From contig JAGNLV010000001.1 of the NCBI GenBank assembly GCA_017999435.1, forward strand, positions 920,993 to 984,992: a stretch of DNA of 64,000 nt. The letters run 5' to 3'. Within the stretch, counting starts at the first letter, position 1, and each line of letters starts with the position of its first letter. This document shows, piece after piece, positions 1-64,000 of this stretch. The notes beneath the pieces were generated by a model that was given only the letters and a program-made list of their open reading frames with translations, was not told the DNA's origin and made no database searches. A program made the translations under genes and the position numbers. The stretch comes from Candidatus Zixiibacteriota bacterium (GTDB lineage: Bacteria > Zixibacteria > MSB-5A5 > GN15 > FEB-12).

Positions 1-2
1 GG

Positions 3-434
3 TCGCGCTCGCTCGACCCGGACCCGCTCGACACGATCGTCTACTTCCTGCACCTGGCGACCGACTCGGGGTTTGTCGCCCTGCAGGTGTTCGGACCGCT
101 CGCCGACACCGCCTGGACGCCGGCGGATTCGCTCGCGCCGGGGACCGCATACTGGTGGAAAGTGGCAACCGAGGACAACACGGGGCAGCGGACGGAGTCG
201 GCGGTGACGTCGTTCTGGACCTGGCTGCCGGGGGACGCCAACGACAACCACGATGTTGCGGTGTCCGACCTCACGTTGATGATCAGCCACCTTTTCCGGG
301 GCGGCAGCCTTCCCTGTGAATTCCGAACCGGGGACGTGACGGGTGATTGCGCGGTGACGGTCGCCGATCTGACCCACATGATCTCCTACCTCTTTCGCGG
401 GGGGCCGGCGCCGCTGCTGTGGTGCGCCGAGTAG
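3..434 (+). CDS. C-terminal part of secreted Fn3-dockerin protein (5' end outside window)
   Basis: The reading frame is open from the window edge to a TAG at 432-434. The first ~75 residues look like the end of a fibronectin type III domain (LAPGTAYWWKVATEDNTG, a typical Fn3 F/G-strand pattern). After it comes a type I dockerin: two calcium-loop repeats beginning GDAND and GDVTG, each followed by a helix ending LFRGG. Dockerins bind cohesins or act as calcium-stabilised C-terminal modules on secreted proteins. Dockerin-like tails with this LFxGG style are common in secreted proteins of FCB candidate phyla. The N-terminal function is outside the window, so substrate and enzyme class cannot be given. 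A strong stem-loop lies downstream (487-515), but its T-run serves the opposite strand. Confidence 0.75.
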   Translation, partial: SRSLDPDPLDTIVYFLHLATDSGFVALQVFGPLADTAWTPADSLAPGTAYWWKVATEDNTGQRTESAVTSFWTWLPGDANDNHDVAVSDLTLMISHLFRGGSLPCEFRTGDVTGDCAVTVADLTHMISYLFRGGPAPLLWCAE

Positions 435-477
435 CCGGTCTCATGGCCGTGCGTGTCGGCGGCCGGGGAAGGACCCC

Positions 478-515
478 AAAAAAGATGAAGATCGCCTGGG
501 GGTCAGGCGATCTTC
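478..515 (-). terminator. Rho-independent terminator of the GGDEF-like gene
   Basis: A perfect 11-bp stem (487-497 with 505-515, loop 498-504) is followed on the minus strand, after ATC, by six T (complement of 478-483). It lies ~70 bp downstream of the stop of the 587-1006 gene. On the plus strand there is no T-run after the stem. Confidence 0.7.
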
Positions 516-586
516 TGAAATGGGAGGCATAGAAACAAAAAAGGCAGGGGGGTCTTGTTTACGTGCGGGAACGCAGCCCGCTTCTC

Positions 587-1006
587 TTAATTCCTGTGCC
601 GATCGAGATAGTCTCCAAGGAAATCCCGGATGGTGCGCGCCCCGGCGGCATCGGGGTAGGAAGCCATCTCGAGGGGGATGATTTTCTCCGCCGCCGCGCT
701 GTTGTCCCGGGAGAGGCGATCCCGGAGGATCTCGCTGACCCGGCGGCTAGCGATTTCGGCTCCCTGGCGCGGCGTCTCGGGCAACAAGAGCACGAGCTTA
801 CAGCCATCCATCACCGAGACGACGTCGATTTCCCGGACATTGCGGCGCGCCTCCTGCGAGAGCGAATGCACGACCGAGGAGGCGCCGGGGCCTAAGTGGT
901 TCTCCAGGAATGAGAGGTCGAAAACGACGAGCGAGACGAAGACCGAATATCGCTCGGCTCGTTTGAGCTCGAGGTCGACCTTGTCAATGAAGTTGCAGTC
1001 ATCCAT
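587..1006 (-). CDS. degenerate GGDEF-domain protein
   Basis: 139 aa, about the size of a single GGDEF domain. The N-terminal block (LKRAERYSVFVSLVVFDLS) matches the helix-strand that opens diguanylate cyclases. Residues ~64-79 (VSVMDGCKLVLLLPET) align with the active-site hairpin, where GGDEF is replaced by MDGCK. The catalytic Gly-Gly-Asp/Glu-Glu signature is therefore gone and c-di-GMP synthesis is unlikely. Degenerate GGDEF domains can still bind GTP or c-di-GMP or act as protein partners. No receiver, PAS or membrane segment is attached. It is a single gene downstream of the NtrC-type regulator, separated by 290 bp of AT-rich DNA that probably holds its own promoter. A terminator follows it. 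Confidence 0.65.
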   Translation of the reverse strand: MDDCNFIDKVDLELKRAERYSVFVSLVVFDLSFLENHLGPGASSVVHSLSQEARRNVREIDVVSVMDGCKLVLLLPETPRQGAEIASRRVSEILRDRLSRDNSAAAEKIIPLEMASYPDAAGARTIRDFLGDYLDRHRN

Positions 1007-1296
1007 GATCGTTGCACCACGTCGTTATTCGTCGCTATCGCGCTTCTGTGCACTATTTTACAAGCAAGTTTTGTTCCCCATGCAACCCCGATGCCGGATT
1101 GCGGAAAACATTTCCGAAACTTGTGCCGAGATTTGTCGCGGTCAACAACTTACACGTTATTTCACAACAACTTAATGTTATTCACATGGAGTGAAAAATG
1201 TGGAAAATAAGAAAGGATGTGTGCAGAATATGCACACCGATGCATATAAGACGCAGGCGGGCATCGGGTACGTTTTTGGACAGATCGCCGGAACGA
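1007..1296. promoter_or_regulatory. AT-rich intergenic region with DnaA-box-like sites and an inverted repeat
   Basis: This 290-bp stretch is clearly more AT-rich than its surroundings and separates the NtrC-type gene from the GGDEF-like gene. It holds TTATTCACA (1178-1186), which fits TTWTNCACA, and TTTTCCACA on the minus strand (1199-1207), which also fits. A 7-bp inverted repeat GTGTGCA/TGCACAC with a 5-nt centre lies at 1219-1237. On the minus strand a weak -35/-10 pair (TTGCAT, TAAAAT, 19-nt spacer) lies ~60 bp before the GGDEF-like start. A dedicated origin is unlikely because dnaA, dnaN or gidA are not adjacent. Confidence 0.35.
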
Positions 1297-2730
1297 CTAC
1301 TTCGAAGAATTCAAGTTGTAGTCTTTAATCTTATAGAGGAGCGAGCGGTAGCTTATCTCGAGAAGGTCGGCGGCTTTGCGGCGATTCCAGTTGGTTCGGG
1401 TGAGGACTTCGCTGATCAACCGCTTTTCTTCCTCGGCGACGGTGCGGCCGATCCGTTCTTTGAGCGAGTAGGTCTCGGTCCCGGCGGCGTTAGTCGGGCC
1501 GACGTCGGTGGTGGCAGGGGTGTAGGTGGAGCGGGAGGGCATGGTCGGTGCGGCGGCCGCGGAGTTGATCAGGTCGATAATGATCGACTCATCGCCGCGC
1601 ACCGCCACCTGTTTGAGCATGTTCTCGAGCTGGCGGACGTTTCCGGGCCATGAGAAGGTCATGAGGCGGTCGATAGTGGAGGGGGAGAGCTCTCTGAAGT
1701 CTTTGGAATAGAGCTGGTTGTATTTGTCGATAAAGTGCCGCACGAGCAGGGGGATATCTTCGGGACGTTCCCGCAGGGGGGGCAGGAACAGGGTGATCTC
1801 GTTCAGGCGGTAGAACAGGTCGTCGCGGAATTCTTTGTCGTGGATCGCCTGTTCGAGGTTGCGGTTGGTGGCGCAGATGATCCGCACATCGACGTGGATC
1901 GAGGTGATGCCGCCGACCCGGACGAACTCCTGCTGTTCGAGGACCTGGAGCAGTTTGGACTGGAGCTCCATGGGCATGTCGCCGATTTCATCGAGGAACA
2001 TCGTTCCCTTGTGGGCGATTTCGAACCGCCCCTGCTTGGTTTTGTGCGCGCCGGTGAAGGCCCCCTTCTCGTAGCCGAAGAGCTCGGCCTCGAGCAGGTC
2101 GCGAGGGATGGCGGCGCAGTTGACCTTGATAAACGGGCGGTCTTTGCGCGCGGAGAGCTGGTGCAGGGAGCGGGCGGCGATCTCTTTGCCGGTGCCCGAC
2201 TCGCCGCGGATGAGGACAGTCAGCTCGGAGTCGGCGACCTGCTCGATGATCTCCTTCACCTTGGTCATGGCCACGGAGTCGCCGAGGAAATTGGCGTAGG
2301 CCGACTGCGCCTGCAGTTCGGATTTGAGCTCTTTGACCTCGCGGCGAAGGTTGCGGCGTTCGAGGACGCCGTTGATGTGGATTTCGATTTCCTGGACATC
2401 GAACGGCTTGTTGATGAACTCGGCGGCGCCCAGCTTAATGGATTCGACGACGTAGTTGGTGTCGCCGTGGCCGGAGACCATGATGACTTCGGGGCGGCTC
2501 TCGAGCTTGTTGAGCTTTTCGAGGACCTCGATCCCGCTCATTCCGGGCATCTTGATATCCAGGAGAATGAGTTCGGGTTGCTCGGTCGAGACCATCTGGA
2601 GCCCCTCGGAGCCGTCGCGGGCAGCGACAAACTCAAAGCGGGCCCCAAGCCCCTCCGACAGCAGCCACGCCACCTTCGGGTCGTCGTCGATCACCAGGAT
2701 TTTTGTCTTCTGTTTAGCCATAGCAACCAT
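1297..2730 (-). CDS. NtrC-family sigma-54-dependent response regulator
   Basis: 477 aa with the full NtrC/AtoC layout. The receiver domain is at 8-125, with acidic pocket DDD at ~15-17, phospho-acceptor D58 and Lys108 in NKPF. The AAA+ domain is at ~145-380, with Walker A GESGTGKE 176-183, GAFTGA loop 223-228 and Walker B MFLDEIGD 244-251. A Fis-type HTH (NRRKAADLLEISYRSLLYKI) is at ~449-468. The intact GAFTGA loop means it should contact sigma-54. It is the last gene of the long leftward operon, 92 bp after a receiver-GAF-kinase hybrid and after a second GAF kinase, its likely phospho-donors. ATG at 2730 or 2721 both fit, and neither has a strong SD. Target promoters are unknown. Confidence 0.93.
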   Translation of the reverse strand: MVAMAKQKTKILVIDDDPKVAWLLSEGLGARFEFVAARDGSEGLQMVSTEQPELILLDIKMPGMSGIEVLEKLNKLESRPEVIMVSGHGDTNYVVESIKLGAAEFINKPFDVQEIEIHINGVLERRNLRREVKELKSELQAQSAYANFLGDSVAMTKVKEIIEQVADSELTVLIRGESGTGKEIAARSLHQLSARKDRPFIKVNCAAIPRDLLEAELFGYEKGAFTGAHKTKQGRFEIAHKGTMFLDEIGDMPMELQSKLLQVLEQQEFVRVGGITSIHVDVRIICATNRNLEQAIHDKEFRDDLFYRLNEITLFLPPLRERPEDIPLLVRHFIDKYNQLYSKDFRELSPSTIDRLMTFSWPGNVRQLENMLKQVAVRGDESIIIDLINSAAAAPTMPSRSTYTPATTDVGPTNAAGTETYSLKERIGRTVAEEEKRLISEVLTRTNWNRRKAADLLEISYRSLLYKIKDYNLNSSK

Positions 2731-2822
2731 TCAGGTACAGCCAATGTATCGGCAAAAGGCGGTCAAAATCAAGGTTTTGGGTCTGGGATATTGCGGATTT
2801 TGAGCAAAAAGGTGCAGAGCGG

Positions 2823-4934
2823 TCAATTGTGGTAAGGGAAATAGAGGGAGAAGGTGGCCCCTCTCCCCTCCTCCGACTGAACCGCGAGCGTGCCGTTGTG
2901 GGCGGAGATGATGCGTTCGACGACCGACAGTCCGAGGCCGGTTCCGGTGTCTTTGGTGGTGTAGTAGCGCTCGAAAATGCGGGAGAGGTTTTCTTTCTTG
3001 ATGCCGCAGCCGGAGTCGGCGACCCGGACGGTGAGGTAAGGCTCTTTGCGGTGGGGGGGCGTTTCGAGGAGGCCCTCGACGCGGATCTGTCCGGGGCCGG
3101 GGATGGCGTCGATCGCGTTGATCAGCAGGTTAAGGAAAGCTTCGAGGATCTGGTTCTTGTTGACGATGACGTCCCAGTCGGCCTCGGCGAAGCGGGCGGA
3201 GTAGGCGATGTTTTTCTTGCGGAGGTCGGGGCCGACGAGTTCGGCGGCGCGGGCGACGATGCGGCGGAGGTCGATTTTTTCGGTCTGGTACTTGTTGGGG
3301 TTGGAGAAGTCGACCAGTTCGCGGACCAGTTCGTTCATGCGGTGGACCTCCTCTTCGGCCGCATTCAGCAATTCCGACTGGGCGGCGATCTCCGGGTGTT
3401 TCATGGCCAGCACCTGGAGGCTCCCCTTGATCGAGGTGAGCGGCTTGCGGAGGTCGTGGGAGATTTCGCTGATCATGTTGCCCATGGTGAGCAGGCGGGT
3501 CATGTTGAGGAGCGACTGCTCGCGCTCGAAGAGGAGGGCGGCCTGCGAGACGACCAGGCGGGCGATCGAGATGTCATCGGCGCTGTAGGGTTTCTTGCCG
3601 GCGGCGGCGAAGTAGAAGATGTGCGCGAGTTCCCCCCGGCGTTTCACGGGGAGGGCGAGGAAGGCGGTTTCCGGGGCGGGCAGCGCCTGGTGGGCGCGGA
3701 TATCGGCAGCGACGGCGGCGGAGAGGCGGGGGATGTCGGCGAGGATGTCTTCATCGAGTTCGAGCGGGCCGAGGGTGACCTCGGAGCGCCGCTCCGGGCG
3801 GAGGTCGGGACCGCCGGAGGCGGCGGCGGCGACGAGCGTTTTGCGGCCGGGTTCCCAGTTGAACCAGAGGGCGCAATCGATCGGGAAGACGCGGGTGAGT
3901 TTGGTGACGAGCAATTGGCAGAAATCGTGCATCGACTGAATCTCGGTCAGTTCGCCGGAGAGCTCGTTGAGGATTTCGAATTCGATGAGGCGGCGGCGGT
4001 TGCGTTCGAACTGGTTGGCATCATCGACCGCCACGGCGGCCTGGGAGGCAAAGGTCGTGAGGAGGCGCAAGTCGTTGTCGTTGAATGTCTCTCCCCCGGC
4101 TTTGTTGGCCAGGTTGATGACGCCGATGACTTTGTTCTTGATCCGCAGCGGGCAGCACAGCAGGGAGGCGGCGCCGTAGCGCTCCTTGTTGATGCGGCGG
4201 AAGCGCGGGTCGGCCTCCACGTCGCGCACGATGAGGGGCTCTCCTTCCCGGGCCACCCAGCCGGCGATCGAGGAGCCGATGGAGAGCCGGGTGGCGGCGA
4301 CGATGTCCTCGTCGAGGCCGATGGCGGCTTCGATGGTGAGGTATTCGCCGGCTTCGTCGAGGAGCATGATCGACCCGACCTGGGCCTCGGTGACGGTGGA
4401 GGCGAGGACGACAATCTGGCGGAGGAGTTCGTGGAGATTGGCGGTGGAGCCGATCGACTTGCCGGCCTCGTAGAGGGCGTTGAGGTCATCCATCCGGCGC
4501 TTGAGGATCATGTTGGAGAGGCGCAGTTCTTCGAGGAGCTGGAGTCGGGCGATGTCGGCGCGGCGTTTTTCGAGGGCCCGGTTGACGGCCAGCTCGAGGT
4601 AGCTGAATTCGACCGGTTTGAGGAGGTAGTCGTAGGCGCCGGCACCGACGGCCTGGATAGCGGTATCGAGCGACCCGTAACCGGTCATGAGGATGACCGG
4701 GATGCCGTCATCGACCTCTTTCACGCGGCGGAGCAGCTCGATGCCGTCCATGCCGGGCATCTTGATGTCGCTGATGACGAGATCGACTTTGCGGGTGCGG
4801 ATGGCCTCGGCCGCTTCGGGGGACCTCTGGAAGGTCTCAACCTCGTAACCATCGCCGGTGAGGAGGGCATAGAGCGAATCGCACATGCGCTTCTCATCGT
4901 CGATAATGATGATCCGCTCGCCGGTGTTACCCAT
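2823..4934 (-). CDS. hybrid receiver-GAF-GAF histidine kinase
   Basis: The ATG at 4934 overlaps the upstream stop by 8 nt (ATGGGTAA), giving 703 aa. An upstream in-frame start exists but would add residues before the receiver. Domains: N-terminal receiver (1-120, D56, K106 in LKPVE), a short coiled coil, GAF (150-308), a second, more divergent GAF-like domain (330-470), HisKA with H493 in ISHDLRKPLTS, and a C-terminal HATPase with an N box (NLLINAIDA), DSGCGI and GTGLGLS motifs. No membrane segment is visible, so it is cytoplasmic. The receiver at the N-terminus of a kinase suggests input from another kinase, plausibly the one encoded just upstream. Output is likely to the NtrC-type regulator downstream. 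Confidence 0.9.
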   Translation of the reverse strand: MGNTGERIIIIDDEKRMCDSLYALLTGDGYEVETFQRSPEAAEAIRTRKVDLVISDIKMPGMDGIELLRRVKEVDDGIPVILMTGYGSLDTAIQAVGAGAYDYLLKPVEFSYLELAVNRALEKRRADIARLQLLEELRLSNMILKRRMDDLNALYEAGKSIGSTANLHELLRQIVVLASTVTEAQVGSIMLLDEAGEYLTIEAAIGLDEDIVAATRLSIGSSIAGWVAREGEPLIVRDVEADPRFRRINKERYGAASLLCCPLRIKNKVIGVINLANKAGGETFNDNDLRLLTTFASQAAVAVDDANQFERNRRRLIEFEILNELSGELTEIQSMHDFCQLLVTKLTRVFPIDCALWFNWEPGRKTLVAAAASGGPDLRPERRSEVTLGPLELDEDILADIPRLSAAVAADIRAHQALPAPETAFLALPVKRRGELAHIFYFAAAGKKPYSADDISIARLVVSQAALLFEREQSLLNMTRLLTMGNMISEISHDLRKPLTSIKGSLQVLAMKHPEIAAQSELLNAAEEEVHRMNELVRELVDFSNPNKYQTEKIDLRRIVARAAELVGPDLRKKNIAYSARFAEADWDVIVNKNQILEAFLNLLINAIDAIPGPGQIRVEGLLETPPHRKEPYLTVRVADSGCGIKKENLSRIFERYYTTKDTGTGLGLSVVERIISAHNGTLAVQSEEGRGATFSLYFPYHN

Positions 4935-6348
4935 GGTTCTCGCGGTCCTCGAGGGCAGGGAGGATGATTTCAAAGCACCCCCCGATGCTGCTGTTTTTAT
5001 ACGTTATCGTCCCGCCGTGGCGTTTGATGATGCCGTAGCAGACGGCCAGGCCGAGGCCGGTGCCTTTCCCCTCCTGCTTGGTGGTGAAGAAGGGTTCGAA
5101 GATGTGGGGGATGATCTCGGGGGGGATGCCCGGGCCGGTGTCGGTAAAAGCGAGCAGGACGCCGTCGGCAACGCGGCGGAGAGCGATGTCGAGGCGGCCG
5201 CCGTTGGGCATGGCGTCGGCGGCGTTGAGGACGATGTTGAGGGCGACCTGCTTCATGTTCTCGGGCGAACCCATGACGAGCGGGAGGTCATCGGCGAACT
5301 CCCGCACCACCATGATGCCGAATTTCTCAAACTGCCGGTCCATGAGGACGAGGACGTCGTCGATCACCTTCCCCAGTTTCATGGGTCGGAGGGCGGTTTT
5401 TTCGGGGCGGTGGAAGTCGAGGAGTTCGCGGACGATACGGGCGATGCGGTCGATTTCCTGGCTGATGATTTCGAGGTAGTTGCCGGTTTCGACGTTGCCG
5501 CGGGCAGTGCGCTGGACCAGCAGGAGGTAGTTCTTGATGATGCCGAGCGGGTTGTTGACCTCGTGGGCGACCCGGGCGGACATTTCGCCGAGAGCGGCGA
5601 GGCGCTCGGTGTGCACGAGCTGCTGCTGGGCAGCCAGCAACTGCTGGGTGGCGGCGCGTTCGGATTCGTAGAGCCGGGCGTTCTCGATAGCCACCGAGAT
5701 CTGGTTGCCGAGGATGGACAGAAATTCGATGTCGTCGAGGCCGAACTCTTTCGCGCCTATTTTCTCGCCGATGAGGACCAGTCCGATGAGGCGGCTCTGG
5801 TAGATCAGCGGGACGACCAGGCCGGGATCGAAACTACGGAGAGCCTCGGCCTCCGGCTCCCGGGAGAAGCCGGCGAGCAGCTCGGAAGTCGGCACGGGGC
5901 GGTTCAGGCGGGCGAGGTAGTCGGCTATTTTGGAGTCGGACGGGAAGGTTGCCTCTTTGGGGGGGAAGGCGCCTCCCCCCTTGCTCTTGGCGAGCGAAAA
6001 GCGGTCCGAGCGGGCGTCCTGCTTGAGGTAGATGGCTCCCTTGGAGGCGGAGACCTGGGCCACGCAGGTGAGGACGAAGGAATCGAGGAGGGTCTGGTAA
6101 TTGAGGACCGAGCTGAAGTTGCGGCTGATTTCGAAGATGGTGTAGAGGTCGAAGATTTTGCGTTTGAGCTGGCGGTTGGCCTCGGTGAGGCGGGTGAGTT
6201 TTTCGGCGGGCAGTTCGACGGCCGCGGCCGCGGCGCGGGCGGCCGCCGGTCCGGGACCCGCGGGGAGCGCCTCCCCTTGAGGGAGGCGTTCGGGATCGGC
6301 CGTCTCCGGCGCCGGCCGGCGGCGCTCTTTTGAATCCATCTCCATCAT
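4927..6348 (-). CDS. GAF-domain sensor histidine kinase
   Basis: 473 aa. A Pro/Ala-rich N-terminal linker (1-48) is followed by a coiled coil and a GAF domain (~70-227). HisKA is at ~245-310 with H262 in [12 protein letters not shown], and the HATPase at 350-467 with [15 protein letters not shown] and GTGLGLAV motifs, so it should be active. There is no transmembrane segment, so the signal is probably sensed in the cytoplasm. Its start codon overlaps the folC stop (ATGA) and its stop overlaps the next kinase start, so translation is coupled. With the downstream hybrid kinase and the NtrC-type protein it forms a three-gene signalling module. The ligand cannot be told from sequence. Confidence 0.9.
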
Positions 6349-7622
6349 GCCGAGCCGATCTTCTCGAAAAACTCTCCGACAAGGTAGTGCGAGCCGATCA
6401 CAGCTATGATATCGTCAGGTTGAGCGGTCCGGGCGACCCTTCGCCAGCCGGTCGCCACCGACCCGGCGCGGTGGACCGGCACGCGCCGCCAGTTGATGGT
6501 CCCCAAGAGGTGGGCAGTATCGACGGAGCGTTTGGTATCGAGGGGTACGATGACGTATTGTGCGGCGATTTTGGCGAGGTGATCGACCATTTTCTGGTGC
6601 TCTTTTCGTTTGACGAAGCCGGTGAGGATGAGGGCCTTGCGGCCGGGGAAGCGGGTCTGGAAGGTCTCGACAAAGGCGGCGATGCCGCCGGCGTTGTGGC
6701 CGACGTCGAATACCAGGGTTGGTCGGCCGCGGCGGGCGACGATCTGGAATCGGCCGGGCCACTCCAACCGGGCCATGCCTTGGTACACGGCCTGCTTGTC
6801 GATCGCCAGGCCCTGGTCGCGCAGGATGGCGAGGGCTTTGAGCGCCAGCGCGGTGTTGCGCAACTGGTGGGGGCCGATGAGGCCCGGGACGAGGCCGGAG
6901 ATCCGCCAGCCGTTTTCATGAAAGTCGAGCCGGTTGGATTCACCGAAGGCGGCAAAGTCACGGGGGCGGAGGCGGTGCAGGGGGGCGCCGAGCTCCGCGC
7001 AGCACCGGGCAATCACCTCTTCGGCGACCGGCGGGAGGAGCCCGATCAGGTGGGGGACGCCGGACTTGACGATGCCGGCTTTTTCGAACGCGATTTTCCG
7101 CAGGGTGCGGCCCAGGATTTCCATGTGGTCGCGGCTGATGTCGGTGGTGACGGTCAAGAGCGGACAAAGGACGTTGGTCGCATCGAGCCGTCCCCCGAGA
7201 CCGGTTTCGACCACGGCGAGGTCGACCCCGGCGCGGGCGAAATGCTCGAAGGCCATGGCGGTGAGCACCTCGAAAAACGACAACTTGCGCCGGACCAGTT
7301 CCCGGCGGTAGCGGGCGACAAAGGCGGTGACGGAGCGTTCCGGGATCGGATGGCCGTCGACGCGCACCCGCTCCCGCAGCGAGACGAGGTGGGGAGAGGT
7401 GTACAGGCCGGTCCGGTACCCCTGGGCCCGGAGGACAGCGGCGAGCATGCTGACGGTGGAGCCCTTGCCGTTGGTGCCGGCCACGTGGATGGTCGGGTAG
7501 CTCAGCTGGGGGGAGCCGATGGCGGCGAGGAACTCGGTGATGTTCTCCAGCCCGAGTTTCATGCCGAAGAACTCGCGCGAGAGGAGGAACCGTTCCGCAG
7601 TGCGATAGGCGCCGGCGGGCAT
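6345..7622 (-). CDS. folC: folylpolyglutamate synthase / dihydrofolate synthase
   Basis: The ATG at 7622 overlaps the accD stop (TGATG) and has GGAG 6 nt upstream. A GTG at 7634 is also possible. About 425 aa, normal for FolC. The Mur-ligase-type P-loop HVAGTNGKGST lies near residue 45, followed by the LYTSPHL motif. ETGLGGRLDATN and the later FDVGHNAGG motif of the C-terminal domain are present. It adds glutamate to folates in the cytoplasm. The pairing accD-folC is common in many bacteria. It is part of the long serS-to-NtrC operon, and the following kinase gene overlaps its stop by 4 nt. Confidence 0.95.
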   Translation of the reverse strand: MPAGAYRTAERFLLSREFFGMKLGLENITEFLAAIGSPQLSYPTIHVAGTNGKGSTVSMLAAVLRAQGYRTGLYTSPHLVSLRERVRVDGHPIPERSVTAFVARYRRELVRRKLSFFEVLTAMAFEHFARAGVDLAVVETGLGGRLDATNVLCPLLTVTTDISRDHMEILGRTLRKIAFEKAGIVKSGVPHLIGLLPPVAEEVIARCCAELGAPLHRLRPRDFAAFGESNRLDFHENGWRISGLVPGLIGPHQLRNTALALKALAILRDQGLAIDKQAVYQGMARLEWPGRFQIVARRGRPTLVFDVGHNAGGIAAFVETFQTRFPGRKALILTGFVKRKEHQKMVDHLAKIAAQYVIVPLDTKRSVDTAHLLGTINWRRVPVHRAGSVATGWRRVARTAQPDDIIAVIGSHYLVGEFFEKIGSA

Positions 7623-8464
7623 CACTTTCTCCACATGAACTTCAGGAGCGCGATGACGGTGTCGCGGAGGTCTTTGCGGTGCACGATCTTGTCGAGGAAC
7701 CCCTTTTCGAGAAAGAACTCGGACGACTGAAAGCCCTCCGGCAGCTCCTGTTTGATGGTCTGCTGGATGACGCGCGGGCCGGCGAATCCGAGGAGGGCTT
7801 TCGGTTCGGCGATGACGACATCGCCGAGCGACGCATACGAGGCCATGACGCCGGCGGTGGTCGGGTTGGTGAGGATAGAGATGTAGGGGATGCGTTTCTT
7901 GTCGAGTCGTTCGAGCAGGCCGGAGGTCTTGGCCATCTGCATCAGCGAGAGAATCCCCTCCTGCATGCGGGCGCCGCCGGAGGAGGAGACGATGACGAGG
8001 GGGATGTTGCGGTTGAGGGCGCGTTCGATGGCCCGGGCGATCATCTCCCCCACCACCGAGCCCATCGACCCGCCGATGAAGGCGAAGTTCATGATGGCGA
8101 AGGAGACCTCGATGCCGCCGATTTCGCCGATGCCGGCGATCACACCCTCGAGGCGGCCGGCCTTGGCCTGGGCCTCTCTGATCCGATCCGGGTACTTCTT
8201 GGAATCCTTGAACTTAAGCGGGTCCCTGCTCGTCAGGTGGCTGTCGAATTCCTCCAGCCGCCCGCCATCGAGCAGCAGGTCGATATATTTCTGGGAGGTG
8301 ATGCGGAAGTGGAAGTCGCAGGAGGGGCAGACCCAGAGGAGTTTTTCGAGTTTTCGGCTGTAGATGATTTCCCCGCAGGAGTCGCACTTGATCCAGAGAC
8401 CCTCGGGGATATTTTTCTTTTCCTGCGGCACCGGGCCGCTGTGATCTTTCCGAAACCACGCCAT
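7622..8464 (-). CDS. accD: acetyl-CoA carboxylase carboxyltransferase subunit beta
   Basis: 280 aa, the usual length. An N-terminal zinc ribbon has two CxxC pairs (CDSCG at ~28-31 and CPSCD at ~47-50). The carboxyltransferase core follows, with SFAIMNFAFIGGSMGSVVGEMI and SSGGARMQEG motifs and TTAGVMASYASLGD. With AccA it transfers carboxyl from biotin to acetyl-CoA for fatty acid synthesis. AccA is not in this window. It starts 5 nt after the rimI stop, inside the long leftward operon. Confidence 0.97.
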   Translation of the reverse strand: MAWFRKDHSGPVPQEKKNIPEGLWIKCDSCGEIIYSRKLEKLLWVCPSCDFHFRITSQKYIDLLLDGGRLEEFDSHLTSRDPLKFKDSKKYPDRIREAQAKAGRLEGVIAGIGEIGGIEVSFAIMNFAFIGGSMGSVVGEMIARAIERALNRNIPLVIVSSSGGARMQEGILSLMQMAKTSGLLERLDKKRIPYISILTNPTTAGVMASYASLGDVVIAEPKALLGFAGPRVIQQTIKQELPEGFQSSEFFLEKGFLDKIVHRKDLRDTVIALLKFMWRK

Positions 8465-8469
8465 AGCGT

Positions 8470-8946
8470 CTATCCGCCTTGCCGGCCGTCGAGGTAGAAG
8501 ACCATGACCAGGGCATCCTCAATGGGCCGCCGGTAGTAATTGGGCCGGCGATACAATATTCGGAACCCCTTTCTTTCGTAAAAGGTCCGGGCAACGTTGT
8601 TGCTGGACCGGACCTCCAGGAGCAGATACTGGCAACCGGCCGCGGTTGCCCGACCCAAGATAGCGCCCAGCAACATATTTGCAACCGATTTTCTGCGATG
8701 TTCGGGGCGGACGGCGATGTTGGTGAGGTGGGCCTCGACATCGACAGTGAAGTAGCAGGCGTAGCCGACCACGGCGCCGTCGATCTCGACCACAAGCGCC
8801 CCCCAGCCGTCGCCCCCGATCTGCTCCTCGAACGCGGAGCGCGGCCAGGGATCGGGGAAGATTTCCTTTTCCATGGCGACGACGGTATCGAGGTCGCGTG
8901 CGGCCATGTCCCGGAGGACGAGGTCATTTTTTTTTGCGTTGCTCAA
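8470..8946 (-). CDS. rimI: ribosomal-protein S18 N-alanine acetyltransferase (GNAT)
   Basis: 158 aa GNAT protein. LRDMAARDLDTVVAMEKEIF is the typical RimI opening. The acetyl-CoA loop is AVRPEHRRKSVANMLL and the C-terminal motif is SSNNVARTFYERKGF. The start is unusual: a TTG at 8946, inside the end of tsaB (23-nt overlap). The first in-frame ATG would remove part of the conserved first strand. A run of nine A lies in the overlap (plus-strand T9 at 8927-8935). The tsaE-tsaB-rimI order is conserved in many bacteria. Start position is uncertain, family is clear. Confidence 0.9.
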   Translation of the reverse strand: MSNAKKNDLVLRDMAARDLDTVVAMEKEIFPDPWPRSAFEEQIGGDGWGALVVEIDGAVVGYACYFTVDVEAHLTNIAVRPEHRRKSVANMLLGAILGRATAAGCQYLLLEVRSSNNVARTFYERKGFRILYRRPNYYRRPIEDALVMVFYLDGRQGG

Positions 8947-9601
8947 ACTTGATCTCGGCCTGCGATTTTTGCAGGTACCAGGGTTCGAGTTCGGCGGCCG
9001 CGGGAAGCGGTCGGCCGGAGTCCAGTTTTTCGCGGGCGATGACGAGCAGGTCGCCCGCGTCGTAGTCGAGCCGGTCGGACAGGTCGGGGTTGGCCAGGGC
9101 GGGCATTTTCTCGCGGATGGTCAGGCCGATCGCGGCCACGGCCGCGCGGCCGACGATCTCCGGCAGCGCACTGTAGCGCGCGATGACCGGCGGGCCGATG
9201 CTGAGGGGGCCGTTGATCGGGCAGCAGATCCCCTCGTCCCGGTTGAGGGGGACGATCACGTAGACGGGACGGGGGGCATCGGCGAGCCGGCGGGCGGCGA
9301 TTTCGAAAGCGGTGACCGGGACGAGCGGGAGGTCGAGGGCGACGACGAGGCCCTTGGCGGCGGCCAGGCCGATGCGGAGGCCGGTGAAGGAGCCGGGGCC
9401 GACCGAGACGGCGACGGCCTGGAGGTCGCGGACGGTGAGGCCGGCGGCGGCGAGCAGGTCGCCGAGGCGCGGCAGCAGCACCTGGCCGTGCGACTGCGGC
9501 ACGGCCTCGCGCACCTGGACGAGGCGGTCGGCGCCGAACGCCAGCGCCAACCGCAGCAGGGCGGTGGAAGTGTCGATAGCCAGGATGTTCTGCACGCTCA
9601 T
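8924..9601 (-). CDS. tsaB: tRNA t6A37 threonylcarbamoyladenosine factor TsaB
   Basis: 225 aa from the ATG at 9601, which overlaps the tsaE stop (ATGA). The ASKHA-fold N-terminus is clear: NILAIDTSTALLRLAL, QSHGQVLLPRL and the SVGPGSFTGLRIGLAAAKGL block typical of TsaB. TsaB partners with TsaD and TsaE to place threonylcarbamoyl on A37 of ANN-reading tRNAs. The end of the gene reads Gln-Arg-Lys-Lys-Lys-stop over an A9 run, which also lies in the rimI reading frame. TsaD is not in the window. Confidence 0.94.
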   Translation of the reverse strand: MSVQNILAIDTSTALLRLALAFGADRLVQVREAVPQSHGQVLLPRLGDLLAAAGLTVRDLQAVAVSVGPGSFTGLRIGLAAAKGLVVALDLPLVPVTAFEIAARRLADAPRPVYVIVPLNRDEGICCPINGPLSIGPPVIARYSALPEIVGRAAVAAIGLTIREKMPALANPDLSDRLDYDAGDLLVIAREKLDSGRPLPAAAELEPWYLQKSQAEIKFEQRKKK

Positions 9602-10044
9602 GGCCGGTCGTCCCCCACGACGCCGATATCGATCCGGCGGTTGTGTTCCCCCTCGACCCGGAAGACGGCCCGGTAGTACCGGGGGGGCAGGCAGTCCCCG
9701 GCCCGCTCGCCCCATTCGACGACGGTGATTCCCTCGCGGGCGAGGTAGTCGTTCCACCCGACCTCGAGCAATTCGGCGGGGTTGCCGATCCGGTAGAGAT
9801 CGAAGTGGTAGAGCGGCAGCCGCCCCTCGGGGTACTCGTTGACGATGGTGAAGGAGGGGGAATTGACGAGAGCGGGGTCGACGCCGAGGCCGCGGGCGAG
9901 GCCGCGCACGAAGACGGTCTTCCCCGCGCCCAGTTCGCCGGTGAGCACGATGAGGTCGCCGGGGCGGAGGAAGGGGACCAGTTTCTCCGCCAGCCCGACC
10001 GTCTCCGTTTCGGAGTGGGACACCACGTTCAGCACCGTCTGCAT
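9598..10044 (-). CDS. tsaE: tRNA t6A37 biosynthesis ATPase TsaE
   Basis: 148 aa, normal for TsaE. The Walker A motif GELGAGKT lies at ~36-43 and is followed by FVRGLARGLG. SPSFTIVNEY and LYHFDLYRI are family signatures, and VVEWGERA is the conserved late motif. TsaE binds the TsaB-TsaD complex and drives its ATP-dependent cycle. It begins 1 nt after the stop of the PorX-like gene and overlaps tsaB by 4 nt, so it is translated from the same message as the PorXY-like pair. Confidence 0.96.
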   Translation of the reverse strand: MQTVLNVVSHSETETVGLAEKLVPFLRPGDLIVLTGELGAGKTVFVRGLARGLGVDPALVNSPSFTIVNEYPEGRLPLYHFDLYRIGNPAELLEVGWNDYLAREGITVVEWGERAGDCLPPRYYRAVFRVEGEHNRRIDIGVVGDDRP

Positions 10045-10045
10045 A

Positions 10046-11608
10046 TCACCGCGGGTTGAGGGTGGCGACGGGGACCACCATTTCTTCCAGCGAAACGCCG
10101 CCGTGCTGGAACGAGTTCTGAAACTGGCGGATCATTTCGTTGTAGTTGTTGGGGTAGACGAAGAAGAAGTCCTCGCGGGCGAGGATGTAGGTGGTGGCGA
10201 GGGTGAGCAGGGGCAGGCGCCAGTCTTTCGGTTTCTTGACCAGGATCGAGTCATTGGGATCGGAGTTGAGGTTGTCGCCGTACTTGTAGCGGAGGTTGGT
10301 CGAGGTGGTCCGCTTGCCGTGGGCCATCGTGCCCCGCCGGCACAGCACCGAGCCGTGGTCGGTGGTGACAATGACGGTGGTGTCGCGGCGGCCGGCGAAG
10401 AGCTTGAGCATGGCGAAGAGAGGCGAGTGGATGAACCAGGTCTGCATGAGGGTGCGGAAGGCGGCCTCCGAGCCGGCGATTTCCTTGAGGATGACGTTGT
10501 TCGAGCGGCCGTGGGCGAGGATGTCGAGGAAGTTGAAGACGAAGGTGGCGACCGGGGCGTCGTAGAAGTCGGCGAGGCGCCGGACCACCTGGTCGCCCTC
10601 GGTGTTGTTGTAGATCTTGACGTACTTCATCTGGCGCGCCTGGTCGAAGCCGTGGCGCTGGAGGTTGTCCTCAAAGAGTTCATCCTCGAGGCGGTTGAGC
10701 GAGCCCTCGGCCTGGGTCCGGTAGAGGTCGGGGCGGGCCTGGGCGATTTCATCGGGGAACAGCCCGGCGAAGAGGGCGTTGCGGGCGAAGGGGGTGGCCG
10801 AGGGGAGGATGGAGAAGTAGTAGTCGCGGCGGACGTCGTAGTACTCGGCGATGAGCGGCTCGACCATCAGCCACTGGTCCAGGCGCATGCAGTCGACGAC
10901 GATGAAGACGAGCTTGCGCTTCTCGCGGAGGTGGGGAAAGAGGAAGCGTTCGGCCAGGCGCGGGGACAGGGTCGGGGCGCGGTCGCTGTGGAGCCAGTCG
11001 AGGTAGTTGCGGTCGAGGTATTTGGTGAACTCGGTGTTCCACTCTTTGCGGGAGCCCTCGAGGGCCTGTTCCAGTCCGACGTCGGCGTGGCGGTCGAGTT
11101 CGAGGTTCCAGGCGGCGAGGACGCGGCCGGCCTCGTACCAGTCCTCGGGCTCGAGGCGGCCGAAGAGTTTCTGGTTGAAGCGGTTCATTTCGGTGACGTA
11201 GCGCTGCATGGTGCTGCTGCTGATGATCCGCTTGGCCTCGAGCATGCGCTTGATGACCGACAGGATCTGGGTCGGGTTGACCGGTTTGGTGAGGTAATCG
11301 TCGATCTTCTGCCCGATCGCCTGGTCCATGAGAGTCTCTTCTTCGGACTTGGTGACCATGACGACGGGGAGGTGGGGCCGGATTTCCTTGATCTCCTCGA
11401 GGGTCGTCAGGCCGTCCTTGCCGGGCATCATTTCGTCGAGGAGGACGAGGTCGAAGGATTTGCGGCGCACGAGCTCGACGGCGTCGTCGCCCGACACCGC
11501 GCCTTCCACCGCGTAGCCGCGTTTTTCGAGGAAGAGGATGTGCGACTTGAGGGAGTCGATTTCATCATCGACCCAGAGAATTCGCTTTTGTTCGGCCGAT
11601 CCGGGCAT
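10046..11608 (-). CDS. porX: PorX-like response regulator with PglZ domain
   Basis: 520 aa, close to the ~518 aa of Porphyromonas PorX. The CheY-type receiver is at 1-125 (DDE at 14-16, phospho-Asp D58, K108 in LTKPV). A helical linker is at ~130-225. The C-terminal PglZ domain (alkaline-phosphatase fold) shows VVDCMRLDQW at ~237-246, SILPSATPFARNA with Thr near 272, and TTDHGS, fitting the metal-binding nucleophile and Asp/His ligands. In Bacteroidota, PorX with kinase PorY controls T9SS genes, partly through ECF factor SigP. Two T9SS-tailed proteins and an ECF sigma lie in this window, which supports the same role. Orthology rests on domain order, length and the kinase neighbour. Confidence 0.85.
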   Translation of the reverse strand: MPGSAEQKRILWVDDEIDSLKSHILFLEKRGYAVEGAVSGDDAVELVRRKSFDLVLLDEMMPGKDGLTTLEEIKEIRPHLPVVMVTKSEEETLMDQAIGQKIDDYLTKPVNPTQILSVIKRMLEAKRIISSSTMQRYVTEMNRFNQKLFGRLEPEDWYEAGRVLAAWNLELDRHADVGLEQALEGSRKEWNTEFTKYLDRNYLDWLHSDRAPTLSPRLAERFLFPHLREKRKLVFIVVDCMRLDQWLMVEPLIAEYYDVRRDYYFSILPSATPFARNALFAGLFPDEIAQARPDLYRTQAEGSLNRLEDELFEDNLQRHGFDQARQMKYVKIYNNTEGDQVVRRLADFYDAPVATFVFNFLDILAHGRSNNVILKEIAGSEAAFRTLMQTWFIHSPLFAMLKLFAGRRDTTVIVTTDHGSVLCRRGTMAHGKRTTSTNLRYKYGDNLNSDPNDSILVKKPKDWRLPLLTLATTYILAREDFFFVYPNNYNEMIRQFQNSFQHGGVSLEEMVVPVATLNPR

Positions 11609-11616
11609 GGTAGATC

Positions 11617-12873
11617 CTATCGTTGGGTGGAGGCGGGCAGCGTGATCTCGAAGACCGTTTCGCCGGGTTTCGAGCGTTTGAGCGTGACGCGTCCGCGGTG
11701 GTATTCTTCGACAATGCGGCGCACGAGGGTCAGGCCAAGGCCCCACCCCCGCTTCTTGGTGGTGAATCCGGGGCGGAAGATGCGGCGCTGGGCGGCCGCC
11801 GGGATGCCGGCGCCGTTGTCCTCGACATCGATCACCACGCACTGCCGGTGGGGGAGGTAGGAGGTGGTGAAGAGGACGCGCCCGGCTTTGGGATCCACCG
11901 CCTGGAGGGAATTCTTGATGAGGTTTTCGATGGCCCATCCGAAGAGTTCGGGGTTGAGATCGACCGGGGGGAGCTCGCCGCGGCGGACGTCGAGGGTGAT
12001 GCCCTGGCCCTCGAAGGGCAGGCGGCGGCGGAAGTACTCGACGGCGTCGGCAACCGCCCGGTTGACGTCGGCCGGGTGCAGCTCGGGGATGGACCCGATC
12101 TGGCCGAAGCGGTTGGCGACTTTCTGGAGCCGGTCGATGTCGATGCGCATATTCTCGAGACCGTCGGCAAACTGCGCCTGCAGTTGGGCGCGGTCGGCGG
12201 CCGGGTCGCACTCGGCCCGCATGACCTCGATCCAGCCCATGAGCGAGGAGATCGGCGTGCCGAGCTGGTGGGCGGTCTCCTTGGCCATGCCGACCCAGAT
12301 GTGGCGTTCCTCGCTGCGGCGGATGTTGTGGTAGCCGACGAGGGCGACGGCGAGGAAAGCGAGGACGATGCTGATTTCGACGAAGGGCATGTAGCGGAGC
12401 CGGGTGATGGCGTCGGTGTCGCCGTAGAGGAAGTAGTTGACGTGGCCCTCGCCGAAGTGCAGGGGGAATTCCTGGTTGCGGGCGGCCATGCTCTCGGCCA
12501 GGCGGCGGAGGGTCGCCAGCGCCTTAGGCGAGTTCTCGGTCGGCCCGATGCCCTTGATGTTGCGCCAGTGGATCGGCTCCCGGTTCTGGTCGAGGACAAT
12601 GATCGGGAAATCGGCTTTCACGATGATTTCGTCGAAGATGAACTGGAGTTCCTCGCCCGATGTGTTGGAGTTGGCGGCAAGCTGCCACATCTTGACGTAC
12701 TTCTCCACCTGGCTGCGGGTGCCCTCCTTGAGGCGGTCGATGACATTGAGCGTATACCAGATGAAGACGAGCGAGATGGCGACCACGCCGACCAGGAGGA
12801 AGCCGTTGTAGAAGGTCGACTTGCCGACATAGAGCCGGTTGGTCAGACTGAATCTGCTCAGCGGTTTGGGCAT
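11617..12873 (-). CDS. porY: PorY-like membrane sensor histidine kinase
   Basis: 418 aa. The ATG at 12873 overlaps the serS stop by 1 nt. Transmembrane segments are at ~24-43 and ~165-181, with a ~120-residue periplasmic sensor between them. No HAMP domain is obvious. The phospho-site H202 sits in AKETAHQLGTPISSLMGW; the HQLGTP version of the H box is the one found in PorY. The HATPase has NLIKNSLQA, DNGAGI and a GWGLGLTL G2 box. The PorX-like gene follows after 8 nt, its SD overlapping the kinase stop. The pair is therefore a cognate two-component system. The sensed signal is unknown. Confidence 0.82.
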   Translation of the reverse strand: MPKPLSRFSLTNRLYVGKSTFYNGFLLVGVVAISLVFIWYTLNVIDRLKEGTRSQVEKYVKMWQLAANSNTSGEELQFIFDEIIVKADFPIIVLDQNREPIHWRNIKGIGPTENSPKALATLRRLAESMAARNQEFPLHFGEGHVNYFLYGDTDAITRLRYMPFVEISIVLAFLAVALVGYHNIRRSEERHIWVGMAKETAHQLGTPISSLMGWIEVMRAECDPAADRAQLQAQFADGLENMRIDIDRLQKVANRFGQIGSIPELHPADVNRAVADAVEYFRRRLPFEGQGITLDVRRGELPPVDLNPELFGWAIENLIKNSLQAVDPKAGRVLFTTSYLPHRQCVVIDVEDNGAGIPAAAQRRIFRPGFTTKKRGWGLGLTLVRRIVEEYHRGRVTLKRSKPGETVFEITLPASTQR

Positions 12874-14132
12874 CAGCCGATCCTGGCGAGGCCTCCCATG
12901 TAGGGCCGGAGGACTTCGGGGACAGTCACGGAACCGTCGGCGTTCTGGTAGTTTTCGAGAATTGCCGGGACAAGGCGGGCGAGGGCCAGTCCGCTCCCGT
13001 TGAGGGTGTGCGGAAAGCGCACCTTCTTGTCCTCGTCGCGGAAGCGGCAGTTCATGCGGCGGGCCTGGAAATCCTCGAAGTTGGAGCAGGAGGAGATTTC
13101 GAGCCAGCGTTCGATCCCGGCGGCCCAGAGTTCGATGTCGTAGCATTTGGCGGCGGCGAACGAGAGATCGGCGGAGGCGAGCAGGCCGACGCGGTAGGGG
13201 ATGCGGAGCCCCTGGAGGATTTTCTCGGCCTGAGCGACGAGCGACTCGAGTTCGTCGTAGGAAGTTTCGGGTCGCACGATTTTCACCATCTCGACTTTGT
13301 GGAACTGGTGGACGCGGATCATGCCGCGGGTGTCTTTGCCGGCCGCCCCGGCCTCGCGGCGGAAACAGGGGGAATGCCCGACCACGAGGATCGGCAGCCG
13401 GCGATAGTCGAGGATCTCCTGCCGGAACAGGTTGGTCAGCGACACCTCGGCGGTCGGGATGAGCCACATGTTGTCCTCGGTGCGGTACATGTCCTCGGTC
13501 ATTTTGGGCAACTGCCCGGTGCCGAACATGGTCTCCTCGGTGACCAGGTAGGGAGCGGCGTGCTCGCAGAAACCGCCGGCGGCGTGGGTGTCGAGCATGT
13601 AGGCGATGAGCGCGCGTTCGAGGCGGGCGCCGAGGCCGCGCAGGGCGTAGAAGCCGGCGCCGGAGACTTTGGTGGCGGCCGCGATGTCTAGGATGCCGAG
13701 CTGCTCGCCGATCTCCCAGTGGGGGCGGACCGGGAAGGCGGGCGCGGGCAGGTCGCCCCAGCGGCGCACGATTTTCATATCAGCCTCGCCGCCCACCGGG
13801 ACTGATTCGTGGGGGAGGTTCGGGATCCATGAAAGCCGGGTCTGGAGGTCGTCCTCGACCGCGCGGAGGTCGGCGTCGAGCTGGACGATTTGGTCGCCGA
13901 CCCGGCGCATCTCGGCGACGAGGTCATCGGCAGGCTCGTGGGCTTTCTTTTTGCGGGCGATGTCGGCGGTGACGCGGTTGCGCTCGGCTTTGAGGGCCTC
14001 GGTGCGGCTGATAATATCGCGGCGCCGGGCGTCGACGGCCAGCAGCGCGTCGATGTCCGAGCGGTCGTTCTTCTTGGCAATACCGGCCTTGACGGCCTCC
14101 GGGTTTTCCCGGATGAATTTGAGGTCAAGCAT
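12873..14132 (-). CDS. serS: seryl-tRNA synthetase
   Basis: 419 aa, standard length. The N-terminal tRNA-binding coiled coil is at ~30-105 (MLDLKFIRENPEAVKAGIAKK start). The class II core carries motif 2 (FRREAGAAGKDTRGMIRVHQFHK split over ~275-297) and motif 3 (NGSGLALARLVPAILENYQ). EISSCSNFEDFQARRM is the SerRS signature before motif 3. It charges tRNA-Ser in the cytoplasm. It is the first gene of the long operon, and tandem promoter-like sequences lie directly upstream. Confidence 0.98.
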   Translation of the reverse strand: MLDLKFIRENPEAVKAGIAKKNDRSDIDALLAVDARRRDIISRTEALKAERNRVTADIARKKKAHEPADDLVAEMRRVGDQIVQLDADLRAVEDDLQTRLSWIPNLPHESVPVGGEADMKIVRRWGDLPAPAFPVRPHWEIGEQLGILDIAAATKVSGAGFYALRGLGARLERALIAYMLDTHAAGGFCEHAAPYLVTEETMFGTGQLPKMTEDMYRTEDNMWLIPTAEVSLTNLFRQEILDYRRLPILVVGHSPCFRREAGAAGKDTRGMIRVHQFHKVEMVKIVRPETSYDELESLVAQAEKILQGLRIPYRVGLLASADLSFAAAKCYDIELWAAGIERWLEISSCSNFEDFQARRMNCRFRDEDKKVRFPHTLNGSGLALARLVPAILENYQNADGSVTVPEVLRPYMGGLARIG

Positions 14133-14156
14133 CGGTCGTGTCCATCCTGCTACAGA

Positions 14157-14219
14157 ATTATAGCCAGTCGGGGCGGCACCAGTTCATTCCAAAATAGGCA
14201 ATCCCGGTCCCTGAGTCAA
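14157..14219 (-). promoter_or_regulatory. tandem sigma-70-type promoters of the serS operon
   Basis: On the minus strand TTGACT (14214-14219) and TATTTT (14191-14196) are separated by 17 nt. Closer to serS a perfect TATAAT (14157-14162) is preceded at 18 nt by a weak TGAACT. The proximal one would start transcription ~20 nt before the serS ATG. Confidence 0.5.
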
Positions 14220-14256
14220 ACCAACAAGTTGTGCTGCAACAAACACTTTCGGGTGC

Positions 14257-14282
14257 GGGGGCCGACGGGCGGGGGTGGGGGG
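14257..14282 (+). other. potential G-quadruplex between divergent serS and rpmB
   Basis: Four G-runs of 5, 3, 5 and 6 are separated by loops of 5, 1 and 1 nt, which satisfies the G3+N1-7 rule. It lies upstream of both divergent promoters. Formation in vivo is unknown. Confidence 0.35.
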
Positions 14283-14350
14283 TGGCCCGGCCGGGGTAGG
14301 TTGACGGCGGCCGGGGGGGCGGCAAAATGGCGCCGACCGGCAAAAAGGGC

Positions 14351-14378
14351 TTGCCTTTTGGGGCGGGGATTGTAAATT
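14351..14378 (+). promoter_or_regulatory. putative rpmB promoter
   Basis: TTGCCT (14351-14356) and TAAATT (14373-14378) are separated by 16 nt and lie ~35 nt before the rpmB start. Each matches the sigma-70 consensus at four of six positions. Confidence 0.4.
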
Positions 14379-14414
14379 AAAAGGCTCTGGCGCGAAAGGA
14401 GATAGTTGGTAGTC

Positions 14415-14648
14415 ATGTCCAAAGCCTGTGATATTTGCGGCAAGCGGCCGGCGACCGGACGGAATGTATCGCACGCCCACAACAAGACGCCGCGGCGGTT
14501 CTACCCGAACCTGCAGAATGTCCGCGCGGTCGTCAACGGCGTGCCGAAACACCTCTCGGTGTGCACATCCTGCCTCAAGGCGGGGAAGGTCATGAAGAAT
14601 GTCCGGGGGCGGCGCCCCAGGATGGTTCCGGCCGAGACTACGAAGTAA
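14415..14648 (+). CDS. rpmB: 50S ribosomal protein bL28
   Basis: 77 aa. [12 protein letters not shown] opens like bL28, with the zinc-type CDICG and CTSC pairs; [20 protein letters not shown] is the family signature. It is a structural protein of the large ribosomal subunit. The ATG at 14415 agrees with the family start. AAGGAG (14396-14401) is 13 nt upstream, which is long, and a TTG at 14406 would sit only 4 nt from it. It is monocistronic, with its own promoter and a strong terminator at 14686-14713. Confidence 0.95.
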
Positions 14649-14685
14649 CCGCCGCGGCGCGCGGCGGTTCTGCCGAACGATATGG

Positions 14686-14713
14686 AAAACCGCTGGCCGA
14701 CAGCGGTTTTTTT
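14686..14713 (+). terminator. rpmB rho-independent terminator
   Basis: A 10-bp stem (14686-14695 with 14701-14710) and 5-nt loop end in a run of seven T. It lies 38 nt after the rpmB stop. Confidence 0.85.
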
Positions 14714-14736
14714 GCTGCCGGAAATCGGCCCAACAG

Positions 14737-14766
14737 AAAACCGCCGGGTTGGGGAACCCGGCGGTT
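14737..14766 (-). terminator. terminator of the flagellin-like gene
   Basis: A perfect 12-bp stem (14739-14750 with 14755-14766, GGGG loop) lies 48 bp beyond the flagellin-like stop. On the minus strand it ends in four T. It faces the rpmB terminator, separating convergent genes. Confidence 0.5.
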
Positions 14767-14814
14767 GGTGCAAACAGGGGGCACTCCTATTGCCGCATCA
14801 GGGGGGAGAAGGAG

Positions 14815-15579
14815 TCAGTCATCCCACAACGACAAGACGCTTTCGGCGGTCACCCGGCTGTGGGCCAGGAGCGCCAGGCCGGCCCGCAGGCGGATTGACT
14901 CGGCGAGAAAACTCGTGTACTCGGCGGCGACATCGGTCCCGCACAGTTCGCTTTCGGCGGCGACCAGGTCGCGGCGCGCGGCCGTAAACATGCGCTGCTG
15001 CGCCTCCAGGTCGCGGCGCTGGGCCGCCCCCACATCGATCTGGACCGTGTCCACCTGCCGGACGGCGCTGTCGATCGCGGCGATCGCGGATTCGGCCGCG
15101 GCCGGCGCGGACAGGTCGATGCGGATCGTCGTGAGTTTCGCCAGCGAACCGGTAGCGCCATCGAAGAGATACCGTCCGTTGTACTCGGCGCACGAGATCA
15201 CCCGGTTGTAGGCCTCGACGATATTCTGCGCGGCCGTGTCGTAGGCAGCCTGCATCGCCGGCTCGTGGCCCCCCTCGCCGGCGGCACCGAGCGCCAGCGA
15301 TCTCAGCCCGGTCAGGTGGGAGCGGAGTTCCATGAGCGCGGATGAGGCGCACTCGTATTTCTGCTGCCGGGCGGCAAGGTTTTCGATCTGCCTCTCGAGC
15401 GAGGCCGTCTGCGCCCGCAGGCGCTCCGATAGGATGAGGATCGCCGGGCTGTCGGAGGCCCGGTTGATGGCCAGCCCGGAGGTGAGTCTCTCCATGGAGG
15501 AATAGAGGGCGAGTTCCGAGGCGTTGAGCCGTCGGACCAGATCCCAGGCGCTGATGTCGGTGCGAATTCCCAGACCCAT
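14815..15579 (-). CDS. minimal flagellin-like protein
   Basis: 254 aa from the ATG at 15579 (MGLGIRTDISAWDLVRRL, matching flagellin N-termini). The N-terminal D0/D1 helix is clear: SMERLTSGLAINRASDSPAILILSERL split over ~24-50. The C-terminal flagellin domain is also clear (DVGAAQRRDLEAQ, then ...TDVAAEYTSFLAESI and VLSLW at the end). The variable D2/D3 region is almost absent, so this is close to the bare D0-D1 core. It could be a short flagellin or a hook-associated FlgL-like protein, but the VLSLW ending favours flagellin. No other flagellar gene is in the window. A perfect 16-bp palindrome lies ~86 bp upstream. Confidence 0.78.
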   Translation of the reverse strand: MGLGIRTDISAWDLVRRLNASELALYSSMERLTSGLAINRASDSPAILILSERLRAQTASLERQIENLAARQQKYECASSALMELRSHLTGLRSLALGAAGEGGHEPAMQAAYDTAAQNIVEAYNRVISCAEYNGRYLFDGATGSLAKLTTIRIDLSAPAAAESAIAAIDSAVRQVDTVQIDVGAAQRRDLEAQQRMFTAARRDLVAAESELCGTDVAAEYTSFLAESIRLRAGLALLAHSRVTAESVLSLWDD

Positions 15580-15664
15580 AGGCATCCACCGTTTCATGCC
15601 GATCCGGAGGCGGATGTCGGCGGGAACATTCTGAGCAGCACCGGTGCCCGGCCGCACAAATCAA

Positions 15665-15680
15665 GGATAATCGATTATCC
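15665..15680. promoter_or_regulatory. perfect 16-bp palindrome upstream of flagellin-like gene
   Basis: GGATAATCGATTATCC is fully self-complementary and AT-rich in a GC-rich setting, so it may be an operator for a dimeric regulator of the flagellin-like gene. No matching copy was noticed elsewhere. Confidence 0.35.
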
Positions 15681-15861
15681 GGCATGTGGTTGCCGGTAAT
15701 CACGCCCGGTCGGCGGAAGCCCGGCGGGCGGCGGGATTGTCGGTTTTGCGCCACACGTTGATGGACGTCGCCGACAGCGAGCAGCACAGCGGCGGGGTCT
15801 GGGGAGGGCGCTTTTGCGAAGCGCGTTCCGAGGCCGCCGAGATCAGAAAGACACCGCACGC

Positions 15862-15969
15862 GGCCAACCTCCGCAGGACAGGGGTTTGGTAGGTCAGGAG
15901 CTTCATGGTCCTGACGGCGCCGTTTGCGTCGTTGGCAAGAATGTCAGGACCACAAGGGTCCTGACCTAC
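15862..15969 (-). repeat. REP-like dispersed palindromic repeat, copy 1
   Basis: On the minus strand it reads GTAGGTCAGGACCC... It carries two palindromes built on GTCAGGACC/GGTCCTGAC separated by ~25 nt of unlike sequence, then a conserved tail ending CCTGTCCTGCGGAnGTTGGCC. The first 33 nt are identical to copy 2 (23381-23487, opposite orientation), and the second palindrome and tail differ at a few positions. It lies downstream of the M48 protease gene. No REP-associated transposase (RAYT) is in the window. Confidence 0.75.
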
Positions 15970-16029
15970 ATGGACAAGAGGCCAATGCCTCCTCCCAGCC
16001 GCCGCCTTCCCGGTGCTGCTTCCCGGCCT

Positions 16030-17541
16030 CTACTTCGCCACCACCCGCTTGACCATCGTCCCCGCCGGAATCTTCTCGCCGCTCTGCACCAGGTTGAGGA
16101 TGGTCAATTCCTCCACCGTGGTTTTGGAATCCGACGGATACGCCTGATTGAACTCCTGGATCGTCATGGCGCGCGGGATGGTCACGATCTCGATGCGGCG
16201 GGGCTTAACGTTCAGAAGGGACTGGTCGGTGACGGGGCCAAACGACGCTATGGCGCCGGCCACCGCGCTCCGGTACTGGCTCCACTGGCCGGCGAGGCCG
16301 TAGCCGAGGATTTCGAACACCCGCCCGTTGTAGCCGACAAAGGCCGCCGTGCCGGTCAACTGCACGCCGTCCCCGGTCTGCGCCGAGAAGGTCGCGGTGG
16401 CGGCGCTGAGTCCGCCGATGGTGGCGCCCTGGGGCGCCGAGGCGCTGATTCCCTGCTGGCTCACGAATTGCTGCGCGGCGGCGGCGGGCGTCTGGGCCTC
16501 CGCGAGCGAGACCTGGAGAAGCGCATCCTCGTTGGGTGACACCCCGGCCACCGACTGCTTCTGGTTGGCTGTCTGCCACTGGTCGGGGAAATCAATATGG
16601 AATTTCAGGTCGGGGTGGATGAAGGTGTTTCCCCGGAAATATCCCTCGCGCGGGTTGTCGCCGTAGACCAGGCCGTCGATCCGTTGGAGGAACTCGTTGC
16701 GGCTCACTTTGCGGCCGCTGAAATCCGGGGGCAGCGAATCCACCATCCGGGTGATGCGCTGGATCCGGTCGGCCGACGAGGGATGGGTCGACAGCCAGTT
16801 CGGCAGCGCGCTTCCGCCCTGCTGCCCGCTCACCCGGTCCAGCATCGCGAAGACATCGTCCATCTCGCGCGGATCGTAGCCCCCCCGGTACATGTAGCGG
16901 AGGCCGAGGAGATCGGCCTGGTGCTCGTCGTCGCGGCTGAACTTCAGAAACAGGAGTCCGAGACCGGCGGAAATCAACTGCCCGTATTTCTCAAGATCCG
17001 GTTTGAGGATCACGGCGCCGGCCAGTCCGAGCTGCGCCAACTGCTGCTTGGTCATCTGCGTGACCGAGTGGCGGGCGGTGATGTGGCCGATCTCGTGTCC
17101 CATGACCGAGGCGAGCTCGGCCTCGTTCTCCATGTGGGCGAGAATCCCGCGCGTCACGTAGACATACCCGCCCGGGAGCGCGAACGCATTTATGGTCGGA
17201 TCGTCCACTACGCAGAATGTCCAGGGCAGGTCCCGCCGTTCGCTCACGGCGGCGAGATTCCGGCCGATCCCCGCCACGTACCGCTGAAGCGCCGAGTCCC
17301 CCGCCACTCCGAGCTGCGCCCGGATTGCCTGGTCGGATTCGCGGCCGATCTGGATTTCCTGGCCGGTGGAATAGAGCGAGAACGTCTCTTTGCCGGTGGC
17401 CGGGTTGGTGAAACAGCCGGCCAGCAGGGCCGCCGCCCCGGCAGCGGCCAGGACGGCCAGCACGAGGACCAGGGCCGAGACCTTTCGGCCAAAACGCAGC
17501 CGCCGACCAGCGGGCGGCCGGGTGTTCGGCGCAGGGTGCAT
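16030..17541 (-). CDS. M48-family metalloprotease lipoprotein (BepA/YfgC-like)
   Basis: 503 aa from the ATG at 17541, with AAAGGAG 7 nt upstream. Signal peptide with lipobox LLAGC (Cys43). Zinc motif HEIGH at 149-153 and third ligand Glu206 in DDEHQADLLGL, the normal M48 pattern. INAFALPGGYVYV is a family hallmark. After the protease domain (~65-285) there is a ~170-residue beta-rich extension. The C-terminal ~55 residues resemble the module often found in M48 proteins (RRIEIVTIPRAMTIQEFNQ). M48 lipoproteins of this type act in outer-membrane protein quality control. It is a single gene with its own promoter, divergent from aceE. Confidence 0.9.
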   Translation of the reverse strand: MHPAPNTRPPAGRRLRFGRKVSALVLVLAVLAAAGAAALLAGCFTNPATGKETFSLYSTGQEIQIGRESDQAIRAQLGVAGDSALQRYVAGIGRNLAAVSERRDLPWTFCVVDDPTINAFALPGGYVYVTRGILAHMENEAELASVMGHEIGHITARHSVTQMTKQQLAQLGLAGAVILKPDLEKYGQLISAGLGLLFLKFSRDDEHQADLLGLRYMYRGGYDPREMDDVFAMLDRVSGQQGGSALPNWLSTHPSSADRIQRITRMVDSLPPDFSGRKVSRNEFLQRIDGLVYGDNPREGYFRGNTFIHPDLKFHIDFPDQWQTANQKQSVAGVSPNEDALLQVSLAEAQTPAAAAQQFVSQQGISASAPQGATIGGLSAATATFSAQTGDGVQLTGTAAFVGYNGRVFEILGYGLAGQWSQYRSAVAGAIASFGPVTDQSLLNVKPRRIEIVTIPRAMTIQEFNQAYPSDSKTTVEELTILNLVQSGEKIPAGTMVKRVVAK

Positions 17542-17575
17542 GGCGGAACTCCTTTCGCTATTAAGTATTCGCCCT

Positions 17576-17604
17576 AGGCTACATCGGCGCCCGCGGCCCG
17601 TCAA
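17576..17604 (-). promoter_or_regulatory. putative promoter of the M48 protease gene
   Basis: On the minus strand TTGACG (17599-17604) and TAGCCT (17576-17581) are separated by 17 nt, ~35 nt before the ATG. The -35 is strong and the -10 weak. The rest of the 292-bp divergent region up to aceE shows no clear promoter. Confidence 0.35.
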
Positions 17605-17833
17605 GCTTTATGGCGGCCGGCCGGGAATGACGATTACGTTGATCCAGTTAGGTCTCTCTCCGCCGGAAACAACTTGTGCCCGCCTCCGTTACGATGTATG
17701 TTTGGCCACCGAGGCAGAACGGCGGTCCCTGGCCGACGCCCGCGGACGGCGGCGGCTCCGGGATCCGGGGCGATAATTCTCCCCCGCATCCAACCGCGCC
17801 CGTCGCACGGGAGCGGCGGGAGGCGGAGCGAGC

Positions 17834-20530
17834 ATGCAGAAAGGCGCTGCCATGACGGGACGCGACGACCAGACCCGCGCGCCGGAGATCGAATACGAGA
17901 ACCGGGAGTGGCTTGAGTCCCTGGACTACGTCCACCGCAGCCAGGGGCCGGGCCGGGTCCGGCAGCTGCTCCGGCGGCTGCAGATGCGGGCGCAGGAAAA
18001 CGGGGTGCACCTTCCCTACACGGCCAACACCCCCTACGTCAACACGATCCCGGTCGAGCGGCAGCCGGTTTTCCCCGGCAGCCGCGAGATCGAACGGCGG
18101 ATCAAGAGCATTATCCGGTGGAATGCGATGGCCATGGTGGTGCGGGCCAACCGCGACCACAGCGGCATCGGCGGCCACATCTCCACCTACGCCTCCACCG
18201 CCACCCTCTACGAGGTCGGGTTCAACCACTTCTTCCGCGCCCGCACCGAGAACCATCCGGGCGACCTCGTCTATTTTCAGGGGCACGCGGCGCCCGGCGT
18301 CTACGCCCGGGCGTTCCTCGAGGGGCGTCTGAGCGAGGCCCAGCTGGCCAACTTCCGCCAGGAGCTGGCCCCCGGGGGAGGGCTTTCCTCGTACCCCCAC
18401 CCCTACCTCATGCCGGAATTCTGGCAGTTCCCGACTGTGTCCATGGGCCTCTCGCCGCTCTCCGCCATCTACCAGGCGCGGTTCATTCGCTACCTCGAGG
18501 ACCGCGGCTTGAAGCGCCGCGACGATCAGAAGGTCTGGGCGTTTCTCGGCGACGGCGAGCTCGACGAGCCGGAGTCGCTCGGCGCCCTCACCCTCCCGCC
18601 GCGCGAAAGGCTCGACAACCTCATTTTCGTCATCAACTGCAACCTTCAGCGGCTCGACGGCCCGGTGCGCGGCAACGGGAAGATCATTCAGGAACTGGAG
18701 GCGGCCTTCCGCGGCGCCGGCTGGAACGTGATCAAAGTCATCTGGGGGGACGACTGGGACCCGCTCTTGGCGCAGGACGACAAGGGGCTGCTCGTGCAGC
18801 GCATGGAGGAGGTGCCCGACGGCCAGTACCAGATGTACTCGGTGGCCTCCGGCGATTACATCCGCCGGGATTTTTTCGGCAAATACCCCGAGCTCGAGCG
18901 CATGGTGCGGCACTACACCGACGAGCAGCTCCAGAAACTGCGCCGCGGCGGCCACGACCCGCACAAGGTGTACGCCGCGTACAAGCAGGCGGTCGAACAT
19001 GAGGGTTCACCCACCGTCATTCTCGCGAAGACCATCAAGGGCTACGGGCTCGGCGAGGCGGGCGAGGGACGCAACGTCACGCACCAGCAGAAAAAACTCA
19101 ACGAACAGGAGCTGCGCCACTTCCGCAGCCGTTTCGGCATCCCCCTGCCCGATTCCTCGCTCGCCGAAGCCCCCTTCTACCGCCCCGCCCCCGACAGCGA
19201 GGAGATGCGCTACCTCAAGGAGCGCCGCGAGGCCCTCGGCGGCTACCTCCCGAAACGCCTCATCACGGTGCCGCCCATGCCCGCCCCGGCCGATGACCTC
19301 TATGCGGAGTTCCTCAAGGGCAGCGGCGACCGCGAGGTGGCCACCACCATGGTCGCGGTCCACCTGCTGAGCAAGCTGCTCGCCGACCCCGACCTCGGCA
19401 AGTATATCGTGCCGATCGTGCCCGACGAAGCGCGCACGTTCGGCATGGAATCCCTCTTCCGAAAAGTCGGCATCTACTCCCACCAGGGGCAGAACTACGA
19501 CCCGGTCGACAAGGAGACGCTGCTGTACTACCGGGAAGCGACCGACGGCCAGATTCTGGAGGAGGGCATCACCGAGGCGGGCGCGATGTCGTCGTTCACG
19601 GCGGCCGCCAGCGCCTACGCCAATTTCGGCCTCAACACCGTTCCGTTCTTCTTCTTCTACTCGATGTTCGGTTTCCAGCGCATCGGCGACCTGATCTGGG
19701 CGGCCGGCGACATCCAGGCCCGCGGTTTCCTCCTCGGCGGGACCGCCGGGCGCACCACTCTGGCCGGCGAGGGACTTCAGCACCAGGACGGCCACAGCCA
19801 CGTGCTCGCGCTCGCCTACCCGACCGTGCTCGCCTACGATCCCGCCTACGCCTACGAGCTCGCGGTGATTGTACGTGACGGCCTCCGGCGCATGTTGGAG
19901 AAGGGGGAGCGCCGCATGTACTACCTGACCATCATGAACGAGTTCTACAAGATGCCCGACATGCCCAGGGGCGTGGAGGAGGGGATCCTCAAGGGGATCT
20001 ACAAGTTCCGCGCCTCCGGCAACCGGCGGGCGAAGCACAAGGTCCACCTCTTCGGCAGCGGCACCGTCCTCAACGAGGCCGTCAAGGCGCAGGAGCGGCT
20101 CGCCGACGCCTACGGCGTGGCCGCCGACGTCTGGAGCATCACCAGCTACAAGAACCTCTACTGGGACGCGATCGACGCCCAGCGCTGGAACATGCTCAAC
20201 CCGGAAAGAGAACCGCGCCTGCCCTATCTGGCGAGAGCGCTGGAAGGGGAGCAGGGGGTGTTTGTGGCGGCATCGGACTATCTCAAAGCGCTGCCGGCGA
20301 TGCTGGCGTCGTGGATCCCCGGCCCGCTCACCCTGCTGGGAACCGACGGTTTCGGCCGCAGCGACACCCGCCCGGCCCTGCGCGGTTTCTTCGAAGTCGA
20401 TGACCGCCACATCGCCTTCGCCGCCCTCTCCGCGCTCGCGCGCGAGAAGAAGCTCAGCCTCACCGAAGTGAAAAAAGCCCGCAAGGATCTCGACATCGAT
20501 CCGCGCCGGGCCAACCCCCTGTTTTCGTGA
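17834..20530 (+). CDS. aceE: pyruvate dehydrogenase E1 component (homodimeric type)
   Basis: 898 aa, the AceE length. Thiamine diphosphate motif GDGELDEPESLGAL...NLIFVINCNLQRLDGPVRGN is present, as are SYPHPYLMPEFWQFPTVSMG and HSHVLALAYPT-type motifs (GHSHVLALAYPTV). It decarboxylates pyruvate and acetylates the E2 lipoyl group. ATG at 17834 (preceded by GGAGCGAG) or 17852 (preceded by AAAGG) are both possible. E2 follows after 12 nt and E3 after that. Having the AceE type together with [FeFe]-hydrogenase-like genes suggests a flexible metabolism. Confidence 0.97.
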   Translation: MQKGAAMTGRDDQTRAPEIEYENREWLESLDYVHRSQGPGRVRQLLRRLQMRAQENGVHLPYTANTPYVNTIPVERQPVFPGSREIERRIKSIIRWNAMAMVVRANRDHSGIGGHISTYASTATLYEVGFNHFFRARTENHPGDLVYFQGHAAPGVYARAFLEGRLSEAQLANFRQELAPGGGLSSYPHPYLMPEFWQFPTVSMGLSPLSAIYQARFIRYLEDRGLKRRDDQKVWAFLGDGELDEPESLGALTLPPRERLDNLIFVINCNLQRLDGPVRGNGKIIQELEAAFRGAGWNVIKVIWGDDWDPLLAQDDKGLLVQRMEEVPDGQYQMYSVASGDYIRRDFFGKYPELERMVRHYTDEQLQKLRRGGHDPHKVYAAYKQAVEHEGSPTVILAKTIKGYGLGEAGEGRNVTHQQKKLNEQELRHFRSRFGIPLPDSSLAEAPFYRPAPDSEEMRYLKERREALGGYLPKRLITVPPMPAPADDLYAEFLKGSGDREVATTMVAVHLLSKLLADPDLGKYIVPIVPDEARTFGMESLFRKVGIYSHQGQNYDPVDKETLLYYREATDGQILEEGITEAGAMSSFTAAASAYANFGLNTVPFFFFYSMFGFQRIGDLIWAAGDIQARGFLLGGTAGRTTLAGEGLQHQDGHSHVLALAYPTVLAYDPAYAYELAVIVRDGLRRMLEKGERRMYYLTIMNEFYKMPDMPRGVEEGILKGIYKFRASGNRRAKHKVHLFGSGTVLNEAVKAQERLADAYGVAADVWSITSYKNLYWDAIDAQRWNMLNPEREPRLPYLARALEGEQGVFVAASDYLKALPAMLASWIPGPLTLLGTDGFGRSDTRPALRGFFEVDDRHIAFAALSALAREKKLSLTEVKKARKDLDIDPRRANPLFS

Positions 20531-20542
20531 CGAGGTAGGGAT

Positions 20543-21850
20543 ATGCTCAAGGATATTGTCATCCCGGATATCGGCGAGAAGGTCGAATCGGGACGCGTGG
20601 TGGCGGTGCTGGTCAAGCCGGGCGACATCGTCGGCGTCGACGACGGCATCATCGAGTTCGAAACGGAGAAGGCGGTGGTCGAGATCCCCTCGCCGGAACA
20701 AGGCGTGATCACGGAGATCCGGGTCGCCGTGGGCGAGGAGCTGAAAGTGGGGAGCGTGATCGCCCGGCTCGACACAGCCGCCGGCGCCGCCCCGCCGCCC
20801 GTGCCCCCGGCGGTCGAACGCGAACCTGCGCCCGCCGCCCCGGAATCGAAGACCCCGGCTCCGCCGCCCCCCGCCGCCCCGGCGCCCCGCCCCGTTTCCG
20901 CTCCGGCTCCGCCGCCGGCGGCGCCGCCTCGGCCGACCGGCCCCGCTCCGGCCTCGCCCTCGGTGCGGCGGCTCGCCCGCGAGCTGGGCCTGGACATCTC
21001 CGCCGTGAGCGGCACCGGACCGGGCGGCCGGATCACCGAGAGCGACCTCAAGGTCCATGTCCGACGCGCCGCCGCTTCCGGGCGAGCCGCACCGACCGGG
21101 AGCGCCCCGGCTCCCGCCGGGTCGCCGGATCTGCCCGACTTCAGCCGGTGGGGAGAAATCGAGCGGGCCGACATGTCGACCGTCCGCCGCGTGACCGCGG
21201 AAAGCACCGCCCGGTCGTGGGCGCAGATTCCGCATGTCACTCAGTCGGACAAAGCCGACATCACCCACCTTGAGGAGTTCCTCCGCAAAAACGCCGACCG
21301 CGTGAAAAACGCCGGCGGGAAGCTCACCGTAACGGCCGTTCTCCTGAAAGTGATGGGGGAGGGACTCCGGCGGTTCCCCCGCTTCAACGCCAGCCTCGAT
21401 CCCGCGAACCGCCAGATCATCTACAAGCACTACGTCCACATCGGCGTCGCCGTCGACACCGACCACGGACTGCTCGTACCGGTGCTGCGCGATGTGGACC
21501 GGAAGAACATCGTCACCCTCGCGGTCGAACTGGCCGACCTGGCGGAACGCGCCCGCGGCCGGCGGGTCGCGCCCGACGAGCTGGAGGGGGGCACGTTCAC
21601 AATTTCCAACCAGGGGGGGATCGGCGGGACCGATTTCACCCCCCTCGTCCTCTGGCCGCAGGTAGCGATTCTCGGCGTCAGCCGCGCGGCCATCGAACCG
21701 CGCTATATCGAACGCGAGTTCCGGCCGCGCACGATCCTGCCGCTGGCGCTGTCGTACGACCACCGCGCCGTCGACGGCGCCGATGCCGCGCGCTTTCTCC
21801 GCTGGGTGTGCGACGTGCTCGAGAGTCCGTTCGCCATGTTTCTGGAGTAG
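20543..21850 (+). CDS. aceF: pyruvate dehydrogenase E2 (dihydrolipoamide acetyltransferase)
   Basis: 435 aa. One lipoyl domain (1-78) with lipoyl-lysine in FETEKAVVEI. A Pro/Ala-rich hinge (~80-135). A peripheral-subunit-binding domain (SPSVRRLARELGLDISAVSGTGPGGRI over ~138-165). The catalytic domain ends in SYDHRAVDGADAARFL, with the HxxxDG active site. It forms the complex core that passes acetyl to CoA. A single lipoyl domain is the short form. Start ATG at 20543 is preceded by GAGGTAGGG. Confidence 0.96.
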   Translation: MLKDIVIPDIGEKVESGRVVAVLVKPGDIVGVDDGIIEFETEKAVVEIPSPEQGVITEIRVAVGEELKVGSVIARLDTAAGAAPPPVPPAVEREPAPAAPESKTPAPPPPAAPAPRPVSAPAPPPAAPPRPTGPAPASPSVRRLARELGLDISAVSGTGPGGRITESDLKVHVRRAAASGRAAPTGSAPAPAGSPDLPDFSRWGEIERADMSTVRRVTAESTARSWAQIPHVTQSDKADITHLEEFLRKNADRVKNAGGKLTVTAVLLKVMGEGLRRFPRFNASLDPANRQIIYKHYVHIGVAVDTDHGLLVPVLRDVDRKNIVTLAVELADLAERARGRRVAPDELEGGTFTISNQGGIGGTDFTPLVLWPQVAILGVSRAAIEPRYIEREFRPRTILPLALSYDHRAVDGADAARFLRWVCDVLESPFAMFLE

Positions 21851-21885
21851 TCCGCGGCGCGGCCAAACCGGAAGGGAGACCTGAC

Positions 21886-23319
21886 ATGAACGATACCACT
21901 CGGAACAAGGCGCAGGTGGCGGTGATCGGCGGCGGGCCCGCCGGCTACGGGGCCGCTTTCCTCGCCGCCGATCTGGGCCTGGACATCGTGCTGATCGATC
22001 CGGCCGAAAACCCCGGCGGCGTCTGCCTCTACCGCGGGTGCATTCCATCCAAAGCGCTCCTCCACACGGCGCGCCTGTTGGCCGAGGTGCAGGAGGCGAA
22101 AGACCGGGGCCTCGCCTTTGGCGCGCCCCGGGTGAACATCCGGAAACTCCGCTCCTGGAAAGACGGCGTCGTCGATAAGCTCACCGGGGGACTCGGCCAG
22201 CTCGTCAAACAGCGCAAGTTCCGCCACCTCCGCGGCCACGCCCGCTTCGTGGATCCCCACACGCTGTCGATCAGGGAAGTGGCCGGCGCGGAATACACCT
22301 TCGCCTTCGAACACGCCGTCATCGCCACCGGCTCTTACCCCGCCACCCTCGGCCCGCAGCAACCCGATTCCCCCCGCCTCCTCGACTCGACCTCGGCCCT
22401 CGAACTCGCGGATATTCCGGGCACGCTGCTCGTGATCGGCGGCGGCTATATCGGCCTGGAAATCGGCACCATCTACGCCGCCCTCGGCAGCAGGGTCAGT
22501 CTGGTGGAAATGACCGACGGCCTCCTGCCGGGAGTCGACCGCGATCTCGTCGCCATCCTCCGCAGACGGCTCGACCGGATCTTCGACGCCGTCATGCTTG
22601 AGACGACCGTCAGAGAACTCAAAGTGCAGGCCAACGGGGTGAAAGTCGCGTTCGCGGGGAAGCAGGCCGCCGGGAAGGCGCAGTTGTTCGACCGTGTGCT
22701 CGTGGCGATCGGGCGCAAGCCCATGTCCGCCCAGCTTGGGCTCGACGCGGTGGGGGTCGATACCGACGCGCGCGGGTTCATCAAGGTGGATGCCCAGCGG
22801 CGCACCAGCGCGCCGCACATCTTCGCCGTCGGCGACGTCGCCGGCGAACCGATGCTTGCCCACAAGGGGCTGCACGAAGGGCGGGTCGCCGCCGAGGTGA
22901 TCGCCGGCCGAAAAGCCGCCTTCGACCCCGCCGCCATACCCGCCGTCGTCTTCACCGATCCTGAGGTCGCCTGGGCCGGCTTGACCGAAACCGAGGCGGC
23001 TGGGAAGAAAATCGAGGTCGAGATCACGCGCTTCCCCTGGGCCGCCTCGGGCCGGGCTCTCACGCTCGGCCGCACCGACGGCGCCACAAAGCTGGTCATC
23101 GACCCGCACTCTCAGCGCCTCCTCGGGATGGGCGTGGTCGGACCCGGCGCCGGCGAACTGATCGCCGAGGGCGTGCTGGCGATTGAGATGGCGGCCACCG
23201 TCGACGACCTCGGCCTGAGCATTCATCCGCACCCGACGCTGAGCGAGACGGTGATGGAGGCGGCCGACTTGTTCCACGGCACCGCCACGGATTACTACCG
23301 GCCAAAGAAAAGGAAGTAG
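21886..23319 (+). CDS. lpdA: dihydrolipoyl dehydrogenase (E3)
   Basis: 477 aa from the ATG at 21886, which has GGGAG 8 nt upstream. A longer in-frame start would overlap aceF and is unlikely. FAD motif VIGGGPAGYGAAFLAADLG, redox-active disulphide GGVCLYRGCIPSK (CxxxxC spacing kept, though GGTCLNVGC is more usual), NAD motif VIGGGYIGLEIG, FAD motif HIFAVGDVAG, and the C-terminal HPHPTLSE His-Glu pair are all present. It reoxidises E2 dihydrolipoyl groups with NAD+. It is the last gene of the PDH operon. Confidence 0.97.
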   Translation: MNDTTRNKAQVAVIGGGPAGYGAAFLAADLGLDIVLIDPAENPGGVCLYRGCIPSKALLHTARLLAEVQEAKDRGLAFGAPRVNIRKLRSWKDGVVDKLTGGLGQLVKQRKFRHLRGHARFVDPHTLSIREVAGAEYTFAFEHAVIATGSYPATLGPQQPDSPRLLDSTSALELADIPGTLLVIGGGYIGLEIGTIYAALGSRVSLVEMTDGLLPGVDRDLVAILRRRLDRIFDAVMLETTVRELKVQANGVKVAFAGKQAAGKAQLFDRVLVAIGRKPMSAQLGLDAVGVDTDARGFIKVDAQRRTSAPHIFAVGDVAGEPMLAHKGLHEGRVAAEVIAGRKAAFDPAAIPAVVFTDPEVAWAGLTETEAAGKKIEVEITRFPWAASGRALTLGRTDGATKLVIDPHSQRLLGMGVVGPGAGELIAEGVLAIEMAATVDDLGLSIHPHPTLSETVMEAADLFHGTATDYYRPKKRK

Positions 23320-23351
23320 GACAGGACGCCGGCGGTCACAACGCTCTCTCC

Positions 23352-23380
23352 ATCCGCAGAGACAATTCTGCGGATCTCTT
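23352..23380 (+). terminator. possible terminator of the PDH operon
   Basis: A perfect 9-bp stem (23352-23360 with 23367-23375) with a 6-nt loop is followed by CTCTT, a weak T-run, 33 nt after the lpdA stop and just before repeat copy 2. Confidence 0.4.
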
Positions 23381-23487
23381 GTAGGTCAGGACCCTTGTGG
23401 TCCTGACATTCTTACTATCGATGTAAGCAGCCCCGTCAGGACCATAGAGGTCCTGACCTGCAGAACCCTGTCCTGCGGAAGTTGGCC
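23381..23487 (+). repeat. REP-like dispersed palindromic repeat, copy 2
   Basis: Same element as 15862-15969 but in the opposite orientation. Palindrome 1 (GTCAGGACC cttgt GGTCCTGAC), variable spacer, palindrome 2 (GTCAGGACC ataga GGTCCTGAC, perfect here) and the tail CCTGTCCTGCGGAAGTTGGCC. It sits between the convergent lpdA and glycosidase-like genes. Confidence 0.75.
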
Positions 23488-23518
23488 GGGGGGCGCTCGG
23501 CCTGGCGGCGGGGGCGGG

Positions 23519-24370
23519 TTATCGGGTTTTCGGGGCGATGCCGATGACGTTGGGCACCGGCCAGCCCGCCCACTGACCGTCGTCATCGTCGAGCGAGGTG
23601 TCGTAGCTGCCGACGATGGCAAAGGTGGTATCGGCGGTGCGCACGAAAAGCTGCGCCTCGGATCCGCCCTCGAGGTGCTGGGCGGCGACGATTCCGATCG
23701 GGAGCGAGAGGAGGAATTCGTTCAGATCGTACATGGACCAGGCCGACCGGGTGAGGATCACGAGCGCCCGTCCCTGGGTATCCTCGCCGAGGGCCAGTCC
23801 GCGCCAGCGTTTGTCCTGGGGCTGCCAGCGGTTTTCGGCGGGGCGCTTGATCAGGCGGAGGTTCTGCATGACGTAGGTGTAGGAGGCGGCCAGTCCCCGG
23901 AGGGAGTCCTCATCGAGGTCGTAGATGCGAAACGGCGGGAGGCTGTCGCTGCGGGGGCCGAAAGCCGCCGCCGACTGGTAGGGGTTGGGGAACCGGCAGT
24001 TGATGTGGTCGCCGACTTTCATGTAGCCGACGTGGCTGCGCTGGTCGAGGTTGTACATGCCGGCGTTGAGGGCCACCACCAGGTGGTGGCGGCGCGCCCA
24101 TTCGGCCACGCTCAGGTTGGTCGGCGCGTCGCCGTTGGATTGCGCGAGCAGGCAGAATTCGTACTGGGCCGGGTCGATGCGGAGGATGGTCACGCCGGTG
24201 CGGTCGCGGCTCATCGGCGAACGGACCGCTCCCCGGTGGTCCGGCGTGAAAGTCGCCATCTCAAGCCCCGGGGCGAGGACCGCAAAAGGGGCGTCGGCCC
24301 GGCCGAGCGCGCCCGCCAGCACACACACGAGACCAATCGAACCGATGACGCGGGTCAGGCGATGTACCAT
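23519..24370 (-). CDS. secreted phosphodiester glycosidase-like (NAGPA/DUF2233) protein
   Basis: 283 aa from the ATG at 24370; an ATG at 24388 adds six residues. Neither has an SD. A signal peptide is visible (basic MVHRLTR, hydrophobic IGSIGLVCVLAGALG, cleavage near ADA). The mature part has the fold signatures of the phosphodiester glycosidase family: VALNAGMYNLDQRSHVGYMK, RWRGLALGEDTQGRALVILT, and QHLEGGSEAQLF, where the usual motif is LDGGGSA. The Asp-Gly-Gly to Glu-Gly-Gly change may alter activity. It is probably extracytoplasmic. Monocistronic; the T9SS gene upstream ends 225 bp away with a terminator between. Confidence 0.75.
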   Translation of the reverse strand: MVHRLTRVIGSIGLVCVLAGALGRADAPFAVLAPGLEMATFTPDHRGAVRSPMSRDRTGVTILRIDPAQYEFCLLAQSNGDAPTNLSVAEWARRHHLVVALNAGMYNLDQRSHVGYMKVGDHINCRFPNPYQSAAAFGPRSDSLPPFRIYDLDEDSLRGLAASYTYVMQNLRLIKRPAENRWQPQDKRWRGLALGEDTQGRALVILTRSAWSMYDLNEFLLSLPIGIVAAQHLEGGSEAQLFVRTADTTFAIVGSYDTSLDDDDGQWAGWPVPNVIGIAPKTR

Positions 24371-24433
24371 GGGGGTAATATCGGCCATGACGAACGATTG
24401 GGCAAGGTGATTAGGTCGGCGGGAGCGGGGGTG

Positions 24434-24473
24434 AAAAACCAACCGCAGGCCCGGTTTTCTTACCGGGCCTGCG
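24434..24473 (-). terminator. terminator of the T9SS-tailed gene
   Basis: A 12-bp stem (24444-24455 with 24462-24473) is followed on the minus strand, after GTTGG, by five T (24434-24438). It is 122 bp after the 24595 stop. Confidence 0.55.
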
Positions 24474-24594
24474 TGTGAGTTCCCCCGCTGTCCCTTACCT
24501 GCTGCGTCGCCGCAGCGTTTGTTGTCGGGCGCCTCGCCCCAGGTCGTGTTACTCAATCCGCACGACCTCGGGTCGCGTCCCGTCCCTCCTCTGA

Positions 24595-26121
24595 CTATTT
24601 GAGCAGCATCATCTTCCGCGTCTGGCTGAACCCGGTCGCTTCAAGACGGTACAGGTAGATGCCGGAAGACTGCTCGGAAGCATCCCAGGTGACACTGTGG
24701 TCGCCCGCGTCGTACTGACCATCCGCCAGCACCGCCACCCGCTGCCCCATGATGTTGTAGACGACGAGCGTAACGTGCGACGCGGTCGGCAGCGAGAACC
24801 CAATCTGGGTGGCCGGGTTGAACGGGTTGGGGTAGTTGCCCAGCAGGACGGGCGTTTGATCGTCGGCCGCCAACGGGGGCTCCGGCGGCTCGGGGCCGTT
24901 GATGATAACGACACAGTCGACGCCCTCGATCGGTGTGCCGTCGAGCAGATTGCCGGTCAGAGTCAGCGCCACCGTCTCGCCGGCGTACACTTGGCCGAGC
25001 GCAGCGATAATCTCATCGCGGTAGAACTTGAGCGTCATATCAGTATACCCGTCGGGGCCGGCGGCCGTGCACTGGCACTGCACCGCATCGGCCGGCACCG
25101 GGGCCGCGACATCCTCAAAGCTGTGGCGGATCGGCGAGACGCCTTGCAGGGTCACCGTCGTCCAGTCGATCATCGTCGGATCGAACTCGGCCGTGCCGAG
25201 GATAGCGACCGGGAGGACGCCGCGGGGAGGCCGGACACCGGGATCGGGCTTGGCCGACGGCACGGCATCGCTGAGCTCATCCACTGCGAGGGTCGGTGCC
25301 CCGTCGCGATAGGGGCGCAGATTGAGCGGATTCGGGCAGGAGCCGGGTTTGATGTCGAGGGCGACGGGGAGAAACTCCGGTTCACTGGCCGGTCCCACAC
25401 AAATGTCATCGAACCAGACCGTCCCTTCCTGACACGAAATATCGAGGTAGGCCGGTTCGCTCATCCACGACTCCTCGGGCAGAGTGATCTCGCCCAGGTA
25501 AGACGAATTGACCCAGAACTCGGCATGCAACTGACTGTCACCCGGAAGCGAGAGGCGGCACCTTACGTCATGCCAGGTGTCCAGGGCAAAGCCGGTGTAC
25601 ACGGTTGCACCACCCCACGGGCCCAGCTTGATGTCGCCGTTCGGAAGGAACGTCAAGAGCCCCGGGCAGGGACAGTCCCACCAGTCGGGGCCGGTGCGAA
25701 GCCCGAACATGGCGCGGTAAGGGTGGCAGCCCGAGAGCGGTTCATGGCCATTTGTGACCGAGAACGTGACTTCCAAAGGTAGATCCATGCTGATCGGCCG
25801 AGTGACGACAGAACCCCAACACGAGCCCAGCAGGCCGAACATACGTAAGGAAGCCGATCCGGTGTGGGCGTATGTATGATCGATTTCAATACCGGGGACG
25901 TTGCCGCTCCCATGCCAGTTGACCGACCAGCCAGAGCCGGAGTAATCCTCAAAGCTGTCACACCAAGGCTCGGGCGCGGGAGACAAGAGGTCGCCGTTTG
26001 CGGCAATGACGGCGTGGGAAGGGGCATGCCCGCCGGCCGAAATAGTGGTTGCCCCCCAGGTCGGAGAGGAGACGAGGAAGGCCAACAATAACACCACGAG
26101 AGATTGTTTCCTCAGATCCAT
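24595..26121 (-). CDS. secreted protein with T9SS type-A sorting tail
   Basis: 508 aa from the ATG at 26121, with GGAGG 7 nt upstream. Signal peptide MDLRKQSLVVLLLAFLVSSPTWGA. Residues ~45-240 look like a concanavalin/LamG-type beta-sandwich (DSFEDYSG, TGSASLRMFG, TWHDVRCRL, VWFDDICVG). A second domain starts VALDIKPGSCPNPLN and continues GVLPVAILGTAEFDP..DWTTVTLQGV, a module I know only as a recurrent, unnamed domain of secreted FCB proteins. The last ~80 residues are the sorting tail: NYPNPFNPATQIGFSL, VVYNIMGQRVAVL, GIYLYRLEA, ending KMMLLK. Export via T9SS to the cell surface is the inference. Ligand unknown. Confidence 0.8.
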   Translation of the reverse strand: MDLRKQSLVVLLLAFLVSSPTWGATTISAGGHAPSHAVIAANGDLLSPAPEPWCDSFEDYSGSGWSVNWHGSGNVPGIEIDHTYAHTGSASLRMFGLLGSCWGSVVTRPISMDLPLEVTFSVTNGHEPLSGCHPYRAMFGLRTGPDWWDCPCPGLLTFLPNGDIKLGPWGGATVYTGFALDTWHDVRCRLSLPGDSQLHAEFWVNSSYLGEITLPEESWMSEPAYLDISCQEGTVWFDDICVGPASEPEFLPVALDIKPGSCPNPLNLRPYRDGAPTLAVDELSDAVPSAKPDPGVRPPRGVLPVAILGTAEFDPTMIDWTTVTLQGVSPIRHSFEDVAAPVPADAVQCQCTAAGPDGYTDMTLKFYRDEIIAALGQVYAGETVALTLTGNLLDGTPIEGVDCVVIINGPEPPEPPLAADDQTPVLLGNYPNPFNPATQIGFSLPTASHVTLVVYNIMGQRVAVLADGQYDAGDHSVTWDASEQSSGIYLYRLEATGFSQTRKMMLLK

Positions 26122-26256
26122 CGCAAACCTCCATCGGAACGAGTTCTTCGAGCGCTGTTCGCGCCGAATGGCGCGACACACTAGTCGCTTTCAGCAATTG
26201 TCTTTGCTCAGGGAATAGGTACTGAACGCGAGATTTGTCGGAACCCGAATTCCCGG

Positions 26257-28221
26257 TTATTTCCCGGCCGCCCGCAATTCCCCCTCTGTCACCCACCCCC
26301 CATTTGTCCAGTACCGGATTGACGCGTATCGCTCCCGAATTCCTTCAGAAAGGGTCTTGGAAGGGAGTGCCCCCGAGGAAACCAAGCCCTTGTAGGACAG
26401 CGCAAGCTGCTCTGACACGTCAAGTTCTTCAACCCTAAGAGATTGATCGAAGTAATAGATCAGTTGGGCCTCGGGCTGTGAAGGTATAGGGAGGAGTGTC
26501 ACCTTGATTCTGCCGTGGACAACTTGCGGTTCCATTGCCCCGTAGTGCTGGATACCGAGCGCTCGCGAAATCTCCTCCAATGGAAACAGGACATATGCCG
26601 GCTGGTTGCCTTCTCCACCGAACATGAGATCGGCGCTCATAAGGTTGAAAGGAGGCGAACATCCCTGAGCGCTAAACGGATCCAGCAAGAATAGGCACTT
26701 AGTATCATACGCGTTGTTCCACCCCTGCATCACCAACTTTTGCCGGCCTGCTGAGTCTGCGAACCAGGAGTGGATTCCCGTATATCCGGAGTGGACGTAC
26801 CAACCTAGCGGGTCGCCGACAGAGTCAAAAAACCGAATGTAGCTCCTTGTACCATTCAGGCTGGCGTTCAGAACAGTCATGAATACCGGGCCGTTCTGCG
26901 TATCTCGGAAGGAAAGAGCGGCCACCTCGTAATTCCAGGACGCGAGGAGAGTCTCCGCCGGCTGGCCCGGGATGATGGCACTGCGGCTCCACAACGAATC
27001 GCCGTCCTGATCGAAGACACGGAGAATGGCATTGTCCGGGCAGTCGGAAGCCTGACTCACAAGAACGGCCACTTCATTGTCGGCATCCGAATCGACATCC
27101 ACGATTCTCACAAATGCAAATTCCGGCAGGATCGACTCGCACTGACAAGTCGTGGCCCACAAACGCTCACCGGCCGCGTTTAGGAGGGTTAATTCCTTAC
27201 CAAGGATCTCGTATCGCACCGGGTTATGATCAAACCACCATGGTGCGAAGGTTCGCGTCCATGTGATGGCCAGAAGCACATAGAGCAGTATCGCGAGCAG
27301 GGCCACCTCCGTCTTGATGCTCCGGCCCCAGTGCACCGCTTTGCGGGCCACGAACTGACCGATGCACATCCGCTCGGAGCGGACAATGTTGTAGTTCTCC
27401 ACAACATCGGAGAGGCGCTCGGCGGCAATCAGGCCAAGGCGGCGGCGCGGATAGCGGGCGCCCAGAGCGGCCAGCGCCGCGCGGGCCTCCGCTTCGTTGG
27501 CGGCCGGGATCACGACGTACCGGACGGTCGAGAAGACCGCACGCTCGAGTTTGACGGCGAGCGTGGCGGCGTTGATCGGCAGCAGCGTTCCATTGGCGGC
27601 GATGCTGCCGGTGAACGCCACCTCGGAAGAGACAAATCGCTCGTGGCGCATAATCTCCGGGCGGAGCAACTGCGTGTAGGCGACGAGCGCCGCGGCCAGG
27701 CCGATGGAATCGCCGGTCGCGGTGCGGCTGTTGCCCTCGAGACGGAAGTGGGCATGGAGACTCGCGGCGTCATCGCCGCCCAAATTCGGCAGAGCGGCTT
27801 TGGCGACGCGCGGAAAGATGCCGACGGGTCCGGCTGCTCGGGAGAGGCTGCCGAAAGGTTCGCTGCCGGCCAGACCGCGCAAGAGCGGGCGGACCGACTT
27901 GAGCGAGTCGTACACGACACCGACGAAGGGATCATCCGGCGCCCGCAACTGCCCCTCGAACGTGACTTCATCGGCGGCCAAATCCCCGGGGCGGCGGGTC
28001 CGCGCGCCGATCGGCTCGACCGCGCCGACGAGCGTGTACATCCGCCCGCGGGTGGCCTCGCCGCCGTCGGTTTCGACAAACAGGCAGCGGACGCGGTCGA
28101 ACCAGAGGTGCCCGGTTTCGCTGTCCCATTCGGCGGCGATTTTGTCCAGGCGCGCGGCGGTGGCCGGAGCGGGGGCGCGAAGCCGGTCAATGGCCTCCCG
28201 CAGCCGGTCGCGCTCGATCAC
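26257..28221 (-). CDS. Lon-type Ser/Lys protease domain fused to membrane segment and beta-rich exterior domain
   Basis: 654 aa; the start overlaps the upstream stop by 4 nt. Residues ~115-265 resemble the Lon (S16) proteolytic domain: TGDSIGLAAALVAY with candidate catalytic Ser172, then FTGSIAANGTLLPIN...AVKLERA with candidate Lys224, then YVVIPAANEAEA, matching the Lon order MTGE..GRVLPIGG..KEKL..VIIP. No AAA+ domain is present. A transmembrane helix (VALLAILLYVLLAITW) is near 305-322. The ~330-residue remainder has FG-GAP/VCBS-like turns (RIVDVDSDADNEVAVLVS, RVFDQDGDSLW), so it may be a propeller outside the membrane. Last gene of the leftward arm of the ECF island. A role in cleaving a regulator is inference. 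Confidence 0.7.
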   Translation of the reverse strand: MIERDRLREAIDRLRAPAPATAARLDKIAAEWDSETGHLWFDRVRCLFVETDGGEATRGRMYTLVGAVEPIGARTRRPGDLAADEVTFEGQLRAPDDPFVGVVYDSLKSVRPLLRGLAGSEPFGSLSRAAGPVGIFPRVAKAALPNLGGDDAASLHAHFRLEGNSRTATGDSIGLAAALVAYTQLLRPEIMRHERFVSSEVAFTGSIAANGTLLPINAATLAVKLERAVFSTVRYVVIPAANEAEARAALAALGARYPRRRLGLIAAERLSDVVENYNIVRSERMCIGQFVARKAVHWGRSIKTEVALLAILLYVLLAITWTRTFAPWWFDHNPVRYEILGKELTLLNAAGERLWATTCQCESILPEFAFVRIVDVDSDADNEVAVLVSQASDCPDNAILRVFDQDGDSLWSRSAIIPGQPAETLLASWNYEVAALSFRDTQNGPVFMTVLNASLNGTRSYIRFFDSVGDPLGWYVHSGYTGIHSWFADSAGRQKLVMQGWNNAYDTKCLFLLDPFSAQGCSPPFNLMSADLMFGGEGNQPAYVLFPLEEISRALGIQHYGAMEPQVVHGRIKVTLLPIPSQPEAQLIYYFDQSLRVEELDVSEQLALSYKGLVSSGALPSKTLSEGIRERYASIRYWTNGGWVTEGELRAAGK

Positions 28222-28661
28222 GAGGGTCTCCCCCGCGCCGTCATCGGGGGGTTGGCATCGGCGCCCGATGAAAAGAGCTCTTTGGCCGCCGCGACTTCGC
28301 CGGCGCCCTGGGCGCAGACCATGACGGCTCGTTCAGTCTCCCCCGCATACGCCCAGGCCCGCGCAAGCGCCAGGTCCACGGTCTCCCGCTGTTCCGGGGA
28401 ACCGATTTCCCTGGCGAGGGTGCGGATGGCGGCGAGATTTTCGGGAGGGCAGTCGGCAAGATGTTCGGGGGCGAGCGATTCGGCGAAGAGAGCCGTGTAC
28501 TCATCGAGGTAGGATTGGTACGACGGGTTGGCGCGGTGGGCGGCGAGGTTCGGCCAGAACGCGGCGAGCGCGAGCAGGCGATGGTCGCCGACCGGGCGGG
28601 CGGCGAGCGCGGCTTTGAGGGCGCCGAACGCGCGGGCGAACTGCAGGGACGAGAGGGTCAT
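28218..28661 (-). CDS. small helical hypothetical protein
   Basis: 147 aa, Ala/Leu-rich, predicted mostly helical, with no signal peptide and no motif I recognise. The helical pairs (YLDEYTALFAESLAPEHL, ALARAWAYAGETERAVMVCAQG) resemble TPR-type repeats, so an adaptor role is possible. It begins 8 nt after the anti-sigma-like gene and overlaps the Lon-like gene by 4 nt, so it is translated with them. The GC skew and codon use match its neighbours. Confidence 0.6.
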   Translation of the reverse strand: MTLSSLQFARAFGALKAALAARPVGDHRLLALAAFWPNLAAHRANPSYQSYLDEYTALFAESLAPEHLADCPPENLAAIRTLAREIGSPEQRETVDLALARAWAYAGETERAVMVCAQGAGEVAAAKELFSSGADANPPMTARGRPS

Positions 28662-28669
28662 CGTATCGC

Positions 28670-29524
28670 CTAGGCCTTAAACAACCGAATCGAGAGGCTT
28701 TTGGGGGAACCGGAGAGCCGGAACGACGCCCGGCCGGCCTGAGGCGCCTCGAGCGCGTGGGCCTCGGTTCCCTCGATCACATACACCCGGAGGGCGTCCT
28801 TCTCGTCGATGCCGACGAGGTTCAGGAATTCGAGCGTCACCAGCTTCCCCTCCGTCTTTCCCTCGAAGCGGAGCCGCACGCGGTCGGCTCGGGAGCTTTC
28901 GAGAACGGTCTCCCCGCCGTATTCGGTCCGGTCGGGATCATACGCGAGTTCATCGAGCGTGAACGAGACATCGGGGAGCTTCACCTCCCACTTGAGCGCT
29001 TCGATGTCGGCATCAGCGACATCGGAGAGGTCGGCCCGGCCGGCCGAGTCGGTGAGGAGCTCTTTCTGTATGTCGGGCAGGCGGAGGAGCACGTGCGCAG
29101 CCTGCCGGGGATCATCGGTCACCAACTGGACCCACTGCCGCCGGTCGGGGGCGCTGCGCATGACGCGGAGGACCATTTCGGGGCTTTCGGAGAAATACTC
29201 GCGAAGGCACTCGACGGCGGGCCGCTCCTCCGGGCGGCCATCGGCGGCCAGGAGGTACTCCTGCGGGGGGGCGGCCGGCGCCATGGGGGTCATCGGAATC
29301 ACCCGTCCGCGCAGAGCCTCATTATATATGCGGTCGCGCAACTGCATAGCCGGTGGGGGGATCGGCTCCCGGTCGGACTCGCCCACAACCTGCGTATCCT
29401 GAAGTCCTTCAAGGAATTCCCGGCAGAACTCGCACTCAGCGAGATGCCCCTGCACCACATCCCTGCGGTCGCCGGATAGCTTCCCGTCGAGAAACAGGAG
29501 CAAATCAGTCACGTTCACGTGCAC
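28670..29524 (-). CDS. zinc-finger anti-sigma-like protein
   Basis: 284 aa from a GTG at 29524 with AAGGAG 6 nt upstream. The first ~40 residues are an anti-sigma zinc-finger type (zf-HC2): LLLFLDGKLSGDRRDVVQGHLAECEFCREFL split over ~8-38, with HLAECEFC giving HxxxCxxC. There is no transmembrane segment, unlike most ECF anti-sigmas. The middle (70-180) is acidic and helical. The C-terminal third is beta-rich (YGGETVLESSRADRVRLRFEGK) and ends FRLSGSPKSLSIRLF. The position next to an ECF sigma operon suggests it binds that sigma factor. Binding partner is inferred. Confidence 0.65.
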   Translation of the reverse strand: MHVNVTDLLLFLDGKLSGDRRDVVQGHLAECEFCREFLEGLQDTQVVGESDREPIPPPAMQLRDRIYNEALRGRVIPMTPMAPAAPPQEYLLAADGRPEERPAVECLREYFSESPEMVLRVMRSAPDRRQWVQLVTDDPRQAAHVLLRLPDIQKELLTDSAGRADLSDVADADIEALKWEVKLPDVSFTLDELAYDPDRTEYGGETVLESSRADRVRLRFEGKTEGKLVTLEFLNLVGIDEKDALRVYVIEGTEAHALEAPQAGRASFRLSGSPKSLSIRLFKA

Positions 29525-29557
29525 GGTCTTCTCCTTCCATGCTCCCGTAGAAAATAG

Positions 29558-30619
29558 TCACTGGAGCAGGCCGATGTCGGACTGACCAAGCAAATCGATC
29601 ATCCGGCGGTACCCCTCGTTGAGAGTCGTTTCGAACACATATTTGTAGTCCTGCAGGTAGCGCTCGTGGGCTTCGGGCGGCATCACCTCGCGGAAGTAAG
29701 CCGGGAGGCCGTCGGAGCCGCCGGCGAGGAAATCGGCGAGGTAGAGCTCGAGAGCCTTGCGGAAAGCCTCTCCCTCGGCCGGAGTGATCCGTCCCAGGGT
29801 GACATAGCGGGCGATAGCCGAGGCGGCGGTATCGTCCACCGCCCGTTGGCGGGCCCGATCGCCCGCGGCGCGGGTGCAGAGTTCTTCCGGGCCGGGGAGG
29901 GGCGCGGGGGCGCACTCGGCGCCGGCGAGAAAGGCGGCGTTCACCTCGACCATCAGGGCCAGCAATTCATAGAGCGGGACGACCGGCGGAGCGCCGGTCT
30001 CATCGCGGATCAGGCGGAAAATCGCGGCGCACCAGGAGGATCGATTGGTCGTGCGGTTGAAGGCCGCGAGCACGGTTCGGCGCAGCATGTCAGGCTCGAC
30101 GACAAAGGCATCGGGCCGCGGATGGGGGGCATCCTGAGCAGGGGCCACCAGCACGGCGCGGGTGGAGGGATCGGTCCAGGAGACATACTCCGAGGACGCG
30201 AGGATGTCCCTGACCCGCCGCTTGAGGAGCGCGACCTGCGGATCGTGTTCTCCCCAAAGGCGCGAGATCTGCTGCTTCACCTGGCAGTAGAGGAAGATGC
30301 CGAAGAGGGATTCGAGGCCGGTGATGTCCTCGGGCGGCAGCGCCGGGCAGCCCTGGCGTTTCAGATAGGGGAAGAGCCCAAGGCAGGGGAGGCCGCCGGC
30401 CGGCGCTAAGATACCCGCCAGCACGTCGATGGCCAGGTCCCGCATGGGATCATCGCCGGCATAACCGGCCAGCGGCAGAGGCACGTGGCGGGCGCGCAGG
30501 TTGCGGAGGAAGACAATAGTGCGGCGACAGCTCAGGTCGAAGAAGGCATCGAAGGCGCGCCGGGAGAGGGGCGTGCGAAGGAAGTTCGCGATAATCGAGG
30601 CCACGGGTGTATCTGTCAT
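29558..30619 (-). CDS. unknown 353-aa helical protein, first gene of leftward arm
   Basis: I do not recognise a family. It has no signal peptide or membrane segment and looks mostly helical. It starts MTDTPVASIIANFLRT and has an Arg-rich stretch (LSCRRTIVFLRNLRARH) near 30-45. A charged C-terminal helix reads AHERYLQDYKYVFETTLNEG. It is preceded by a good promoter (-35 TTGTCA, -10 TATCTT) and followed after 33 bp by the zinc-finger gene. In sigma/anti-sigma operons this position often holds the sigma factor, but no sigma region 2 or 4 is evident. Confidence 0.6.
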   Translation of the reverse strand: MTDTPVASIIANFLRTPLSRRAFDAFFDLSCRRTIVFLRNLRARHVPLPLAGYAGDDPMRDLAIDVLAGILAPAGGLPCLGLFPYLKRQGCPALPPEDITGLESLFGIFLYCQVKQQISRLWGEHDPQVALLKRRVRDILASSEYVSWTDPSTRAVLVAPAQDAPHPRPDAFVVEPDMLRRTVLAAFNRTTNRSSWCAAIFRLIRDETGAPPVVPLYELLALMVEVNAAFLAGAECAPAPLPGPEELCTRAAGDRARQRAVDDTAASAIARYVTLGRITPAEGEAFRKALELYLADFLAGGSDGLPAYFREVMPPEAHERYLQDYKYVFETTLNEGYRRMIDLLGQSDIGLLQ

Positions 30620-30686
30620 GGTCGCCGCACCGATCCTGCATTACCGGTCCGCATGGCGCTGCGAGCGGGCTTGCCCTATTGACGGC

Positions 30687-30715
30687 AAGATACGACCTTA
30701 CGGGTCGGTTGACAA
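30687..30715 (-). promoter_or_regulatory. promoter of the leftward arm of the ECF island
   Basis: On the minus strand TTGTCA (30710-30715) and TATCTT (30687-30692) have a 17-nt spacer. The -35 overlaps the plus-strand TTGACA at 30709-30714, so the two arms may share one polymerase-binding segment. Confidence 0.55.
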
Positions 30716-30840
30716 GGGCAACGCGGGGAAATATGGGTATCAGGTGCGAGCCGTGCGAGCGCGGTTTCGTGCACCCCCGGAGGTTTAAATCTCACGCCGG
30801 GCGTTCTTGGCGTTGCTTTTTCGGCGGCGGATCGTATAAA
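30709..30840 (+). promoter_or_regulatory. candidate promoters of the ECF sigma operon
   Basis: Distal: perfect TTGACA (30709-30714) with weak TATGGG 17 nt on (30732-30737). Proximal: TTGCTT (30813-30818), 16-nt spacer, TATAAA (30835-30840), giving a ~65-nt leader before the GTG at 30913. No clear GGAAC-type ECF autoregulated promoter was seen. Confidence 0.4.
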
Positions 30841-30912
30841 TACGCGGACGAACGAGATCCTTCACCGACAACGGCCGGTCCCTGACTGAGGGCTGTCCGC
30901 ATAACCGCAGAT

Positions 30913-31467
30913 GTGACCGAGAGTATCAACATTCTCTGGCGGCGAGTGGTCGACGGCGACCGGGCCGCCTGGGCCGACCTCGTGCGGCAGTTTGCCCCGC
31001 TAGTTATGACGGTGGCGGTGCGCAGCGGGCTGAGTGCGCCCGATGCGGAGGACTGCGGGCAGCAGGTGTGGCTGGCGCTGTACCGGACGCGGAAGAATGT
31101 GCGCGATCCGGCGCGTCTTCCGGCCTGGCTGATCCAGACGACCCGGCGGCGGGCGGTGCGAATGCGACAGCAGCAATCAGCCCGCCGTCAGGTGGAAGCG
31201 GACGCGCCAGAGGCGGCGTCCTTGTGTCTGCCCGACGACCAGGTGGTACAGCTTGAGCAGGCGGCGATTCTCGAGGGGGCGCTAGCGCGGCTCGAGCCGC
31301 GCTGCCGGGACTTGCTGCGGAAGCTCTTTTTCTCGCCGGGCGGGACGACCTACGCGGAAATCGCCCGGCACTTCGGCCTCTCCCCCAACGCGCTGGGACC
31401 GTTGCGCTCGCGGTGTCTGGCGCGCCTGCGAAAAATCCTTGCCGAACTGGGCTACCCGGTGGACTAA
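30913..31467 (+). CDS. ECF-type RNA polymerase sigma factor
   Basis: 184 aa from a GTG start. Region 2 is at ~10-80: DRAAWADLVRQFAPLVMTVAVRSGL, DAEDCGQQVWLALYR (the DAEDxxQ motif) and LPAWLIQTTRRRAVRMRQ. Region 4 is at ~120-180: LEPRCRDLLRKLFF, TYAEIARHFGLSPNALGPLRSRCLARLRK. It directs RNA polymerase to a small regulon. The next gene encodes a small HxxxCxxC protein and then a CHAT protease and a subtilase, all on the same strand, so these are likely its regulators or targets. In Porphyromonas an ECF factor (SigP) works with PorX, and a PorX-like protein is encoded at 10046. Confidence 0.92.
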   Translation: MTESINILWRRVVDGDRAAWADLVRQFAPLVMTVAVRSGLSAPDAEDCGQQVWLALYRTRKNVRDPARLPAWLIQTTRRRAVRMRQQQSARRQVEADAPEAASLCLPDDQVVQLEQAAILEGALARLEPRCRDLLRKLFFSPGGTTYAEIARHFGLSPNALGPLRSRCLARLRKILAELGYPVD

Positions 31468-31516
31468 GCGGGGCCGGTGCGGCTCTTTTAGGGCAGAGAG
31501 TGAAGGAAACCGCCGT

Positions 31517-32077
31517 ATGAAATCATCCGATCGCCATCCCACGCGCGCGCAAATGCTTGCGGCCGCCCGCTCAGGTCCCGGCCGACTCCGCGGACACCTG
31601 CAGAGATGCGCCGAGTGCCTCAAATGGTTTGAGATGCTGCGGCGCTTTTCTCCGGCGGGAAGCGCCGGGTTGATGGCGCCATCCGAGGACGCGGTGGAGC
31701 GATGGATCAACGTTTCGCTGCTGGCGCCGCCGCCGTCACTCCGCACGAAGAGCAGCGGCCGGGTGGTGTTCGACTCGTGGCGGGAGCGGCCGGCCGCCGT
31801 TCGCGATCTCCCGGAGGGGCTGGTGCGGCGGTTGCGCCTGGCGGCGCCTGACCTGGATCTGGAGATTGTCGGCGAGCAGCGGCGGCGGGAGTGGCGATTC
31901 ATCGCGCGGGTGTATCGGGGCCGGACGGCGGCGGGGGATTTCGTGCTCCGGGCGGGGCGGCAGCGCGTGGTTCCGGGCGGGGACGGTTTCCTGACATGGT
32001 CGTCGAGCCGGCCGCCCCGGACGGTTGTGCTGATCTCACCCGACCGGGAAATCCGCTTTGAGAATGTGTCATGGTGA
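31517..32077 (+). CDS. small HxxxCxxC protein, putative anti-sigma
   Basis: 186 aa from the ATG at 31517 with GAAGGA 8 nt upstream. Residues ~20-40 hold GHLQRCAECLKWFEM, which matches the HxxxCxxC half of zf-HC2 anti-sigma zinc fingers. The rest is Arg-rich with beta-strand character toward the end (GDFVLRAGRQRVV, PRTVVLISPDREIRF) and contains no membrane segment. It lies 49 nt after the sigma gene and overlaps the CHAT gene by 7 nt (ATGGTGA). Anti-sigma function is inferred from motif plus position. Confidence 0.6.
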   Translation: MKSSDRHPTRAQMLAAARSGPGRLRGHLQRCAECLKWFEMLRRFSPAGSAGLMAPSEDAVERWINVSLLAPPPSLRTKSSGRVVFDSWRERPAAVRDLPEGLVRRLRLAAPDLDLEIVGEQRRREWRFIARVYRGRTAAGDFVLRAGRQRVVPGGDGFLTWSSSRPPRTVVLISPDREIRFENVSW

Positions 32078-34782
32078 ATATCGGAAGTGACTGCGAGCGC
32101 GCCGCCCGGCGTTTTCTCCAGACGGGCCGGCTGGGCGGCAGGACGCCGGCCGAATTAGCGGCTTCCTGCGACCAGCTTGTCCGTCGGGAAACGGAGCGAT
32201 CAGCCCGGCGCGCGGTGGGTCTGGGAGAGCAGTTTGTCCGCCGGGCCCGCGCCGCCGACCGCACGATGCTCCCGGTTGCGCTTCGCGCACTCGGCTGGGC
32301 GTATGTCGTGGCGGGCAAGTACCAGCCGGCGGCGGCGCGCTATCTAGAGGCGCGGCGGGCCACGCGCGACCCGCTCGCCCGCGCGCGCATCGACCGGATA
32401 CTGATCGACGTGTACATGTACCTGGGCCGGCACGACGAGGCGCTGCGGCGCGGCCGCCGGGCGATCGCGGTGTTCCGCGGGCGCAAGGCCGAGGCCGATC
32501 TGGCCAAGACGGAAGTCAACTGCGCGAACGTCCTGCACCGCCTCGACCGGCACCCCGAAGCGCTGCCGCTCTACCGCCGGGCGGGGGCGTTCTTCGCAAG
32601 CCAGGGGGACGAGCTGGCGGCGGCGTTCTGCCGGTACAACGAGGCTAACACGCTCGTGCAGCTTTTTCATTTCGCCGCCGCGGAGAAGCTCTATTCCTCC
32701 GCCCGCGAGGTTTTTCTCCGGCACGATCATAGGTTGCGCGCGGCCGGCTGCCTGTACGGTCTGGCCTGGCTGCACATGCTGGAGGGCCGCTTTCACGCCG
32801 CTCTGCAGGAACTGGCCGAGTGCGAGGCCCACTATCGCGCGGCCGGGCAGGCGCGCGAGCACCTGCTCTGCGTACTTGATCGCGCAGAGACCTACCTGAG
32901 TTTGAATCTTTTGCCGGATGCGCGCGACACGGCGCGCCGGGCGGCGATGCTGGCCCGCCGGCTGGGTTTGCGCTACGAGCAGGCCAAAGCGGAGTTTTTC
33001 AGGGGCAAGGCGCTGGCAGCGCTCGGCCGGATGAAGGCCGGCCGGACGGCTTTCCGGACGGCGGCCGCGGGCTTTCGAAGAGAGGGAAACGAAGGTTTCC
33101 TCGCCGCGGTGCGGGTGGCGGAGGCGGTAGCCGGAGAATCGGGGCGGGCGCGCGCCCGCGCGCTGGCGGCGCTGCGGGAACGCATGCCGCAGGGGCGGCT
33201 GCCGCTCTGGGAGGCGCTGTGCGATCTGGAGATTCTCAGCGCCGCGCCGGAGGACGGAGGGGCGCGGCGGCGGCTGGCCGCCAACCGCGCGGTCGAGACG
33301 ATGCCGCACGTGCGCGCGCAGTATGTGACGCTGCTGGGGGACAGCGAGGCGCGGCGGGGCCGCCGCCGGGCGGCGACCGGCCACTGGCGCCGGGCCGCCG
33401 AAATCCTGACGGCTGTGCGCGCCCAGCTCCCCCCGCTTGACCTGCGGGCGGCTTTCTCCGAGCGCCACGCGGAACCGTACGAGAAGTTGATCGCGTGCGA
33501 GTGGGAGGCCCATCCCTCGCAGGCGGCGGCCTGGCTGGAGCGCTTTCACACGGCCGGCATCTGGGCGACCGAGGATGCGCGGCTCGACGATCCGGCGCGG
33601 ACGCAGGCGGAGCAGTCGCTGGCCTCGCTGGCGCGGTACGTGGCGGCGGCGGCGCAGCGATCCGACGGCCGGCGGGTGCGCGGCGGGGGGGCGGCGCCGG
33701 CGACATCGTTGCGGCGGCAGCTCGAGGAGCAAATTCGCACCGACCTTGCGCGGTTGGAGCGCAGGCGCGGGAGCGCAGCGGAGCGGCTCGACCGGCTGGG
33801 CGCGGAAATCGCCGCGGCCTCCCGGACCATGCGCCTTGTCCAGTTGCACGCCGTCTCCGGCGACATCATCGGCCTCATCCACGAGGAGGGGCGGCCGCGC
33901 GGCTGCCGACTGGAGGGCGCCGCGCCGGCGGTCGAGCGCCTCCTCCAGCGATGGCGGTTTTTTGTCGAGCGCGCGCCCTATCGCACGGCCGGTGAAACCG
34001 CGGCCGATCTCGCCGATGAACGGCGGCTCCTCGCCCGGTTGGCCGAGACCCTCTGGCGGCCGCTGGACGTGGGCGGGCCGCAGCCAGTGCTGATCGTAGC
34101 CGACGGCGCCCTGGCGAATCTCCCCTGGGCGGCGCTGCCGGTCGGGGGAAGGCCATTGATAGACCGGCATCCGCTGGTGATGGCGCCGAGCGTGCGGCAT
34201 CACCTCGCAGCCGCGCGGCAGCGGACACAGTCGCGGGAGACCAGGATATTTGTCGGCGCCGCGGGGCTTGGCGCGGCGGGCGCGGAGTATGCCCCGCTGC
34301 TGGCCGATGAGCGCAGGCAGACAACGGTTCACAATCCCTGCGGTCGCGCCGACTGGCCGGTTGATTCGGAGGCCGATGTCTGGCATTTCACCGGCCATGC
34401 GCATTTTCGCAGCGACAATCCGTTTTACTCCTTCCTGGAGCTTGCTGACGGGCCGCTGTTCGCCGCCGATTTTCGCCTGCGGCGGAACACGGTGAACCTG
34501 GCGGTGCTGGCGGCCTGTCGGACCGGGTTGTCGTCGTTCTTGCCCGGCGAGGAGTCGACCGGGCTGATTCGCGCGCTGCTGGAAATGGGAGCGCGCAACG
34601 TGCTGGCCAGCCACTGGGCGGTGGCGGACGCCTCGACCGCGCGCTGGATCGAGCGGTTCTATGGGGCGCTCGCTGAAGGGAGCGGACCCGCCGCGGCCGT
34701 GCAGCGGGCAGCCGCGGACGCGCGGGAAGAGTATCCCTCGGCGTACGATTGGGCCGGGTTTTCGCTGTTCGGCGCCGGCTGA
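32071..34782 (+). CDS. TPR-CHAT caspase-like protease
   Basis: 903 aa. Residues ~60-480 are a long run of TPR-like helical repeats (ALRALGWAYVVAGKYQPAAARYL, ANVLHRLDRHPEALPLYRRAG, and so on). A CHAT domain fills ~600-903: LIVADGALANLPWAALP, DVWHFTGHAHF with catalytic-type His776, and LAVLAACRTGLSS with Cys816, then ARNVLASHWAVADAS. This is the His-Cys dyad arrangement of clan CD peptidases, so it should be active. There is no signal peptide, so it acts in the cytoplasm. CHAT-TPR proteins work as proteases switched on by partner binding, for example in type III-E CRISPR. Here it is co-transcribed with an ECF sigma and a putative anti-sigma, which it might cleave. That link is inference. Confidence 0.85.
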   Translation: MVNIGSDCERAARRFLQTGRLGGRTPAELAASCDQLVRRETERSARRAVGLGEQFVRRARAADRTMLPVALRALGWAYVVAGKYQPAAARYLEARRATRDPLARARIDRILIDVYMYLGRHDEALRRGRRAIAVFRGRKAEADLAKTEVNCANVLHRLDRHPEALPLYRRAGAFFASQGDELAAAFCRYNEANTLVQLFHFAAAEKLYSSAREVFLRHDHRLRAAGCLYGLAWLHMLEGRFHAALQELAECEAHYRAAGQAREHLLCVLDRAETYLSLNLLPDARDTARRAAMLARRLGLRYEQAKAEFFRGKALAALGRMKAGRTAFRTAAAGFRREGNEGFLAAVRVAEAVAGESGRARARALAALRERMPQGRLPLWEALCDLEILSAAPEDGGARRRLAANRAVETMPHVRAQYVTLLGDSEARRGRRRAATGHWRRAAEILTAVRAQLPPLDLRAAFSERHAEPYEKLIACEWEAHPSQAAAWLERFHTAGIWATEDARLDDPARTQAEQSLASLARYVAAAAQRSDGRRVRGGGAAPATSLRRQLEEQIRTDLARLERRRGSAAERLDRLGAEIAAASRTMRLVQLHAVSGDIIGLIHEEGRPRGCRLEGAAPAVERLLQRWRFFVERAPYRTAGETAADLADERRLLARLAETLWRPLDVGGPQPVLIVADGALANLPWAALPVGGRPLIDRHPLVMAPSVRHHLAAARQRTQSRETRIFVGAAGLGAAGAEYAPLLADERRQTTVHNPCGRADWPVDSEADVWHFTGHAHFRSDNPFYSFLELADGPLFAADFRLRRNTVNLAVLAACRTGLSSFLPGEESTGLIRALLEMGARNVLASHWAVADASTARWIERFYGALAEGSGPAAAVQRAAADAREEYPSAYDWAGFSLFGAG

Positions 34783-34851
34783 CGCCGAACCTGGAATAGA
34801 TCGGGTGTGAGAAAAATGTCCCGCAGCTTCTTGGATAAAGGAGGCGTTCCT

Positions 34852-37800
34852 ATGATACCGCACTGGACCGGGGCCACCGCAGGGAAGTTTCTGCTGTTTC
34901 TCGCGCTGGCGGCTGCCTTCATCGGCCTGACCGGGTCGTCGCAACCCGGGCCGGGCGTGGCACAGCCGCCGGGCGCGATTCCGCCCAACGCCAACGCCGG
35001 GACGGAGGGTCCGGACACGACTTTCCGGCCGTATGTTCCCGGCGAAGTGGTGGTGAGGCTGTTCAGCGACTCGATCTCGGTTGATTCGATCAACACGCTG
35101 TTCGGCACGACGGTGAAGGAGTATTTCGGCCAGGTCAACATCTATATCCTCGCCACGGCCGACCCGGCGGCCGATATCGAGGCTCTCGTGGAGAACCTGC
35201 GGCCCCTGCCGGGGGTGATATTTGCACACCCCAACTACGTGGTGTCGCCGCTGCAGTCGGTGCAGGGGAGTTTCCCCTTCTCCGATGCCGACAACGTGGG
35301 TTCCTACCCGGAGCAGGAGGCGGCTCTGCGGCTGCGTCTTTCGCAGGCGCACGCGCTGGCGACGGGGGCCGGGGTCAAGGTCGCGGTGGTCGACGGCGGC
35401 GTGAATTTCGCCCACCCGGTGCTCGCGGGAGCAGCGGTTTCGGGCTGGGACTATGTCGACGGCGACGCCGATGCGTTCGATGAGCCGGGGGGCCGCAACA
35501 GCGGCCACGGCACGTTCGTGGCGGGGGTGGTCCATCTGACCGCGCCGGGGGCGCAGATCATCGCCTACCGGGTGGCCGACACCTCCGGGCGGAGCAACGG
35601 CGACCGGGTGGCGGAGGCGATCCTTCGGGCGATCGACGACGGCTGCCGGGTGGTCAATCTCAGCCTCGTGATGACGAACGTCCACGAGGTGCTGCGGAAC
35701 ACGCTCGCCTATGCGCGCAGCCGCGATGTGTTGGTCGTGGCCGCTGCCGGCAACGAGCGGTTGGAGGTGCCGACCTATCCGGCCTCCGATCCGAACGTGG
35801 TGGCGGTCGCGGCGGTCGACACACTCGACCGGCTGGCGGAATTTTCGCGCTACGGCAACCACATCGATCTCTGTGCGCCGGGGGAATGGATCTACGCCCC
35901 GTATTTCGACATGTACGCCTGGTGGAGCGGGACGAGTTTCGCCGCTCCGTTTGTTGCGGGCCAGGCGGCGCTCAAGGTTTCGCAAGCCGGCGGCGCGCTC
36001 GACTGGCGCAGCCTCCACGCCTCGCTGATCGCGACTGCCGAGAACATCTACCCGGCCAACCCGGGCTTTTTCGGGAAACTGGGCGCCGGTTTGGCGAACC
36101 CGCTCCAGGCGCTGCAGGATACGGTCGGTATCGATACGGCCTCGGTGGACCCCGGCGTGCTGGCGCTCACGCTGCCCCCGAACACGGCGGTCCAGCGCTG
36201 TTTCAACCTGTACTCGACCAACCCCAATTCGGTCTTCAACGCCACCGTGCTGGGCGGTAATGTCGCATTCACGACGATCACGGCGGACTCGGTGTTGGGC
36301 GCGAACGCAACCATCTGCTTCACTCTCTCGTCGTCCGGGCTGAGCGAGGGGATCTACGCCGACACGATCCAGTTTGACATCAGCGGCGTGTCGAACAGCC
36401 CGATCTTCGTGCCGCTGAGCCTGTACGTGAGCGACACAGCCGTCATCTCACAGGACGCGGCGGTGAGGCCGACCGGATACTCGTTCTGGCTCCCGGAGGG
36501 CTGGGTGCAGACGATCGACGCGTGCGCGTACCTGACTTCCACCAACGCGCCGGCCGCGTTCACGGTTCGGCGGATCGATACGAGCGCGGCGTCGTTCGTG
36601 GAGATCCTCTCCCCGTCCGGCATGACCAACGACAGCGTGTGCATCCTCCTCCACCCGGCCGGCCTGGCGCCGGGCGTGCACCTCGACACGCTGGTGTACC
36701 GGGTGAGCGGGGTGACGTACGACCTCTACCAGCCGGTGAGTCTGACGATCGGCGACCAGGTGGATTCGGCGGCGGTCAGCCCGATGTACTTCTACTTCAC
36801 GTCGCCGCCGGGCGGCCCGCCGCAGGAGGGGCGCGCATATCTCCGGTCGACCAACGCCCCCTCGGCGTACTATCTCGAGACGGCCGGCGGTTCCGACTGG
36901 CTGCACGTGCCCGATTCGGCCGGGGTGACGAACGATTCCATATCATTCACGATCGCGCCGGCGGCCGGGGTTGTTCCGGGGCTCTACACCGACACGCTTT
37001 ACTGCCACGTGGCGGGGGCGGTGAACACGCCGGCGGTGTATGTCACGCTGGAGGTGCAGGATTCGACGGCTGGAGCGACGGCCACCGCCCACCCCACCTA
37101 CTTTGAGTTTGTCCATGCTCCCTGGGCGGGCGGGCCGGCGCAGGCGGGCGTGTTCCTCTTGGCGTCGACCAATGCCCCGGCGTCCTACTCGGTCGAGGCG
37201 GCCCTGGGAGTGTCGTGGCTGCACCTGGCGGACTCGATCGGGACGACCAACGACTCGGTCCGGTTTACCGTGGACGGCGCGGGTTTGGCCCCCGGCTTCT
37301 ACTGGGACAGCCTCATCTGCCGCGTGACGGGGGTGGAGATACCGGCCGCGGTGCAGGTCCTGCTCACGGTGCTGGATGACACGGGCGGCACGGGGCCAAG
37401 CGCCTATGCGAGTCCCTCCTGGTTCAGTTTCGCAAGCGATCCGCAGACCCCGCCCTACGCCGGATCGTTCGTACTGTCGTCGTCGAACGCCCCGGCGGCG
37501 TTCACGGCCGCGGTCATGTTCTCCTCGCCGTGGCTGCACGTCATCGATGCGGCCGGCACAACCAACGACTCGGTCCGGTTCACGGTCGACGCGGCCGGGC
37601 TGGCCCCCGGTTTCTACAGCGACAGCATCGCCTGCGTGGTCGCCGGGGTGCCCGATTCGGTGCTCGTGCCGGTCCAGCTATCGGTAGCGCCGGAGGACAC
37701 GCTGGGCGGGGATTCGGCGGTGGCCATTCCCGCGAGTTTCAGTCTCACGGCGCCGCAGTATTCGGAGCTCTTGCAGGTGCGCTGTCTCATGCTCTATTCG

Positions 37801-38928
37801 AGCAATGCGCCGGCCCCGTTTACGGCCAGCGTCCGCCACGGAGCGCCGTGGCTGACGCTCTACGGCGCCTCGGGCATGACCAATGACTCGGTGTGTTTCG
37901 GCGCGAGCGCGGCGAGCCTCGGGCAGGGGATCTATGTCGACACGATCGACTGCAGCGTGGAGGGCGTGGCGGCGGCGACGGCGGTCCCGGTGGTGTTTTA
38001 CGTCGTGGACGATTCCGCCGGCCCGGGTCCCTCCGCCTGGGCGGCGCCGCCGACGGTGAGCATCACCGCGCCGTTCGGCCTGCAGGACCTCATCGACTGC
38101 CACTTCGTTCTCAGTTCCACCAACGCCCCGGCCCCGTATGTCGCGTATGCGGCAAACGGCTCGGCCTGGCTGTCGGTGGCGGACTCGGCGGGCGTCACCA
38201 GTGATACGGTGCGGCTGGTCATCAACCCGGCGGCGCCCTTCTCGGCCGGGACATATGTCGACAGCATTGCCTGTCTGGTGGAGGGCGTGGCGCTGCCGGT
38301 GACGGTGCCGGTGATGCTGACGCTGACGGTGGACAGCGGGGGTGCGCCCACCGCGGCGGTCACGCCCGCGACGGTGCACTATTTCGGGCCGTACGGGATG
38401 CTGCCCCCGACCACGAAGTGCGCGCTCGTCACGTCGTCAAATGCGCCCGCGCCGTTCACGGCCTGGGTGGCCGATTCGGTCGGCCGATTCACATCGCTGC
38501 CGGACCCGACGGGAGTGACCGCCGACAGCCTGTGCCTCTACCTCGATCCGGCCGGATTGCCGCCCGGCATCCATGTGGACACGGTGAGAATCAGCGTGGC
38601 CGGGGTGAGCCCGGCGCTCACGCTCATCGTGCAGCTCTCGCTGGACATGCCGAAGGTATCTGAGGTGACCAATTATCCGAACCCGTTCAACCCGGAGACC
38701 AACATTTCGTTCAGTCTGACGGGAGCGACCCGGGTTCAGGTCACGGTGTACAACACCCTCGGCCAAGAGGTTGCCGTGCTTTTGGATAAACGGCTGGAGG
38801 CGGGCCGGCACACCGTTTCGTGGGGCGGCTGCGACGGGGCCGGCCGACCGGCGGCCAGCGGCGTGTACCTGTATCGCATCACGACGGATGAGGGTGTGGT
38901 GTCGCGCAAAATGCTGCTTCTGAAGTAG
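34852..38928 (+). CDS. secreted subtilase (S8) with eight Ig-like repeats and T9SS tail
   Basis: 1358 aa from the ATG at 34852, with AAAGGAGG 7 nt upstream. Hydrophobic signal (FLLFLALAAAFIGLTG), a prodomain-like segment (~60-140), then the S8 catalytic domain with Asp181 (VAVVDGGV), His219 (NSGHGTFVAG) and Ser362 (WSGTSFAAPFVAG), so it is likely active. From ~430 there are eight ~100-residue repeats with the core pattern STNAP..F ... G.TNDSV ... G.Y.D(T/S)I ... V.GV. The last ~85 residues are a T9SS sorting tail (NYPNPFNPETNISFSL ... KMLLLK). It follows the CHAT gene by 69 nt and is probably the end product of the ECF operon, displayed on the cell surface. Substrate unknown. Confidence 0.88.
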   Translation: MIPHWTGATAGKFLLFLALAAAFIGLTGSSQPGPGVAQPPGAIPPNANAGTEGPDTTFRPYVPGEVVVRLFSDSISVDSINTLFGTTVKEYFGQVNIYILATADPAADIEALVENLRPLPGVIFAHPNYVVSPLQSVQGSFPFSDADNVGSYPEQEAALRLRLSQAHALATGAGVKVAVVDGGVNFAHPVLAGAAVSGWDYVDGDADAFDEPGGRNSGHGTFVAGVVHLTAPGAQIIAYRVADTSGRSNGDRVAEAILRAIDDGCRVVNLSLVMTNVHEVLRNTLAYARSRDVLVVAAAGNERLEVPTYPASDPNVVAVAAVDTLDRLAEFSRYGNHIDLCAPGEWIYAPYFDMYAWWSGTSFAAPFVAGQAALKVSQAGGALDWRSLHASLIATAENIYPANPGFFGKLGAGLANPLQALQDTVGIDTASVDPGVLALTLPPNTAVQRCFNLYSTNPNSVFNATVLGGNVAFTTITADSVLGANATICFTLSSSGLSEGIYADTIQFDISGVSNSPIFVPLSLYVSDTAVISQDAAVRPTGYSFWLPEGWVQTIDACAYLTSTNAPAAFTVRRIDTSAASFVEILSPSGMTNDSVCILLHPAGLAPGVHLDTLVYRVSGVTYDLYQPVSLTIGDQVDSAAVSPMYFYFTSPPGGPPQEGRAYLRSTNAPSAYYLETAGGSDWLHVPDSAGVTNDSISFTIAPAAGVVPGLYTDTLYCHVAGAVNTPAVYVTLEVQDSTAGATATAHPTYFEFVHAPWAGGPAQAGVFLLASTNAPASYSVEAALGVSWLHLADSIGTTNDSVRFTVDGAGLAPGFYWDSLICRVTGVEIPAAVQVLLTVLDDTGGTGPSAYASPSWFSFASDPQTPPYAGSFVLSSSNAPAAFTAAVMFSSPWLHVIDAAGTTNDSVRFTVDAAGLAPGFYSDSIACVVAGVPDSVLVPVQLSVAPEDTLGGDSAVAIPASFSLTAPQYSELLQVRCLMLYSSNAPAPFTASVRHGAPWLTLYGASGMTNDSVCFGASAASLGQGIYVDTIDCSVEGVAAATAVPVVFYVVDDSAGPGPSAWAAPPTVSITAPFGLQDLIDCHFVLSSTNAPAPYVAYAANGSAWLSVADSAGVTSDTVRLVINPAAPFSAGTYVDSIACLVEGVALPVTVPVMLTLTVDSGGAPTAAVTPATVHYFGPYGMLPPTTKCALVTSSNAPAPFTAWVADSVGRFTSLPDPTGVTADSLCLYLDPAGLPPGIHVDTVRISVAGVSPALTLIVQLSLDMPKVSEVTNYPNPFNPETNISFSLTGATRVQVTVYNTLGQEVAVLLDKRLEAGRHTVSWGGCDGAGRPAASGVYLYRITTDEGVVSRKMLLLK
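36139..38652 (+). repeat. eight tandem ~300-bp coding repeats within the subtilase
   Basis: Eight protein repeats of ~100 residues each. Repeats 2-8 carry the SSNAP/STNAP motif and a TNDS/TSDT/TADS motif ~35 residues later. DNA copies have diverged, so recent duplication is not evident except between repeats 4 and 5, which share long identical stretches such as GTTNDSVRFTVD. Confidence 0.8.
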
Positions 38929-38972
38929 GCTCGGTGGGAACAGTCGCCGGGTGGTCCGGCGAGTTTTTGGAG

Positions 38973-39007
38973 CCGCTGTCGTCCCGTGACGACAGCGGTT
39001 TTTTTTT
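38973..39007 (+). terminator. terminator of the ECF-CHAT-subtilase operon
   Basis: A perfect 11-bp stem (38973-38983 with 38988-38998), CCGT loop and a run of nine T, 44 bp after the subtilase stop. Confidence 0.9.
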
Positions 39008-39127
39008 GGCGCGCGATTGGGCGTCGTGATCGGAGTCGCAGGAAAAAGAATACGACTTTTATCGTGTTTGTAGCGTTGAATCTGGGCAAACTTGTCGCTA
39101 AATCAGATAAAGACGGAGAGATTTCCC

Positions 39128-39157
39128 TTGCCTTTTCGCGCGGGGGGGACATATACT
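39128..39157 (+). promoter_or_regulatory. putative promoter of the redox cluster
   Basis: TTGCCT (39128-39133), 18-nt spacer, TATACT (39152-39157; five of six consensus positions). It leaves a ~185-nt leader before the first gene. Confidence 0.4.
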
Positions 39158-39346
39158 ACTGATAGATATCATCTTCACATCAGACGGGTTAGGAGAATTG
39201 CCCCCCGGGAGAGGTTGGCCGGGGGGGTTTGGCATCATCGCAGGCAAGGTGCATCAGCAGAGTGTTAGGGGCATTTCGCTTACCTTCCTCTACCGGCAGG
39301 CATTGCGGGGTGCTGTCCCGAGGCGTCTCGAACGATAGGGAGCGTT

Positions 39347-39898
39347 ATGTACGACTGCCAGCATCTATGGAAGATGAAAGACATCCAGTTTGGCTTCGTG
39401 GTGTTCGAGAAGTGTTTTCACTGCCACGGCCTGCGGACGTATTTCACGACCGAAGACAATCCCATTCCGGGCGAGAAGTATCGCGAGGGCGTGTGTTTTT
39501 GGACGCGGATGGAGGTTGCGCAGTCATTCCAGTTCAATCTCCAGTGCGCGCTGTGCGGGCGGAAGGAGGATTTTTCGGACCTGATGGGGTTGCTGCACTG
39601 CACGGGGTGTCTGGAAGATTGCCCGGTGGAGGTTTTGCAGCGGGAGCTGCACGCGCAGCGCATCTGGGTTCTGGTGGCCTTCGGCTACCTTCCCAAGGCT
39701 CTTTCCGCGCCGGCTTCGGAGAAGAAGCTGGCGGTACTTTCGGAGTATTTCAATCAATCGCGCGACCGGACGCGGTCGCAGATCCGGATCGTTTCCTCAA
39801 GCCTCATTTCGAACCTGAGTCTCTGCAAGGGGGACTTCATCCACGATTCGGGCATGCTGTCGCTGGAGCCGCCGCAGGGCCGGAGGCAGCTATTCTGA
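39347..39898 (+). CDS. Cys-rich zinc- or iron-binding protein of unknown function
   Basis: 183 aa with GGGAG 4 nt before the ATG. Cys/His pairs suggest one or two metal sites: CQH at 4-6, CFHCH at ~23-27, CALCG at ~68-72 and CTGCLEDC at ~86-93. The second half lacks Cys and looks helical. The first half resembles a zinc ribbon. No family recognised. It is the first gene after the promoter and lies 40 bp before the DRTGG gene, so it may serve the electron-transfer complex or its regulation. Confidence 0.65.
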   Translation: MYDCQHLWKMKDIQFGFVVFEKCFHCHGLRTYFTTEDNPIPGEKYREGVCFWTRMEVAQSFQFNLQCALCGRKEDFSDLMGLLHCTGCLEDCPVEVLQRELHAQRIWVLVAFGYLPKALSAPASEKKLAVLSEYFNQSRDRTRSQIRIVSSSLISNLSLCKGDFIHDSGMLSLEPPQGRRQLF

Positions 39899-39938
39899 GG
39901 ATTCCATACACAGCGCACCCACAGGCAGGAGAACGAGT

Positions 39939-40274
39939 GTGACAACCCAAGATCTGGTGGAGAGAATCGGGCTGAAGCCGCTGAGCCGGTTTGATCCGCG
40001 TCCGGTGACGGGCGTGTTCATTTCCGACATGCTTTCGGATGTGATGGCCGGGGCGAAGTCGGGGGATTTGTGGCTGACGGTGCAGACCCACAAGAACATC
40101 GTGCCGGCGGCGAATCTGGTCGATGCCGCAGCCGTGGTCGTCACCAGCGGCAAGACGGTGCCGCAGGAGACGATCGACCTGGCCAACAAGTACAACATCG
40201 CCATCCTGGCGTCGCCGCTGCCCGTGTACGAGCTGGTCGGGCGGCTGTACAGCCTGGGGATCGGAACGCCGTAG
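39939..40274 (+). CDS. DRTGG-domain protein
   Basis: 111 aa from a GTG at 39939, with AGGAG 7 nt upstream. The whole protein fits a single DRTGG domain (VTGVFISDMLSDVMAGAKSG, then AAAVVVTSGKTVPQET, then NIAILASPLPVYELVGRLY). DRTGG domains occur in phosphotransacetylase and beside [FeFe]-hydrogenase operons, where they are thought to sense small ligands. The next gene carries a divergent DRTGG domain fused to a kinase-like domain. The two may form one sensor. Confidence 0.75.
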   Translation: MTTQDLVERIGLKPLSRFDPRPVTGVFISDMLSDVMAGAKSGDLWLTVQTHKNIVPAANLVDAAAVVVTSGKTVPQETIDLANKYNIAILASPLPVYELVGRLYSLGIGTP

Positions 40275-40349
40275 GAGCGCGCCGGGGCGACGACTCGCCG
40301 CGGCGGCCCGGCGGGGCGACGCGCCGACGGTGACCGGCACACCGCCGCT

Positions 40350-41144
40350 ATGCAGATTCGCGCGATTCGAGACGCACTGAACGCGACTGTGCTGGAAGGC
40401 ACGGATCGCCTCGATCTGGAGGTCGACCACGTGTATGCATCGGACCTGATGAGCGATGTGCTTGCTTTCGGCCGGCCCAATTCTATTCTCCTCACCGGCC
40501 TGGCGACCAAGCAGGCGATCATTTCCGCGCACATGGCCGAGTTCGTGGCGGTCGCGTTCATTCGCGGCAAGCGGCCGATCGACGGCTCGGACGAGTTGGC
40601 GCGCGACCGCGGTCTGGTGCTCCTCAGCACGACCCTGGACATGTTCGACGGCTGCCTGAGCGTCGGCCGGGTGCTCCACAACGGTCCCCAGGCGGTCAAC
40701 TCCCCCGCCGCGGTCAAGCCGGAGGAGATGAGCCTCACCCAGACATTCACGATCCAGGGGGACGATTTCGCCAGCGCCGGGGGGGTGTCGACGGAGGTGA
40801 AGTCGATCCTGAAGAAGATCGGCCTGGACCCGAAGCTCGTGCGGCGGGTGGCGATTTCCACGTACGAGGGGGAGATGAACGTGGTCATGCACGCGCAGTC
40901 GGCGGTGGCCACGCTGTCGATCACGCCGCGCTGCATCACGGTGGTGCTGGCCGACCGGGGGAAGGGCATTCCGGACATCGAGAAGGCGATGCAGGCGGGG
41001 TGGTCGACGGCGACCGAAGAGATGCGGGCGATGGGGTTCGGGTCGGGCATGGGATTGCCCAATATCAAGAAGAACGCGGATGAGTTGAACGTTGAGAGCG
41101 AGGTCGGCAAAGGCACGACGCTGACCATGCGGTTTTACATCTGA
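40350..41144 (+). CDS. DRTGG domain fused to RsbT/RsbW-like ATPase
   Basis: 264 aa. Residues 1-115 are DRTGG-like (YASDLMSDVLAFGRPNSILLTG, paralogous to the preceding gene). Residues ~130-264 are a GHKL ATPase of the anti-sigma kinase type: N box STYEGEMNVVMHA, G1 box ADRGKGIPDIEKAMQAGWST and G2 GFGSGMGLPNI. The DRGKGI and GMGL forms match RsbT. Such proteins phosphorylate anti-anti-sigma-like partners or act as switch kinases. Genes of this kind are known next to [FeFe]-hydrogenase/Nuo-like clusters in anaerobes. No STAS partner or SpoIIE phosphatase is in the window. No SD is obvious. Confidence 0.78.
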   Translation: MQIRAIRDALNATVLEGTDRLDLEVDHVYASDLMSDVLAFGRPNSILLTGLATKQAIISAHMAEFVAVAFIRGKRPIDGSDELARDRGLVLLSTTLDMFDGCLSVGRVLHNGPQAVNSPAAVKPEEMSLTQTFTIQGDDFASAGGVSTEVKSILKKIGLDPKLVRRVAISTYEGEMNVVMHAQSAVATLSITPRCITVVLADRGKGIPDIEKAMQAGWSTATEEMRAMGFGSGMGLPNIKKNADELNVESEVGKGTTLTMRFYI

Positions 41145-41176
41145 GCGCGCGTCGCGCGCGAGTGAAAGGACGCGCC

Positions 41177-42445
41177 GTGGTCCAGTACTACCATGCCCAC
41201 CAGGTGAATCCCCGCAAGTGCCGCGGGCACATGAACTGCATGCGGCGCTGCCCGACGCAGGCGATCCGGGTCCGCAACGGCACGGCGGTCATCCACGACG
41301 AACTCTGCATCGACTGCGGCACGTGCATCTCGGTCTGCCCCTCGGCCGCAATCGACCCGGTCATCAACCCGCTCCAGGCGTTCAGCGGATTCAAGTACAA
41401 AGTCGTCGTCCCCTCCTCCGCTCTCTACGCCCAGTTCGATTCGAGCATCCACCCGTGGGTCATTCACCAGGCGTTCCGGCGGCTCGGGTTCGATCTCGTG
41501 GTCAATGTCGGGCTCACCTGCGAGTACCTGGCGAAAGCGACCACCCGCTACCTGGACAAGTACACAGGGCCGCGGCCGGTCATCTCGAGCGAGTGTCCGT
41601 GCGTGATCCGGCTCATCCAGGTGAGGTACCCGGACCTGGTGGGTAACATCATCCGCCTGGACGTCCGGCGGGAATTGACGGCGCGGGGGACGCGGCGGAG
41701 CCTGATGGCGTCGACGGGCCTGGGCTCGGAGGAGATCGGCATCATCTACATATCTCCGTGTCCGGCCAAGGTGGTGTCGATCGAGCAGCCGGCCGAGAAG
41801 GAGCAGTCGTGGTTCAACGGGGCGGTGGCGATCCGCGACGTGTACGCGCTGCTCTACCCGATCGTCATGGGCCTCCAGGCCGAGTTCGACGAGGGGGCGG
41901 TGCCCGAGGATTTCTTTTTCCGGGCGGGATGGCCGATTCTCGGCGGGATCACGCAGAGCCTCAACATGGACAACTGGCTGGCGGTGTCGGGGCTCGACCA
42001 CGTGATGAAGATATTCGACGACATCGAGAATTCGCGCCTCCGCAATGTCGACTACGTCGAGGCGGTGGCCTGCATGATGGGGTGTGTCGGGGGGATTTTC
42101 AACGTCGAGAACCCCTACGTGGCGCGGGCGAACAACATCCGCCAGCGCACCCGCTACGAGAAGGGGCGGCCGATCCCGGAGGCCGAGATCGAGAGGCGTC
42201 TGACCGACGGCGACTTTGCGCTGGAGCACTCGGTGCCGCCGCGGCCGACGAAGTATTTCGACACCGACCTCGAGACCTCCATCAAGCGCCTGCGCGAGGT
42301 CGACCGGATATTCCAGAAACTGCATCAGATCGACTGCGGCGTCTGCGGCGCGCCGACGTGCAAAGCGTTCGCCGAAGACTGCGCCCGCGGGGACGCCCGG
42401 CTCACCGATTGCGTGTTCCTTTCCAACCGAGGTGGTGCGGAATGA
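41177..42445 (+). CDS. HsfB-type [FeFe]-hydrogenase-like protein
   Basis: 422 aa from a GTG at 41177, with AAAGGA 6 nt upstream. Two N-terminal 4Fe-4S clusters (CRGHMNCMRRCPTQ, CIDCGTCISVCPS). The hydrogenase core keeps the four H-cluster Cys: C140 (SSECP), C195 (SPCPAK), C299 and C303 (CMMGC). The proton-relay Cys of active enzymes (TSCCP) is Glu139 here, and the C-terminal half is short. A C-terminal Fe-S domain (CGVCGAPTC..., ending DARLTDC) follows. These are marks of the HsfB-like group, usually seen as sensory or electron-relay proteins. The neighbouring DRTGG-kinase genes support a sensory link. H2 activity is doubtful. The stop overlaps nuoE by 4 nt. Confidence 0.82.
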   Translation: MVQYYHAHQVNPRKCRGHMNCMRRCPTQAIRVRNGTAVIHDELCIDCGTCISVCPSAAIDPVINPLQAFSGFKYKVVVPSSALYAQFDSSIHPWVIHQAFRRLGFDLVVNVGLTCEYLAKATTRYLDKYTGPRPVISSECPCVIRLIQVRYPDLVGNIIRLDVRRELTARGTRRSLMASTGLGSEEIGIIYISPCPAKVVSIEQPAEKEQSWFNGAVAIRDVYALLYPIVMGLQAEFDEGAVPEDFFFRAGWPILGGITQSLNMDNWLAVSGLDHVMKIFDDIENSRLRNVDYVEAVACMMGCVGGIFNVENPYVARANNIRQRTRYEKGRPIPEAEIERRLTDGDFALEHSVPPRPTKYFDTDLETSIKRLREVDRIFQKLHQIDCGVCGAPTCKAFAEDCARGDARLTDCVFLSNRGGAE

Positions 42446-42927
42446 ATCACATGGCTTCCACGGCCGGGGCGCCCGGCGCGGCCGCCGATCTCAGCGGCAT
42501 ACTGCGCGAATGTTCGGGGGAGCGCGGCGACCTCATCCCGCTGCTGCAGAAACTTCAGCACACGGCCGGGTTCATATCGGCGGACGGGGTGCGGCAGATC
42601 GCGCTGGCCCTGCGGATCACGGAGAACGAGGTGTACGGCGTGGCCTCGTTCTACTCGCAGTTCCGCTTCACGCCGCCGGGGCGGCACTCGATCAAGGTGT
42701 GTCTCGGGACGGCCTGCCACGTGCGCGGGGGGCAGATCATCAGCGACGCCGTGTCGCGCGAGCTTGGGGTGGCGGCGGGCGAGACGACACCCGACCGGCG
42801 CTTCGATTTCCAGCGCGTCGCCTGCCTGGGCTGCTGCGCGCTGGCCCCGGTCGTGCAAATCGACGACGACATTCACAGCCGGATGGCGGTCATCCGCCTG
42901 AAAGAGGTGCTTGCGAAGTATGAGTGA
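42442..42927 (+). CDS. nuoE: NuoE-like 24-kDa 2Fe-2S subunit
   Basis: 161 aa; the ATG overlaps the previous stop (ATGA). Helical N-terminus (LIPLLQKLQHTAGFISADGVRQIA) and thioredoxin-like 2Fe-2S domain with CLGTACHVRGG and VACLGCCALAPVVQI. The CLGCC form has an extra Cys compared with CLGAC. It shuttles electrons to the flavin subunit NuoF, with which it overlaps by 8 nt. In HydABC-type bifurcating hydrogenases this is HydC. Confidence 0.93.
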   Translation: MNHMASTAGAPGAAADLSGILRECSGERGDLIPLLQKLQHTAGFISADGVRQIALALRITENEVYGVASFYSQFRFTPPGRHSIKVCLGTACHVRGGQIISDAVSRELGVAAGETTPDRRFDFQRVACLGCCALAPVVQIDDDIHSRMAVIRLKEVLAKYE

Positions 42928-44824
42928 TTTCACCGAACGGGTCGTCGAGGCGCGGCGCGTCTGGGAGGAACTGGCGGCCAGCCGGGTTCCGGTGATAACG
43001 ATCGGCACGGCCTCGTGCGGGCGGGCGGCCGGGGCGCTCGACGTGCTGGCCGCCGTGGAAGACACGCTCCGGGAGCTGCGCCTGAAGGCGCGCGTCATGC
43101 AGGTGGGCTGCATCGGTCCCTGTTACCTTGAGCCGCTGGTCGACATCACCGCGCCGGGGCGGCCGCGGGTGAGTTACGGCAACGTCGTTCCCGGCCGCGT
43201 CCACAATCTGATCGAGAGCTGCCTGGTCAAAGACAACTGGCTTCCCAAGCAGGCGCTGGGGCATTTCGGCGAGGCGCCGCTGCCGGAGCTGCCGGAGACC
43301 CCACGGTTTTTCGACCTGCCGATGCTCAGAGCGCAGGTGCGGATCGTGCTGCGCAACTGCGGCATCATCGACCCCGACGAGGTCGACCACTATCTCGCGC
43401 GCGAGGGCTACGCGGGATTCCTCGCGGCCCTGGGCAGGCCGCCGGAGGCGGTCATCGCCGAGGTCCGCGAGGCAGGCCTCCGCGGCCGCGGCGGGGCCGG
43501 TTTCCCGACCCATCGAAAGTGGGAAGTGTGCCGGTCGCAGGCGGGCTCGGAAAAGTACCTGATCTGCAACGCCGACGAGGGGGATCCGGGGGCGTTCATG
43601 AACCGCTCGCTCATCGAGGGGGACCCGCACGCGGTGCTCGAGGGGATGCTGATCGCCGCCTACGCGATCGGGGCCACCCGCGGGTACATCTACATCCGCG
43701 CCGAGTATCCCCTGGCGATCGTGCGGCTCCGCCGGGCGATCGAGCAGATGCGCGCGCTGGGGCTGCTCGGGCGGAACATCCAGGGCTCGGCCTTCAGTTT
43801 CGACATCACGATCAAGGAGGGGGCGGGGGCTTTCGTGTGCGGCGAGGAGACCGCCCTGATCGCATCGATTGAGGGCCGGCGGGGGATGCCCCGCTCGCGC
43901 CCGCCCTTCCCGGCCATCGCCGGCCTCCACGGGAAGCCGACGATCATCAACAATGTCGAGACGCTCGGCACCCTTCCGCACATTCTGCGGCACGGGGCCG
44001 CCTGGTACCGCCAGTACGGCACGCAGGGGAACTACGGCACCAAGACGTTTTCGCTGGTGGGCAAGGTGCGGCGGCCGGGGCTGATCGAGGTGCCGCTCGG
44101 GATGACGCTCCGGCAGATCATTTTCGACATCGGCGGGGGCACGCGGAAGAAGTTCAAAGCGGTCCAGACCGGCGGACCGTCGGGCGGCTGCCTCTCCGAG
44201 GAGTTCCTCGACACGCCGGTGGATTACGAGTCGCTGACGGCGGCCGGGTCGATCATGGGTTCGGGGGGGCTGATCGTCATGGATGAGGACACGTGCGTGG
44301 TGGACATCGCCCGGTACTTCCTCGATTTCACGCAGAAGGAGTCGTGCGGCAAGTGCACGCCCTGCCGGGTCGGGTCGCGCCACATGGTGGAGATTCTGGA
44401 GCGCATCACGCTCGGCCAGGCGGCGCCGGAGGACCTGATCCGGCTGCAGGTGCTGGCAGAGACGGTCAAGCGGGGCTCGCTGTGCGGGCTCGGCCAGACG
44501 GCGCCCAACCCGGCGCTGACGACGCTGCGCTATTTCCGGCCGGAGTTTCTCCTGCATGTGACGGAGAAGCACTGTCCGGCCTCGGTGTGCCGCGAGCTGA
44601 TCGAGTACCGGGTGGTGCCCGAGAAATGCACGGGGTGCCAGCGCTGCGTGAGCGTCTGTCCGACGGGGGCGATCACGGGTCCGCGCTCGGAGACGCACAA
44701 CCTCGATCCCGACAAGTGCATCAAGTGCCGGGCGTGTTACGAGATCTGCCGTTTCGACGCCATCGCCGGCGACGCCATCATCATCCGGTCCAAACGGAGT
44801 GTGCCCAATGAACTCACCCCATGA
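42920..44824 (+). CDS. nuoF: NuoF/HydB-like NADH-binding FMN subunit with extra ferredoxin domains
   Basis: 634 aa from the ATG at 42920. Domains: N-terminal thioredoxin-like 2Fe-2S (GTASCGRAAGA, VGCIGPCYLEP), the NuoF core with glycine-rich NADH/FMN site (GLRGRGGAGFPTHRKW, CNADEGDPGAF, GAGAFVCGEETALIASIEG), an SLBB segment and the 4Fe-4S motif SCGKCTPCRVG...C, then a C-terminal 2x4Fe-4S ferredoxin (CTGCQRCVSVCP, CIKCRACYEICR). This longer build is typical of HydB-type bifurcating enzymes rather than complex I. It accepts NADH or reduces NAD+ for the complex. Confidence 0.94.
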   Translation: MSDFTERVVEARRVWEELAASRVPVITIGTASCGRAAGALDVLAAVEDTLRELRLKARVMQVGCIGPCYLEPLVDITAPGRPRVSYGNVVPGRVHNLIESCLVKDNWLPKQALGHFGEAPLPELPETPRFFDLPMLRAQVRIVLRNCGIIDPDEVDHYLAREGYAGFLAALGRPPEAVIAEVREAGLRGRGGAGFPTHRKWEVCRSQAGSEKYLICNADEGDPGAFMNRSLIEGDPHAVLEGMLIAAYAIGATRGYIYIRAEYPLAIVRLRRAIEQMRALGLLGRNIQGSAFSFDITIKEGAGAFVCGEETALIASIEGRRGMPRSRPPFPAIAGLHGKPTIINNVETLGTLPHILRHGAAWYRQYGTQGNYGTKTFSLVGKVRRPGLIEVPLGMTLRQIIFDIGGGTRKKFKAVQTGGPSGGCLSEEFLDTPVDYESLTAAGSIMGSGGLIVMDEDTCVVDIARYFLDFTQKESCGKCTPCRVGSRHMVEILERITLGQAAPEDLIRLQVLAETVKRGSLCGLGQTAPNPALTTLRYFRPEFLLHVTEKHCPASVCRELIEYRVVPEKCTGCQRCVSVCPTGAITGPRSETHNLDPDKCIKCRACYEICRFDAIAGDAIIIRSKRSVPNELTP

Positions 44825-47318
44825 CCCCGTCACCGTCACCATCGACAGCCGTTCCCTGAGCGCGGCGCGCGGGGCGACCATTCTGGAGATCGCGCGCGCG
44901 GCCGGCCTCTACATCCCGACCCTGTGCGCCCACAAGGACCTCACGCCCTACGGCGGGTGCCGGATGTGCATTGTCGAGGTTGACGGGATGCGCGGTTTTC
45001 CGACCGCCTGCACGACGCCGGCCGAATCGGGCATGGTGATCCGCACCCACACCGCCCAACTGCACGAGATCCGCACCGAGATTCTCCGCCTGATCCTGAG
45101 CGAGCATCCGTGCAGCTGCCTGGTGTGCGACGAGCAGGACGAATGCCGGCAGTACTCGGCCACGATTCGGAAGGCCGGCGTGACCACCGGATGCCGCTAC
45201 TGCCCGAACGACGGCCAGTGCGAACTGCAGGAGGTGGCGGCCCGGCTCGGCATCACCGAGATCGGCTACCCCGTCTACTACCGCAACCTACCGGTGCACA
45301 AGGACGATCCGTTTTTCGACCGCGACTACAACCTCTGCATTCTCTGCGGGCGGTGCGTGCGGATGTGCCAGGAGATCCGGACGGCGGGGACACTGACCTT
45401 TCTGCGGCGGGGGCCGCAAACGGTGATCGGTCCGGCGTTCGACCGGACGCATCTCGAGGCCGGCTGCGAGTTCTGCGGCGCGTGCGTGTCGGTGTGCCCG
45501 ACCGGCGCGCTGGCGGAGAAAGCGCGCAAATGGAAAGGGGCCGCCGAGCGCGAGGTCACCACGACGTGCCCGTTTTGCGGTGTCGGCTGCCAGGTGCGCC
45601 TGCAGGTCAAGAAAGACGAAGTGGTCGGGGCGCTGCCGGCCGAGGACGACCTGGTCAATCGGGGGCAGCTATGTGTGAAGGGGCGGTTCTGTATCCCCGA
45701 GATTGTGTCCCATCCGCGGCGGCTCCGGCACGCGTACAAGCTGCGCGACGGGGTACTGGTCGACATCGGCTGGGAGGAGGCGGCGACTCTGGCGGCCGAG
45801 CGGCTGACCGCGTGCCCACCGGAGGAGTTCGGCCTGCTCGTTTCGGCGAACTGCAGCAACGAGGATCTCTACGTGGCGCAGAAATTCGCACGCGCGGTCA
45901 TGCGTTCGAACAACATTGACACGACGTTCCGCCTGGCCTACGGGGCGAGTTGCGCGCCGTACGTCGAGCACCTGCGGGCGCCGGCGACGCTGGAGGATTT
46001 GCGCCGGGCGGAGGCCGTGATCGCGATCGGGCTGGATACGCGTTTCGGCCGGTCGGTGATCGGGGCCGAGTTGCGCAAGGCGTTCCGGCGGGGCGCGCGC
46101 ATTGTCACGATTCACCACCGGCCGCACGATCTGGCGCAGATCGCCGCTCACTGGCTCCGGCCGGCCGCCGGCCAGGAGGGGGAGCTGCTCCGGGAGTTGA
46201 TGGCCGCGACGGCTCCGGCCGCGCGCGGCGGGCGGGGAAAGACCACGGGCGGAGCGGATATCGCCGCCGCCGCGGGGACGATCAGGGAGTCGGGGCGGAC
46301 GGTGATCCTGCTCGGGCCGATGCTGTTGGACCGGACGGACGGGCCCGACCTGCTGCGGGCGGTGCACGCCTGGGCGGCGGCGCTCGGGGCCGCGGTGATG
46401 CCGCTTCCCTCCCAGAACAACTTCCTCGGCGCCCTGCTCATGGGCGCGGTCGGCGAGCTGCTCCCCGGCGGGGCAGCCTGGGCCGACACCGCCGCCCGGG
46501 ACCGCCTCGCCCGGCGCTGGCAGTCCGCGCTGCCGGCGGAAGGCGCGCAGTGGAACAGTTCCCTGGTCGGCCGCGGCCCGCGCCGGAAGGTCCTCTACCT
46601 TCTGGGGGAGGTGATCCCGAATCCGCGGGCCGGCGCCGAGACGGTGATATTCCAGAACATCTTCCACCCGCCGGACCTCACCGGGGCCGACCTCGTGCTG
46701 CCGGCGGCGGCGTTCAGCGAGACCGACGGCACGGTGATCAACGGGGAGGGGCGCGTCCAGCGGCTGCACCGGGCGCTCGACCCGCCGGGGGACGCGGCGC
46801 CCGACTGGGAGATTGTCTGCCGGATCGCGCGCGCCATGGGTGCGGCGGGGTTCGCGTTCGGCTCGGCGCGGGAGATCCACGAGGAGATCGCGACTCTGAT
46901 CGAAGGTTTCGACGCATTCGATGCACCCGCGCGGGCGCCGCACCGGTGGCCGCTGGCCGAGTGCGACTTGCCCGCGGCCGCGTCCGCACCCCGGTCGGAC
47001 GGCTCGGCGACAAATCCGTTTCTGCTATTAACCACCAACCTCGAGCACACCCACCGGGGGTTCGCCATGGCCGACCGGGTGGCCGGTCTGTCGCGGCTCT
47101 ATCCGCTGCGGGTGGTCGAGATGAACCCGGTCGACGCCCGGACGATGGGGATTGCCGACGGCGAGACGGTGGCGGTTACCGCAGAGGGGCTGGACCGGTG
47201 CTGGCCGGTGTGCGTGACGGCGGCGCAGCCCGAGGGTCTGCTCCACGTGGTGCTGCCGCCGGGCGAACTCGACGGTGCGAACCCGCGCCGCGTGCAGGTG
47301 AGGAAATGCCATGTATAA
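44808..47318 (+). CDS. NuoG/FdhA-like iron-sulfur protein with inactive molybdopterin-type domain
   Basis: 836 aa from the ATG at 44808 with GGAG 8 nt upstream; it overlaps nuoF by 17 nt. N-terminal 2Fe-2S (CAHKDLTPYGGCRMC), a His-Cys 4Fe-4S (HPCSCLVCDEQDEC), two 4Fe-4S clusters (CILCGRCVRMC, CEFCGACVSVC), then a molybdopterin oxidoreductase-type domain with its own 4Fe-4S (CPFCGVGC...C). In formate dehydrogenases the active-site Cys/Sec-His follows NN(V/I)D; here the aligned residues are Ala377-Tyr378. Formate oxidation is therefore unlikely. The protein probably serves as an electron wire in a NADH-linked bifurcating complex. Whether it still binds a pterin is not visible. Confidence 0.85.
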   Translation: MNSPHDPVTVTIDSRSLSAARGATILEIARAAGLYIPTLCAHKDLTPYGGCRMCIVEVDGMRGFPTACTTPAESGMVIRTHTAQLHEIRTEILRLILSEHPCSCLVCDEQDECRQYSATIRKAGVTTGCRYCPNDGQCELQEVAARLGITEIGYPVYYRNLPVHKDDPFFDRDYNLCILCGRCVRMCQEIRTAGTLTFLRRGPQTVIGPAFDRTHLEAGCEFCGACVSVCPTGALAEKARKWKGAAEREVTTTCPFCGVGCQVRLQVKKDEVVGALPAEDDLVNRGQLCVKGRFCIPEIVSHPRRLRHAYKLRDGVLVDIGWEEAATLAAERLTACPPEEFGLLVSANCSNEDLYVAQKFARAVMRSNNIDTTFRLAYGASCAPYVEHLRAPATLEDLRRAEAVIAIGLDTRFGRSVIGAELRKAFRRGARIVTIHHRPHDLAQIAAHWLRPAAGQEGELLRELMAATAPAARGGRGKTTGGADIAAAAGTIRESGRTVILLGPMLLDRTDGPDLLRAVHAWAAALGAAVMPLPSQNNFLGALLMGAVGELLPGGAAWADTAARDRLARRWQSALPAEGAQWNSSLVGRGPRRKVLYLLGEVIPNPRAGAETVIFQNIFHPPDLTGADLVLPAAAFSETDGTVINGEGRVQRLHRALDPPGDAAPDWEIVCRIARAMGAAGFAFGSAREIHEEIATLIEGFDAFDAPARAPHRWPLAECDLPAAASAPRSDGSATNPFLLLTTNLEHTHRGFAMADRVAGLSRLYPLRVVEMNPVDARTMGIADGETVAVTAEGLDRCWPVCVTAAQPEGLLHVVLPPGELDGANPRRVQVRKCHV

Positions 47319-48153
47319 AGTAATCGACAACCGCATGGTCGTCCCGAACATCCACATGCTCCGGGTGGAGGCGCCCCACGTGTCGCGCGAGGCGCGGCCG
47401 GGACAGTTCGTGATCGTCCGGGCCGAGGATGACGGCGAGCGCATTCCGCTGTCGATATCCGACTGGGACGCCCGCGACGGCACGATCGTCGTCGTCTACA
47501 AGAACGTCGGCGCCACCACCAACCGCCTCTCCAACGTCCGGCCAGGGGAAAGCCTTCTCACGGTCGTCGGTCCGCTCGGGAAGGAGACGGAGATCGACAC
47601 CTACGGCACGGTGCTGTGCGTCGGGGGATGCTACGGGATCGGGAGCATTTACCCGATCGCGCGGGCGCTGCGCGAGCGGGGCAACCGCGTCATCGTCGTC
47701 GGCGAGGCCCGCAGCTCCTACCTCACGTTCTGGGACGACAAGCTGCGGGCGGCGGCGCACCGGGTGGTCTGGATCACGCGGGACGGGACGCGCGGTCTGC
47801 GCGGGCACGTGCCGCGCCTGTCGGAGGTGATCGGGCAGGAGTCGGGCCCGATAAATCGCGCCATCGTCAACGGCTGCACGTTCCTGATGAAGCGGGTGTC
47901 GGACATGACCCGCCCCCTCGGCATCAAGACGATCGTCAGCCTGAACCCGATCATGATCGACGGCACGGGCATGTGCGGCGTCTGCCGGGTCTCGGTCGGC
48001 GGCGCCACCCGCTTCGCCTGTGTCGACGGTCCGGACTTTGACGGCCACGAGGTCGACTGGACTGAGCTTCTCCAGCGCCGCAAGTCGTATTTGACCGAAG
48101 AGATTATTCCGCAGTCGACGAGCCGGTGCGAGGAGCACGCCGGCAACGCGTAA
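47311..48153 (+). CDS. NfnA/SudB-like ferredoxin-NADP+ reductase subunit
   Basis: 280 aa; its ATG overlaps the previous stop by 8 nt. FAD/NAD(H)-binding PyrK-like fold: FVIVRAEDDGERIPLSISD, VGGCYGIGSIYPIARAL, then the 2Fe-2S loop DGTGMCGVCRVSVGG...FACVDGPDFDGHEVDW, the NfnA/SudB signature. Such subunits pair with a GltD-like partner, which is the next gene. In NfnAB the pair couples NADH, NADPH and ferredoxin through flavin bifurcation. Confidence 0.92.
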   Translation: MYKVIDNRMVVPNIHMLRVEAPHVSREARPGQFVIVRAEDDGERIPLSISDWDARDGTIVVVYKNVGATTNRLSNVRPGESLLTVVGPLGKETEIDTYGTVLCVGGCYGIGSIYPIARALRERGNRVIVVGEARSSYLTFWDDKLRAAAHRVVWITRDGTRGLRGHVPRLSEVIGQESGPINRAIVNGCTFLMKRVSDMTRPLGIKTIVSLNPIMIDGTGMCGVCRVSVGGATRFACVDGPDFDGHEVDWTELLQRRKSYLTEEIIPQSTSRCEEHAGNA

Positions 48154-48170
48154 CCGAGGGACGAGGCGCC

Positions 48171-49580
48171 ATGACAGAAGAACCGCAGCGAAAGAAGATC
48201 GACCCGCACCGGCGGGAGATGCCCAAGCAGGCGGCCGAGGTGCGCCGGCGCAACTTTCACGAGGTGGCGCTGGGCTACCCGATCGCGACGGCCGTGGCCG
48301 AGGCGAAGCGCTGCCTGCAGTGCAAGAAGCCGAAGTGCGTGAGCAACTGCCCGGTCGAGATCGACATCCCGGGGTTCATCCAGCACATTGCCGACGGCGA
48401 TTTCGCCGGCGGCACGCGGGTCCTCAAGGAGAAGAACTGTCTCCCGGCCGTGTGCGGCCGCGTCTGCCCGCAGGAAGAGCAGTGCGAGAAGACCTGCCTG
48501 CTGGAGAAGAAGGGCTGCGCGGTGGCGATCGGGCGGCTCGAGCGGTTCCTCGCCGACTGGGAGGCGGCCCAGGGGGATCCCGAGCTCCCGTCGATCCCCG
48601 CGCCGACCGGGCGCACGATCGCGGTTGTCGGCGGAGGGCCGGCGGGCCTGACAGTCGCGGGCGACCTGATCAAGCTGGGCCACCGGGTCACGATCTTCGA
48701 GGCGCTCCACAAGATGGGGGGGGTCCTGATGTACGGGATCCCCGAGTTCCGGCTGCCCAAAGCGATCGTCGCGCGCGAGGTGAACTACCTGCGCATGCTG
48801 GGCGTGGAGATCATCACCGATTTCGTCGTGGGCAAGACGCGGCCGCTCGCCCGCCTGCTTGAGGAATTCGACGCGATCTTCATCGGGGCGGGCGCCGGAC
48901 TCCCCTGGTTTATGCAGATACCCGGCGAGAACCTCAACGGCGTCTACTCCGCCAACGAGTACCTCACGCGGATGAATCTGATGAAGGGGTACCTCTTCCC
49001 CGACTCCCCGACGCCGATCAAGGGGCACACGCGGGTGGCGGTGATCGGCGGCGGCAACGTCGCCATGGACTGCGCCCGCACCGCCCTCCGCCTGGGCGCG
49101 GAGACGCGCATCATCTACCGCCGCTCCCGCCAGGAGTTGCCGGCGCGGCTCGAGGAGGTCGAGAACGCGGAGGAGGAGGGGGTGATTCTGGATTTGCTGA
49201 CGCTGCCGGTGAAGTACATCGGCGACAGCGACGGCTGGGTGCGGGAGATCGAGTGCATCCGCATGGAACTTGGCGAGCCGGACGCCTCCGGGCGCCGCTC
49301 GCCGGTGCCGGTCAAGGATTCGAATTTCCGGGTGGCCGTCGACGCGGTCGTGTGCGCGATCGGAAACAGCCCGAACCCGCTGATACCGACGACGACGGCG
49401 GGGCTGGAGATCGGCAAGAAGGGGAACATCGTGGCCGATGACGCGACCGGGCGCACCTCACTGGCGCGGGTGTGGGCGGGCGGCGACGTGGTGACGGGTG
49501 CGGCGACGGTGATTCTCGCGATGGGAGCCGGTCGCAAGGCCGCCCGCTCCATGCACGAGTTTTTGATGGCGCCGCGCTAA
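48171..49580 (+). CDS. NfnB/SudA-like (GltD-type) NADPH-linked subunit
   Basis: 469 aa from the ATG at 48171 with GAGG upstream. An N-terminal Fe-S domain (CLQCKKPKCVSNCPVEI, then CLPAVCGRVCPQEEQCEKTC) is followed by two nucleotide sites: FAD (AVVGGGPAGLTVAGDL) and NADPH (VAVIGGGNVAMDCARTALRLG, then RRSRQELPARLEEV). VWAGGDVVTGAATV is the C-terminal FAD motif. As NfnB it holds the bifurcating FAD. Its operon with NuoEF/NuoG-like subunits suggests one larger complex. A 9-bp stem (49569-49589) spans its stop. Confidence 0.92.
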   Translation: MTEEPQRKKIDPHRREMPKQAAEVRRRNFHEVALGYPIATAVAEAKRCLQCKKPKCVSNCPVEIDIPGFIQHIADGDFAGGTRVLKEKNCLPAVCGRVCPQEEQCEKTCLLEKKGCAVAIGRLERFLADWEAAQGDPELPSIPAPTGRTIAVVGGGPAGLTVAGDLIKLGHRVTIFEALHKMGGVLMYGIPEFRLPKAIVAREVNYLRMLGVEIITDFVVGKTRPLARLLEEFDAIFIGAGAGLPWFMQIPGENLNGVYSANEYLTRMNLMKGYLFPDSPTPIKGHTRVAVIGGGNVAMDCARTALRLGAETRIIYRRSRQELPARLEEVENAEEEGVILDLLTLPVKYIGDSDGWVREIECIRMELGEPDASGRRSPVPVKDSNFRVAVDAVVCAIGNSPNPLIPTTTAGLEIGKKGNIVADDATGRTSLARVWAGGDVVTGAATVILAMGAGRKAARSMHEFLMAPR

Positions 49581-49589
49581 GCGCGGCGC
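49569..49589. terminator. GC stem overlapping the nfnB-like stop, weak terminator
   Basis: A perfect 9-bp GCGCCGCGC/GCGCGGCGC stem with TAA as loop. There is no T-run. It lies between convergent genes. Confidence 0.3.
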
Positions 49590-49612
49590 TGTAGCCGGCG
49601 GCGGACCCTCCC

Positions 49613-50548
49613 CTATCCCTCGAATACGTCGGTGCTCACGTATTTCAGCCCCGTGTCCGCCATCAGGGTGACGACCGTGGCCCGGGGGCCGAGCCGCCGG
49701 GCGACCGCGATGGCCGCGAGGACGTTCGCCCCCGACGAAGTTCCCGCAAAGATCCCCTCCTCGCGCGCGAGCCGCCGCGCCATCGCCTTGGCCTCGGCGG
49801 TGCCCACCGCGACAATCTCATCGACCAGGCCGGGATCCCACAGGGGCGGGGTGTAGCCGATCCCCACGCCCTCGATCTTGTGCGGTCCCGGGCGGCCCCC
49901 GGAGAGGACGGCGGATTCCGCCGGCTCGACGGCCGCCACGCGGATGGCGGGTCGGCGCTCTTTCAGGACGGCGGCGACACCGCGCAGCGACGCGGCCGTG
50001 CCGACGCAGTGCACGAAGGCATCGACCCGGCCGCCGGTCTGGGTCCAGATCTCCTCGCCGAGGGACCGGTAGCCCTCGATGCTGTCGGCGTTGCTGAGCT
50101 GGTTGGTCCAGTAGGTGCGGGGTTGCCGGCTGAGCTCGCGGGCGGCCTCGATCATATCGAGAATGAGCTTCTTGGTGGTCAGGCCGCCCTCGCTGGGGAC
50201 CAGGGTCAGCTCCGCGCCCAGGGCCGCCATGTGCCTGAGCTTGTCCCGGCTGAAAGCATCGGAGGAGACGATGCGCAGGCGGTACCCCCGGGCGAGACAG
50301 ACGAGGGCCAGCGAGATGCCGGTGCTTCCGCCGGTGTACTCGACAACCGTGTCGCCGGATTTCAGCCGGCCGTCGGCCTCGGCCCGGGCGATCATGGCCA
50401 GAGCGGCGCGGTCTTTCATGCTCCCGGTAGGGTTTTCCCACTCGAGCTTGGCGACAATGGCGGCGGCGCCCGGCGGCGCGACTCTGCGGAGCTGCACCAT
50501 CGACGTGTCGCCGATCGCCTGAAGAACATTCCCGTATGAATTCACCAT
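49613..50548 (-). CDS. cysteine synthase-family PLP enzyme
   Basis: 311 aa from the ATG at 50548. PLP lysine in NPTGSMKDRAALAMI (near 43), the phosphate-binding loop EYTGGSTGISLALV, and the later GTSSGANVLAA loop are all present. NQLSNADSIEGYRSLG matches the cysteine synthase substrate-binding motif. It probably makes cysteine from O-acetylserine (or O-phosphoserine) and sulfide; which one cannot be told. Single gene, convergent with the redox cluster, 70 bp after the propeller gene. Confidence 0.9.
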   Translation of the reverse strand: MVNSYGNVLQAIGDTSMVQLRRVAPPGAAAIVAKLEWENPTGSMKDRAALAMIARAEADGRLKSGDTVVEYTGGSTGISLALVCLARGYRLRIVSSDAFSRDKLRHMAALGAELTLVPSEGGLTTKKLILDMIEAARELSRQPRTYWTNQLSNADSIEGYRSLGEEIWTQTGGRVDAFVHCVGTAASLRGVAAVLKERRPAIRVAAVEPAESAVLSGGRPGPHKIEGVGIGYTPPLWDPGLVDEIVAVGTAEAKAMARRLAREEGIFAGTSSGANVLAAIAVARRLGPRATVVTLMADTGLKYVSTDVFEG

Positions 50549-50618
50549 GGCTTCGCTTTCGCGCAGGCGGCGGGTTCGCGCGGCCCGATGCGCGCAGACG
50601 GCCCCGGCAGATGAGATC

Positions 50619-51845
50619 CTAGCGGAGGCAGTAGACGCCGCCGGGGCCGGCGACATAGACGCGGCCCTGCGGATCCATGACAGGCCGGCAGGTGATCGGC
50701 CCGTCGACAATCCGGCGGCTGATTTCCTCGCCCTCCGGGGACAGTTGCAGCAGCAGTTTTCCGGCGGCGGCGAGGAGGGAGCCGTCTTTCAGCAGCGTGA
50801 TGAGGATCTGTCCCGGCTCGGCAGGGATTTTCTGCACCCAGAGCTTCTCGCCGCCGCGGAGGCGCCAGATTTCGCGGCCGAGCGAGAGGCAGACGTCGCC
50901 GTCGGGAAAACTCGCCGGCGGCTGCGCGAGACTTCCCGCCCCGGCCAGCGGGAGGCGGCGGCGCTCCTCGCCGGCGGACGACAGGACAAAGAGGGCACGC
51001 TCGCGTCGGCCCTCGGGGTTGTCGGATTTTTCGGCCACCGCCAGGATCTCGCCGGCGTGCGAATAGGCGCAGGCGATCACGCTGTCGAACGGGATCTCGA
51101 TCACCGCAACCTCGAGTTCGGCGGCCGGATCGTAGGCGGCCGCCGCCGGGAGGGCGGCGAGGAGCAGCCGGTCCCGGGTCGCGAGGCAAGCCTGGCGGCC
51201 GTCCGGACTGATCAGGGCCGCGATGAGAAAACCGTCCCGGATCACCGACCAGGCCAGCTCGTTGGCGCCCCGGTTGAGGGCGGCGAGGATGATCTCCGGG
51301 CCGACGACCTTCTCCCCCGCCGTACTCGTCGGTCCGGGGTGCATCTGGGCGCAGAGGAAGACGGCGTCGGCGGAGGCATCAGCGACAAAGACGCGTCCGG
51401 CGCCGTTGTACAGCGGCGCCCGGACGCGCTCGCCGTAAGTGCCGTCATAGCGGAGCAGCCGGAAGGCACCGTGTTCATCGAAGGCAACAAGGCCGTCTCT
51501 CTGCGCTTCGAACGAGCAGTTTTCGAGCGTCTCCTGCGACCAGAGGGGTTCGCCGGTGGCCGCGCTGCGCAGGTCGAGGCGGCGGCCGTACCACACGGCG
51601 ATGCGGTCGCCGATGAGGCAGAGATGGTGCGGGAGCACGGAGTCGCCGGCCGCATCGGCCGCCTTCTGCCACACGGTCTCCTGTCCGAGCCGTCCGGACA
51701 CCGGCAGATAGCCGGTGCTCTGGCGGTCGCCCCACTCGCGGGGATTGAGGATGAGGTTATCGGTCACGGTGTTCTCCTGATGAGCCGGTTGCGCGCACAC
51801 GACCAGCGCGAGGAAGGCGCCGATGAGGGTCGGCCATTTGACCAT
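50619..51845 (-). CDS. secreted PQQ/WD-like beta-propeller protein
   Basis: 408 aa from the ATG at 51845, which has AAAGGA ~9 nt upstream. Signal peptide MVKWPTLIGAFLALVVCAQPA. The mature protein has repeating blades like VWYGRRLDLRSAATGEPLW, LVAFDEHGAFRLLRYDG and GSLLAAAGKLLLQLSPEGEEI, as in PQQ-type propellers, and ends GRVYVAGPGGVYCLR. No catalytic residues are evident. It follows the OmpA-metzincin gene by 76 bp on the same strand and may belong to the secretion locus, but this is not certain. Confidence 0.7.
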   Translation of the reverse strand: MVKWPTLIGAFLALVVCAQPAHQENTVTDNLILNPREWGDRQSTGYLPVSGRLGQETVWQKAADAAGDSVLPHHLCLIGDRIAVWYGRRLDLRSAATGEPLWSQETLENCSFEAQRDGLVAFDEHGAFRLLRYDGTYGERVRAPLYNGAGRVFVADASADAVFLCAQMHPGPTSTAGEKVVGPEIILAALNRGANELAWSVIRDGFLIAALISPDGRQACLATRDRLLLAALPAAAAYDPAAELEVAVIEIPFDSVIACAYSHAGEILAVAEKSDNPEGRRERALFVLSSAGEERRRLPLAGAGSLAQPPASFPDGDVCLSLGREIWRLRGGEKLWVQKIPAEPGQILITLLKDGSLLAAAGKLLLQLSPEGEEISRRIVDGPITCRPVMDPQGRVYVAGPGGVYCLR

Positions 51846-51921
51846 AGTTCCCATTCCTTTCGAAGGCGGCTGGATGTTGACGACGCGGTATCATTGGTTT
51901 CGCCTTTGCGGCCGGTCCCCC

Positions 51922-54900
51922 TTACGGCGGGCCGCCCCAACTGTGCAGCGTGAACGTTCCCGGAAGGCGGCCATCGGCCCAATCCGCGAGGAAGTGGAGC
52001 GCCTGCTCGCCGGTCTGGCCGGAGGCGCGGTTGAAAAAGTAATCGACGAGCTGGGCGCCGGTGATGACGCGGCTTACCTCGAGATCGGAACTGTCCCAGA
52101 AGCCGGTGCTGATGGCGGTCTCGGCCCCCCGCGTCAGCTCGACGTCGTAATGCTTGTCGGACTCGGTGTCGCCGTCGCTGGAGGCATAGAAGCCGGGCAG
52201 GAAGTGGATGTAGATGTCGCGGATGTCGCCGGTGCCGCCCTCCAGCCGGTAGTGTCCGCCCCAGGCCTTGAAGGCATCTTCGATTTCGACGATGCGGTCG
52301 CGCTTGCGGTTGTCGGTCCACGATCCGGTCCACTCGATTTTCATGAGCACGCGCACGACCAGCACGGCGTGGTAGACGCGGCCGCCCTGGGCGGCGTGGA
52401 AGGTGTCGCGGGACGACTCGTCCCGGCCGACGTCGTACAGCTCAAGGCTGAGCTTGCGCACGGGGCTCGAGGTGAGCTCGTATTGCTTCTCGCTTGCGAT
52501 CGGGTCCTCTTTGACGGCCGGGACGGAGGGGTTGCCGCCGGTGACTTTGCGGTGGAAGGTGAAAACGAAGGAGGGGCGGTCGAGGCGGGCCACGAAGGTC
52601 TTGTCCGGAAGCAGGGCGCGCAGCGGCGATCCCACCCGGCGGCTCTCCACGTTGATCTTGCGCATCGGGTACCAGAGGTACCGCAACCGGGGGGCGCAGT
52701 TCCAGTACATGAGCGAGCCGTTGTTGAACGGCATGGAGTAGGGGATGTAGTGCTGAATGAAATTGGCGTTGGCGCCGGCGTTCGCGCCCGAATGCGGCGT
52801 GAACTGGCGGCGGATGTACTCATCGGGCTGGCCCGTGCCGTGGCCCAGTTCGTGCGCCATCGTATTCGGCACCCAGGTGTCGCCGTGCTCGGTGACGCTG
52901 ATGCCGTTCAGGATGGTGGGCGTATCCTGGTAGCAGGACTTGTTCAGTTTGAGCAGCGAGTAGGGGCGGTTGGCGGAGTCGCGAATGGCCCATTGGTAGG
53001 CCGGGCCCCAGTCGCCGTTTTCGTTGCGGCAGACGAGGGCGAGGAATTTCGCCTTGCCGCCCAGGGCATCGCGCTCGGCGTCGCGCAGCGCCTGCTGGGC
53101 GAAGAGGGTCTCGAAGTTGTCGGCGGCGTTATCCGACGGTTGGTTGTCGAAATTGCAGTTCACCCACCCGCCCGCCGGCGCTGTCGGCTTGAAATGCTCC
53201 CGCTCGTCGAAGAAATAGAAATGCCGGATAATGACCGTGCGCGCGGAAGGCGCGATTTCCTCCATGAAGAGCTGTTTCCGGTTCCACACATCCATGGCCC
53301 GATAGCATCCCTGGTTGCGGAAGTTGTCGACCTCGGCCTCGGTGGGGATCGGTCCGAACTGAGCCGGGGCGCGGGTATCGGCCATGAAGCTCATCGACGC
53401 ATACGAGATGGTGAACGAGATCGGGTGCTCGTCGTCCACATGAAGTGCGTGGAAGTAGTGCAGGTCGAAATCGCCGGTGGAGGCGAATTCGGTGCGGGTT
53501 TCCTGAAGCGCCCAGGTGCAGTGGTAGTCGCTGTCGTTGCGCACGGCGGCGCGCGCGCCGACCACGAATCCGTTGGCCGGCCAGTTCGGCGAGGGCTCGG
53601 TGCGCCGGCGGCCCACGGGATAGAACCCGTCGCGGAAGAAAACGATTTTGACGTCTTCGGCGGGCTCGGTGATGAGATTCCGGGCGAACGGGATCCGGGC
53701 GGAGTTCAGGTCGGCGCCCGGCTGGTACAGCTTGAGGAATCCCGTGGCCGGGTCGACCACCAGGAGCTTGACCCGCGACTTGGCGGCGAGATTGCGCTCG
53801 GCGCCCCGGTGGTTGGCGTCCTTGATATCCTGGCTGCCGCCGACGCTATCGAGCAGCACAATATCGTCCAGAGAAAAGACGAGCGGCTGCTCGAAGGTGG
53901 TGGTGTTGGCGCCGTAGGGTTTGAGTTGGCGGTCGGCGGCCATGACCTCCTCGAACCGCTTGCCGCCGGTGTAGGCGGCGCCGGCGCCGCGCGTCCAGTA
54001 GTTGCGCGAGGACCAGACCGCCGGCAGGTCATAGTAATGGGCGCGCTCGTGGGCCGGCAGCGCGGCGTACTGCTCCGGGGTGAGATCGACCAGCCGCGGG
54101 GAGGCGGACGACGCATCGGCCGTGAAGATCCACTTGCCGGGGGCGGCAAACTGGAAGTACAGCTTCGTGCGCGCGGGGTTGTGCGGCACTTTCACGGTGT
54201 AGGTCCCGCCGGAGTACTGCACGCGCGCGGCTACCGGCGCGTCGCCGTCCTCGAACGCCTGGATCTCCAGTCCCTCCGGGACGCACTCCCGGCTGCCGCT
54301 GATGCGGTCCCAGTACATGAACTGGAGGTGGTAGGCAACCGCGGTGAGGTCCTCGGGGCTGATGTAGACCGGGAGGTAGTGGCAACCGTTGTACAGCGGG
54401 CACTCGGCCCGCTCGTGCACGCGTGTCCGGTCGGCCGGGCAGGCCATGGTCGGCGCGTCCAGGTTCGGCACCTCGTGGGCGTCGAAAAAGAGCAGTTCCA
54501 CGCGGCGGTTGAGCTGGGAGCGGTAGTTGCTGCGCTCGGCATCGTCGACGGGGAAGGACTCGCCGCAGCCGACAAATTTCACATCCTCGGAAATAAAGCG
54601 GGGCCGGTTGGTCTGCAGGCTGACGAGGTCGGGGACAGAGAGGCCCAGACGGTGGGCCAGGTGGTCCTGGTACAGGTCGAAGAAGGCGGCCCAGCCCGGC
54701 TCCGGCCAGCGGTGGCCGGCGGCCCCGTCGATCTGCCGGTGCATGTTCGCCGGAAGCGGCGCCCGGTAGTCGGGCGGGGGCGGAGATCCGTCGGCCGGGA
54801 GATCGGCCGGGGACGATGCGAAGGCGGCGTTGTAGCGCTGGACGAACTGCTCGGTGGCGTCGCGGGTGTGGGTGCCCCAGGTGTTGTCGATTCCCTGCGG

Positions 54901-55419
54901 GTCGCAGGGCCATCCCCAGCGCGGCTCCCCGCTGATCCAGGTGAGGATCTGCTGGTAGTCCTCAATCCGGTGCCGGTCGGCCGAGATCCGCGCCCACTCG
55001 GCGCGATTGCCAGTCAGCAGCGCGAACACATTCCGGGCGCGGAGATCGGAGAGCGCGAAATTCATGGCCGGCTCCCCGGAGGTGTCGGTGTGCCCGGCGA
55101 TGAGGAGACGCTTGGCCGGGTCGAACTCGAACTGGCGGAGGGCGACGCCGATGACGTCGAGGCCCGAGACTGCGTCCTGCTGCTGCTGAACGCGCGCGTC
55201 ATCGGAATCGGAGACGTCGTCCTCGGTCCCGTCGGCGGACGTTAGGCCGGCGGGCCGCGCCGGCATCATGACCGCGCTGTTGAGATGGAACAGCACGTCC
55301 TCCACTTCGAGCACGTGCACGTGGATGAGGCGCAGGATGAACCGGAAGATGGATCCGGTAAAGCCGTCGCAGCCGCGCAGGAGATCGCGGAAGATTCTCT
55401 CTTCTTCGATAAGAGTCAT
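51922..55419 (-). CDS. OmpA-like domain split by an insertion, with C-terminal metzincin-type metalloprotease
   Basis: 1165 aa. Residues ~38-137 are the first part of an OmpA peptidoglycan-binding domain (DVLFHLNSAVMMP, LLIAGHTDTSG, LSDLRARNVFALL). Its closing part (VGCGESFP...LNRRVELLFF) comes ~140 residues later at ~283-312, so the domain has an insertion. The centre (320-720) is unassigned. Near the end HELGHGTGQPDE (856-867) gives H856, E857, H860, G863, D866, a HExxHxxGxxD metzincin motif. There is no signal peptide, which suits a secreted effector or needle-associated part. It sits in the T6SS-like operon. Function could be wall anchoring plus proteolysis, by inference. Confidence 0.75.
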   Translation of the reverse strand: MTLIEEERIFRDLLRGCDGFTGSIFRFILRLIHVHVLEVEDVLFHLNSAVMMPARPAGLTSADGTEDDVSDSDDARVQQQQDAVSGLDVIGVALRQFEFDPAKRLLIAGHTDTSGEPAMNFALSDLRARNVFALLTGNRAEWARISADRHRIEDYQQILTWISGEPRWGWPCDPQGIDNTWGTHTRDATEQFVQRYNAAFASSPADLPADGSPPPPDYRAPLPANMHRQIDGAAGHRWPEPGWAAFFDLYQDHLAHRLGLSVPDLVSLQTNRPRFISEDVKFVGCGESFPVDDAERSNYRSQLNRRVELLFFDAHEVPNLDAPTMACPADRTRVHERAECPLYNGCHYLPVYISPEDLTAVAYHLQFMYWDRISGSRECVPEGLEIQAFEDGDAPVAARVQYSGGTYTVKVPHNPARTKLYFQFAAPGKWIFTADASSASPRLVDLTPEQYAALPAHERAHYYDLPAVWSSRNYWTRGAGAAYTGGKRFEEVMAADRQLKPYGANTTTFEQPLVFSLDDIVLLDSVGGSQDIKDANHRGAERNLAAKSRVKLLVVDPATGFLKLYQPGADLNSARIPFARNLITEPAEDVKIVFFRDGFYPVGRRRTEPSPNWPANGFVVGARAAVRNDSDYHCTWALQETRTEFASTGDFDLHYFHALHVDDEHPISFTISYASMSFMADTRAPAQFGPIPTEAEVDNFRNQGCYRAMDVWNRKQLFMEEIAPSARTVIIRHFYFFDEREHFKPTAPAGGWVNCNFDNQPSDNAADNFETLFAQQALRDAERDALGGKAKFLALVCRNENGDWGPAYQWAIRDSANRPYSLLKLNKSCYQDTPTILNGISVTEHGDTWVPNTMAHELGHGTGQPDEYIRRQFTPHSGANAGANANFIQHYIPYSMPFNNGSLMYWNCAPRLRYLWYPMRKINVESRRVGSPLRALLPDKTFVARLDRPSFVFTFHRKVTGGNPSVPAVKEDPIASEKQYELTSSPVRKLSLELYDVGRDESSRDTFHAAQGGRVYHAVLVVRVLMKIEWTGSWTDNRKRDRIVEIEDAFKAWGGHYRLEGGTGDIRDIYIHFLPGFYASSDGDTESDKHYDVELTRGAETAISTGFWDSSDLEVSRVITGAQLVDYFFNRASGQTGEQALHFLADWADGRLPGTFTLHSWGGPP

Positions 55420-55542
55420 GAGCCAGACCTGTGGGGCGCCCGCTTTCGCCCCGGATGGCGGGCCGGAAACTGCGGCCCCGAGTCGCGCGGCCGATCCCGC
55501 GGCCGTCGCGGCGGCGCGGCCCCGGCGGGGGCTGCAAGCGCG

Positions 55543-56064
55543 CTACTGCACTTCGAACTTGACGCTTTCGGCGACGGTGGCCTCAAACGTACTGCCCGCC
55601 GGCACCTTGCCCTCGCCGCCCTTGATGAACAGGCCGAAAATGAACAGGTACGAAAGGACCTTCTTCCCCTTCCCCTTAAGCTCGTTGGTGCCACCCTCCA
55701 ATGCGATGGCGGGCACATCGAGGAGCGGGTACTGCCCCTTGGGTTTCAGGTCGACGAATATCACCGCGATCATGCCGGGTTTGCCCGCCCGGCCGGATTT
55801 TTCGGCCTTCGCGACCACCGCCGTGCCCCGCGCGCCCTTCTCCACGAGGACGAGGCCGCCGACCGTAACGTCCTCCTGAAGAACGATGGGGAGGCTGTCG
55901 CCGACCGCAAACACGCTGGACGACACGTTTCCCTCAAACGCAACGACCAGTTTGCTGCCCTTGGGCAGCTCGACCTTCCCGGCATAACTCGGGACCGCGA
56001 GAAGCACTACAGCGAACGCCGCGGCGGCGGCGCCGATCCACTGGCGACAAGTCCGTTGACACAT
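55543..56064 (-). CDS. secreted beta-rich protein of the T6SS-like locus
   Basis: 173 aa from the ATG at 56064, with GGAGGAGG 7 nt upstream. Signal peptide (WIGAAAAAFAVVLLAVPSYAG). The mature part is Gly/Val-rich: PKGSKLVVAFEGNVSSSVFAVGD, VGGLVLVEKGARGTAVVAKA, GKVPAGSTFEATV. This layout recalls the beta-domain of TrbI/VirB10-like proteins (pKGtxixvxLxxxvsS), but the similarity is weak. It starts 46 bp after the TssM-like stop, so a periplasmic partner of that protein is possible. Confidence 0.6.
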   Translation of the reverse strand: MCQRTCRQWIGAAAAAFAVVLLAVPSYAGKVELPKGSKLVVAFEGNVSSSVFAVGDSLPIVLQEDVTVGGLVLVEKGARGTAVVAKAEKSGRAGKPGMIAVIFVDLKPKGQYPLLDVPAIALEGGTNELKGKGKKVLSYLFIFGLFIKGGEGKVPAGSTFEATVAESVKFEVQ

Positions 56065-56110
56065 ATCAGATCCTCCTCCGGCAACTATCGTTCCGATATC
56101 CCACATTCGC

Positions 56111-58333
56111 TCACTTCTTCAACACGGGCAGTCTCTCGGACAGGCTCTTGGGGACGAACGAGATTTTGGCGGAGCCGAACTGCCCGAACTTGATTTCCTT
56201 TTCGAGTTCGAACAGCGCGTAGGGGTCGCGGAGAATCACCCGGCTATCAAAGCTCCTTCCCCACGACTCGTCCTGGCCGACGTGCGCCTTGTGAAGAACA
56301 ACATAGACAACATCCCCCACTTTCCACATAACGTTGCCCGCCTCATCGGCGAAGAGTTGGTTGTTGGCGTCCGACCAGTTCGGTTCCTCACCGTCGCCCA
56401 CTACCTGCATGTGCAGGTGGGTGCCATCGGGCACGATGTCGACGCGATAGTTGAAAGTCTGGCGCGACTCCCACTTCTTGACCTCGCTGAGATAGTCCGT
56501 TACGGCCTTGATTTCCTTGCCGTATTTCTGCGGATCCATCTGGAGCTGCACGAGGTAGTCACGGAGCTCCTGGGCACCGGCGTCAAGGCGGAAGGCCGGG
56601 GTGGGGTCGCCGTTGATGCGTTTGATGATGTCGGCGAACTGATCGCCGGCCTGCTCCACCTGGGCCTGAACTTCCACTTTTTCCGCATGGGCCGCGGCGG
56701 CCGCGGTGAAAGCCGAGTACAACTGGATTTCGGCCGGGTTCATTTCCGGCTTGTAGTTGGCCTGATAGCTGTTCACGGTGGCCTGGAGATTACTCCAGCG
56801 CTGTGAATCCGACCTGTCGACCTGGCATGAGTCAAACTTGCTCCAAGCGTTCATCACGCGGGCGGCCCGGCGGCCGACGGGCGCGGCGGAGTCCGCCGCA
56901 TACCGGGCGACCTCCTCGCGCAGCTCGACATAGGCGGGGGACGGCTGCAACCGGGAGGCCACGACATCGTACGCGGGCCAGGCGGTCTCGTTCTTGATGA
57001 CGCCGGCAAGCCGCTGGATTACCTCGTCGAACTCGGAGGTTTCGCTTTCGGTCTTCAGGCTGCGATAGAGCTTGGCCATTTCTCGGGCGGGCGCCTGGAA
57101 CTTGCTGAAAACCTTGGCCACCAGCCACCGTCCTGCATACCCGTTGTATTCGGTGCCGATCTTGTTGCGCTCTTCGGTGCTGGTGGCGGCGGCCGTCCGG
57201 CCGTGGCGGATGCTGTCCTCCAGGCCGGTCGTCCGCCCGAGCTGCCACCAGAGGTGCCAGCCGAAGGCGAGGCTGCAGACGAGAATCCACAGCAGGGCGG
57301 CGTTGCGGACATAGCGTTTGACGGTGCGCAGGCGGGCCAGCCGCCGGTTGCGCACAACCGCCTGCAGGAGCCACCGGATCGGCTCGCGCAGTCCCACCGG
57401 GCTCATTTTCTCCGGCGGCCTGTAGAGGCTCCGCCCCTTCTCGGCCCCGATCTTCTCGGGCTGAGAGCCGGTGCTCGAGACGAAGAAGATCTGGAAGTCG
57501 AGCGTCCGGCCGAGGACGACCCGGATGAACTCCTTGGTTTTGACGAGGATTTCGCGGACTGACCCGGCCCATTCCTGGTTGCCCGCCACTTCGGGGAAGG
57601 CCAGCGCCTCCACCAGGAATTCCTCGTACTCGCGGCAGATGGTGCGCTCCTGCCCGTGCGGCACGAGGCTCACCTGCGCCTCCCCGCGAAAACCGGGGAG
57701 ACTGTCCGCCTTGGTCACCACCAACCCGATGGGAATGGACAGGTTGCGGTCCAGCGGTCCCAGCTCGCGGAGCATGTTGACGAACGAGGCCGCGTGGGAC
57801 TGCCAGTCCGATTCGGAGGGGAGCGCTTTCGGGTCGAAGAAGAACAGGAGGCCGTCGCACCCGGCTGTGAAGTTGCGCACTTTGGGGGCGAACTCGCTGG
57901 AGGTGCCGATGGCGACGGCGTCGCCGGGGTAATCGTAGCTCACGATGGGAATGCGGTCGCCGCCGCCGAGGATGGCGGTGAACTGGAGGACGCGGTCGGT
58001 CTTGGTGGAGTCGGGGAATTTGCGGTCGCGGCGGGTGTCGATCCGGGTACCTTCGCCGGCAGCCGCGGCCACGCCCCAGATCGCTTCGCGGTGGGCCAGG
58101 AAAGCCGCAGCGGTGGCGTTGTCGGTCACCGCGATCTGGAGGTCGCGGGCGAACTTGCAGTCCTCGTTGAGGACCGTGAAATAGACGGTCTTCCCCGAGT
58201 TCCAGTGCCCGTAGACGCCGATGCGGACGCCCGCGGGCCAGGAGAAGCCGGTATCGGTGCGGCCCGCGCCGCCCTTTTTCTTCGAGCCCTTGCCCGCCTT
58301 CTTTCCCAGACTGAGCACTTTTGCGAAATCCAC
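56111..58333 (-). CDS. TssM-like GTPase with one membrane segment and large periplasmic part
   Basis: 740 aa from a GTG at 58333 with AAAGG 5 nt upstream. Lys/Gly-rich start, then an N-terminal GTPase domain (~35-290): Walker A GHWNSGKT (42-49), DYPGD (134-138), TKAD (207-210). A transmembrane helix lies at ~343-364. The remaining ~375 residues would be periplasmic, helical first and beta-rich near the end. Canonical TssM has three membrane segments and the NTPase between them; this is a reduced version, or a convergent one. It follows a TssL-like gene, the usual partner, and a TssK gene. Homology to TssM is by layout and context only. Confidence 0.65.
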   Translation of the reverse strand: MDFAKVLSLGKKAGKGSKKKGGAGRTDTGFSWPAGVRIGVYGHWNSGKTVYFTVLNEDCKFARDLQIAVTDNATAAAFLAHREAIWGVAAAAGEGTRIDTRRDRKFPDSTKTDRVLQFTAILGGGDRIPIVSYDYPGDAVAIGTSSEFAPKVRNFTAGCDGLLFFFDPKALPSESDWQSHAASFVNMLRELGPLDRNLSIPIGLVVTKADSLPGFRGEAQVSLVPHGQERTICREYEEFLVEALAFPEVAGNQEWAGSVREILVKTKEFIRVVLGRTLDFQIFFVSSTGSQPEKIGAEKGRSLYRPPEKMSPVGLREPIRWLLQAVVRNRRLARLRTVKRYVRNAALLWILVCSLAFGWHLWWQLGRTTGLEDSIRHGRTAAATSTEERNKIGTEYNGYAGRWLVAKVFSKFQAPAREMAKLYRSLKTESETSEFDEVIQRLAGVIKNETAWPAYDVVASRLQPSPAYVELREEVARYAADSAAPVGRRAARVMNAWSKFDSCQVDRSDSQRWSNLQATVNSYQANYKPEMNPAEIQLYSAFTAAAAAHAEKVEVQAQVEQAGDQFADIIKRINGDPTPAFRLDAGAQELRDYLVQLQMDPQKYGKEIKAVTDYLSEVKKWESRQTFNYRVDIVPDGTHLHMQVVGDGEEPNWSDANNQLFADEAGNVMWKVGDVVYVVLHKAHVGQDESWGRSFDSRVILRDPYALFELEKEIKFGQFGSAKISFVPKSLSERLPVLKK

Positions 58334-58372
58334 GAAAGCCTTTCCTTGATCGGGACCGCGGCGGTCCCGTTC

Positions 58373-59299
58373 TCAGGGTGTTACCTGCTGCCTTAGTTCG
58401 TTCACCCGGCGATCGAGATCCCGGTACCGGGAATCCGAGTACTTGCCCCAGAGGACCGGGGCGAGGATGGCGCAGGCGATCCACACGAGCACCAGGCCGA
58501 TCTGGAGCGCGACCGCCGGTCGCCGCTGGGTGAACATCAGGCTCGAATACCGGGAGCTCTGGAAGAGCCCCTTGGCTTTGCGCCCCGTGGCGGCGAGCGA
58601 CCGGCCGACGCGGGACCAGAAGCGCTCGCGCTCGCGCAGCAGTCCCCACTCCTTGAGGTACTGCTCGTAGAGCGGTCCCTGCTTTTTGAGCTGGTCGAAG
58701 GCGCCGGCGTTCCGGAGGCTGAACTCCAGGCTGGCGCGATCCTCCACCAGGTTCGCGCCCAAGCGGAGGCGCCGCCGACACAACTCGAGAATCTTGCGGT
58801 CGTCCCGCAGGGCGCTGAAGCTCTCGACGCCTCGGCCGATGTCGAGCGGCGGGCCGTAGGAATTGAGGAACCGCGCCATCTCCTCAAGCAGAAACCGGTT
58901 GAGCGCGAAATTAGTCCGGAGGGCGGTCGGACGGAACAGGATCGGCAGCAAATGATCTTCCAGGTAGGGCGCATCCTGCTTGATCGCCCGCAGCCCGCGC
59001 ACATAGGTGTAAGCTTGATTCGACCGGCCGTCGACATCGGCCTCCGACTCGAAAAACGTAATGAGCAGCTGCACGGTCACCGTGCGCAAGTCGGATCCCG
59101 CCGGCGGCGAGCTCTGGATGAAATCGAGGAAGGTGTAGTCGGTCTCCACGGCCTGGTTGCGCTGCTGCCGCAGGGCGGTGAAGACCGCCCGAATCCCGTT
59201 GTACGTCTGCAGGAACGCCTCCGTCTGAAACGACGTATAACTCGTCTCGTAGGTGGCGAGGTAGCGGAAGAGGTCGTCGATGTACTGCTTTATTTCCAT
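58373..59299 (-). CDS. TssL-like tail-anchored inner-membrane protein
   Basis: 308 aa. The first ~255 residues are cytoplasmic and helical (IDDLFRYLATYETSY at the start), followed by one hydrophobic helix (VALQIGLVLVWIACAILAPVLW, ~263-284) and a short coiled-coil tail (YRDLDRRVNELRQQV). This is the topology of TssL/DotU, but sequence identity to DotU is not obvious to me. It lies directly between tssK and the TssM-like gene, as tssL does in standard loci. It could equally be a TssN/TssO-like protein of the Bacteroidota type. Confidence 0.55.
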   Translation of the reverse strand: MEIKQYIDDLFRYLATYETSYTSFQTEAFLQTYNGIRAVFTALRQQRNQAVETDYTFLDFIQSSPPAGSDLRTVTVQLLITFFESEADVDGRSNQAYTYVRGLRAIKQDAPYLEDHLLPILFRPTALRTNFALNRFLLEEMARFLNSYGPPLDIGRGVESFSALRDDRKILELCRRRLRLGANLVEDRASLEFSLRNAGAFDQLKKQGPLYEQYLKEWGLLRERERFWSRVGRSLAATGRKAKGLFQSSRYSSLMFTQRRPAVALQIGLVLVWIACAILAPVLWGKYSDSRYRDLDRRVNELRQQVTP

Positions 59300-59320
59300 A
59301 GCACAGCCCCGGTTCGGGCG

Positions 59321-60763
59321 TTAATCGGCCGTGTAGATCAGGAGTTCGGACGGTTTCAGTTCCCGGAATTTCCGGACGTCGCCTTTTCCCCTGAAGATCA
59401 GGTTGACCTGTTTGACGGCGGCGTTGCGCACCATGTCCTGCGCCCGGAGCACGACCTTACTGCCGTAGGTGACCGTGTCGACTTTCACGGGGTCGGTCTG
59501 GCCGAGGCCGAGCGCGTCATTCATTCCCAGGCGCACCTGCATGGCGTTCCACTGGCTCACGTCGAACAGCTCCTTGGCCATCAGCACGACGAGGTCGGAG
59601 AGGGAGATGGCCGCCGGCAGGGAGACCAGCAGGTAGCACAGACCGTCGCGCTCCTCGCAGCGCAGGCCCGAAGTCGCCGCCATCGCATACGTGCGTCCCT
59701 GGTACTCGACGGTCTCGGTGATCGACGGTTCGGGGGCGATCCGGTCGCTCTGGGCGAGGAAGGAGAAGGTCTCCTGGAGCAGGCGGAGGACGGCGTCGAT
59801 GGCGTGAAAATGCTCCGAGAGACCGCGGTGGTTGTATTCGGTGAGGAGGAAGCTGTCGATCTGGGAGACGAAGGCGCCCATGCTCGAGCCGAGGGTGCGG
59901 GAGAAGAGCCGGTCGTTGAGGTAGTCCTTGACCGCCGGGCGGTAGGCGAGCGCGGTGGCGACAGTGCGGAAGAGGCGCTTGAAGAAGACCACGACCTCGT
60001 GAGGGTGGGGCGCGGCGGGTCCGAGGGCGAGGAGGTCGAAGGTGGCCGCCAGTTGCGCGCCGACGCGATCGCAGAGCGCCTCGATCCCCGCCGGGAGCTC
60101 GTTGCGGCCGCCGGCCGGGGGGGCGGTCGCGGCCACCAGGTGGGCGCGCGAGATGACCGCCATGAGGCTCTCCAGGCGGTTGCAGTACTCCTTGTGTTTC
60201 TCGTAGGCGCCGTCGGTCGCGTACATCGACAGGCACGCGGGATAGTAGTCGGGCGCCTGGACGACGTCGCCGCCGGCGATCTTGAGCCGGGCGATCTGGA
60301 GGAAATCAGATTCCGGCAGCGCGGGCGGTTCGCCGAGGTGGAGGGCGTAGTCGCGGGCGGCGAAGGGCGCGCGCGGGACCAGCTCACGGGCATCGGGCGC
60401 CCCGACCGGCCGCTTGGCCTCGCGATTGACCGCGAGGAACACGTCGATCCGGTCCCCCTGCAAGGGCGCCTCAGCAAAGAGCACCTCGGGGCCGGATTCG
60501 TTGATCTCGATGACCGTCCCGTCGGAGGTGATGGCCTGGCAGCGGCTGAGTTCGACGCGCACCCGGGCGCCGTGCACGAGCACGGTCAGGCCGAGCGCCG
60601 GCCGCCCGTCAGACGACTTGCGCGCCAGCCCGTAGCGCTCCCCCACCGGATAGGCGTACCAGCGGGCCAGATCCTCGACGTAGCGCTCCTCGTCGAGGAG
60701 GTGTTTGCGGGCGACGAGCATGCCGTCCTGCCAGTTGACCGAGTACAAGCGGAAATTACTCAT
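59321..60763 (-). CDS. tssK: T6SS baseplate-to-membrane adaptor TssK
   Basis: 480 aa, close to the ~450 of TssK. The N-terminal shell is clear: VNWQDGMLVARKHLLDEERY, compare VxWxEGMLLxPQHFQQQ, followed by WYAYPVGERYGLARK. Middle helical part with LESLMAVISRAHL and the C-terminal membrane-binding domain (SLSDLVVLMAKELFDVSQW). TssK links the TssFGE wedge to TssL-TssM in the membrane. Start ATG at 60763 is preceded by GGAAGA. TssG is 29 bp upstream. Confidence 0.82.
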   Translation of the reverse strand: MSNFRLYSVNWQDGMLVARKHLLDEERYVEDLARWYAYPVGERYGLARKSSDGRPALGLTVLVHGARVRVELSRCQAITSDGTVIEINESGPEVLFAEAPLQGDRIDVFLAVNREAKRPVGAPDARELVPRAPFAARDYALHLGEPPALPESDFLQIARLKIAGGDVVQAPDYYPACLSMYATDGAYEKHKEYCNRLESLMAVISRAHLVAATAPPAGGRNELPAGIEALCDRVGAQLAATFDLLALGPAAPHPHEVVVFFKRLFRTVATALAYRPAVKDYLNDRLFSRTLGSSMGAFVSQIDSFLLTEYNHRGLSEHFHAIDAVLRLLQETFSFLAQSDRIAPEPSITETVEYQGRTYAMAATSGLRCEERDGLCYLLVSLPAAISLSDLVVLMAKELFDVSQWNAMQVRLGMNDALGLGQTDPVKVDTVTYGSKVVLRAQDMVRNAAVKQVNLIFRGKGDVRKFRELKPSELLIYTAD

Positions 60764-60792
60764 CCATTCTTCCCCGATTCCTTCATCCGAAT

Positions 60793-61776
60793 CTACAACC
60801 TGCTCCCCGTGGAGTCAACTTCATTGACCGGACGTACGGCGGCCGCCCCCGGCTCGCGGTGGAGCCGCAGCGAGGCCCCGAGGTAGGCGCCGGCGGGGCC
60901 TTCCCCCAGCGGGGCGGGTTCTTCCCGCACCTCGATCCTGATGCGGCAGTCCATGTGTCCGGGCATGCTAAACTCGAGGATGTTCGCCAGGCGCTGCCGG
61001 CAGGCGCCTCCCTCGATCCAGTCCGCGGCGCGGTCGGCGGGGACCTCGTGCACGACCACCTCGCACCCGTTGTCGCGGTCCGTATACTCCCGGCCGAGAA
61101 CCAGCTCGTTTCCCAGCCGGCTGAACTGCTGTCCCAGGCGGGTCTGAATGTCCTGGGGGATCTCCTGCGGGAGGGGGACGTTCTCAGCGATGGAGAACGG
61201 GAGGCCGAACACCGCCTGGAGGATGCGCGCGACCCGCGCGGGGTTTCCCGACCAGTTGTTGAAAGTGGGCATGACGGTCAGCCAGAAGAGGGCCTCGGAG
61301 GTGGTCATGGCGGCCGTTTCCAGGCTGAAACCGAAGAGGTCGAGCACGCGGAGAACGTGGCGGCGGTCGGTGGCGCCGCCGGAAAACCGGATCACCTCGT
61401 GGCGAGCCTCGGCGGTCCAGCGGATGACGGAACCGTCGAAGGGCGCCATGAGGGCGCGGGCGCGGTCTTCCCAGTGCACGCCGCTCAGGCGGCTGACACC
61501 CTCCAGGCCGTGGAAAAACTGGTAAGGGAGATAGTCGACCACGCTGGAGTACCCGACGTCGAGGCTGATCTCGGTGTCGGGGTGCAGGGGCGTTCCGGGA
61601 GCGGGCTCCTGCGAGTGCACCTCGCCGCGGTAGTTCAGGAACGGTCCCACCGCCCGCAGGTGGACGGCGCCGGGGTCGACGCCGAGTTTGTGGAGGATGA
61701 TGATCGCCGTGACGTAGTGGAGTTTCTGGCGCCGGTCGCACAGATCGGGCATGAGGGGCGGTCCGGCGGCGGTCAT
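60793..61776 (-). CDS. tssG: T6SS baseplate wedge protein TssG
   Basis: 327 aa. Its ATG overlaps the tssF stop (ATGA), the usual tssFG coupling. It carries VDYLPYQFFHGLEGVSRLSG near 80-100, a helical core (FWLTVMPTFNNW, PARVARILQAVFGLPFSI) and LVLGREYTDRDNG, which corresponds to the TssG gripper segment. It binds TssF and TssK in the baseplate. Sequence is divergent, so the call leans on order and size. Confidence 0.72.
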   Translation of the reverse strand: MTAAGPPLMPDLCDRRQKLHYVTAIIILHKLGVDPGAVHLRAVGPFLNYRGEVHSQEPAPGTPLHPDTEISLDVGYSSVVDYLPYQFFHGLEGVSRLSGVHWEDRARALMAPFDGSVIRWTAEARHEVIRFSGGATDRRHVLRVLDLFGFSLETAAMTTSEALFWLTVMPTFNNWSGNPARVARILQAVFGLPFSIAENVPLPQEIPQDIQTRLGQQFSRLGNELVLGREYTDRDNGCEVVVHEVPADRAADWIEGGACRQRLANILEFSMPGHMDCRIRIEVREEPAPLGEGPAGAYLGASLRLHREPGAAAVRPVNEVDSTGSRL

Positions 61777-63434
61777 TGCGGCACGACCTCGACGATGACG
61801 ATGGTGTTGACGGCGGCGCGGGCTTTCAGGAAGCTGACCAGGCGGCTGCGCAGCAGGTCAACTTCGGCCTCGCTGTGGAAATCTTCCGCGTCGATGACGA
61901 TACGCACGACAACGCACCGGCAGATGCCGCCGTTGAGGCGCTCGACGCTGTTGCGGCCCTCGGCCCGCTTGATGCGGGGGTCGAAGGTGAGGGCCCAGGT
62001 TTCGAGGTCGCGGAAAGTCATGGCCCGGTCGCGCTGGCGCAGGCGGGCGGAGACCTCGGCGAGAATCTGCGCCTCGGTCTTGGAGGGAATGGCGCCGGAG
62101 ACGGGCGTGATATTGGCCACCCGCGACAGGCCGGGGTGGCTCTCGTAGAGGTTGGTGATCTTGCCTTTTCCGATCCCGTTGGCGGCCGTGCCGGCGGTCA
62201 CCGTGTAGGCGACGGTGATGGAGTCGGGCGGCGGATCGAGCGACTCTGAGAAATCGAACCAGAGCACCAGCCGGTCGCCGCGCGCCTCGAGCGAGTAGAC
62301 GTTGCGGTCGAGCGAGACGCCGATTTCATACGAGGCCCGGTAGGTTTTTCCGGCGGAATCAGTGACGGCGCTGACCTCCAGGACCGAGCCGAGGTCGTCG
62401 GGAATCTCGATCTCGACCAGCCGGTTGCCGCCCGTGTGTTTGAAGAGCGCCTGCTCGTGGGTGTTGACGGCCAGGACGGCGTCGAAACAGAGGTCGAAAG
62501 GTTCGGCGAAGGCCGCCCGGGAGCCGCGCGGGGGGAGGTCGATCCTGATCCAGTAGAAGCGCTCGTGGTCGCCCGGGACGGCGACGCCGCCGGCGGCGCA
62601 GAGCGCCCGGAGACGGCGGTCAATCGGTCCCGGTTCCCAGGCCGAGGCGAAGGCCGCGGGTATTTTCACGAACGCGTTGCGGTGTTTGACGAAGATATCT
62701 TCCGACCGGCGCAGTCCGCCCCAGTCGCCGCTCTCGCTGTCGGCCGCGCCCGGCCAGCGGGCGTCGACGCCCGGGCACATGCGGGCGTCCCCGGAGAACG
62801 AACCGTCGAGACGGCCGGGAGTCCACTCGCCCCACATGAGCTGTCCCTGGATTTCGGGGGGGCCGCTGAGAAAGGCTACGGCTCCGTCGAGCGCCGAGCG
62901 CAGCCCTTGGTGAGAGAGGGCGATGTAGATGGCGCGGAGGTCGGCGGCGTCGGCGGGCGTCCGCGTCCGGCGGGGCGCACCGGCCGCAGACCCGGCCGGG
63001 ACCGCCTCGATGGCGGTGCGGTCGGTGGCCAGGTAGATGTGGGCCACGGCGGCGGCCAGCACCCGGGTCGCGGTGAGCGGGCTGAAGTAGAACGTCTGGC
63101 CGCCCTCGCGCTCCTCTTTGTAGTAGAAGCGGGTGTAGGTATCGACTTCGACCGCATCATCGACCGGCGTACAGCGCATGATGGTATGGGCGGGGACCGG
63201 CCAGTGGCCGCTCTCGGGGCAGATGGATTTGATGAGCGAGGCGGTGGCTTCGTTCCAGGTCTGGTCGAGGCGTTGGTGGATCTGGGCGAGCTGGAAGGCG
63301 TTGGCCTGGAGGAGGATGCGCAGGATGGGATCGAGCCGTTCGGCCGACTCCGGCATAGTGGGGTCGAAGTGCCGCAGGTGGCGGTAGAGTTCGGCGAAAA
63401 TCTGCGCCTGGGAACGTCCGCGATGGTCGGTCAT
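61773..63434 (-). CDS. tssF: T6SS baseplate wedge protein TssF
   Basis: 553 aa, near the family's ~600. N-terminus FAELYRHLRHFDPTMPESAERLDPILR, then the region TRFYYKEEREGGQTFYFSPLTAT, and a C-terminal part that resembles the phage baseplate J-like fold: KTEAQILAEVSARLRQRDRAMTFRDLETW, then FDPRIKRAEG. It assembles with TssG and TssE around the spike. Stop overlaps tssG by 4 nt. It starts 26 bp after the tssE stop. Confidence 0.78.
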   Translation of the reverse strand: MTDHRGRSQAQIFAELYRHLRHFDPTMPESAERLDPILRILLQANAFQLAQIHQRLDQTWNEATASLIKSICPESGHWPVPAHTIMRCTPVDDAVEVDTYTRFYYKEEREGGQTFYFSPLTATRVLAAAVAHIYLATDRTAIEAVPAGSAAGAPRRTRTPADAADLRAIYIALSHQGLRSALDGAVAFLSGPPEIQGQLMWGEWTPGRLDGSFSGDARMCPGVDARWPGAADSESGDWGGLRRSEDIFVKHRNAFVKIPAAFASAWEPGPIDRRLRALCAAGGVAVPGDHERFYWIRIDLPPRGSRAAFAEPFDLCFDAVLAVNTHEQALFKHTGGNRLVEIEIPDDLGSVLEVSAVTDSAGKTYRASYEIGVSLDRNVYSLEARGDRLVLWFDFSESLDPPPDSITVAYTVTAGTAANGIGKGKITNLYESHPGLSRVANITPVSGAIPSKTEAQILAEVSARLRQRDRAMTFRDLETWALTFDPRIKRAEGRNSVERLNGGICRCVVVRIVIDAEDFHSEAEVDLLRSRLVSFLKARAAVNTIVIVEVVPQ

Positions 63435-63460
63435 GCCGGATCACCCATTTCGCAGCCGCC

Positions 63461-63835
63461 TCACCCGACGTGAAAGTCGGCCTGCAGTTTTTTTTCCTCC
63501 GCCCCGTCCCGGTAGTTGCCGGTCACCCGGACCAGCAGGCCGAGGGCGTGGCCGGAGCTCGTTTGCGCCTCCGAGAACGACACCGAGACGTTGTAGAGGC
63601 GCCGTTCGTGGGTGTCGATGGAGTTGCGGAGGCTGGCGCGGATGTTCGCCTTGTTCGCCGTCGGCAGGTCGGTGAACTCGCGCTCCCACAGGTCGCACCC
63701 GTAGTCGGGCAGAAAAGGCATCATGCCGAGGCGGGAGGTCAGGATCAGCCCGATGGAATACACGATGCTGCGGTCGAGAGCGGTTCTCGGGAAGTGGCCG
63801 GCGTCGGGCAGGAGGGGCAGTGAGAGCAATTCCAT
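63461..63835 (-). CDS. tssE: T6SS baseplate protein TssE (gp25-like)
   Basis: 124 aa, typical for gp25. LILTSRLGMMPFLPDYGCDLWE matches the gp25 core (…RPxFxPDFGcgL), and IRASLRNSIDTHERRLYNVSV carries the conserved Glu-Arg-Arg before the last strand pair. It nucleates the sheath on the baseplate. It starts 7 nt after the VgrG stop. Confidence 0.85.
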   Translation of the reverse strand: MELLSLPLLPDAGHFPRTALDRSIVYSIGLILTSRLGMMPFLPDYGCDLWEREFTDLPTANKANIRASLRNSIDTHERRLYNVSVSFSEAQTSSGHALGLLVRVTGNYRDGAEEKKLQADFHVG

Positions 63836-63842
63836 GCGATAC

Positions 63843-64000
63843 CTAGTTGATCTTGACGATCCCGCCTTTGACGGTGGTCATTGCGCTCCCCTCGACGGTC
63901 GCCTGGGTCGCCGAGGCTTTGAATTCCACGCCCCCCTTGGCCTCGTAGTTCATCGCGCCTTCGCTCTTGAAATTGGCCTGGGCGCTGAGGTCGATGTCGG
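63843..64000 (-). CDS. vgrG: C-terminal end of VgrG/TssI spike protein (rest outside window)
   Basis: The frame is open to the window edge and ends with TAG at 63843-63845. The last ~50 residues have the alternating beta-prism pattern of VgrG/gp5 tails (LSAQANFKSEGAMNYEAKG, VEFKASATQATVEGSAM, then TVKGGIVKIN). No extra C-terminal effector domain follows. VgrG forms the puncturing tip. Placing it directly before tssE fits a T6SS operon. Confidence 0.78.
   Translation of the reverse strand, partial: DIDLSAQANFKSEGAMNYEAKGGVEFKASATQATVEGSAMTTVKGGIVKIN

Follow-up and report, generated by a model that had tools for sequence, protein, structure and literature searches.

A junction of two conserved gene cassettes

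The window, a stretch of 64,000 nucleotides from a Candidatus Zixiibacteriota bacterium, contains two groups of genes that meet head to head. On the + strand, cassette A encodes, in this order, an ECF sigma factor, a protein with an HxxxCxxC motif, a TPR-CHAT protease and a secreted subtilase. On the - strand, cassette B starts with the gene for a helical protein (p353), followed by the genes for a zf-HC2 protein, a Lon-domain membrane protein and a cargo protein with a T9SS tail. Each cassette contains a zinc-finger anti-sigma-type protein together with its own protease and a secreted protein. All genes named in the initial annotation are present where it had placed them. Overlooked were the genes for a 353 amino acid protein (29558-30619) and a T9SS-tailed protein (24595-26181), an open reading frame of 147 amino acids (28218-28661), and the fact that the genes form two separately conserved cassettes.

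Gene order across relatives identifies the apparent island as the junction of two independent conserved cassettes. In related genomes, about 45 loci show the gene order of cassette A again; a Lon gene is missing from the majority of cassette A loci. Cassette B is seen again in about 30 loci, usually without a sigma gene nearby. The initial annotation had regarded all genes as a single unit with both proteases at one ECF factor. Conservation speaks against this: the Lon and zf-HC2 genes belong to cassette B, which is normally ECF-free, and the two cassettes are neighbours in no more than three lineages (this window; one genus, loci L054 and L055; and G006, locus L084). The conserved neighbourhood, searched for in related genomes, was found for each cassette separately.

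The adjacency of the two cassettes exceeds chance (rough chance estimate 1e-4), and comparison of family profiles showed that the N-termini of the two anti-sigma-type proteins are homologous (hhalign 95.7%, E 1e-8); homology between their C-terminal beta parts was not detected. Both observations would fit a single integrated switch, in which the two proteases act on one ECF factor via two anti-sigma proteins, the Lon receptor sensing outside and the TPR-CHAT protein inside. Such a switch is improbable, however, given that most loci of either cassette are without the sigma or Lon gene of the other, and given that the joined cases differ in arrangement (divergent versus same strand).

CRISPR-like direct repeats were not found within the window, and a PADLOC search gave no match besides generic subtilase and IetS models, with no CRISPR model matched. 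Membership in a CRISPR or defence system was therefore rejected, and the absence of CRISPR noted initially was upheld. A search of the window for a shared promoter motif gave none; the shared ECF promoter ACAGAG-N16-TCGTT, which some cassette A loci carry upstream, is absent from it.

Cassette A encodes a candidate anti-sigma factor between sigma factor and protease

The first gene of cassette A (30913-31467, + strand) codes for an ECF sigma factor (TIGR02937, 1.5e-19), in line with its first assignment. Sigma regions 2 and 4 are present (Sigma70_r2, PF04542, 1.1e-10; PF04545, 2.5e-4), and relatives are 40-53% identical. The following gene (31517-32077, + strand) encodes the anti-sigma candidate. 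This protein has no match in a Pfam search; its description as anti-sigma-like is borne out by the homology of its N-terminal domain to that of the zf-HC2 protein. Its HxxxCxxC motif (H27, C31, C34; 31595-31618, + strand) is retained in 23 of the 42 family members, and the zinc motif is absent in the other 19. Invariant in all 42 are residues D86, S87 and R96 (31772-31804, + strand), which are located directly C-terminal to the anti-sigma domain and on account of this invariance are candidate cut sites for the CHAT protease.

The TPR-CHAT protease (32071-34782, + strand; PF12770, 3.1e-37; TPR_12) carries the putative catalytic pair H776 and C816, conserved in 44/45 sequences. The Csx29 model matched it at only 0.036. 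A scan of a genome collection with this protein as query gave no confirmed relative, and a plasmid search resulted in partial matches only, mostly to the CHAT domain. The last gene of the cassette (34852-38928, + strand) encodes a subtilase (PF00082, 1.2e-38) with a signal-like N-terminus, a prodomain, repeats and a T9SS tail (TIGR04183, 1e-10); its catalytic triad D181/H219/S362 is conserved. Both proteases thus belong to the classes to which they had been assigned.

Linkage of ECF, CHAT and subtilase genes was known beforehand from ECF54 (PMC8999054). There the sigma factor has no anti-sigma factor, yet has CHAT and subtilase neighbours (PMC8999054). This and the zinc ligands missing from 19/42 proteins could mean that the target of the CHAT protease is the sigma factor, as proposed for ECF54, or yet another protein, and that the HxxxCxxC protein is not the substrate but an adaptor or sensor. 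We consider this unlikely, since the anti-sigma-type domain of this protein is homologous to that of the zf-HC2 protein and is directly followed by the invariant D-S and R, and its gene is located directly after the sigma gene and before the protease gene in 46 of 53 loci.

Cassette B combines a Lon-domain membrane protein with a zf-HC2 protein

The first gene of cassette B encodes p353 (29558-30619, - strand), for which AlphaFold predicts a helical protein (pLDDT 88.6) and a Pfam search gave no match. Almost every cassette B locus has the p353 gene ahead of the zf-HC2 gene, and 32 genomes encode both p353 and the Lon protein (co-occurrence, Fisher p 2e-23). A recognisable sigma factor was rejected as identity of p353 because similarity to sigma regions was detectable neither by sequence nor by profile. 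A fold search against the PDB returned matches rich in sigma factors and TFIIB that are not significant (best E 0.27).

The second gene (28670-29524, - strand) encodes the zf-HC2 protein, an assignment that was confirmed (PF13490, 1.8e-5, above cut-off). It consists of a four-helix anti-sigma-type domain, a linker and beta domains; in the AlphaFold model (pLDDT 86) the linker is of low confidence. The HxxxCxxC motif (H27, C31, C34; 29423-29446, - strand) is invariant in 26/26 sequences. The linker is variable in sequence except for an Ala-Ala pair, usually part of LAADG (amino acids 92-96; 29237-29251, - strand), which is invariant in 28/28 and is also found in all 15 distinct sequences added afterwards. 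D86-S87 and R96 of the cassette A protein occupy the matching place. In RseA and RsiW, the anti-sigma domain is followed towards the C-terminus by a hidden XAA degron. In RsgI, XAA ends turn anti-sigma fragments into ClpXP substrates (PMC12203970). By analogy, the invariance of Ala-Ala points to LAADG as a proposed cut site with a hidden XAA degron: a cut after LAA would leave a degron of the RseA/RsgI type on the zf-HC2 protein. A ClpX gene is present in the genome. The invariant residues of both proteins may also be structural and not cut sites.

The third gene (26257-28221, - strand) encodes the Lon-domain protein. The domain is weak in Pfam (0.006) and clear when the family profile is compared with LonB structures (2.7e-6), and the catalytic dyad is invariant, which upholds the assignment as Lon-type. 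An ATPase is not present. Putative catalytic residues are Ser172 (codon 27706-27708, - strand), aligned with the Lon GdS motif, and Lys224 (codon 27550-27552, - strand), aligned with the LonB lysine. Hydropathy shows a single hydrophobic segment, the predicted membrane helix (amino acids 300-326; 27244-27324, - strand). Positive charge lies mostly on the Lon-domain side of this helix in relatives, and the Lon domain is predicted to be cytoplasmic. A SAVED domain had been reported absent, and indeed the protein has no SAVED match; its C-terminal part is FG-GAP-like instead (FG-GAP_3 matched in 5/18 family members) and is predicted to form a periplasmic or extracytoplasmic propeller. The Lon protein is thus likely a receptor protease. 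Its N-terminal helical part of 147 amino acids is a separate open reading frame here (28218-28661, - strand), which overlaps the Lon frame by 4 bp; in most relatives the two are fused. Contig ends inside the Lon gene look odd and are largely a selection effect of p353-only matches. In one genome, two copies have an identical stretch at the contig ends.

The fourth gene (24595-26181, - strand) encodes the cargo, an exported protein of 528 amino acids with a T9SS type A sorting tail (TIGR04183, 3.9e-10). The genome encodes a T9SS (marker SprA, SprA_N) and 51 sorting tails. A T9SS-tailed frame follows the Lon gene on the same strand in 16/27 loci, which, together with the unclassified p353 and the usual lack of a sigma gene nearby, would fit a quality-control or processing protease tied to T9SS export, with the zf-HC2 protein and p353 as adaptors and no transcription switch, but this reading is unlikely, since the Lon domain is predicted to be cytoplasmic, away from the exported cargo, and since the anti-sigma-type protein encoded next to it looks like a protease substrate in keeping Ala-Ala invariant while the rest of its linker varies.

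A proposed model of two parallel proteolytic switches

Conserved cassettes that pair an anti-sigma-type protein with its own protease suggest that genes in these bacteria are probably turned on by cutting an inhibitor. The proteolytic switch of the initial annotation is strengthened by the two separately conserved cassettes, their conserved order, the homologous anti-sigma domains, the intact catalytic residues and the invariant motifs, yet it has to be split in two. We lean towards two parallel switches, each consisting of protease, anti-sigma protein and secreted product, encoded head to head. The model builds on computed features (gene content, conserved order, catalytic residues, anti-sigma domain homology, LAA and DS/R motifs, genes for ClpX and the T9SS), from which we infer the topology, which protease cuts which substrate and where, the signals and all steps of regulation.

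In cassette A, the HxxxCxxC protein would keep the ECF sigma factor inactive. The CHAT protease would take up a signal through its TPR part and then cleave the inhibitor directly behind the anti-sigma domain, and the freed sigma factor would transcribe the operon including the secreted subtilase. In cassette B, the Lon-domain protein would be a one-piece membrane receptor that senses a ligand with its outside FG-GAP domain and cleaves the zf-HC2 protein between LAA and DG with its inside Lon domain. The new C-terminus -LAA would be a ClpXP degron leading to destruction of the anti-sigma domain. The partner released in this way, which could be an ECF factor or the p353 protein encoded in the same operon, would raise the T9SS-exported cargo. 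Counting against two switches are the lack of detectable sigma homology in p353, the zinc motif lost from 19/42 cassette A proteins and the missing shared promoter motif in the window.

We tentatively put forward a more far-reaching possibility for cassette B, a new class of transmembrane receptor protease in which one protein combines an extracytoplasmic FG-GAP sensor, a single membrane helix and an ATP-independent Lon domain. It would directly cut the soluble zf-HC2 protein between LAA and DG. The cut would uncover a ClpXP degron and set p353 free, which would be a transcription factor without sequence similarity to known sigma factors. If true, this would be a simple transmembrane signal route in which a single chain holds both sensor and protease and the cleavage motif is precise. 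Cassette B appears to be undescribed, and the literature searched here contained no such signalling cassette for this phylum.

Comparison with known systems

Within CRISPR systems, anti-sigma switches that are released by a SAVED-Lon or a TPR-CHAT protease are known. CalpL cleaves CalpT, and sigma release by cleavage of the inhibitor has been proposed, with ClpXP finishing the process (PMC11417357). Like CalpL/CalpT/CalpS, cassette B has an ATPase-free Lon protease with a Ser/Lys dyad beside an anti-sigma protein. It differs by having neither a SAVED domain nor a type III CRISPR locus; its sensor is the predicted extracytoplasmic FG-GAP domain of a membrane protein, the candidate inhibitor is the zf-HC2 protein, and the operon has p353 in place of a recognisable sigma factor. 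In the type III-E Craspase, Csx29 cleaves Csx30, and as in cassette A a TPR-CHAT protein is found beside an ECF sigma factor (CASP-sigma) and a likely inhibitor (PMC10028731). In contrast, the cassette genes do not include Cas7-11/gRAMP, Csx30 or Csx31, the window is free of CRISPR repeats, the candidate inhibitor of cassette A is a small HxxxCxxC protein and the cassette also encodes a secreted subtilase. Both protease types thus occur in conserved cassettes that show no trace of CRISPR, so general signalling parts may have given rise to the CRISPR versions.

Compared by its described context, ECF54 shares CHAT and subtilase genes in a conserved sigma context, and differs by its carboxypeptidase and the lack of an anti-sigma factor (PMC8999054); cassette A has an anti-sigma-type protein between sigma factor and CHAT protease and no carboxypeptidase among the mapped genes. 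With pairs of ECF sigma and ZAS/zf-HC2 proteins it shares sigma regions 2 and 4 and an adjacently encoded HxxxCxxC four-helix domain (31517). Regulated proteolysis of RseA, RsiW and RsgI resembles cassette B in the candidate XAA degron that is hidden on the C-terminal side of the anti-sigma domain. There, a membrane anti-sigma factor is cut by site-1 and site-2 proteases, whereas cassette B has a soluble candidate inhibitor, and the role of membrane receptor would fall to the protease. Predicted conflict systems (caspase/ECF/TPR) have a gene order other than sigma/HxxxCxxC/CHAT/subtilase, and TRADD-N or EACC2 domains were not found in this locus; they share with it the linkage of an ECF sigma gene to genes for caspase-fold proteases (PMC8195603).

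Two conserved gene cassettes meet in the window

All genes named in the initial annotation are present in the sequence with scores as described there. The ECF sigma factor encoded at 30913 matches TIGR02937 (1.5e-19), the zf-HC2 match of the protein encoded at 28670 exceeds the Pfam cut-off, and Pfam recognises CHAT (3e-37) in the TPR-CHAT protein (32071-34782) and Peptidase_S8 (1e-38) in the subtilase (34852-38928). The Lon domain of the protein encoded at 26257-28221 has a weak Pfam score (0.006); its family profile leads to the LonB structures of Archaeoglobus (2.7e-6). T9SS type A tails are found on the subtilase and on the product of 24595-26181. The genome, 3.5 Mb in size, encodes SprA_N and 51 T9SS tails, which suggests that it has a T9SS. 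CRISPR-like direct repeats were not found within the window, and a PADLOC search yielded generic subtilase/IetS matches and nothing else.

Related genomes were searched with the sigma factor and the Lon protein, and the surroundings were retrieved and mapped with profiles derived from the genes in the window. The initial annotation had described one ECF sigma island, in which two anti-sigma-like proteins and the proteases form a single proteolytic switch. The gene neighbourhood is conserved, but twice: once for cassette A (sigma factor, HxxxCxxC protein, TPR-CHAT, subtilase; plus strand) and once for cassette B (p353, zf-HC2 protein, Lon protein; minus strand). The single island does not hold, and the interpretation should be divided into two parallel switches, a mechanism that we infer. 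Novelty lies mostly in cassette B.

Cassette B combines a zf-HC2 protein with a predicted membrane Lon protein

Cassette B was found in about 30 loci. Its first gene encodes p353, a 353-aa protein (29558-30619), which was detected in 38 of 132 genomes; the Lon protein was detected in 33 and both together in 32 (Fisher p 2e-23). The p353 matches without a Lon match are mostly located at a contig end. In 16 of 27 loci an ORF with a T9SS tail follows the Lon gene on the same strand, where a few percent would be expected. Most named relatives of the Lon protein belong to Candidatus Zixiibacteriota and one to Candidatus Abyssobacteria, which makes a Zixibacterium the most likely source of the window. 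No description of cassette B was found in the literature searched, which was covered in part.

Some copies are incomplete. In L204 (genome G116, 4241-6228) the p353 and zf-HC2 genes are not followed by a Lon gene though the contig goes on; this is perhaps a remnant. In genome G090, two copies (L213 and L214) break off within the Lon gene where their contigs end, at one and the same position. Their first ~120 bases are identical and the sequence beyond is ~81% identical; the identical stretch is a shared repeat, possibly left by recent gene conversion.

Ser172 and Lys224 of the Lon protein are invariant and occupy the positions of the Lon dyad; an ATPase domain was not found in the protein. It has a single hydrophobic segment (aa 300-326), whose Lon-domain flank is the more positively charged one in almost every member, and the C-terminal half has FG-GAP repeat matches in 5 of 18 members. 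From these sequence features we predict that the protease is inside the cell and a propeller-like sensor outside. Most relatives contain an N-terminal helical domain within the Lon ORF; in the window this is a separate ORF of 147 aa, and the two ORFs share a 4-bp ATGA overlap (28218-28221). Either the gene has truly split and its two parts are translationally coupled, or the break is a sequencing frameshift.

In the zf-HC2 protein H27, C31 and C34 are invariant. The AlphaFold model (pLDDT 86) consists of four helices, a linker and a beta structure similar to that of Ig or TRAF-like domains. Across the family the linker that joins the four helices to the beta part is variable (~3 bits per column) except for the motif [L/I/M]-A-A-x-G, which the model places in a loop of low confidence. 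The two alanines occur without exception in the family (28 of 28 sequences) and are also present in all 15 distinct sequences retrieved later, including the one from Abyssobacteria; one of these reads NAADG. We predict that the Lon domain would cut after LAA and thereby make the anti-sigma domain a target of ClpXP; ClpX is encoded in the genome. Ends similar to XAA occur in RseA fragments and ssrA tags. In the RsgI system, ClpXP acts on anti-sigma fragments that end in XAA (PMC12203970).

In 29 of the 33 Lon loci no recognisable sigma gene was found in the retrieved sequence around Lon, and p353 occupies the sigma slot of the cassette. It is helical (AlphaFold pLDDT 88.6) and has no family match in Pfam. 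At the sequence level it is not recognisable as a sigma factor: profile comparison with sigma factors stayed near the nulls (reversed profiles, TPR windows). The PDB fold matches include many sigma and TFIIB chains but are not significant (best E 0.27). We leave p353 as an unclassified partner.

Cassette A pairs a CHAT protease with an anti-sigma-type protein

The four genes of cassette A follow each other on one strand. Counting only loci with a sufficiently long contig, the sigma gene is followed by the HxxxCxxC gene in 46 of 53, by CHAT in 45 of 51 and by the subtilase in 36 of 44; several exceptions are other sigma factors picked up by the broad profile. The genome of the window contains another complete copy (L009). 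A third copy (L010, contig C2, 7188-12985) is divergent and rearranged: its TPR-CHAT gene is inverted with respect to the sigma, anti-sigma-type and subtilase genes.

The N-terminus of the HxxxCxxC protein family (31517) is homologous to the zf-HC2 domain of cassette B (hhalign 95.7%, E 1e-8), although the zinc motif is absent from 19 of its 42 members. Between the C-terminal parts of the two proteins no relationship was detectable. Immediately C-terminal to the anti-sigma domain, every member (42/42) has D86, S87, R96 and R104. A caspase-like CHAT enzyme could be expected to accept D-S or R, and we infer the cut site here. The CHAT His and Cys are kept in 44 of 45 proteins and the subtilase triad in nearly all; the tailed subtilase of the window is enlarged, the form in most relatives being ~450 aa long.

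A lipoprotein-like gene (~300-400 aa) often lies 3′ of the subtilase (L009 13452-14654, L045 14493-15476, L054 507-1427 and others); downstream of cassette A in the window it is not present. The promoter-like pair ACAGAG-N16-TCGTT, absent from the window, precedes the sigma gene in L041, L045, L053 and L160 and is perhaps an autoregulated ECF promoter of that branch.

In ECF54, CHAT and subtilase genes neighbour the ECF factor and proteolysis without an anti-sigma factor has been proposed (PMC8999054). Because cassette A has an anti-sigma-type protein, we did not place it there. The mode of action proposed for both cassettes is like that of CalpL, which cleaves the anti-sigma factor CalpT (PMC11417357), and of Csx29, which cleaves Csx30, an inhibitor of CASP-sigma (PMC10028731). 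Unlike these systems, the cassettes come without SAVED, Cas7-11, Csx30 and CRISPR repeats. Neighbourhoods that combine caspase, ECF and TPR genes have been described for predicted conflict systems (PMC8195603).

Joined cassettes and neighbouring genes

The cassettes are separate units. They are adjacent and divergent in the window, adjacent on the same strand in L054 and L055 (two species of one genus), and likewise in L084 (G006), where the sigma/zf-like/CHAT set is more distant. Three joined lineages among ~18 genera with both cassettes give a rough chance estimate of ~1e-4, from a post hoc test with approximated genome length, copy number and distance. The join may reflect cross-talk.

Elsewhere in the window, downstream of genes for a 1165-aa and a 740-aa protein without a Pfam match at 1e-5, Type VI secretion genes are encoded on the minus strand (59321-63835): TssK/VasE-like, TssG, TssF and a gp25-like baseplate protein.
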